Positions 1 to 64,000 of a stretch of 64,000 nucleotides of DNA are shown here, piece by piece; position 1 is the first letter of the stretch, and each line of letters starts with the position of its first letter. Location: contig NC_061771.1 in assembly GCF_022458985.1 (NCBI RefSeq), positions 28,512,001 to 28,576,000 on the forward strand, read 5' to 3'. The translations under genes were made by a program, and so were the position numbers. A model generated the notes under the pieces. The model was not told where the DNA came from and searched no databases. It worked only from the letters and a program-made list of their open reading frames with translations. The stretch is from Mugil cephalus. Lineage: Eukaryota > Chordata > Actinopteri > Mugiliformes > Mugilidae.

Positions 1-838
1 TTAAAAAAGTGTCAACATCTTCTATAGTGAGTGTTTGGTTTGACTCTCTCTGCTCTCACAGTGTCATTTTTGTGACTTTTTTCAGATTTTCTTTTAAAGG
101 GACAGATATGTCTCTTCAGAGGAGGTGGAGACCAACACTGAGCTAAAAGAGTTGCTTTGAAGTAGTTGTGGTTTTATGGAAATTGCTGCAGGTTTTTAGA
201 CAAATTCTAGCCAATAAGCGAGTAGAGTTCAACTGTTTAATGACGTAATAATCAGTTTTCCTTTGAATTAAAAAAGTGTTAAGATCTTCATCACTAGGTT
301 TAGCTTGTCTTGGTTCCACGACTCTCACTGCTACCATCTGAACGTCCACGGAGGAGACAGATATGTCTCTTCAGAGGAGGTGGAGACCAAAACAGAGCTA
401 ATAGAGTTTGTAACCATGATGGTTTTTGATCGTGCCAAGGAGTGTTAACGTGTAGGAGAGTAGCCTGTTGTTCTGTTAAGTTCATGCAAATAAGTTATTG
501 TGTCTGAAATAAATCAGCACAAAGAAATAAAAAGAAGCTAAAGAGACTTTTATTTCTCTCCGGTGGAGTCGGTGGAGACCAAAACAGAACTAAAAGAGTT
601 GCTATTTCAGTTTTTATGGAATTTTTTTTAAACAAGTAATAATAATAAAAAAATTAAAAACATTTTTCAGTCCTTAATGGTCTGTGTTTGAAAGTCACAG
701 AGGAGGAGATGAGGTCCATTAGAGGTTTCCAGCTGTGATTAACGTGTGTCTGTAGCCACTAAAGCTAAATATGATACCAAGACCAAAGTGCACAGGGATG
801 GAAAAGTGTCAGAAAATCACGTTTACTCCTCGTTCCAG
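1..838 (+). repeat. socs7 intron with degenerate ~190-255 bp tandem repeat
   Basis: This stretch lies upstream of the first recognisable socs7 exon and should be intron. It holds three diverged copies of a motif containing ATGTCTCTTCAGAGGAGG and GGTGGAGACCAA (the latter at about 124, 379 and 570), each followed by a variant of GAGCTAAAAGAGTTG. Spacing is about 255 and 191 bp. No coding exon is evident. The motif looks like a dispersed fish repeat in local tandem, but its class cannot be named from the sequence. Confidence 0.6.
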
Positions 839-2064
839 GGCTTCCTCCGACTCCAGTCCAGCTGCTGTATCCCGTGTCTCGCTTCAGCAACGTGAAATCA
901 CTACAACACCTCTGTCGCTTCTGCATCCGACAAATAGTTCGCATCGACCACATCCAGGAGCTTCCACTGCCCAGGTACGCGGCTCCTGTTAGTTCTTAAA
1001 GTCTGGACACATTCACACAACATCCTATATGACGGGTGAAGAAGGACACCTGGACATTTTTATAAAGCTGGCATCTCATTTTAATACCACGTCAGATTGA
1101 GTTCAATAAGAACCGATCCACCACTTTCTGTGGACTTTGGTGTCTAATGTTGATTGTGTATCTTTTTCTGTAGCTACGCTGCTCATTCATTCAGTCAAAT
1201 GTTACAGACAGTTACCTTTATATAATATGAGCCAGATTCACCTCCTAGAAAAATATCTGAGTCCTAGTTGAATAACGGTTTTAGATGTAAGAGTCTATGT
1301 GTTTAACAAACTGACATATGATTTCATTAACCTCCTGAGACCTGAGCTTTTGTTTGGTATAAATTTTCAGTTTCTCCATTTCATTAAGAGCTATAAAAAC
1401 TAAGCATCGCCTTTGAAGTGGAAGTGGTTCTTGGGAAAAAATGTCCTCATGTGTGGACACAGGGATTAATTCACTCAATATTATAATAATTAAGGCAATA
1501 AAGGCCATATATATATATGTATATATATAGTGATTGCACAAACTTAAAACTTAATGTCCCCATACGAGGACGCAGGGTCTCAGGAGAATAAAAAAAAAAA
1601 GATCCAAAAGGGAACTTTAAAAGTATTAAAAGCCTTTATTTAAGAACGGCAAGAAGCTGGTTAAAAGTACATGGGCCTGATGGGCGGCCATATTGGCAGA
1701 GGTTTCATTATTTGAGTGAGATCGAAATAATTAATAATTGGATTTTTCACTGGAAAACAAATAGAAATCTGAAAGTGTGAGCTCAGCTAAGCTTCCCAGA
1801 GAGAGTCCCTGTACACGATGAGGACGTGTAGTATCTGTCGAAGGTTTTAATCAGTAATAATAATAATATAAACCTTTCGTCTGGTTTCGGCCTTTGACTT
1901 GTAACTGTTGTTTCTCGTGTTTCTATTTCTTTTCCCCCCTCAGGCCGCTGATCTCCTACCTGAGTAAATTTTATTACTACGACCCCGAGGAGGAGATGTA
2001 CCTGTCAATCAAGAGCATCCGGAGGGTGGTGGGAGCTGTGCAGGAGGCCGAGTCGCAGACGTAG
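839..2064 (+). CDS. socs7: Suppressor of cytokine signaling 7, 3' end (last two exons)
   Basis: These are the final two coding exons of a SOCS7-type adaptor. SOCS7 proteins bind phosphotyrosine through an SH2 domain and recruit an Elongin-Cullin5 ubiquitin ligase through a SOCS box, which dampens cytokine and insulin signalling. Exon 839-974 reads GLPPTPVQLLYPVSRFSNV then KSLQHLCRFCIRQIVRID, a SOCS box with its BC-box (SLQHLCRF). It ends in phase 2 at GTACGC. Exon 1944-2064 gives PLISYLSKFYYYDPEEEMYL and stops with TAG at 2062-2064. The LPLPRPLISY and FYYYDP segments match the SOCS7 tail as I know it and separate it from SOCS6. The 5' exons with most of the SH2 domain lie outside the window. 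The acceptor at 837-838 (pyrimidine tract then CCAG) is the best choice, but the reading frame also stays open for a short distance upstream. Confidence 0.87.
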
Positions 2065-3185
2065 CAGCAGAGGTCTCATCGGCTCAAGTGAGCGAGCGTC
2101 ACAGCGGCCGTGATGATTGTTGCGCTTCTTGATTTCTGCAAGAAATTTCTTTTTTTTGGGGATATTTTTGTATGAGGAATATGAAGCTTGAACCAAATCC
2201 GAAATGGGGACGCTGCTCTATATGAAGGAACAGAGAATGTTGATTAATTGATTGATCTTATGCACTAATTATTAAGCATTATTTGGCATCACATTAATCT
2301 AGTTCCACTTCACCTTGTCTGCAGGTTTCTTACGGAGGACTTGTCTGTAGCGGCCTGCCAGTCCTGCAGCATCAGCCGATCAGAGTCCCTGGACGCCTGC
2401 GTGTCCAGCTGGACTGAGATGGACCTTCCCCTGTGTTAATGTGGACTAATGAGAGGAGGGATGACTGTTTGCAGCTGGATGGACGGCGGGACAGATGTGC
2501 AGATACGGAGGAGGAGGAGGAAGAAGGACTGGGTCGCGTCTGAGGAGGGACTGCAGGGAAGGTCTCGCCTGAAAAGCTGCTGGCAGGAAAAACAAAAAGA
2601 GAGAAAGAGGCCGTGCGTGGATTATGAACTCAATTCTCCGGTTTCCTGCTGAGCTGGACTTCTGAAACACAATGCACTGGTCGATTTGTACAACTGCTCT
2701 TTGCTGCCATTTCTTTGTTTTTTTTCCCTTCCATTCTGTCAAAATGAGGAGTTTTTGGGTTGAAAGTTGCCCCTCGGGGTAGATAGATGTACGCACAGAG
2801 GCAGGGCAACAGAGGCACAACCATCAAACTATTTATTGAGTCCAGCAGCAAAAACGAAAATGAAAACACTTGAGTTCAGCTTTTACTGAGGAAACGGTTT
2901 CAGTTCTTTGTTTTTGGAGTTGATCCTCTGACACTTTATTTCCACCGATTAAACAGAGACATATACAGCAACAACCAGATCCCTTTTTGCTTTTTGCATC
3001 CACTGGTTTACCAAAAAACATTTCTAGCTGCATCACTTGATTAAATCTATGGAGCGGAATGACACTCGCAGATCGTCAGCTGTTTCTTAAATAATTTAGG
3101 TGTTTCCCTCACAACTACACCACAGCTGCTGCTCAGTTTTTGGAGAAAACAAATCAACAATAAGAAAAACAAAGATGTTCACATA

Positions 3186-3446
3186 GATCAGTCATAACAT
3201 TATGACCACCTTCCTGATATTGTGCCTCCAAAAGTGGCACAAGGGCACAAAAGTGTTTTTGTGTGTGTGTCAGGCTGCATCCTGCTGTCATTGCTATGGG
3301 CTGGGGGGGTCTGGCCTGGTCTGGTCTGGTCTAGGTGGGAGCTACATGTCTAAGTAACATCCACTCGAAGAACACCGAATTGTCACAAGATGGTTTTAAA
3401 TGTTAATTACGTCTCCTGTCAGTGGTCATAATGTTGTGGCTGATCA
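3186..3446. mobile_element. Non-autonomous Tc1/mariner-like element, copy 1
   Basis: The left end reads GATCAGTCATAACATTATGA and the right end is its inverted counterpart, TCATAATGTTGTGGCTGATC. The ~261-bp interior holds a (GT)n run, GTCAGGCTGCATCCTGCTG and a (CTGGT)n run, with no transposase frame. The ends resemble those I know from fish Tc1-like transposons, so a deleted derivative is likely. Confidence 0.7.
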
Positions 3447-4514
3447 GCCCCCCTGGTGCAGCATTGCAAAGTGCAAAGTTCAGAGCTTCAATTTTACTTG
3501 AAGTCGATGGTCTTCAACAGTTTCAGGTTCCTGTGGTTTCTTTCCAGATGAACCGATGAACTCGTTGCTTTTGAGGATCCAGTCCGGATATAAGGAGCTC
3601 CAACAGCTGGACGCCTACGTTTCAACTCAAGGGAGATAAAGGGTGAACTCACCGCTGCTCTGCAGTAGCTGTTAACATCTGAAATGACACCAAAGAAAAG
3701 AAGAAAATCCTCCAAAAAAAAAACAACAAAAAAAACAAAAATCCATTTTACATTACAATGACATGTTTTTTTTGTTTTTCCTGATTTAAGGTTTCATTTT
3801 CCATGGTACAGATCATTGGGATTTGACAGCATTAGTAAAAAGACTTATGCAAACAAACATAAAAACTAAAGAAGAACTTGAAGAATCCCGGCTGCTGCTG
3901 GAGGAAGGTTACAGCCCGGTGCCTCGTTGTTTCCCTGCCTCTCGGTGTCTTTATCTTTTCCGTGGCTGCTCCTAAACTGTCAGTTTTATTTGTTGAAATG
4001 CCCCCAAGGTGTATTTTGCTCACTCTGTTTCTCGGTACTCAGAAGCTGGCTACTGGCTCAGCGTTTTCAGTAAAAACAAAAAAAAACAAAAAAAAAAAAA
4101 AAAAAAGGAAGAAAAATAAACTTTGGTGTGTCGCATATTTATTTATTTATTTTATTTTTTTGAGTATTTTTATATTACGATTGAAACTAGTGCTATTTAT
4201 AAATACACATTATTATTTTGCATTCGATTTTAAGTTATTCAAACAATACACAGGTTCATTTCTGCCACCATTTATCCCTTTACTAGGGCGGGATTAAAAA
4301 ACAAAACAAATATGACAAATGTCCAATCAACCAAAGATTTTATGACCCCCTCTCCTTCTGCAGTACCACCGCGCACACTCTAGGGGGCGTGGACCCACTG
4401 TTGAAGACCTATGTCCTAAACGATGAGATACGATGAAGAGCTTTGTAAAAAAACAAAACAAAAAAGCAAAACAAAAAAAAACAACAACAAAACAAGCTCA
4501 ACTTTGGGCTTTCT

Positions 4515-4561
4515 GTTACTCTTCTACTAAAAATAGTATTTATTTTTAGTAGAAGAGTAAC
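4515..4561. repeat. Perfect 21-bp inverted repeat (hairpin) in socs7 3' region
   Basis: The arm at 4515-4535 is the exact reverse complement of 4541-4561, with a 5-base loop at 4536-4540. Flanking GCTTT and AAAG-A-GC allow a few more pairs across small bulges. It may be a foldback fragment or a small-RNA precursor-like hairpin. Confidence 0.75.
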
Positions 4562-6059
4562 TAAAGAGCTAATTTGTGAAATGACGGTTCCTATTTGTTG
4601 TGGAACCGAGTCCCAGAACAATACTCCTCTATAATCTATTTTTTTTTTTTTTTTTAATTTTTGATGAGTTAAATGAATGAATGAGCTAAATCCAATGATT
4701 GACCAAAAAATATAAAAATAAATAAAATAAAAATAAATAAAATAAAAAAAGAACTCAAAATTCATGACATAAGAAGCCAGGACCATATAGAATAATATTG
4801 CACCTAAACATTTAACTTATAGTTTCTTATAAAGCAAAGAAAGACAAGAACTTTCCTAATATCAAATAATCTGGAAACAGATATTTTAGTTAATGTATTT
4901 TTCAGTGAACTAAAGCATGATTTGACTGATCGTCTCAGCTGTAGTGACAGTAAACTTGTGTTTATTTTCCAGGCAGCAGTTTACGAATGCAACCCTATTA
5001 GGCAGCCACCAGGATTGAAATATAGATGTGACAAAAGCCGCTGAGGAGTTAACTCTGTGAGGATGTTTCACAGCTTCTGGCTTCTCGGCGTAGAAAGTGC
5101 TTCATATATATATATATATATTTTTTAATGTCAGTTATTCCCTTTGAAATGTTTAAGGCTGAAAAGTCTCCAGCTTTGGCTCGATGAGGAACTCTGCTCA
5201 GTAAAAAAAAAAAAAAAAGTGAGAAATCTGAGTTAAATTATGCAGCTCTCTTTTTCCGAGGAGCCTGGGGAGAAGGTGATAGACAGTATCTGGATCCTCC
5301 ACCGCCAACTAGCAGCACACTTGAGGTGAAGAGGGAGGAAAGTGCTTCAGCTAAAAGCAGTAGTTGCCCCGGCACTTAAAAATAAAAAAATAAAATAAAA
5401 GCCATGCTGTTATGCATGGAGAGGATGAGGACGCATCTGGGACAATCAAGAGATGCCTGTGTGTGAATAAGGTCAAGTGCACTCTCTGGGAAAAGGCTCC
5501 GTGAAAAAGCCTCTGCATGCGCCGTGGATGTGAACAGAGTCACGAAGAGCGATCCGCTGAGAAAGAGGGACGGCTCATCGTCTTACATGTCGGCTCGCGG
5601 CGCCCGGGGGGCCAAACTGGGCTGATGTTGACGACAGATGGGACTGACAGCCACAGTTTTTCCCAACAGGGTGAAAGGCCTGCCGAGGCAGAGCTGCGGT
5701 CACGACGGACGTGCTTGTTGGGTTGTAACAGGAAACCAAAACGTCTATTCCCACCGTAGCTGGACGCCAGACAGAGAATAAACATGATCCTCACCCTGTC
5801 ACTTCAAAATTTATGGTGTCAACTCATTTTATTGCCTTGCGATTAATAACAAATAACACATAATATACTCAAACTGTAACTTGTATTATGCATAATAATA
5901 ACAGTAAAAATAATAATAACATACTTTAAAGCTATTTTAATCACTTGCTGCAGGGAAAGATTTTTATTTTGCACCAAAAGTTACATAAACAGTTATCAAA
6001 ACAATATATTTTCTGCAAGTCACCTTTGACCCCCCCATACAGGAGGCTGACGTCAGATC

Positions 6060-6800
6060 CGTGCGCTACAGACAGTCTAAACGCATGATAGCATGCACCA
6101 TTATGAACATGTAATACACCAAAATGACGGGGGGAAACTCATCTAAAAGCCTCTATCAGACATCACCACAAATAAAACCCCAAGCAATTGTATGGGAATG
6201 GCCCTGACGATTGCAACGATGTCTGTCTCTTCGCTGTGCCACAAAAACTCAGAGAGCTAGAAGCCAAAGAGTCGCAAAAATAACATTGACAAAATCACAA
6301 AATGTCTTACCTTTGCTGTTTTGTGATTAAAAGTTATATTCCAGCTCCAAATAACCCTTCGTCAGTTTGAAATGAATCAAGAAGCTGTTTACATGAAAAG
6401 GAAGAGGCTTCTAGGTTCGAGTGTAGGGTCACTGACAATACGCGATCTTTGGGTTTACTTTCGCTCTGGATCGTTATTGGTGGTTGCTACGGTAAATACA
6501 TGGTGTTTGACTCTCTGGCCTGGGTTTGATCGATAGAGGTGTCAGTCATTAAAATTGACCAATCGGTTGTCGAGATATTCTCCTTTGAGTTTCACCGAAA
6601 CTGTTGTATCTGTATTTAGTGATATATGAGTGAAACTAAATGAGTTTCTCAGACTGAGAAGGTCAAATGGCACATAAAAAGGCATAATTTGTGGTTCCGC
6701 CTGGACATAAATGGGCTAAAACATCTCTAAAATTGTTTAGATTCACCTTTTTACGGTCTTCTTTTACACAGTTACTAACCCACATACAGGGGTGGTTTTT
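6060..6800 (+). repeat. Dispersed ~740-bp repeat, copy A (inverted relative to copy at 31690)
   Basis: Much of this segment reappears as a diverged reverse complement at 31690-32420. Shared landmarks are ACATGTAATACACCAAAA near 6110 (TTGGTGTATTACATGTTC near 32360), AGCTAGAAGCCAAAGAG near 6260 (CTTTGGCTTCTAGCTCTC near 32230), and GGACATAAATGGGCTAAAA near 6700 (TTTAGCCCATTTATGTCC near 31810). Class unknown. Confidence 0.7.
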
Positions 6801-7429
6801 TACCCCAACAGAAATTTATATTTTTTACTTTGTTCCAGGCGACTTTTCTCTGACAGAGTAACATATATCTTTATTCTGACACTTTTGTAGCAATCTCACA
6901 GGTGTCCGTGACACAGGTGTCCAAAATTATTCACACAGCCCCTATAATAAGATATAACACATTAATTATTATATGTCATTTTCGCACAGGAGGCAGAAAA
7001 ATAGACATAGGGGCAAAGAGGTTAATAATTGTATTAGAGCTGTGTGAGTCTGCTGTTGGGTTGATTAATCTACAGGTATTGAATACAAAAATACTCAAAG
7101 AGCAACTAAAGATGTAAAAAAAAAAAGTTTTTGTGAAGTAAATTATTAAGTGGGATCAAAACAAAACACTCAAGTCACTAACAAGTGCTTCAAATGTTTT
7201 TTGAAATCAAGTAACTCCATGAGAGTGTCACAATCAAAGTGACGTTTAAAAGCATGAAAAATTAAGTTGTCCTTGTTATGTGGTTTTATATACCAGACAC
7301 AAACTATTTACCTACCTGTCCTAAATGCGTAAAGGCACAGGCCTCCAAAGGTACAGGGCTAGCATATAACACGCCATATATCTGGTTGGAGAAGTCTGTG
7401 GTGTGTTTACAGCTTTAAATTAAAAGTAT

Positions 7430-8400
7430 AATCTGCTTACTGGAGCTCGGTGCAGTCTGTGCCAGCCTCTAAAGAGAAACTGTATTGTTTTGAAAGTTGT
7501 TTGTGTAATTATCCATGCAAACATACTCCATGTCTGCACTGAGTGGCAAAGATTATAAAGTTCACAATTGTAGTTCAATGCATTTCAGACGGAGGCTGCT
7601 GCTGTTTTTACTTCACTACAATAGTTTTACATCCCTGGAAGCTCTTTGTTTGTTTTGCATTGAAAAAAAAGATGCTGATGCTACAGTTGGTTGATATGAT
7701 ATGATGACTTTCAGAAAATCGATTGGTTTGGTAATTTGTTTATGTCACTTTCCATGCAAAGATACAATAGTTTTACATCTTTAGCAGCTCTGTGAGTGTT
7801 TTGCATTCAAATCCAATCAGGATGCTGTAAACTACCCAACAGCAAACTCGCACAAGATCTGAAACGAGCGGTTGATTTATTACGTTCACTTGCAGAAAAT
7901 GTATTGTTTTGATCATTGATTATGTCACTTCCTGCAGGTACAGGGACGCTGCTGTTTTTACTTCACCGCAATAGTTTTACATCTTAAGTAGCTCTTTGTT
8001 TGTTTTGCATTGAAAAAAAGGAATGTGATGCTACAAGTTGTTGATTTATTAAGATGCCTTGCAGAAAATTTATTGTTTTGATGATTGCAAAAATACTCTA
8101 TGCTTTCAGGAAGTGGACTAAAGTTCATAATTTTACCAAACTACGTTTCAGAGGGAGGCTGCTGTTTTTACTTCACTGCAATAGTTTTACATCTTTGGTC
8201 GTTCTTTATGTATTTTGCATTCAAAAAGGATGCTTACGCTACAATTTGTTGATTTATTTAGATGACTTGCAGAAAATCTATCGTGTTCATAATCGTTTTC
8301 GTATTTTTCCCTGCAGAAATACTCCAAGTCTGCAGGAAGATAATAGTTCCGCATGTTTGGCAGCTCTCCGGGTGTTTTGCATCCAAAACTCGTAAAGGTG
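7430..8400 (+). repeat. Degenerate 150-210 bp tandem repeat upstream of sp2
   Basis: A block containing CTGCTGTTTTTACTTCACT, ATAGTTTTACATC, GCTCTTTGTTTGTTTTGCAT and TTGATTTATT recurs with divergence. ATAGTTTTACATC-like anchors sit at about 7621, 7768, 7970, 8181 and 8342. The array ends within ~50 bp of the GC-rich sp2 promoter. Confidence 0.65.
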
Positions 8401-8439
8401 GCTCTAGCCGGACCTTATGAAAACAGTCCGCTCCTCACC

Positions 8440-8853
8440 TGATCCACTGGGACCGTTTCAACAGGTCAGGCAGCGGCGGCTCCGAGCTCATTGATCCTCT
8501 CTCCTGTCACTCTCGCTGTGACCGCACTGCCCCCCGCGGATCACATTGGCCGGCCGGGACGTCACTTGAAGCCGCCGGGCCCCTCTCTTGTTCCACGGCT
8601 TGTCCTCCGGGAGCCTCCCCCCCGTCGAGCGCCATCTCGACACCCGATTGGTCGACGCGTCCGCCATCGACCGACGTGCGCAAAAGGCGCCCGGGGACTG
8701 GCCGCGCGGGCCGTCAGTCACGGACACGACTCCGGCGGATTGGTGCGCTCGGCCGCCGCTCGGCGCTCCATTGTGCGTGGATTGGTGCAGCGGCGCGGGC
8801 GGGGACTCCTCCACGGGCTCGGTCTGCAAGGATCACGGAGAGCGAATGTCGTC
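8440..8853 (+). promoter_or_regulatory. sp2 GC-rich promoter with four inverted CCAAT boxes and a GC box
   Basis: The segment is strongly GC- and CpG-rich against AT-rich surroundings and ends at the sp2 start codon. Four ATTGG motifs (reverse CCAAT, the NF-Y site) lie at 8545-8549, 8647-8651, 8739-8743 and 8781-8785. A GC box, GGGCGGGG, lies at 8797-8804. No TATA box is seen. The layout fits a TATA-less housekeeping promoter; the GC box could let Sp-family factors regulate it. Confidence 0.7.
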
Positions 8854-8857
8854 ATGA
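8846..8857 (+). promoter_or_regulatory. Three-codon upstream ORF overlapping the sp2 start
   Basis: ATG TCG TCA TGA begins at 8846, and its stop (8855-8857) overlaps the sp2 ATG (8854-8856) as ATGA. If transcription starts upstream, ribosomes would finish the short ORF on top of the main start. Confidence 0.6.
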
Positions 8858-11800
8858 GCGGTGGGTAGGAATTAAAACATTGGTGTTTATATTACATTCT
8901 GCTTCGTAAAACATTATATTTGCGTTGAAGGGGGAAACGCCACGCGTCGCGCGGCGTGGATAACCGTGTTTCGGGGCCCACTCAGGCGGCTGCGTGGACC
9001 AAAAATAAGCAGTACACTTCCGGAAAAAGGGGGCTGCGTTTTTTTTCTGTAACGTTATCAAAGAGTTTGACTGGCTAGCCGTGTAGCTGGTGCGTTTACT
9101 TGCTTCTCCTGCTCTATACGTGGAGTCCCGACACGCACACGCTTCACGCAGCGCCTAATTGCGTGAAAGGTGCAAGTTGCGGCCACACATTATCCCGCAT
9201 ATAATCTGCACGGATATGAAATGAGCTTAAAACCACTCCAGCCTGCTACTGCCACCTAGCCTGCATGCTAACGTTAGCTCTGCAAGCCAAAAGTATGTGT
9301 TTGATGGCGGCGCTAGTTTCAGGCCGCGATGTTTTATTGTTGTTGTTGTTGTTGTTTTAGTTTTTTTGGTGTGCATTATTTGCGGGGCTTGGATACACAC
9401 CTCCGGTTATCCGTAAAATAAATAAATAAATAAAAAAACAGAGCCCGGAGAGATTAGCGACCAACAACAACATATGTGCAACACTCCTTCCTATTCACAA
9501 CCGCACTGTTTACTGTGTTTACTGGGAACCACGTATACTTAACCAGCACATACATATTTATACCTGCATTACGCACTGTCTGCATCTTCAATTGCTTTTT
9601 TTTCTTTTTTGTTAAGATAAGAAAGGGTTTATGTGTCACATGCACAGTTCTACACAGTGCAATGCACAATGGAATGTATCTGCAGCAAGTAGTAGAAAAG
9701 TACGACAGTAGAAACAGTGTTTAAGTCCAGTTAAGGCTCAGAGTTGAGCAGACGGATGATATGAGGATAAAAAAAAACAGTAGAAGCACTAGGGAGAAGA
9801 GAAAGTGTCCAGAGTGCCTTGGCCCCAGTGTTTTGTATAAATGTCCTGCAGATCGAGGCGAGGGGGGATCTTATTTGTATTTTGCTTGCTGGTGATATCA
9901 TCATATTTTTTCCCCCATACATAGTCCTCCTACATGTGTTCTGTTTGTGTGAGCGGTGAATGTTTCTGTACGGCTGCTGCTAATCGGGTGAATTTACCCA
10001 TTGTGGGGCAAATAAAGGCGTATCTTATCTTATCGGCTCAGTTGCAGGCTGAGATATCCCTGTGTGAGTTCAGGGCATCGAGCTTCACAACCGAGTCTCT
10101 CAGCGCGTTTACATGCGCGGCGTAATCGAGCTATTTCACTTTCTGAATGAGGTCCTTGTCCCCGGTTTACATGCAACGGAGAAAAATTGAATAACTCATG
10201 GGAACGTGTCCTCCTCCTTTCGCACTAGGTGGCGATATGTGTCTTCTCAGCGGGTTAATACGGCCCCTTTCCAGTTGATCTATTACCTCGTATAATTAAC
10301 AACAGTTGTTCGTGCGTCAGACCGGCATTTTAAACGACAATTAGGTGGATAATAGTGCAGCTTTTATAATCTCGTATGTAATGTGTGCGCTACTTTTGGT
10401 GCGGATAAGATGGTGCTATCCCTCAGGTGGTTCTTCTACTGGCTCTGTTTACCTTCTTCTTCTGCGACCGGCTTTCTTGGATGTTTTAGTTGTGCGCAGC
10501 AGTTGTGTTGTCTAGTTTAACTCAGATTAAGGCGTATACGTGCCGGAGAAAAACGATTTCCAAACACAGTATCTGTGTCTTAATCGGATAAGGAGTGACG
10601 TGTTCACTGCACTTAAGTTGTCCAGTTAAAGTCTTATTAAGGCAGTAGTTCGTTTTTTTTTTTCATGTGCATGTAAACGTACTGTGTGATACTTGTGTTT
10701 GTTTTGTTAAATTGATCAAGTTCAGTGTTGGTGGCACAACTAGACCGTGCGTTTTGTAGAAAAAGGCAATTTCCGACTTTAAGCCTTTTCCTCACAATTA
10801 GAAACGTTGTAATGAGACCCACGTCTTACTCAGGAGTTTCTGAGAAGGAAGCACGCGCTTTGAAAAGTGTTAAAACAGCTGCTTGAAACACTGACTTTGC
10901 AGTTCCTGACTCGCTTTCTAAGCTGAGAATGTGCTTCGTGTAAGATTACCTTGTGTTTAAACATTCGTACATGGGTGGTATTTATCTACACTGACGTGCC
11001 ACATAATTAGGTACACTAGTGAAAACAAATGCATCCTAATATAACAGATATCGTCCTTTTGATCTGAGCTTCGTGAAGGTTATCAGAATTTCTACAATAA
11101 TAGTACAGCTTTTTTAAAATCTCGTACGTAATGTGTGCGCAGCTTCTGGTGCAGATAAGACGGCGCTGTCCCTCAGGCGGTTCTTCTACCGGCTCAGTTT
11201 AACTTCTTCTTCTTTTGCGACTGACTTTCTTGGATGTTTTTGTTCGGGGTCACACGCATTCGCACACTCGTTATCCTGTTAGTTTCCCGTTTAAGCGTAT
11301 ACATGCCGGACAAAAAAGAATTCCAATCGCATTATCTGGGTGTCTTAATCGGATAATGAGAACTCCGATTTTAGTGGGAGTAACAGTTTTACATGCACTT
11401 AAGTTCTCCTGTCATACGCTGATTAAGACAATAACTGTTTTTTTGTCATGTGTATGTAAACGTACGAGTGTTTAATTCAGTCCAGTTCAACACCACCACA
11501 AACTACTTCCTCTAAAATGATCATCCAGTTAAATCACCACATTTCTGACACAGTTTCAACATGAGTTGAACCTAATCACATTCACGAAGGAGGATTTAAT
11601 GCAAGATTCTTATATTAGAATGTCGTCGTTTTCCGTATTCCTGCTTATTTTGCATCATTTCATTTTTTATACGGAACAACATGCACATTTCATTCATGTC
11701 TTATGGAAAACAAGCATTTATATCTGTTTACAGTTGCTCTGTGTCGTGCCTGGTTGTCTTCTTTGTGCCGTGCGTTTATCGCCCGGTGTTTGGTTTTTCA

Positions 11801-14800
11801 GGTGTTTACCATCTGCGAAGCCTTGAGCTCGACCGATGTACCTGCTCCTGAATGTCAGGAGTGGAACCTAAAAATAAGCAGCGCTGTCGCACAGAATCAG
11901 AATCAGAATCAGCCGCGGCAAACGTAGACCAACGCACGGTTAAAATGAAGCGCGCTGGACGTCCTTCGGGCTGTAGCGTCTGATGGAAGAGGTCGCTCGG
12001 CGTGAGTGGGAAGTGTGCCGCAGCACCCGGAGCGACTCTGTTTGACAACACATCAGCCTCAACCTATTTCAGCCATTAGGAAGCTTTCCCTCGTCGTCCA
12101 GATTTGCCCTGCTCTTAAACTCCCGGGCAGTTTGCCCTAAATGTACTTATGTGCGCCGTCCAACCTGAAATATAATACCCTCGATAAATCTGGTGCCTTT
12201 TCCTCACGTAGTGTTTTTAAGTGCCGTCCGATAGTGTGTCTGTGAACCTTGTTGAGAGCATCTGAATCAGCGCCAGTAGCTCGTTATTTGTTTGTTCTTG
12301 CGCTCTTTCGGGGCCAAACACAGCAGCTCTCATGGCTGATAGTCATGAAAAGCAGCATACATGATGGCTTTAATTAAAGATGGCAGCTACTTTGCACTCT
12401 GAAGAAACTTAAAAACGCTGGATCTGAATGTCACACAGATCATTGTCTTGTCTTTGATTTTTGCTAACTGGTACCTATAGGAGTACTTAAGCTCAGTAAA
12501 TCTGTATACTCTTAAATACTTCGTATAAATGTACAATGTCCCGATTCAGTTAAATATCAGTTTATTTAGAGATGTTTCGGTTTAAGAGCAAGTTATGGAA
12601 GAGATTTTCTCAAAACTGTTGCTGTGATTGGTTCCAGATCGGTTCCTTCAGTGCGTTTACATCCACAGTTTAATGGAGCTATGATTGAAATTCGACTTTC
12701 TGACTTGTCCCAGTTTACATCCAAAGAAAAACATCGAACAGCGGGAACATGTCCTCCTCCTCCTCACTAGGGCACAATATATGTCTTTTTATTGTGTTAA
12801 TACGGCCCCTTTCTGGTCGACCTATGACATCATATAATAAACAGCTGGAGTCGTTCATGTGTCAGACCGAGACTTCAAACAACAACAAGATGGACAATAT
12901 TTTATAGATTTTTTTAAGATAGACAGATAAAGTGGTTCCTCTATCAACTCTGTTTACCTTCTTCTTCTTCTGTGACCGTCTTTCTCGGATGTTTTTGTTC
13001 TGGGGTCATACACCAGAGCTGTGGTTGTGGAACATGTGCACATGCGTTGTCCAGTTAAAGTCTGATTAAGTGTATACATGCTGGAGAAAATTGATTTCCA
13101 ATCACATTATCTGTGTCTTAATCAGATAAAGAGAACTCCAATTTTAGTCGGAGTAACATGTTTACATGCACATAAGTTGTCCAGTTAAAGTTGGACTAAG
13201 GCAATAATTCACTTATGGACTTTAATGTGGTTGAAAGTAGGGAAGTGTGCATTATATTTATTTTTTTTAGAATCGATGCCACTAACCTGGAACTGATACA
13301 TCTAGAAATATAAAGAACAGTGTAGCCTCTACGTATCACGATACGTATCACGATACTTGAGTGTTTATTATGATATTGCGACATAGTGCAATATTCCACA
13401 TAGTTCACTGAGAAAGTTTAAATGCTGCTTGAAATACACACTGTATATATGTACATCAGATGACAGTGATAAGTCATTGGACAAATTGAGTCAAAAAAAC
13501 AGTATTAATTCAAATGATCCATTTCCATTTTATTACATTTATCTATAAAAATGGGTCTTATTAGTTCCTTCTGCTTCCATTTAAACGACGAAGTGCCTCC
13601 AGTTCTAGTGCTTTAGGTGCAGAAGTCGTTCATGATTGATCCAAAACACGACTTTTTCTTTTAAAATCAGTATTGTGTTAAAAAGTTTCATGATATATTA
13701 CCATATCAGTATTTCCCCCCCGCCCTATTAGCCTCATTGGGACGTGTATATATGACTTTTCTATGACTAGTAACTGTAAAACTAAAACTCGACTACTAAA
13801 TGTCACATTGCATTGTCATAATAACTCCCGCTGAGAGCATGTGTGGGACTTTAAGAGGCGTCAGTCACGCTGGTATCTGGTGAAAAGGCGCCTGTCAACA
13901 TGTAATTTAACCCAGTAATCAGCACAGTTAATGATCCTCTTCATGTAACTGATGATATTTAATAATCACAAGGCGAATGATTGCGAGACGGTTCTGTGCT
14001 CTGTGTTCAACCTGCAGCCTGAATGTGACTCTGCTGTGGTGTTTCCTAGATCAACAGGACAGTATGGCCACCACTGTTGCCGTCAGTCCCAGCGAATACC
14101 TCCAGCCCTCCACCGCTTCTGCACAAGTGAGTAAGAGCCAGACCCCCCCCCGGCTTCACTGTTCACCCCATTTTTCAGTGGCATTTTCAGTTGTTTTCAC
14201 CGGTTTCTACAGAATTAAATCTAAATTCATCACATTCTTAAAGCGATCTGGTTTTACAGTAGAAGACTGATAATAAACAAACTCCCTGAACAACCAACAT
14301 AAAACGTAGATTTATAGATAAATGTAAAAACGATATTGTGATTTATTCTGATTTGAACATAAATAGCTAATACTCATATATGATTTGATAAATTTCCAGG
14401 TCTGGAAAAGTATGGAAAATGCAAAGTAGTGTATGGAAAAATATTCATGTTTCCAAGACTGTTCAATTTTCTAAAACACAAAATTATGAATATCTAAAAA
14501 TAAAAAAAAACTGCACTGAATTTATCTGGGTTTGAGTTTATTTGTTTGAGCTACATTACCGAGCTGTAATTAGTTGGTGACGTAAAAGCATAAATATTCA
14601 GAAAACAATGAAAACAAAAGCCATAAATTCGATTTTGATTTTTTTTTACCAGGAAATTTGGAAATTAGGGTCTGGAAAAGTGTGTAATTATTGAAATTTC
14701 ATATGTGCAGGAGCCCTGTAGGAGTAAATATCAGTTAAAAGCCCTAGAAAGCTTTGAATTTTTGCTTATTTGCGACGTTATTTGGGTTCAATGTAACTTC

Positions 14801-17800
14801 AGTCAGCGTCTTCCTTCCTCACACAGACCATTAGCTGAGTGGCTGGAGTTTAGTTTAGTTTGAGCCAAATGAACAATCACTCACTACAATGAACGTCTTA
14901 GTGATTAAATCCTCTAAGGAACACTTTGCTCAACAAGAACTTTTTTTTGGGAAGCATTTTGATTTATTTTTTTAGCTCTCGTCATGGTTTATATACCTCA
15001 GGCACCTTAAGTCATCCAGTCTATGTAACAGTACGTCATTCACGTATCTGACCAAAAAAACAACTGCAGAAGGAGTTGAATAATTGAATAAAATCAACTG
15101 GACTTGTAGAATTTTCTTGAAGAAGTTTCATCCGAGTAGCTTCTTCAGTTCTGAGAGACTGGAGGGAAGTTGAGGTTTTAAATAGGAAAACTTAACGACA
15201 GGTAAGTACCCGGCCTTTATGGAAATTAGTGGCACCAGTTTCTGGTCTAGGTGCTGGTGAGTTTCCCTATTTAAACCTCAGCTTCCCACCAGCCTCTCGG
15301 ATGGTGCCAGTTGCCTTTATTCAACACCTCTTGGGTTTGATTTACCTGAAATAGTTTCACCAGAGAGGTGAGATGTTTGTTGAGGATCTGGATCGATAAA
15401 GCTTGGTCCTGAATCTGTCTAATCCTTGACTTCCCGTAGGACACCCAGCCCTCTCCTCTGGCCCTCCTGGCCGCCACCTGCAGTAAAATTGGCCCCCCCG
15501 CCGCTCAGGCCCCCGTCACGTCTCCGCCAGCGCAGCCTCAGCCTCGCCGCCTCCTTCCCATAAAGCCCGCCCCCATCGCCCCAGCTCCCCCCAAGAACCT
15601 GGGCTTCCTCTCCGCCAAGGGGAATGTGATCCAGCTCCCCGCCGGCCTGGGCTCCACGGCCTCCGGCAGCCCCATCGTCCTCACCATCCAGCAGAGCCCC
15701 ACCCGCACCGGCGCCTCCGCCCCGGCCAACATCCAGTACCAGATGATGCCGCAGATCCAGGGCGCCCAGACCATCCAGGTGATGCCGCAGGGGGGCCAGA
15801 TCCAGCTCATACCGGGCACCAACCAGGCCATCATCACCACCCCGATGACGGTGCCGGCCCCGGCCGCCGCCGCCGCCGCCGCCGCCGCCCCCATCACTCC
15901 CCAGAAGACGGTCGCCATCAAGCCCTCCCTGAAGCTGAGGAAGCCCAACAGCGCAGCCGCGAACATGGTGCAGCTCCCCGGCGGACTCACGCTGCCCCTC
16001 AACGTGGCCACGGGGGAGGTGGGCGGGGCTCAGATCGTCACGGAGACCTCGGCCACGACTCCGAATCCCGGGAAGGGACGACGGGGGAGGAAGAAGAAAA
16101 TCATCCTGGCGGCCGAACCTCAGCCGCCGTCTTCAACTCAGGCCGCCTCCCCGTCCCCAGAGCAGATGGAAACCATCCTGATAGAAGCCGGAGACAACAT
16201 CATACAGGTACAGAGCTCTGGTTGGATTAGTCTTTACTGTAGTTCACACAGTTACTGGATCTGGTTTCAGGGAAAGTTGTTTGGTTTTAAGGCAAACACA
16301 AGGTTCATCGTTGACGTTCAGGACTCGTACTTTGATAGATTTCTTCCTTATAAACCAGCAGGAGTTCTATGTGTTTTGGTTTGTATTTGCTGCATGATCA
16401 GACATTGCTTTTATTATTTTATTGCACCATTTTCCTCAGTTTACCTTTAGGTGTAATGTTACCAGAACACTGCTGTGTAAATGTCAGCAAAAGAAAAGAA
16501 GTGTTTAGTTTTCGGTTGCAGGAGATTTGCAAGAGTCAAAACTGTGCAAAATTAAAAAAAAAAAAAAAAAATCACAATTTGAATTATTCACTTTAACTCT
16601 TTGGTCTTTGAGAGTTTGCATAGAAATATCCGTCATATTTGCTGTGTTAAAGCCAGAGGAGTTTAGTATGAAGAAAGAAAAACTCAAATACCTGATAATT
16701 ATGGTAAAAATGTCTTTTGATAAGTTACTCTTTAAATAATAATCATGTTTATTCTGATGTAAACCAATGAAACTCTGATCTTTTATGTACAAATTTGAAG
16801 TTTCTTCCAAACCTTTAGTGAGAAGTCAAAGCTTATATGATGTTTGGGTCATTGGATTTTCCGTTCAGAAAAAGATATTAAAAAAACAAAAAAATGAGCG
16901 GTTATTTCATTTTTATTTTACAATTCAAAAATAAAAATTTAACTTCAAGGCGTTTTTCTTTATCAGGATCGAGAACGGATCAACAAACCTTAAAAAAAAA
17001 AAACAGTTCTATTTTCATTTTCTGTTTCTAAAAATAAAAAGTAAAAAAACATCTACTCTATGTCAAAAGTTTCTCAAATTCGTCTCACTTGTTAACGAGG
17101 ACTCAAGGACGATTGGATCAGAATTTAAGTGGACGAGAATCCACTAAATATTAGAGACGTCCTGAACTGTATCAAGGCATTTTATTTATTTATTTTTTTA
17201 CAACACTTGCATCGGTATCAGGCTTCAGCCTAATCTTTTGCATTTGTTTTTACTTTGGTTTGTCTGAAAACCAAAACCACATCCATGTTGTGTTAAAATG
17301 TCTTATTCCTCTTCGCTTCCTACAAAAAAAACCTGCAAAACAATGAAGAAGAAAAGACGACTTCTGTTTTAGTGTCAAAGCCAGAGGAATCAAAATCACA
17401 TGACTAAACACAGCTGAAGTCTGAGTTCACCGTATCTGATCCCTGTCCCTCTCTGGACGCGTCTCTGAAAATCTCCGTGCGTCTCGTACGTCCCAGGATT
17501 TACTGACTGCGTCTCCGTGTTTTTTGCAGGCGGGGAACAATTTGCTGATCGTGCAGAGTCCCGGGCAGCCGGCGATGGTGCAGCAGGTGCAGCTGGTCCA
17601 GCCCAAGCAGGAGCCTCAGGTGGTCCAGATCCCCCAGCAGGCCCTGAAGGTGGTGCAGGCCGCCTCCGCCACGCTGCCGCCCGTCCCTCAGAGACAGTCG
17701 TCCAGCCTGCAGGTCACGCCCACGGAGGCGCCACAGGCGCAGGTATCCGCTCAGACCGCGACCTCTCTCGTCCACGTGGTGTGAGGGAGGTGTTCCTGGG

Positions 17801-20800
17801 GATAAGATCGCGTCTTTATAGTCTAATTATTTTACCGGGGGACGTTTACTAGACGCTCGGCGACGTAACGGCGCCGGTTTTGTTGGAGTTTTATCTGCTC
17901 TTGGGAAATCGTGAGGGTGAATAGATTTGAGAGTCGTATCCTTTTTTGTGTTTGGTCTGAGCCTGTAGTTATGATTAGATCATATGATGATCTCCATCAT
18001 TCTGATCTCAAGAAATAAAGATTTCCAACGGTGTATGATAGGGATGTGAAAACAACACGTCTTCTATGTTTTCACCTCTTCTCGTATTGAATGGACTGAT
18101 TTAATGTGTTATTGGCTGAGTTTTGTTTTAATCCTTTTATTTATTTAGTGTAAAGTGACCAGATTTCTGAAATGAAATGAAATGTCATCAAGAAGAACTG
18201 AAGAAACAATTAGTTTCATTTATTTTAACATATTTATTCATATTTAAGCTGCTATGTCTCTAATGTCAATAGCAGCCTGACCGGCTACCGTAATACTTGT
18301 AGTCCGTGCGCAACATTTTTTCTCATTCCAAAAAAGTTGGGTACATTTTCGGGGACAACTTTAGTCGGGGGACAGATCATCCAACACTGGGACACCTGGT
18401 ACAGGAGGATGTGTCTCCTTTCTTTCTCCAGGCTCATTAAGTGGGTCTTATCGTTCTCCGGCTTGTGGTTGTAGTTCAGGTGGTGGAATAAATTTGTTGC
18501 TATGACTATCATTTTTTTTTTATTTTTTATTTTTTTAACTTTTTCTACCCGGCTGGTTTTCGGCTGATGGTTCCTCCATATGAGCTGGGTTCTGCTCAAG
18601 GTTTCTTACTGTTAAAAGGGAGTTTTTCCCTCAGGCTTGCTCTGGAGGTTGCAGGCTGGTTTTTGTGAAGCGTCTTGAGACGATTTGTATTGTTATTGGC
18701 GCTATATAAATAAAACTGAATTGAATTGAATTGAATTCTTACAAACCTTGCAGATGGGACAAGTTTGTTCCACCTTATCCACCTTCTGATATTTGAACCA
18801 GTTCCATATTATATGTATATTTAATATACCAACATACTGGTGTATTTCATTACACAGCATTCACAAGGATGCGCCGCAAGACACAATTAAGCCGCAGAAC
18901 GAGGACTTGTGCCAAAAAAAGGTGCCATGTCGGTTGTTTGGGGTTTTTTAGGGGGACTAGACATCCTCGATATTGGATGACCTGTCCCCCGGGTAAAGCT
19001 GCCCCCTGAAAATGTCCCCAATTTTAGCTTTTTATGATGTTTTTATGATGATGTTGCGCGCAGACTACAGTTATTACGGTAGCCGGTCGTGCTGCTACTG
19101 ACATTACAGACATAGTAGGAGTTCTTGATAACATTTTTTCAGCAGACAGTGCTAACACGGGGCCATGCAAACCTGTTTTACTACTCGTGTGGGATTATTC
19201 TACAATATTTACTCATCATCACAGTGAAATAGTCCATCCTTAGTCAATCTACTGTATTAATTCCTCTCTCAACCAGTAGAAAATGTTGATTATGCATAAA
19301 AAAAGCCGTAACATGCCGTCAGAATTTTGAAAAATACTGTGATATACATTTTTGGTCATACTGTCCATCCCTAGTGTATAGAGCTGAAACAAGATACATC
19401 ATTTTATCTAAATGGTATAAAATGTGAAACTTGTTGGAAATCAGGAAGATGTATTTTTTTTTTTTAAATATATATTTTGACATCTTCTTTCCTCAGATCC
19501 TCTTCAAAACAGCTACGGGCGAGTGGCAGTCCGTCCAGATCCAGGACCCCGTCTCCACGGCGACGACCCTCACCACGTCAGTTCCCGCCATCACCACCAC
19601 CACCAACAACGCCGTCAACACCACCTCCTCGCCAGCGGCCGGCGCCAAGAGGACGCAGGCGGGGGGGCGGAAGGAACGGACTTTGGCAAAAATTGCCCCC
19701 GCCGGTGGAATGATGGCGCTGAACACGCCGCAGCTGTCAACGGCGGCGCAAGCCGTGCAGACGATCAGCATCAACGGGGTCCAGGTCCAGGGAGTCCCCG
19801 TTACCATCACCAACGCAGGGGGTGAGCTGATAACGTAGGACTGGTTCTCATGGCTTCATTTAAAAGAAGTTTTCGCTAAACTAATCTCCAGTTTTGTGGT
19901 ATTTTGACCAACTTCTCCCTCTAGTTTCACTTCTTACATGTGTGTTTGCTTTTGTGCGGCTCTTCTCTGTCGTCATACATTTTTAAATCCAATCAGCTTT
20001 CAAGTCTGATGTTGCTCTCAGAGCTGGAGCTTCCGTCATGGTTTGGATCCCCCTCACATCTGGACGAATCTGCATTCGCAGTCTTGTGAAGCAGCAGCGA
20101 GATTTCTAATGAGAGAATCCAGGAAGTGGCTCGTAATTAAGAATCTAGAGGATTTTATGAGTCAGTGTCAGAGCTTCCAATTTCTTTTATATATATATAT
20201 ATATATTTTAAACAGCCCTAGTTGCATAGTTTTTAAATAATGAATAAAGAATGTGATGGGTAAAAATAGGATAAAGGTGATATTAAAAACAAGAACCATG
20301 ACACAGATGGAAACATATTTTACTGTGTATGTAATGACTGATTTTAAGCTGCATTTAAAATTTCTCTGTGAACCACGTAGAATAGTGCAATGTATCGTAG
20401 TATCATGACGTCGTGACTGAAGTATCGTGATATGTATCGTATCGTGAACTTATTGCCAGTACCCACAATATCCATCAGTTGATTTACTTCTAATATGTTC
20501 AGTTTTCTTATTTAAAATAACCAATTGTCACTAGTTAGAAAAAATTAATATTGCAATATATCGAAATATCGCAATAATGTATCGTATCGTGCCTCAAGTA
20601 TCGTGATATGCACCCACCCTTAATATCCATCAAGGTGATATCTTTCTGATATGTTTAGTTCTCTCATTTAAAATTATCAGTAGTCAGTGGTTAGAAAAAT
20701 TTGTATTAGTATTAGTATTGCAATATATCTCATATGACTCAAGTATCGCGATATGTATCGTATCGTGAAGTCCTTGCCAGTACCCACCACTAATATCCAT

Positions 20801-23125
20801 CAAGTTGATCACTCTCTGATATGTTTAATTCTCTTAAATCAACAGTTTATTTACGGTAGAAAAGCTAATATCTTTCATCTGATGCATGTATTTTTTTACC
20901 ATTAATGAGAATTTTCAGATCAGCTCGACTCGTGTCTGATTTCAGAGGATTGTCAGGTCCTGTCTCTTTACTCTGTGTGTCTTTGTGTCCGTCAGGCCAG
21001 CAGCACCTAACGGTACAGGCGGTGCAGGGCGGAGGGCTCCAGCTGGCAGCTACACCGGGCCAACCTGCCATCCAGGTGGACCAGGCCCTCACGCTGGAGC
21101 TGCCGGGTCAACCAGGAGAGAAGAAACGACGCATGGCCTGCACCTGCCCCAACTGTAAAGACGCAGACAAGAGGTGAGCGTCTCCAGAGATGGACGAGCA
21201 CAGATGCACTGTCAGATGACAGGACGCAACGACTCTGAATGTGCTTGTGTTTGTGTGTGTGTGTGTGTGTGTGTGCAGGCCCGGGGAGGTGGGGAAGAGG
21301 AAACACATCTGCCACGTCCCCGGCTGTGAGAAGACGTTCAGGAAAACGTCGCTGCTCAGAGCTCACGTCCGGTTGCACACCGGCGAGAGGCCCTTCGTCT
21401 GCAACTGGGTTTTCTGTGGGAAACGTTTCACACGCAGCGATGAGCTGCAGCGGCACGCGAGGACGCACACAGGTGCTGCAGACACACACAAAACTCAAAA
21501 TTCACAATGATATACTTTATGTGATGCACATGCTTAGACCAGGATATGAAGGTAAAGCTAAGTGATAGTAAACTACACGGTTTGGCCTGTTTGGCAGACA
21601 GGAAACGATGAATGAAACTTCAAAAGTGAAACTAAAAAAAAGACTTTGAATCAAGCAAGTGTGACGAGAGTTTACCCAGAGAGTTTTAAACATACGATCT
21701 AAGAGTGTACTAAGAGTATTGTGATAGTCTGAGAGTGTGAGGTTCTCTTTTATTTAGGTGCAATATTTTTGTAAAATGATGACATCCCTGCATCATTGTG
21801 GTGCGTTCAGAAATGCTCTTTTGCTTCTCTGGGTTGTAACAAGTGGATATTTAAGGTTTCCAATCTCTGACATCAATAAGATATTTTTCAGACCGTTCTC
21901 CGTGTGGTTCAGGGGAGAAACTCTTGTAAATGTTTCTGAAATACTCAAACCAGCCTGTCTGACAACGAGGCCACGTTCAAAGCCGCTTAAATCTCCTTTC
22001 ATCCCTGTTCTGATGCTTGGTTTGAACTCTTCCATTTAAATGTAAGATTAGATTAGGGCCGCAACAACTTGTCGAAGTCAATTAAATATGTTGCAGTGTT
22101 TACTAAAAAAAAAAAGTCTTTATTCAAAAGTGAAAAATGAGCCAGACGTTTCTCGTTGTTAATTCCTTTATCCAGTAGAGGGCAGTAACGAGACCAGTGC
22201 TCCAGAGCCGTATCTTAGAGAGAGTCTGGTCAAGTCAAATCATGGCGCCATGTTTGCTACATCAGAGGTTAGATTCTACAGTGTAACTCTATGGGGCGGA
22301 TGTTGAAATAAATGTCTTATTTTCTCCATTAACGGGCTTATAAATGTTATAACCAACGTCAGTCAGTATGTAAAAGGCCCCCACTTAAATATCCCAGCAT
22401 CTACTTACTTTAAACATCTTAAATGAGCCTGTAAAATGCTTTGTAGCCCAATCACCTCATCAGTCATGGAGCTGTGTTTACCTTCTCCTCAGTCTCCTGT
22501 GTTCATCCATCACCGTTAAAAGTTTGAAATTACTTTATAATTATATTAATATAATATATTATAAATACTCAGAAATAATATAAAAAAAATTAAGCTAGTC
22601 TTAGTGTTATTTAATATTATCATTATAGCATTAGCATGCTAGCCATAATAACTTGGTATTAACTGAGGTAAAGTTACGTGTCAGTTAAATTTGTCTGTCT
22701 ACATGGACATGAATTACATGAAACACATGGGTTTGACAGTATATATGATGGTAGCTGCTATTATTCTAAACATTTATTCTAGATAACTAGCTAGCATAAG
22801 GCTAACCTAAAGCTAGGTTAACTTCAAACGAACTACTTCAACTACTTGCTGCATACATTTAAGAAATAATCCCTAGCTGCAGCCCTAGATAAGATATTTT
22901 GTTTAATGAGGAACTGTAAACCAAATGTTGAGTTTTGGACAAACAGTGAAAGATTTAAGATTTTTCCTTTTACTGAATTTTGCATTAAAATTTCACTTAC
23001 GACTTCTTCTCTTTTTCCTCACAGGAGACAAACGCTTTGAGTGCAGTCAGTGTCAGAAACGCTTCATGAGGAGCGACCACCTGACGAAGCATTACAAGAC
23101 TCACATAAACGCCAAGAACCTGTGA
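8854..23125 (+). CDS. sp2: Transcription factor Sp2, complete
   Basis: Coding exons are 8854-8860, 14050-14126, 15440-16207, 17530-17742, 19497-19821, 20996-21173, 21279-21472 and 23025-23125. All joins keep frame and give 620 residues (human SP2 is about 613). The N-terminus [20 protein letters not shown] and [18 protein letters not shown] are SP2 hallmarks. Exons 3-5 encode glutamine- and proline-rich transactivation segments ([41 protein letters not shown]), an alanine run of about ten GCC codons, and a basic GRRGRKKK patch. The C-terminus has the Buttonhead-type box CTCPNCKD and three C2H2 fingers (CHVPGC...H, CNWVFC...H, CSQC...H) with the KTSLLR, RSDELQR and RSDHLTK recognition helices. 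Sp2 is a nuclear GC-box regulator that often works with NF-Y. The exon 2 acceptor at TTTCCTAG is chosen because it restores MSD...; the later CAG would shift frame. Start confidence is high. Confidence 0.96.
9960..10036 (+). repeat. LINE-like 3' tail fragment
   Basis: GAATTTACCCATTGTGGGGC followed by AAATAAAGGCGTATCTTATC ends in a short tandem repeat (TATCT). This is the pattern of truncated fish LINE or SINE 3' ends. The 5' limit is unclear. Confidence 0.5.
10101..10684 (+). mobile_element. CAGYRCGTTTACATG-ended element, copy 1 (sp2 intron 1)
   Basis: The 584-bp segment starts CAGCGCGTTTACATG and ends CATGTAAACGTACTG, an imperfect terminal inverted repeat. Internal landmarks are CTAGGTGGCGATATGTGTCT and GGTTCTTCTACTGGCTCTG. 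Related copies lie at 11098-11466, 12649-13212, 30433-30774 (reverse) and 46431-46951. No protein is encoded, so it is probably a non-autonomous DNA transposon. Confidence 0.65.
11098..11466 (+). mobile_element. CAGYRCGTTTACATG-ended element, copy 2 (5' truncated)
   Basis: It shares the internal block (TCTCGTACGTAATGTGTGCGC, then CCCTCAGGCGGTTCTTCTAC) and the right end (CATGTGTATGTAAACGTAC) of copy 1. The left half is missing. Confidence 0.6.
12649..13212 (+). mobile_element. CAGYRCGTTTACATG-ended element, copy 3
   Basis: It starts CAGTGCGTTTACATCCAC and continues through the shared block near 12780 (CACTAGGGCACAATATATGT) and 12930-12990. The right end decays near 13212, after AAAGTTGGACTAAGGCAATA. 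Confidence 0.6.
15090..15300. repeat. Dispersed repeat fragment just upstream of sp2 exon 3
   Basis: The CTTGAAGAAGTTTCATCCGA - GTAGCTTCTTCAGTTCTGAG motif is one I know as a common fish repeat. It includes a short self-complementary GAAGAAG/CTTCTTC pair. It lies 150-350 bp upstream of the exon 3 acceptor. Class not assigned. Confidence 0.4.
18249..19120. mobile_element. Foldback element with ~150-bp inverted arms in sp2 intron 4
   Basis: The segment 18249-18316 is nearly the reverse complement of 19053-19120 (GGCTACCGTAATACTTGTAG against ACTACAGTTATTACGGTAGC). The match continues inward at lower identity, about 18340-18400 against 18955-19030 (GGGGGACAGATCATCCAA against TTGGATGACCTGTCCCCC). 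The centre carries an L2-like LINE tail. The outer TAGGGATG at 18039 and CATCCCTA at 19366-19373 may be the ends of a larger hAT-like element, with imperfect flanks GTGTATGA and GTGTATAG. Confidence 0.7.
18560..18736 (+). mobile_element. L2-like LINE 3' tail
   Basis: TCTGCTCAAGGTTTCTTACT, then GTTAAAAGGGAGTTTTTCCC, then GGCGCTATATAAATAAA followed by (CTGAATTGAATTGAATT), is the recognisable 3' end of fish L2-type LINEs. Only the tail is present, inserted inside the foldback element. Confidence 0.75.
20390..20850 (+). repeat. ~160-bp tandem repeat with ATCGTATCGTG motif in sp2 intron 5
   Basis: Three diverged units carry ATCGTGATATG(TATCGTATCGTGAA) at about 20424, 20601 and 20744, and TAATATCCATCAA at about 20465, 20622 and 20790. 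The unit is about 157-168 bp. No coding potential. Confidence 0.65.
21249..21278 (+). repeat. (TG)n tract forming the sp2 exon 7 splice acceptor
   Basis: An uninterrupted TG run reaches directly to the GCAG acceptor of exon 7 (exon starts 21279). It takes the place of a normal pyrimidine tract. Confidence 0.85.
22054..22887. mobile_element. hAT-like element in sp2 intron 7
   Basis: The left end TAGGGCCGCAAC and right end TAGCTGCAGCCCTA form a terminal inverted repeat of the TAGGGCTGCAACTA type known from hAT elements. Flanks are GATTAGAT (22046-22053) and GATAAGAT (22888-22895), an 8-bp target duplication with one mismatch. There is no transposase frame; the interior may contain nested repeats. 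Confidence 0.75.
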
Positions 23126-26100
23126 GCCGACTGTGCGACGAGCTCACGCACAAACAAACAAACTCTCAGAGACTGTGTTACAGGAAGGAGCGGCAGAGGA
23201 GACGAGACCAAGGGTGTGTGTTTGTGTGACTTATCCCATAATGGGAATACTCCAAAAATATGCCCCTATATTTCCTGTCGCTCTTCTAGGACACCGTGTA
23301 GCGTGGTGTACAAAGAAATCCTTCCCTGGTGGACTTCAAACTTATCCAGCAAGTTCATTAATAATAGTTTATTTTTGTTTTTATTTGATCTGCGCGAAGG
23401 CCAGAACTGGCTACAACTGAATTTGTAAGATAACGAGACGCGAGGCTTCACCGACACAAGATGCTAAACTCTTAACGCTTGCTTATTTATTGACTTCTCG
23501 GGAAGAAGATTATACACAGAATTATGCACAGACGCCAACGCCCAAGCCTCCTGGACCTCAGTCACGGTTTCCATTTATTTTATTTTGGTTTGTTTTGCCC
23601 CCCAAAACTTTTTGTTTTTTTTATTTGATTTTTTTTTTTTTTTTTTTTTTGGAGTTCACAGAAAGTACAAGAAAAATGTCAACACGACTATGTTTTGTAA
23701 ATTCAACGGCAATTTGTGTTCACTAGGAATTTTCATTGAAGATTTTTGTGTTTCAGCAGGAATCTTCTGCTGATTACTCATCGTTTGTCAGATGATTGCA
23801 AAAAAAAAAAAAAAAACAATACTTTGGAGAACTTTTAGAAGTTTACATGGGCTTTTTTAAAAGTGTGTAAATGCGTACTATTCTAAATAATATTAATAAT
23901 GATAATAAACTATTTATAACATTTTTCCATAAAATTTGTTAGTGATTTGCAACGTATGTTTATAAGGTTATCTTGACACACAAATAAGGACTCGGTCTAA
24001 ATTAAGAGATGAATTAACAAGGGGTGTTGTGTGAAAGTCTGAATGCAACTTTATGAAGATGTGGCCAAATATTATACTTTTTCTAACAATATTCCAACAT
24101 TTGTTGACTTTATTTCAAAAGAATCAGAAGAAAAATGAAGGATCGAGAACTGATCCCTGTGGAACGCCAGAGTTAAAATGAGTAAAATTTAAGCTGCTCA
24201 ACCAAATGTTGCAAAAGATCAAGCATTTTTTATGCATGAAGAGGAGGCAGGATGCCACAAGGAAGAGGTAGTTGTCATTATTAACATCTCAGATGACTGA
24301 ACAACTAATTACAGATCAACTAATGTTCAATAAAAATGTGAAGAAAACAGATAAGTAACTGCCTTGTCAAAAATTAGATTATATATGGATGTTTTTTTGC
24401 CTGAAGAGTTTAAACTGATTCACGTTGTTGTGTTTGTCAAGGAAGTTGTGCAAAAGAAAAGCAGAAACATTTCTGGAAAACGTAGCTTTTGAGTAAAATA
24501 CGGCTAATGTGATAGCCACCCCCCAAAAAAACGTTTCTCAAAAGGTTTTGGCAATAATGTCAAAAAGGATCTGTAGGAGTAAGAGTTGATTCAGTAATTT
24601 AGGGTGGATGATCCTGGTGATTAATCTGTGTAGTTGGTAATTCATCGTGGATCCCACGACAGGTACGCTAACGTCTGCGGCTCGCTGTCAGATTTGAATG
24701 CTATTTGGTACTGAAACGTGTCCATAGCACAGAATATCACAGCTGTGATTGATGTTCTTTGATCAGGACCAGTGTGTAGGACTTGTTAGCAGCATATACT
24801 ATTCATAATTATATTTTGTAATGTAATTATGAATTGCAATTTCATTCGTTTAGATAATATCTACATATGGAGTGCTCCATGTTGTGCCACCATGCCAGAC
24901 CAAAACACTCGAGAAGGACTTTCATGTTTGACCACCGCAAACTTCCTTCTAGATGCTAGAAATGGGTGGTTAAGGTGTGTTGATGTTTACCACCTCACCA
25001 CTAGGTGTCACTAAATCCTACACACTGATCCTTTAAGCTGAGTTTCAGAACATATTCTTGTTGAACTTTCTTGGCTGCTTCTCGCTACTCATCATTTAAC
25101 TGAAAAACTTCTGATTCTTTCATCAACATTTTTTTTTTTTTTTTTACCTGCATAGTTTAAATCATCATTATTTAAAAATACTAAAGAAAACTTGGTACCT
25201 GCACCAAACGACACCCACCAGTCCTGCTCATTTCTTGTGCACTCATAGATCAGAGCAACAGGTTTCCAGGGTAACACTTGTATTCTGCTCAACTCGCCGA
25301 CAAGTTCTGATTTGGTGATACGTTGCCTATGCATTGTTGTAAATATGATCGAATTATTATTTTTTTTTAAACATTTTGGCCTGACTTTGACAATCACGTC
25401 ACAAGATGCAAAAAAAAAAAAAAACAACAAAAAAAGAAAAAGTAAAAGCTTTCTCAGGCCTCCTATGAGTTAACATGAGTTGTTCCAGCTATGTGATAGC
25501 TTTAATTCTTCTTTTAACACTTTTCTGTTCATATACAGATGACCAGCATTAGGCCTACTGTACAGTATTCATGTGTTACTCTTCATAACATTTGTTTTAC
25601 AGGAAAACAAACAAACAAACAAAAAAAAACAACAAAAAATGCTGTTGCTCATATCAGTTTTGATATAAAGAAGATGTACTGACCTTTTTACTAACACATC
25701 ATAAGTGAGGTTGAAACCTGACGTTGTACTTTTTATTTAAAGAAATACACAATGACAAACAAGACGTTTGGTCCGATCAGCTTGGTGCCAGCGGACACTG
25801 GTGTGCAGCATCACAACAACATCTCTGTACACACACACACAAACACACACACACGAAAAGAAAAAAAAAAAAAAAAACAACAACCAAAAAGTTTATTTTT
25901 AAAGCACTTTGAAAGAGATTTCCTTTAAGTGCTACGCAGGAGGTGACAAAGCTTGGGAGACCAGTATTTGGTGTTTTTGTTTTTGTTTTTTTGAGAAGGA
26001 TGGATGGAGTCTGCTCTTGTTTCTGTTTGTATTTCATGTTTGAAAATGTAAATAACAGTGTGTGTCTGTTGAGACACAGTAAATGTAGGATATTAAACAA

Positions 26101-26671
26101 ATTAAGGTTAAGCTCCGTAGTGATGCGGCTGGCGTAGCCAGCCTCGAAGGACATAGACTTTGTACAGTGTGTTAAGGAACAAAATATAATGTGACATTGT
26201 ATAACTTCATTCCTGCTTTGTATAAGACTTGTAGATCTTTTTTCTATTGAATTAAGAATGCCTTAGACAGCTGCACCCAGTATTTAAAGATGTGTTTTTC
26301 TGTCTTATTCCAGGTAACAACATTACATGTACATGTAAAGTTTCTTTTGTGTTTTTAACTTATGTTACATGCTAATATCATGTGCACTGATTTAAAATTC
26401 CGGGTTCCAAAATTTGTAAATTTAATGTTGATTGTAATTAAATATAGCGCTTTTTCTTTCTTTTTTTCTTTTTTTTTCTTTTTTTTCAAAATTAAGACAT
26501 TTCTGTTACTTGGTTTCTGTGAATTAAATTCTTCTCCCTCTCCAAGGCCACATGTCCCATATGATGTTCTACAGCCGATAGTTGTGTATATTTGGAGAAC
26601 CCAGAGAACCAGCAATTCATTTTATGAGTTGTTTAAAGGTGCTAAAACATAAAGTCCCTCCCCCCAATAAA
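23126..26671 (+). other. sp2 3' untranslated region (probable) to polyA signal
   Basis: No coding exon follows the sp2 stop. Several AT-rich and homopolymer tracts are present, plus one short inverted-repeat element (24770-25027). The clearest polyA signal, AATAAA, is at 26666-26671; earlier AATAAT and ATAAAC signals near 23900 could give a shorter UTR. The full 3.5-kb extent is inference. Confidence 0.45.
24770..25027. mobile_element. MITE with CAGTGTGTAGGA ends in sp2 3' region
   Basis: The 258-bp element begins CAGTGTGTAGGACTT and ends AAATCCTACACACTG, giving inverted ends of about 14 bp. The CACTAGGTGTCACTAAATCC block just inside the right end is one I recognise from a common fish MITE. 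Non-coding. Confidence 0.75.
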
Positions 26672-28480
26672 GAGCTCAAACTATTGTGACGGCTTATTTA
26701 TTTTTACTTGTAGTTTAAGCCCCGATGATTAATGGAAAACGCACATAGTAATGTAGTAATCGCACAATCAGACTCGATGAAGGATGGACGGTGATCACTA
26801 GATATGTTTCATAAAGGAGAAGAAATAAAAATAAGGCGTAGTGTATTGGAAGAAAGTATACTGCAAACACATAATAATAATTTTATTTATAGGCGCATTT
26901 CAAAACTCCCAAGGACACCATAGAAAGTAACACAGTTTAAAATGCATAACGGACATCAAAAGCATTAAAAACTACAAGTATAAGATAAAGGAATAAATAA
27001 GATAAAAAGGGGATAGAAGATTGTGTTAAAAAGTATAAGAAATCCAGAGAGAATCACACCCAGTCAGGGTGGGAAAGCTGTAGGAGCAGGTGGGTTTTGA
27101 GATGGGAATTAAAAATAGTCAATGTGCCAGTTCAGTCAGGCTTTGAATGAATGAACACACACCATGCAGAAAAATAAAAAATAAATCATATTTAATTATT
27201 TTCCCGCTCAATCCCAGGATAAATTATGGCATTAAACACTTTAAATGAATAAAATATGTAAAAATCTGTATTCAACCGCGTGACAACATTAAAATAAACA
27301 GGTAATAGATTTGTGATTGATAATCCAAACATTTCTGCTTTTCAAATGACTTTTTTTTTTATCAAAAAACAAAAAGCAATTGCATCTTGTATTATTTCCG
27401 TTATTACTCTTAATCCATTCAAATACTGTTTACCTATTTTTTTTTAACTTTATTTGCATTTAACACTTATTTTGAAAAGCTCCCTGTACACGTCATCAAC
27501 AATCGACAGACGTAGTTCGCAGCTTCTAGTGTCTTGATGGGAACCGGTAATATTTGAAGGCTGCCTTTATTAATTGTGTCGTATTAGCGGTGATGTTGCG
27601 TTACGTTTACAAAGGTTTTATTACACAAAGTTTTACATTAGCAGCGACGCATAAACAAGGCTAATACGTTGATAATGCTGGAGCTAAGCTAGTTTGGCTA
27701 GCCTCAGCCTCATTTGTTTACATTAGTGTCACCAGCTGAAACCTGTCATTCTGCCTCTGCTCCGGGTCTGATAACAAAGGTCAGTGCTGAAACAGATTTA
27801 TGTCGGAATATTATCACCAAGAAAGTTCATAATTAACCTGTAATACGGTGCGTTTGTTGTAGAAAGTTGTAAACCTCCTTTCTTCTTCCTCCTCTTCTTC
27901 TTCTTCTTCTTTACACTTAAAATATTCTACCATGAAAAACACGTCGTTCAGGAAACGTCTGTTTAAATCGGAGACACAGTAAAGAATGACATAAAATATC
28001 CAAACCGCACATTTCCTTGTTAGACAGGTGCAAACTGTTCACTAAAGACAGTTTTTGTGTCTTTTCTTTAAGGCAATAAATAAATAAATAAATAACTTGC
28101 AGTGGACTTGATTTTTAAGTTGAACAAGATGTGCATGATGTTTTCAATGCATCGCCGTTTAAATTTGGTGCAGCCATAGTGTATCAGAACATGAGTGGGT
28201 AGATACTCCAACAGCAGGCTGTTATATGGCGTGTAATGAAAACCCGCCACTGTGCTACATGCAGGTATACATTGATCAGGCATAACATTATGACCACCCT
28301 CCTAATACTGTGTAGGTCTCCCTTGTGCTTCTAAAACAGTGGTTTAAATGTCATTTAGTTGTTATTTACATAATGTTATGGCTGATCGGTATATGGTGAA
28401 TGGACACTGGGGTATCTGTCTGTTTTCTTAATGCAGGTTCGTAATATAACATCCGTCTGATTTTGTCTTTTGTTCTCCAG
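26672..28480. other. Intergenic region and abcc10 5' flank
   Basis: There is no recognisable coding exon. A reverse-oriented LINE-like tail lies at about 26880-27000 (TTTTATTTATAGGCGCATTT). A (TTCTTC)n run is near 27890, a (TAAA)n run near 28078, and a mini Tc1-like element at 28266-28393. The abcc10 promoter and any non-coding first exon probably lie here, since the start-codon exon follows a good acceptor at 28480, but I cannot place them. Confidence 0.4.
28266..28393. mobile_element. Tc1/mariner-like mini element, copy 2 (abcc10 5' flank)
   Basis: The 128-bp element starts TATACATTGATCAGGCATAA and ends ATAATGTTATGGCTGATCGG TATA. Little more than the two inverted ends remains. It lies about 90 bp upstream of the acceptor of the abcc10 start-codon exon. 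Confidence 0.75.
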
Positions 28481-28492
28481 ACGTCCTCTAGA

Positions 28493-28510
28493 ATGACGGC
28501 GGTGAAATAG
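28493..28510 (+). promoter_or_regulatory. Five-codon upstream ORF before abcc10
   Basis: ATG ACG GCG GTG AAA TAG ends 8 bases before the abcc10 ATG at 28519. It lies in the same exon (acceptor TTCTCCAG at 28480), so it would be in the mature leader. Confidence 0.6.
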
Positions 28511-28518
28511 GAGGAGGG

Positions 28519-47331
<18,813 letters not shown>

Positions 47332-48057
47332 GGTGGACGAAAGACGCCGGGATCTGACGTTTTCCACTTTATCTCCGCGTTATTTTTGTCTTTTAGTGCC
47401 TCACATTCTTTACAGACTGATCACATGGTTGAAGCAGAGAAGCTGTGAGTTCCAGTTGAAGGAAGCAGCTGCTTGGACTCAGAGATGATGCGTCTGTGGC
47501 TGATCTGAGTTAAAACGACACTTTAATTAGTTTTTTCCTGTTCAATCGGATTTTGGGGCATATTTGTAGCTTCATAGTGTTTATCCAGGTTTTTTTTTTT
47601 TTGGAAAGGATCGACTTAATCTCAGCCACGTCATCATAGAGTCAAAATGTCTTATTCCTTCGTTGCATCACCTCATAGTGAAGCTTTTGCTTTGCTTCTT
47701 AATGCTTCATGCAGCTTCTGCAAACAACCCTATGATCTTTTTAATCTCATTGTATTTATTTGTGGTATTTTTTTTTTTTAAAAACAGTGCGGGTTTGTGG
47801 GTTTAAGAGCTTCACTGTGATTTTCCCTGCATGCACTGGGGGGGGGGGGGTGACCCAGTTGCGGCTCTTATTCACCACATCTCATTTCCGTCCATGTGCT
47901 CAGTTCCTCGTCTCTGGTTCCAAAGCACAAAGAACTATGAATTAAACTAATGTACACGAAGAACATGATGTGAAATCCATGAAATATCCTGAGAGCTGAA
48001 TTAAATGGAGTTATTCTTTTTGCATTTTACTGAGGGAAGTGACTTTTGTTACCTGCG

Positions 48058-48125
48058 CCTATCAGCCATAACATTACGACCACCCCGTGTGATATTGTGC
48101 AGGTTCCCGGTGGACTCCTCTGCAG
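48058..48125. mobile_element. Tc1/mariner-like end fragment, copy 4
   Basis: CTATCAGCCATAACATTACGACCACC followed by ATATTGTGCAGGT matches the left end of the family; no right end is visible nearby. Confidence 0.55.
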
Positions 48126-48246
48126 TTCTGGAGGCTCTGGAGAATGGAAACATACTTTATTCATCAACTGGGGAGAAATTCGAGTGTCCACAAGCTTGTA
48201 CACAAACATACATCAACATGATATAACATGACAGCAAATTCAACAT

Positions 48247-48480
48247 TAGCTTAGTTTAGTTTAGTTTAGTTTAGTTTAGTTTAGTTTAGTTTAAGATAGT
48301 ACTTTATTGATCCCCATTGGGGAAATTCAAATGTTACAGCACAACAGTGACCAGAATGAAATGAAAGAATTAAAGAAATGAAATAGGACAACAACATTAA
48401 ACTTTAAACAGTTTAGTTAAGTTTAACTTAGCATAGCTTAGTTTAGTTTAGTTAAAAAATAAAAAAATAAAGTAAATATT
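48247..48480 (-). mobile_element. Reversed LINE 3' tail with (TTTAG)n microsatellite
   Basis: About nine TTTAG units lead into AGTACTTTATTGATCCCCAT and TGGGGAAATTCAAATG. This is the reverse complement of the familiar fish LINE tail (AATTTCCCC...GGGGATCAATAAAGT) with its terminal repeat. Confidence 0.65.
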
Positions 48481-50376
48481 CCATCCTCTACATGTCTGAA
48501 AAGGAGTGGGAGGAAGTATAGACTTATTTTATCCCACGCCTCCTTAACAGATCAATAATATATGTATTCTTCACTTCCTATAATAATAATAATAACTTTA
48601 AAAAAAAAATTAAATTACATAACATAACACATTTTTTTTTTTTTTTCTGGTATCTGTGCACAAATGACCTCTGGCACCTCTTGCTCTCGCTTCCTGAGGC
48701 TCAGGTAATATCTATCTATATCTATATATGAGGGTTTAACTCAGACGTGGGCATTTCCCTGTCTGACCCGCAGTATGTCAGATATAAACACAAAGTAATT
48801 ATGCTGTGCATGCAATACAACTTGTGTTGCTTTTATTTTAAAAAGCCGTGACGGGATGATTGAAACAGCCTCTTGCCACCTATAAAACATTAATTGAGAT
48901 TTATTGAGATGCAGAAAATGATTCATGTGGCTACACGGCCCCTCCTTGGTTGAACCGAAGCTTTCCAACATTCCAGTGAGTTATAACCAAACCTACAGAT
49001 CGACTGTTTTATTTTCCTCTTCAACCTACACCGAAACTCATAAATTTAAATAAAAAATGTTCAGAATATTCTAATACTATATACACAAAATATATAATTT
49101 ACTGCTTTTTACAATAGGACAAAATTAATATGGAGCAGAACTGTATCGTTGGTCCGGTCCCCATCACAGCTCTTTTCATGTGGCCCCTGTAGAAATGAAT
49201 TGGCCCTGGTTTAGATGCTTATAGTTAGAACTTCTACAAATCATCACATGGCGTCTTCCTGTTCTTTTTTTTTTTTTTTTTTTAAGTGACAGACACTTCT
49301 CTATCTATATCTATGTGATGGAAAACATAAAACATGACTCCACCTTCTTCTGTTGATCTACAGCTGCACAAACACATGCACATAAAAACCACGATCTCTG
49401 AACTCTTCACCGCTTTCCGTTTTTAAAACAAAGTGCGTTTCATTTGTGTTTTTAGTGCGTCTCTGCACCGATGCAACAAATGACGGTTTATTTCACTCAG
49501 AACCGAAATCACTTTTCATGCTTTGCAGCCACTTTCCGTTGCGAAGACGCTGTATTTTGATAGAGTTTAATGAGCTGGATGTAGTTAAATATAAAAGAAA
49601 TGGTAAGAAATTCAGAATGAATTCAGTTGCGACGTGTTGTTTTACACTCTGTACGGACATTTTCCTTTACTGTTGTTAGAATGTCTACAGGTTTTTCCTG
49701 AAGAAGCACAAACACTATATATATATACTGTATATATCCAAACTTTCCTTCTCTGTTGATTCTTATCTAATCAGTCTGCTATGATGAAGACTGACTCTTA
49801 AAGAGTTCATGTGCTTTGTATTTGTTTGCATTCAGATGTGAAATATTTCGTAACAAGTGGATGATTAAACCATGATTAAATTTAGACCGAAACATGGAAA
49901 GAGAGGAGAAGCCCTGAGCTGCTCCCATGTGAATGTATAATGAAATATGCTTCCTGGTAATTCAGCCAGAACCTGTTGTGTAAAGGCCGGTGGCTCCTCG
50001 GATGATTCTCCCCGTCACGTTTCACCACGTTTCCCTCAGAGCATTGTTGCTCTTCTGTAACGTCAAAGGCCACCTGCAGCTGCACCTGTACCTTTCCAGG
50101 TATGCCGGTTATGTAACGATTATGTGAAAGCGCCCGCACTCTCTTCTCTTCTTTTTTTTTTTTTTTTTATTCCACATTCCCACAGACCGGCGCCTTTTGT
50201 GGCCGTGGGTGATCGGGAGTGACTCACGCGGTGAACGCCTGCCACTCCCTTGGCTCGGATCAGCGTTTTTTCCCCCCTCATGTTGACACACTTCTCATGT
50301 TGTTAGGGTGAAGGTTTTTATTTATTTATTTATTTAGTTTGTTTGTTCCTGGAGGCAGAGAGCTGACTGTACCCCG

Positions 50377-50535
50377 ATCAGCCACAACATTATGACCACT
50401 GTCCTAATATTGTCTTGGTGTCTCCCTTGGTGCCTCCACAACAGTTGGGAGTCCTGAGTGAATGGACATGGGGGATTGTTAGTGGGGGGGCCCGTGTGGA
50501 TCATCCTGCAGATACTTGATCAGTTTAAGTGAATT

Positions 50536-50604
<69 letters not shown>

Positions 50605-50866
50605 TTATTGTTCCTAAATGTTTTTTTGTGTGTGTGTCTGCGTCAGGCTGTATCCCGCTGGGTGCCATTTCTATGGGGTGGGGGGTTTTGCCTGGTCTGG
50701 TCTGGTCTGGTCTGGTCTACTGACCAAGAGTGATTGTTTGTATTTGCTTTTAAATAGTTTTAATGTAAACAGGTCCTACAGTTTCCCGGCAGGACGCCGA
50801 ATCGTCACAAGGCGGTTTAAACGTTACTAACTTCTCCTGTCGGTGGTCATAATGTTATGGCGGATA
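50377..50866. mobile_element. Tc1/mariner-like element, copy 5, with (TTA)n insertion
   Basis: The left end is CCGATCAGCCACAACATTAT and the right end is GTCATAATGTTATGGCGGAT. The interior shares GTCAGGCTGTATCCCGCTG and (CTGGT)n with copy 1, plus a long (TTA)n run. A further family right end at 50945-50973 suggests nesting or a partial duplication. Confidence 0.65.
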
Positions 50867-51179
50867 CGCCGGCGTACATGTGTCATGTGTGTCCGTGTTG
50901 TCATTTTAAAGCCCGGGCTTGCGCTGTGTGTGTGTGTCCCTTCTCCTGTCAGTGGTCATAATGTTGTGGCTGATGGGTGTGTGTGTGTGTGCGCGCATAC
51001 CTTGTAAATCCGGATGCCAGAGAGGAGGATGTGCGGATGTGTGTGTGTGTGTGTGTGGGGAGTGGGGGGAGCCTGTTGTGTTGTGTTTGTGTTTGTATGC
51101 ATATGGGCCACAGGCATGTGGTCGTCAAGGTGTGTGTGACGCCATGTGTCAGTTAAAGGAGGCGGGGCCTTGAAGGTGG

Positions 51180-53289
51180 AACCTGTTCGCCTGCTTCATA
51201 TCCAGTTCTCCTCCAGTGGCCGGCGCTCCTCTCCCTTATTCGCAGCCTGCAGAGCGAACAGCATGGACCGATAAGCCCGGCCGTGACAACCCTGACGACT
51301 CCGCTTCACCCGCACAGACTGCATGGACCCTGAGGTCAGTCCTTCATTTATTTCTTTTTTTATTTATTTATTAGTTAGAAGTTATTAGTTGACTCTTCAT
51401 CCTGTGTGAGCTGCAGTTCAGTTTCAGTTGCCACCATCATGCAAGAAGTTTCTGTCAAGCCAGTATCCACACACACCCTGAGACGTGCAGATGTTCTCCA
51501 GAGGTTTCAGTGTCGTGTTTAATTAAATACATTTCTGTTTCTACAGTGTATTCACATCTCTCTGTTAGCAGCAGACTGGTTTTTATTGTGTGTCCTTTTA
51601 AATTTGTCTGTCTCTGTGCTGAGTCTGTATTATCTGTTCTGTAGCAGGGGGGTGGAGGGGAGGTTGGGTTTCTCTTTTTATAACTATGTGCATGTGCACT
51701 TTGACTTAAACCTGTAAAGTGTTTAATGTGTAACTCGGTGGTAAATCAGCAGCTTCCTTCAGTCAAATGTGTGCACCTGTGGGATTCGTGAAGATGTCTA
51801 ATTTTTTATTTTTTTATTTTTGCAAAATCTTTTTGAAGCTCACTATCAGAAACTTCCCATCAATACAGATTTCTATACTTAACATAATAGTGATGCAGTG
51901 TTGACGGTGTAAAGCCACAGCTTTTTAAATCACGCCTGCTTAAGGTTTAATTTAAATATGAAATTGCTCACACAACATTCTTCATGTGATGTGGGTGACG
52001 CTCAGCCTCGTTCATCCAGCTCCTATACGCACCTTATTTCAGCATCAGCCAGGATTTCTCTTAGAAAGAAGCAGGTGTGGTCGCAGAGACTTTGTGTCCT
52101 CACGGAAAGGAACAGTCATAACAAAAAAAACAAAAAAAAACAGCACGAGATGTGCCAGCGGCGCTCTCCTGTTAAACCTGTTCCCGGTTTTCCTCAAGGC
52201 CATAACTCAAATACCTGAGATATCCACCTGCAGAGCCTCTACCTGTGTGTACAGTACAGTAGTGCGCCAACTACACCCACCTTCCACCTTATGGTTATAT
52301 ATGAGGCTTAATGCAGCATTTTATTTTATCTAAAAAAATATATATATATATATATATTATTTATATCTTGATAAATGTGGAGATGAGATGGAAGCATCGC
52401 TTCTATCACTTGTTAGTGACAAAGAACTTTTTGTTCTTGAAATATTTTTTCGTATTTTCTCATTACTCGTGACGTTGCTCTCTAAATGCATTGTTTGTTT
52501 ATTTCAATAATTAAAGTGATTTCTGCCTGTTATCTTTTTCAGCCTTGTCTGTCTAGACTTTTATCTCTGACGCAGTTTCTCCCTCTGTGCTGTTTCTGTT
52601 TGTTATTTTTGACCGGAGCGTACGTGCTATACATTATATAATGTATCATGTATATACACCGATCAGGCATAACATTATGACCGTAATACTGTGCAGGTCT
52701 CCAAAACAGTTTTGACTCATCCGAGAATGGACATGGGTCTTCTGAGGGGGTCATGTGGCAGGTCTAAAGATGGCCATTGTTATTCTTCTGTCAGTGGTCA
52801 TAATGTTGTGGCTGATCGGTATATGTTGCTTTCTTCATTTATTATAATCACTATTTTCTTTTGTCCTGCAGGTTTAGCGAAGAGGGACAGAATACTAGAA
52901 TCATGGTATGAAACATCAACATATTGTTTAGGTCTTTGTCAAATACTTAAAACAAACAAAGATGCTTAAATTTTACTTTTAATTTGACCTACTTTCTGAA
53001 ATGTTTATCTGTTTCTTTTTTGTTGTTGTTGTTTGTTTGCAGCCGTCACACCGCAGAGGAAGGAGTCTCTCTGAGGCCCTGACCCTGGAACAGTCAGATG
53101 AGGGGGGGGTGGTCATTTCCAGCATCAACAATGTCTCATCCACCCAGGGACTGAGAGAAGGTAAAAACCTCGACGGGTCATTAAATCTTTTTTGCCTTTT
53201 TTCTAAATTAGTTTTGACTTCCTGGAAATATGTAACATAGACATAGACAATACTGTCCTAGTGTTTAGAGAATAATAATAATAATAATG

Positions 53290-53330
<41 letters not shown>

Positions 53331-56300
53331 CAAAGTATTACAAAATAATACATTCACAAAATATTATTATTATTATTAATAATAATAATAACAACAATAA
53401 TAATAATAATAATAAACTGGTATAATACTAGTAAAGTAGTAATAAATAAATACATAAATAAATGAATTAAATAAGAAAACTACATCTGCAAAAAGATTTG
53501 CCTGTGCATCGTAATTTATTGAGGAGTAATTTTTTTGTTTTTTCTTTTCTTTTTTTTTTAGTGAATGTAAATGGGAATTTCAAGCTTTTACATCGCTCAC
53601 TGTACTTGTATTTTTACAGGCTGTGGTCAAATTACAGGTTACTTAATCATAAATATAAAAATGTTTTAATTCTAAGGCTACCTTGGTGGATTTGCACACA
53701 TGTCAGTTTGCAGCAACGTGTCATTGTTCTTTTTTTTTTTCTTTTTCAGGCGATGAAATTCTGGGGGCAACGATCAATTTCGATCAGCTGTCAAAAGAGG
53801 AGGTGTTAAAAGTACTGAAGGTGATTGAGCCCTTCAATGACAAGGTCCAGGTCCTTACTCGAAGCAACCTGAGCAAAAGCATGGGGAATTTGGACCAGTG
53901 CGCCAAGACTCCCGAGACGGTTGGTGAAATTCAGACTGAATTAATGCATCTTTAGTAAAATGATCTGAGGTGGATGGCAACAATTGTTTAAATATTTTTT
54001 TGCAGTTTGCTGTAAAACAAATAATCAAACTAATCTAGTACCCCTCCTTAATCAGGAGGACATGGACACTGATACTGTAATGTCATTCTAATCACCAAGT
54101 TGTGGCTTATATTTCTAGATGCTGCAGGATTCCTACAACAAACTCTACAACGACAAAATCAAGAAGTTCATAAAGGCAGACTTGTCTGGTGCTAAGGGGG
54201 GCTATGGGAATGGGGAAGTTTCAGCCGCATCCAAGAAACACAACACAGACTTGCCTCGCCTCGGAGTTGACTTTGGACTCAGGAAATCCACACCTTTGAG
54301 TGCAGACACTAATGCTAATCCACAATCTGATGTTAGAGATCTAACAGATGGCTGCAATCTGAACCTACCACCGTTGGGCATCGGCTTGAATGGGACTACT
54401 CTAAGTGACGCTCAGGTACCAAGACTTAAAGTTGATGCTCGAAGTCCACAGCTTAATGGTCCAGACTGCCACGTGTCTGGGACATTACCAGGAGGTACAA
54501 ACACTGATCGTCCATCAGTTGGCTTGGCAATGCCAAACAGAACTTGTGAATCTCCAGAAATGGGTATTGACATGGGTTCAGGTGTTACTGGACCTAGAAT
54601 GGGTATTAACCTTGATGGGGGAAATATTAGTGGTCCATCTTTTAACACTAGTGTTCCCACAGTGAACATTGAGCGAACAGACCAGGAATTCAAAATGCCA
54701 AAATTCAAAATACCAGTGATGGATTTCTCAGGACATTCAGATGCACAGACCCCAGATATTCCATCAGGTAAACTCCATGTCAAGTCTTCCAAGAAACTGA
54801 AAACCCCAGATCTAACTCTGGATGACCCTTCCAGTTATGTAGGATTACCCAAACCTAGGCTGTCTGGGAGATCAACTGATTTAGACCTAGACATGCCAGA
54901 TGTGACTGTATCACAACCTGATGTAAATCTACCCAAAGCTCCATCACTTGGCATCAAAGGGCCATCTGGAAAATTCAAGGCCCCTAAGTTCACAATGCCC
55001 AAATTTGATTTACCAGACATTAAAGCGCCACATTTAAATGGAAACTTAGAGGGACCAGATCTGGGATTGTCAGGTACAAAGCTGAAGGGGATAGATGCTG
55101 AACTGAAAACTCCAAACATTGCTGGCCCACAATTTAAAGGGGTTATCGGTTCTCCAGATTTGAATCTATCTGATATGGATCTTGGTAAACCCAACCTAGA
55201 TCTTACGAGCCCAGATGCCAACTTACATATGACCTCAAGTACATTCAAAGCACCAGCAATGAAGAATGCAAATATTGACTTGAATGCTCCTGACCTGCAT
55301 ATTGATGCTCCCTCTAGCAAATTTAAAATGCCTAAATTTAACCTTTCAGGTACAGGGGCAAATATGGACCTAAACTCAGACCTAAAATCCCCTGATCTAA
55401 GTCTCAAATCTCCAAAGATAAAGGGTAGGATTGATGCCCCTGACATGGACCTACCAAACATGGATCTCAAAGCTCCAAAGTTAGATATTAACACTCCAGA
55501 TGTCAACATTGGCTCCCCCAAAACACAGTTTAAAATGCCAAAGCTGAAGATGCCGAAATTTAACGGCCCAAACCTGAAAGGACCTGAAATTGATGGTAAC
55601 TTAGATGGTCCAGACTTTGATGTCAATGCACCCAATTTCAACCTCAAAGGTCCTAAAGCTGATCTAGATGTTGATGTTTCTGGTCCATCTGGAAAATTAA
55701 AAAAGCCTAAATTCAGCATGCCTAGTTTTGGGCTGTCTGGTCCAAAATTAGATGGTCCAGACTTGGACCTAAACCCACCTGATTTAGATATATCAGGTCC
55801 CAGTCTCAGTGCACCAGACATAAACCTCCCCAAGGCTGACCTCAAAGGCCCAAAGATGGACCTGGATGCCCCAAATCTCAACTTAGACATGCCATCAGGC
55901 AAACTGAAAATGCCAGAACTTCATGGTCCAGACTGGGATGTTAATGCGCCTTCAGGCAAACTGAAAATGCCCAAATTTAATCTCTCAGGTACATTACCAA
56001 AAGGACCAAATTTGGACCTAAATGCAGACATGAAGTCTCCAGATTGGGATCTGAAGGCTCCAAAACTAAAGGGAGGAATAGATACCCCTGACATGGACCT
56101 ACCAAACATGGATCTCAAAGCTCCAAAGTTAGATATTAACACCCAGATGTCAACATTGGCTCCCCAAAAACAAAGTTTAAAATGCCAAAGCTGAAGATGC
56201 CGAAATTTAACGGCCCAAACCTGAAAGGACCTGAAATTGATGGTAACTTAGATGGTCCAGACTTTGATGTCAATGCACCCAATTTCAACCTCAAAGGTCC

Positions 56301-59300
56301 TAAAGCTGATCTAGATGTTGATGTTTCTGGTCCATCTGGAAAATTAAAAAAGCCTAAATTCAGCATGCCTAGTTTTGGGCTCTCTGGTCCCAAGGTAGAT
56401 GGTCCAGACTTGAACTTAAACCCACCTGACCTAGATATATCAGGTCCCAGTCTCAGTGCACCAGACCTAAACCTCCCCAAGGCTGACCTCAAAGGCCCAA
56501 AGCTGGACCTGGATGCCCCAAATCTCAACTTAGACATGCCATCAGGCAAACTGAAAATGCCAGAACTTCATGGTCCAGACTGGGATGTTAATGCTCCTTC
56601 AGGCAAACTGAAAATGCCCAAATTTAATCTCTCAGGTACATTACCAAAAGGACCAAATTTGGACCTAAATGCAGACATGAAGTCTCCAGATTGGGATCTG
56701 AAGGCTCCAAAACTAAAGGGAGGAATAGATACCCCTGACATGGACCTACCAAACATGGATCTCAAAGCTCCAAAGTTAGATATTAACACCCCAGATGTCA
56801 ACATTGGCTCCCCAAAAACAAAGTTTAAAATGCCAAAACTAAAGATGCCTAAATTTAAGCATCCAAACTTGAAAGGACCTGAGATTAATGGTCCAGACTT
56901 TGATGTCAATGCACCCAATTTCAACCTCAAAGGCCCTAAAGCTGATTTAGATGTTGATGTTTCTGGTCCATCTGGAACATTAAAAAAGCCTAAATTCAGC
57001 ATGCCTAGTTTTGGGCTCTCTGGTCCCAAGGTAGATGGTCCAGACTTGGACCTAAACCCACCTGACCTAGATATATCAGGTCCCAGTCTCAGTGCACCAG
57101 ACATAAACCTCCCCAAGGCTGACCTCAAAGGTCCAAAGCTGGACCTGGGTGCCCCAAATCTCAACTTAGACATGCCATCAGGCAAACTGAAAATGCCAGA
57201 ACTTCATGGTCCAGACTGGGATGTTAAAGCACCCTCAAGCAAACTGAAAATGCCCAAATTTAATCTCTCAGGTACATTACCAAAAGGACCAAATTTGGAC
57301 CTAAATGCAGACATGAAGTCTCCAGATTGGGATCTGAAGGCTCCAAAACTAAAGGGAGGAATAGATACCCCTGACATGGACCTACCAAACATGGATCTCA
57401 AAGCTCCAAAGTTAGATATTAACACCCCAGATGTCAACATTGGCTCCCCAAAAACAAAGTTTAAAATGCCAAAGCTGAAGATGCCGAAATTTAACGGCCC
57501 AAACCTGAAAGGACCTGAAATTGATGGTAACTTAGATGGTCCAGACTTTGATGTCAATGCACCCAATTTCAACCTCAAAGGCCCTAAAGCTGATCTAGAT
57601 GTTGATGTTTCTGGTCCATCTGGAAAATTTAAAAAGCCTAAATTCAGCATGCCTAGTTTTGGGCTCTCTGGTCCAAAGTTAGATGGTCCAGACTTGGACC
57701 TAAACCCACCTGATCTAGATATATCAGGTCCCAGTCTCAGTGCACCAGACATAAACCTCCCCAAGGCTGACCTCAAAGGCCCAAAGCTGGACCTGGGTGC
57801 CCCAAATCTCAACTTAGACATGCCATCAGGCAAACTGAAAATGCCAGAACTTCATGGTCCAGACTGGGATCTTAACGCGCCTTCAGGCAAACTGAAAATG
57901 CCCAAATTTAATCTCTCAGGTACATTACCAAAAGGACCAAATTTGGACCTAAATGCAGACATGAAGTCTCCAGATTGGGATCTGAAGGCTCCAAAACTAA
58001 AGGGAGGAATAGATACCCCTGACATGGACCTACCAAACATGGATCTCAAAGCTCCAAAGTTAGATATTAACACCCCAGATGTCAACATTGGCTCCCCAAA
58101 AACAAAGTTTAAAATGCCAAAGCTGAAGATGCCGAAATTTAACGGCCCAAACCTGAAAGGACCTGAAATTGATGGTAACTTAGATGGTCCAGACTTTGAT
58201 GTCAATGCACCCAATTTCAACCTCAAAGGCCCTAAAGCTGATCTAGATGTTGATGTTTCTGGTCCATCTGGAAAATTAAAAAAGCCTAAATTCAGCATGC
58301 CTAGTTTTGGGCTCTCTGGTCCGAAGTTAGATGGTCCAGACTTGAACCTAAACCCACCTGACCTAGATATATCAGGTCCCAGTCTCAGTGCACCAGACAT
58401 AAACCTCCCCAAGGCTGACCTCAAAGGCCCAAAGCTGGACCTGGGTGCCCCAAATCTCAACTTAGACATGCCATCAGGCAAACTGAAAATGCCAGAACTT
58501 CATGGTCCAGACTGGGATGTTAACGCGCCTTCAGGCAAACTGAAAATGCCCAAATTTAATCTCTCAGGTACATTACCAAAAGGACCAAATTTGGACCTAA
58601 ATGCAGACATGAAGTCTCCAGATTGGGATCTGAAGGCTCCAAAACTAAAGGGAGGAATCGATACCCCTGACATGGACCTACCAAACGTGGATCTCAAAGC
58701 TCCAAAGTTAGATATTAACACTCCAGATGTCAACATTGGCTCCCCAAAAACAAAGTTTAAAATGCCAAAGCTGAAAATGCCGAAATTTAACGGCCCAAAC
58801 CTGAAAGGACCTGTAATTGATGGTGACTTAGATGGTCCAGACTTTGATGTCAATGCACCCAATTTCAACCTCAAAGGTCCTAAAGCTGATCTAGATGTTG
58901 ATGTTTCTGGTCCATCTGGAAAATTAAAAAAGCCTAAATTCAGCATGCCTAGTTTTGGGCTCTCTGGTCCGAAGTTAGATGGCCCAGACTTGGACCTAAA
59001 CCCACCTGATCTAGATATATCAGGTCCCAGTCTCAGTGCACCAGACATAAACCTCCCCAAGGCTGACCTCAAAGGCCCAAAGCTGGACCTGGGTGCCCCA
59101 AATCTCAACTTAGACATGCCATCAGGCAAACTGAAAATGCCAGAACTTCATGGTCCAAACTGGGATGTTAATGCTCCTTCAGGCAAACTGAAAATGCCCA
59201 AATTTAATCTCTCAGGTACATTACCAAAAGGACCAAATTTGGACCTAAATGCAGACTTGAAGTCTCCAGATTGGGATCTGAAGGCTCCAAAACTAAAGGG

Positions 59301-61377
59301 AGGAATAGATACCCCTGACATGGACCTACCAAACATGGATCTCAAAGCTCCAAAGTTAGATATTAACACTCCAGATGTCAACATTGGCTCCCCAAAAACA
59401 AAGTTTAAAATGCCAAAGCTGAAGATGCCGAAATTTAACGGCCCAAACCTGAAAGGACCTGAAATTGATGGTGACTTAGATGGTCCAGACTTTGATGTCA
59501 ATGCACCCAATTTCAACCTCAAAGGTCCTAAAGCTGATTTGGATGTTGATGTTTCTGGTCCATCTGGAAAATTAAAAAAGCCTAAATTCAGCATGCCTAG
59601 TTTTGGGCTCTCTAGCCCCGAGTTAGATGGCCCAGACATGGACCTCAGTGGCCCAAATGTTGACTTAGACATGCCATCAGGGAGAGTGAAAACTCCAAAG
59701 ATAAAGGGAGGAATCAGTACTCCTGACTTGCCCAACATGGACCTTAAAGCTCCAAGATTAGATATAAATGCTCCAGATGTCAACTTTGGCTCCCCAAAAA
59801 CCAAGCTTAAAACACACAAATTGAAAATGCCTAAAGTTGAGCTGGCAGGCCCAAAAGGACCTGAGGTTGATGGCAATTTTAATGGCCCAGACATTGACAT
59901 GAGTGCACCAAACTTCAATCTCAAAGGTGCGAAAACTGGAATTCCAGATGTTGGTTTTGGCAGCCCATCAGGGAAGCCCAAAAAGTCACGTTTGAACTTT
60001 CCTGATGTAGGGTTTTCTCGTCCAAAGTTCGATGGCCCTAACTTTGATGTTAATTCGCCAGATCTAAATGCCAAGGGACCAAATTTGAAATTAAATTCAA
60101 ACCTTAAATCTCCAAAGCTGAAAGGTGGACTCGACGGCCCAAGGATCGGCTTACCAGATGTTGACCTCAGTTCTCCCAAGTTGGATATGAACTCACCAGA
60201 TGTCAACCTTGGTTTCCCAGATGCAAAATTCAAAAAGCCCAAAATCAAGACGCCAAAGGGCCCCAATGTTGACATCAGTACGGACCTACATGGGCCAAAT
60301 ATGAATATTCCGGATTTAGATGTTAATGGTCCTAAAGGAAAACTAAAAATGCCAAGTTTACATAAACCAGATCTCAGTCTGTCAGGACCTAACCTGAGCG
60401 GTTCAGATTTAGATTTAACTTTACCTGATGCCAGTTTCATGGGTCCTAAGTTAGATCTCAATGGAAAATATCCTGATGCTAGAATAGATGGTAACATTGG
60501 ACGACCTGACTTAAACTTTGCTGGCCCTCAAGTTAAAGGAAACTTAAGAGGTCCAGACATTGATGGTCCTGATTTTGACTTGGGAGAAAGAAAGTTCAGG
60601 CTCCCAACTTTCAAGATGCGCCCATTTGGAAGCCCAGATCTTAACAGGGGAGGTTCTGATATTGACTTCACCACATATCAAAGACCAGCACATCTAGATA
60701 TTTCTCCCCGAAATGCAAAATACAACATGAACGCAGACATTCTTAAGGGAGATTTTACACGTCCAAACATGGACCTCTACAGCCCTCCAATGGCAATGAG
60801 CAGTCCACAGCTACACCTAAGATCTCCAGATCTTAACATTGACGATATTTCATTAAATATGCAAAGACCTCCTCCTAGGAATCGCAAATCAGACATGACA
60901 GGTATGAACATGAGAATACCCGATCTGGACATAGATGGAAGACTTCATCACCCAGACAGAAATTCCCCTAGAATGAGACTTAGGTCTGGGCAGCCTCTGC
61001 TCAGTGATGTTTTAAGCCGGGGTGTTGATTTCCATCGTTCAGATCTCAACATTGATGATTTCACAGGAAAAGATCATGTGCTCAGAGCCAGAGGTTCAAC
61101 ACCTGACCTCCGTACAATACGTGACAGTGGACAGGACTTCTACCATTCAGGACTAGACATTGACATGGGGCGCAGTAGAAAAATCAGAAGGCCGCCTGAC
61201 GGTGCAGACGGATACTTTGTCACCGTTTTTCCTTCTCAAACACAAAGCCAAAGAATGCCAAACCGTAAATACAACACACTCGGAGCACCCGACTTTAATT
61301 CAGGAAACATAGACCTTGAAGTCCCAAGAAAATATGACCAAAAAGGTTCAACATACCTCTTCTCCAACCTTGTGTAG
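51180..61377 (+). CDS. AHNAK-like giant scaffold protein (frame broken once)
   Basis: Exons proposed: 5' exon ending 51334, optional exon 52872-52905, then 53043-53160, 53750-53919 and a terminal exon 54119-61377. The last three coding joins keep frame. AHNAK proteins are large cytoplasmic and membrane-associated scaffolds with an N-terminal PDZ-like domain and long MPKFK/GPDVD-type repeats; the whole repeat region sits in one exon, as here. Exons 53043-53919 give SDEGGVVISSINNVSS, GLREGDEILGATINF and VLKVIEPFNDKVQVLTR, a PDZ-like fold of the AHNAK/periaxin type. The body is built on MPKLKMPKF, GPDFDVNAPNFNLKGPKADL and SGKLKKPKFSMPSFGLSG. The terminal exon is open 54119-56194, then shifts frame at a C run (56142-56144, CCC where other units have CCCC) and is open again to the TAG at 61375-61377. 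As read, the protein stops after about 788 residues; the family-sized product would be about 2.5 thousand. A periaxin-like paralogue is possible. Confidence 0.85.
51263..51274 (+). promoter_or_regulatory. Short upstream ORF in the AHNAK-like 5' exon
   Basis: ATG GAC CGA TAA precedes the second start ATG GAC CCT GAG (51323-51334), which runs to the donor GAG|GTCAGT. Both share GCATGGACC. Confidence 0.45.
52653..52824. mobile_element. Tc1/mariner-like element, copy 6 (AHNAK-like intron)
   Basis: It starts TATACACCGATCAGGCATAA and ends CATAATGTTGTGGCTGATCG then GTATA. At about 171 bp it is a short non-autonomous copy, ending ~48 bp upstream of the optional exon at 52872. Confidence 0.75.
52872..52905 (+). 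other. Candidate optional start-codon exon of the AHNAK-like gene
   Basis: A good acceptor (TTTTGTCCTGCAG) and donor (ATG|GTATGA) bound a 34-base exon whose last three bases are ATG. Spliced to 53043 it starts the protein MPSHRRGRSLSEAL. If exon 1 reads into it, MDPE is followed by GTT TAG, so the upstream frame ends at once. If it is skipped, exon 1 joins 53043 in frame and gives MDPEPSHRRGRS. Confidence 0.55.
53270..53425 (+). repeat. (AAT)n microsatellite
   Basis: ATA/AAT trinucleotide runs, broken by short interruptions, fill this part of the AHNAK-like intron between 53160 and 53750. Confidence 0.85.
55535..59620 (+). repeat. Tandem 648-bp coding repeat of the AHNAK-like gene
   Basis: The anchor ATGCCAAAGCTGAAGATGCC (or a close variant) recurs at 55535, 56182, 56830, 57466, 58114, 58762 and 59410. 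Spacings are 647, 648, 636, 648, 648 and 648. The 647 marks the one-base loss; the 636 marks a four-codon deletion in the unit at 56830. The last unit diverges after about 59620. By eye the units are nearly identical at the nucleotide level, far closer than the flanking, older repeats at 54700-55500 and 59620-60600. Confidence 0.95.
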
Positions 61378-61994
61378 CCTTGGCCTTTGAGTATACCTTT
61401 TGTTTTGGGTTTATTCATAGTCACTTTATATTTTTTATCTTGTATTATTTCTGTAAATTTTTATGATATGCATTACAGTACTTTCTACTTCTGTAATTTT
61501 TTTTTTTTTTAGTTTTTGTCTTTCGTAACAAAGCAAACATACATTAAAATGCCGAAATCTTGCACTTGTTTAACAGTTTAACACATTTCGTAACAAAAAG
61601 TTTTATACTGTACAATACTTGTTTGAAGAGAAGTTTTTTTTTGTTTTTTTTTGTTTTTTAATTTACATTAAACTTGTTTGATATTGCACTAAATGGTGAA
61701 ATAGATGCTGTTTATATTTTTTTGAAATGTACATATTTTCTTTTGGGTATTCATTGTTGTGTACGTTGTGGATAAATGTGCAGTATAAATACGCATATGA
61801 AGTCTATCAAAAGGTTGTAACCATATTTGCTTCCAGCATATATTGAATAATGAAATTATTTAAAACTGACTTATAACTTACTTCTTAATGTACACGTCTT
61901 TTACTACATTGTTATTTAGTTTACAAAATAAACTGTATTTGTATTGTATTTGTTTCAAGTTGTGTATGCTTCATGTAGGAGCTGTTTAAATAAA
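61378..61994 (+). terminator. AHNAK-like 3' UTR with polyA signals
   Basis: AATAAA occurs at 61927-61932 and 61989-61994, the second followed by a T-rich stretch. A UTR of about 600 bases is likely. The sequence after it, to 62400, is AT-rich with (AAT)n and (TA)n runs and no gene. Confidence 0.65.
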
Positions 61995-62399
61995 GTCACA
62001 TTTTCATAAAGTCCCTACTTGTTTCCTTATAATACAAAATAATTACCTCATAAATACGATAAGTAATATAAAATAGCTCCTTCCTTTTATCATTTTCTTT
62101 TCCTTATTGATTCCTTTGAATGATTTCTTTCTACATTGTGCATATTATAACTTTCTAAATAAATGTCCTAAATTATTCCAATGTAAATACATTTTTTTAA
62201 TAAAAAGCAAAAAGTAAATAAAATGTTGGAAAAATAATAATAATAATAATAATAATAATAAACAATATTTATATATTCACTGTTTTATTAATATATTTTA
62301 TTATTATATATATACCTGTAAGTATATATATATATATATTATTAAAAGTGGTTAATTTTAAATAAGATAATAAAAGCTTTATTTTAATCGACTAGAGGC

Positions 62400-62614
62400 G
62401 TTTAAAGTAATAAAATTTAAAAAAAGACCTCCAGCCGCCGGATGGCGCCAGAGCATCTCCGTGACGTCATCAAGACGCGCCGCTAACACGCCACACGGAA
62501 AACCCTCCACGACCTTTCGCGTTGGGTTTGATTCCTCTCAAAATGTTTATATGAAACGATTTGACGGGACTTTTCTGCGTGTGTGAGTGATCGTGGAAGG
62601 AAACAGAGTCAAAG
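62400..62614 (+). promoter_or_regulatory. mrpl4 promoter with full CRE
   Basis: A locally GC-richer segment precedes the mrpl4 ATG. It contains the CRE palindrome TGACGTCA at 62462-62469, about 150 bp upstream of the ATG, and no TATA box. CRE and other CpG-type sites are common in promoters of mitochondrial-protein genes. Confidence 0.6.
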
Positions 62615-64000
62615 ATGCTTCGTTGTTCGCTTTTAATTTGTGGCAGAGGAGTCGCTGCGAGGGTGAGTGACATTAAGCTGCACGATTATAACACAACACA
62701 ACACTGCAACAACTGCAGCTCCGGACATTACTGCTAATGCCGGTCTTTATTTTAAAGAGGCTACGAACACACTGGTTTAAATAAAGGTTAAGATTTAAAA
62801 ACTTAAAATAATATTGTAAAGAGTTAAAAAAGAACAAACACGGTGGACAAAATAAACACATGGACGGTTTTTCAAGTTCCTCTGAGACAGATTCAATATT
62901 TCTAGATATAATTGAACTATCACATTAAAAATATACGTGGAAGTCATTGTGAATGTTACCATTTATGCCAAAGTTTATTAGTAAACCGCAGTTTAAGGCT
63001 GATTTAATCATAATTAGAAACTGAAGCTACACCAACTTTTAATTGTTCCTTGTGACAAAATCAATCTTATATATTTATATCAGACATCAATTTTTATTTT
63101 TCCACGTCCAGTATCAAACTTGTTTTCATGCATATCTCCTCGTATGTTTTTTTTTTTTTAATAATAATCTGCTAATCTGGCCACTAGGAGGATGTTTTGT
63201 ATGTACTGATCAGTCATTTCCTTAAATGTTCATATATGTAAATATTGATGCTACAATCAGTTCATTTGCTTATAACTTCCCGACATTTAATTTCTTTCAT
63301 CAGTCAAAAAAATGGATAAAAAAAAAAGTCTTCACAACATTTTTAACACAAAGATGAAATGTCAAATTTTGTGTTTAGGACACAAACATCCAGACGATGG
63401 TCTTGTGATGGACATTTAATTATTTATTCTGATGTTTGAGGACAGTTAGCCGAGACGATAAGTGTATTTCATGTAGAGCTGTACTCCTCACTCCTCAGTT
63501 AACCAGTAAACTCTTTATTCATTATTATTCTCAGTTTGCCTCGTCCTTCTCTGGTGACAGCGCTCTGCCTCCAAACATACTGCTGCCCACCAACCTCGTG
63601 GATCCCGCCAGATTAAGTAAGTCTTGAAACTTCAACTTTTCACATCACTGTGAGGTGGTTTTGTAGTTATTTGTTTTAGGTCTGCTATAAAGTAAACCCA
63701 CAACCCTGTAGCATCAAAACGTCTCATCAGAGCTGCCAGGAAAAGTAGAGAAGACAGTTTTTACTGGATAAGTAAGAAAAGAAAGAAAAAAGCTTGACTG
63801 GGCCATTTTTACTGTAAACGAGTAGCGCAAACAGTCTCTGAACTGTCCCTTTGAGCCGTCGCTGTCCTCTCGTGTCCTCCCGCAGAGCGTCCTCCTCCTC
63901 CTGCAGACTGCTCCCTGCCTCTGCTGAGGAAGTGCGACGCCGTCGTCCCGGCTCACCTCAGCCCCGTGCAGACGTGGGTGGAGACCCTGGAGGCGGTGGA
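62615..64000 (+). CDS. mrpl4: Mitochondrial large ribosomal subunit protein uL4m, 5' part
   Basis: Exons are 62615-62662, 63535-63616 and 63886 onward, running off the window. The joins keep frame. The product begins MLRCSLLICGRGVAAR, then FASSFSGDSALPPNILLPTN and LVDPARLKRPPPPADCSLPL. Then come LLRKCDAVVPAHLSPVQTWV and ETLEAVE. The LRK...VPTH/VPAHxxPVQ(T/A)WVE(T/S)L segment matches the N-terminal region of human MRPL4. The protein is a component of the 39S subunit at the peptide exit tunnel region. The basic, arginine-containing start is consistent with a mitochondrial targeting peptide, as expected. The conserved uL4 core lies beyond the window, so the call rests on about 80 residues. Confidence 0.85.

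Follow-up and report, generated by a model that had tools for sequence, protein, structure and literature searches.

In genes of the AHNAK, AHNAK2, and periaxin (PRX) family, a PDZ domain divided among small exons is phase-joined to a giant exon built of tandem repeats. The repeat unit is given as ~128 residues for AHNAK, and AHNAK2 is described with 24 units of 165 in a giant exon of ~17.6 kb (PMC10682155). In this work, we found an AHNAK/AHNAK2-type gene on the + strand in the 3′ part of a Mugil cephalus window (the whole stretch of DNA analyzed, 64,000 nucleotides), with two small coding exons and a giant exon in the same arrangement (Table 1). This locus differs from AHNAK and AHNAK2 in its repeat unit, which has 216 codons and occurs in six near-identical copies; from AHNAK2 in the length of the giant exon (~7.3 kb); and from the family as a whole in the presence of a one-base frame break.

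The giant exon spans ~54119-61377 (7.26 kb). Its tandem repeats and long open frames agree with the single giant repeat exon that characterizes the family, and its repeat text presumably resembles AHNAK. The N-terminal PDZ domain of the family is likewise found here on small upstream exons. When these exons were joined and searched against solved structures, the best PDZ match was AHNAK2 (4cn0; E 5.9e-05, residues 30-77), which is the sole AHNAK/AHNAK2/PRX match among the four sequences listed at E up to 0.01; the remaining three are GGA1 (E 0.006-0.007), and periaxin is absent from these four. The frame 53659-53952 by itself matches AHNAK2 at E 0.0081. In Pfam, the joined exons have a weak match to PDZ (15.1 bits, below the cut-off of 23.2), neither PDZ-exon frame searched singly matched any family, frame A matches only DUF4097, and weakly (18.7 bits against a cut-off of 22.9), and no family was matched by frame B. 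A viral_contigs search gave 17 stretches that fit a pattern, with none confirmed as a relative. The AHNAK-like identity that an earlier note on this DNA had proposed for the giant exon is supported, and the predicted gene product is an AHNAK/AHNAK2-type protein with a PDZ domain and a long repeat tail.

Frame A is the frame that continues from the PDZ exons by phase, and it begins 'MLQDSYNKLYNDKI'. We infer this join because its splice sites (donor 53920, acceptor 54119) were selected by phase and score low (3.2 and 0.9 bits, respectively, with a simple matrix). Judging from the family structure, the giant exon is probably also the last exon, and a transcript with a frameshift in its last exon should escape nonsense-mediated decay.

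Table 1. Positions of the features of the AHNAK/AHNAK2-type gene in the window.
Feature	Position	Strand	Remarks
Coding exon, PDZ first part	53043..53160	+	AG before 53043, GT after 53160; putative splice sites
Coding exon, PDZ second part	53750..53919	+	putative donor, placed by phase
Giant exon, frame A	54119..56191	+	phase-joined to PDZ exons; stop 56192-56194
Giant exon, frame B	56140..61377	+	stop 61375-61377 included
Break	56142..56144	+	one base fewer than sister junctions
TTTAAAA heptamer	56176..56182	+	in phase for a -1 slip out of frame A; part of the normal unit
Unit u1	55499..56145	+	647 nt, break near its end
Units u2-u6	56146..59373	+	648, 636, 648, 648, 648 nt
Unit u6	58726-59373	+	last near-identical unit
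Unit u7	59374..59775	+	shortened, partly diverged, 402 nt to next anchor

Several other features were observed in the window. An ABC transporter gene of subfamily C lies at 29000-47400 on the + strand, and its first large exon resembles MRP1 over ~308 residues (E 3.2e-35); we take this gene to be ABCC10, with a 3′ limit that is likewise assumed. Two minisatellite arrays with a unit of ~33 bp (41393-42723 and 43339-44195) are located between the ABC-transporter-domain matches, and the latter contains a long antisense open frame of 303 codons. The zinc-finger gene at 15440-23122, presumably Sp2-like, has C2H2 fingers at 21220-21507 and 22910-23122, while no Pfam family was matched by its frame 15440-16447. 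Among the matches listed, diverged copies of one interspersed repeat (~69-83% alike) are found at 3249-3445, 38181-38422, and 50600-50865, and those of a second family at 10100-10690, 12648-13210, and 46426-46951.

Six near-identical units lie within the giant exon, each 216 codons long apart from one with 212. The start-to-start spacing of near-identical copies is 648 nt in four cases, 636 nt in one, and 647 nt in one, with 402 nt to a diverged copy. Spacings of 648 and 636 are multiples of three, and the spacing of 647 falls across the break, where CCC is found within ACACCCAG (56139-56146). The six other near-identical junctions are evenly divided between ACACCCCAG, with CCCC, and ACACTCCAG, with CTCC; the break junction is one base short of either. 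The diverged later junctions at 59776 and 60199 are likewise in frame-B phase. Alignment of the six units with MAFFT has one single-base gap, in u1 alone (column 644 of 648), one in-frame gap of 12 nt in u3, and no further gaps. Unit spacing, sister junctions, and alignment thus confirm the frame break that the earlier note had described, as well as the extra base at the other junctions (the ACTCCAG quoted there is the end of ACACTCCAG). Unit u3 (56794-57429) is the odd member of the array, with the most private changes and a cluster of them at columns 66-69. On the - strand, antisense frames of 211-459 codons are open over whole repeat units at 56568-60527, probably as a side effect of the array's codon composition.

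Frame A is open for 691 codons, as had been claimed; 675 of these end at 56143, and the other 16 are out of frame. Frame B, previously given as 1731 codons, is open from 56140 to 61374 and has 1745. Both frames are open to their stops, with neither another lesion nor a compensating second indel, and the whole repeat unit can be read partly in frame A and partly in frame B, with the switch at the break. At the CCCC junctions, the first differences to the left and right of the break are 196 and 152 nt away between u4 and u5, 186 and 152 nt between u3 and u4, and 193 and 44 nt between u2 and u3; the corresponding distances at the CTCC junctions are 57 and 20, 33 and 50, and 111 and 99 nt. Because the flanks nearest to those of the break belong to CCCC junctions, a putative origin in a C run is favored, short of proof. 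The earlier assignment of the lesion to a C run agrees with these flanks, but the CTCC of three of the six sister junctions means that a C run is not required.

Purifying constraint is evident over the array as a whole. The values summed over all 15 pairs of units are 0.064 for pS and 0.014 for pN (pN/pS 0.23), with no stop. Changes private to one unit include 17 synonymous and 16 that are not in the six units (p 0.0012), and 13 and 15, respectively, in u2-u6 only (p 0.013), with a neutral expectation of 25.5% for the synonymous share in the absence of constraint. None of these changes creates a stop, but a stop fraction of 0.026 per random change makes the absence of stops among 33 changes little informative. 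Much of the constraint signal comes from u3 (9 synonymous, 6 not). With u3 removed, 4 synonymous and 9 nonsynonymous private changes are left in the downstream units (31% synonymous vs. 25.5% under neutrality), a near-neutral share that does not demonstrate very recent constraint on the downstream part. An old pseudogene was rejected, with one lesion in 7.26 kb and the pN/pS given above.

These patterns bear on a real, very recent one-base frameshift, either segregating or newly fixed, which would leave a PDZ protein with ~675 giant-exon codons and a 16-residue tail. Zero further lesions in 5.2 kb fits a young allele, and gives a 95% upper bound on the age of the break of 0.0039-0.0087 neutral substitutions per site (~0.4-0.9%), assuming an indel/substitution ratio of 0.15-0.05, respectively, and frameshifts as 0.8 of indels. 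Neutral divergence of 0.4-0.9% is in the range of within-species differences. Because of this bound, an old pseudogene is excluded while a segregating allele still has room. The near-neutral share of recent downstream changes is also compatible with such an allele, and loss of AHNAK is survivable in mice, where knockout animals have skeletal changes that progress with age (PMC10682155). However, constraint across the whole array speaks against a real frameshift, and we consider it possible but on balance doubtful. The earlier note had argued from the missing further breaks; this argument is half as strong as stated, as it favors a recent or false break without choosing between an error and a within-species loss-of-function allele.

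Programmed -1 frameshifting would link frame A to frame B and yield a short and a long product. A heptamer of the X_XXY_YYZ form, T_TTA_AAA, is present in phase within the 52-nt overlap of the frames, starting 32 nt past the C run and 16 nt before the frame-A stop. However, the same heptamer occurs at the same unit position in seven copies (one extra TTTAAAA is located at 57628, elsewhere within a unit), and among 1720 arbitrary frame-B shift points, 171 would meet such a heptamer before a stop when Y is A or T, and 226 with any Y. A slip at this site would also change ~12 residues in a unit that is conserved elsewhere. Downstream RNA folding is ordinary (z -0.55 and -0.35), and near-identical downstream sequence is present in copies that have no shift. 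The C run itself offers no slip site, and frameshifting there was rejected because slip-competent codons are absent. The combination of a junction heptamer and a specific downstream structure that marks programmed -1 sites was not found, and we regard this mechanism as very improbable. The earlier note had ranked it as less likely; an in-phase candidate site does exist, although it belongs to the ordinary unit. Even more far-fetched is a population that carries the truncated AHNAK-type protein (PDZ plus ~2.0 kb of coding sequence) and makes some full-length product via T_TTA_AAA slippage, such that the array would partly buffer its own frameshifts.

An intron within the giant exon could also excise the break and join the frames. 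A donor-like site at 54768, before the break, scores 7.5 bits, equal to the donor of the gene at 53161 (7.5), and four acceptor-like sites past 56140 (3.2, 2.9, 2.5, and 1.4 bits) exceed the putative acceptor of the giant exon (0.9). However, these acceptor-like sites are far below the other two acceptors of the gene (18.1 and 7.0), scoring with so simple a splice matrix makes for a weak test, and the sister copies require no intron. We consider such an intron very unlikely.

The claim that the break stems from an error or a very recent mutation is supported, and of the two we judge an artifact likelier, with recoding unlikely. The shortfall of one base is probably a consensus error of base-calling, assembly, or polishing; the odds among these readings are a matter of judgment, not calculation. 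In this scenario, the long-read consensus would have dropped one base at the break, and the true exon of the organism would be a single open frame of ~2,420 codons. The ~350 nt around the break are identical to the junction between u4 and u5 save the break itself, so short reads are not uniquely placeable there and short-read polishing would be powerless. Reads would presumably fail to support the shortfall, and the assembly may have been built from a read type prone to such errors. Consistent with an error, this is a lone lesion in an otherwise open 7.26-kb exon, for which 0.7 errors of any kind are expected at the error level cited in the literature, where short indels with frameshifts are described as the commonest kind of error. 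For bacterial assemblies, the authors of Polypolish describe repeats as making short-read alignment unreliable, with errors that often persist there (PMC8812927). In an earlier zebra finch assembly, false indels led to false introns of 1-2 bp in PCDH17; such indels clustered in GC-rich 5′ regions, and Illumina-based assemblies had fewer of them (PMC9516821), a setting other than the present one. The false frameshift indels of PCDH17 and TLK1 (PMC9516821, PMC8081667) resemble the present case in that a small indel disrupts a coding frame, but those were judged by reads or second assemblies, whereas the break here is known from one assembly sequence.

Other observations argue against an error. 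A run of four is short, and 16 five-base and 7 six-base runs in the same exon are free of lesions. The neighboring ABCC exon aligned over ~308 residues has no break, nor do an ABC_membrane piece (108 residues), an ABC_tran piece, and the zinc fingers, although these matched pieces are too short for setting an error rate. For an assembly of HiFi grade, the balance would tip toward a real allele.

For related work, searches on AHNAK frameshifts in fish and AHNAK repeats in zebrafish found no study of such a break in a fish AHNAK gene among the papers listed, as far as titles and the beginnings of abstracts tell. In Mozambique tilapia, ahnak missense variants are reported within a sex-determining region (PMC8692795), with no shown link to this window.

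The break is most likely not a new mechanism, and instead a consensus error or a very young mutation; what is new is the ~350-nt match around it, which defeats unique placement of short reads. If it is an error, this locus would exemplify how polished assemblies stay wrong at junctions in near-identical coding arrays, and such errors then give split gene models or false introns of 1-2 bp. A real break would instead amount to a truncating allele, of a known kind, in a giant scaffold gene. Truncations in human periaxin neuropathy, although in a different gene of the family and a different organism, similarly lose the long tail and, by position, keep the PDZ domain in most cases (PMC7072810). In the Mugil cephalus gene, a real break would remove 1744 codons of frame B, ~72% of the giant-exon coding sequence, and strict translation would end at the stop after the 16 stray codons, leaving less than a third of the protein.
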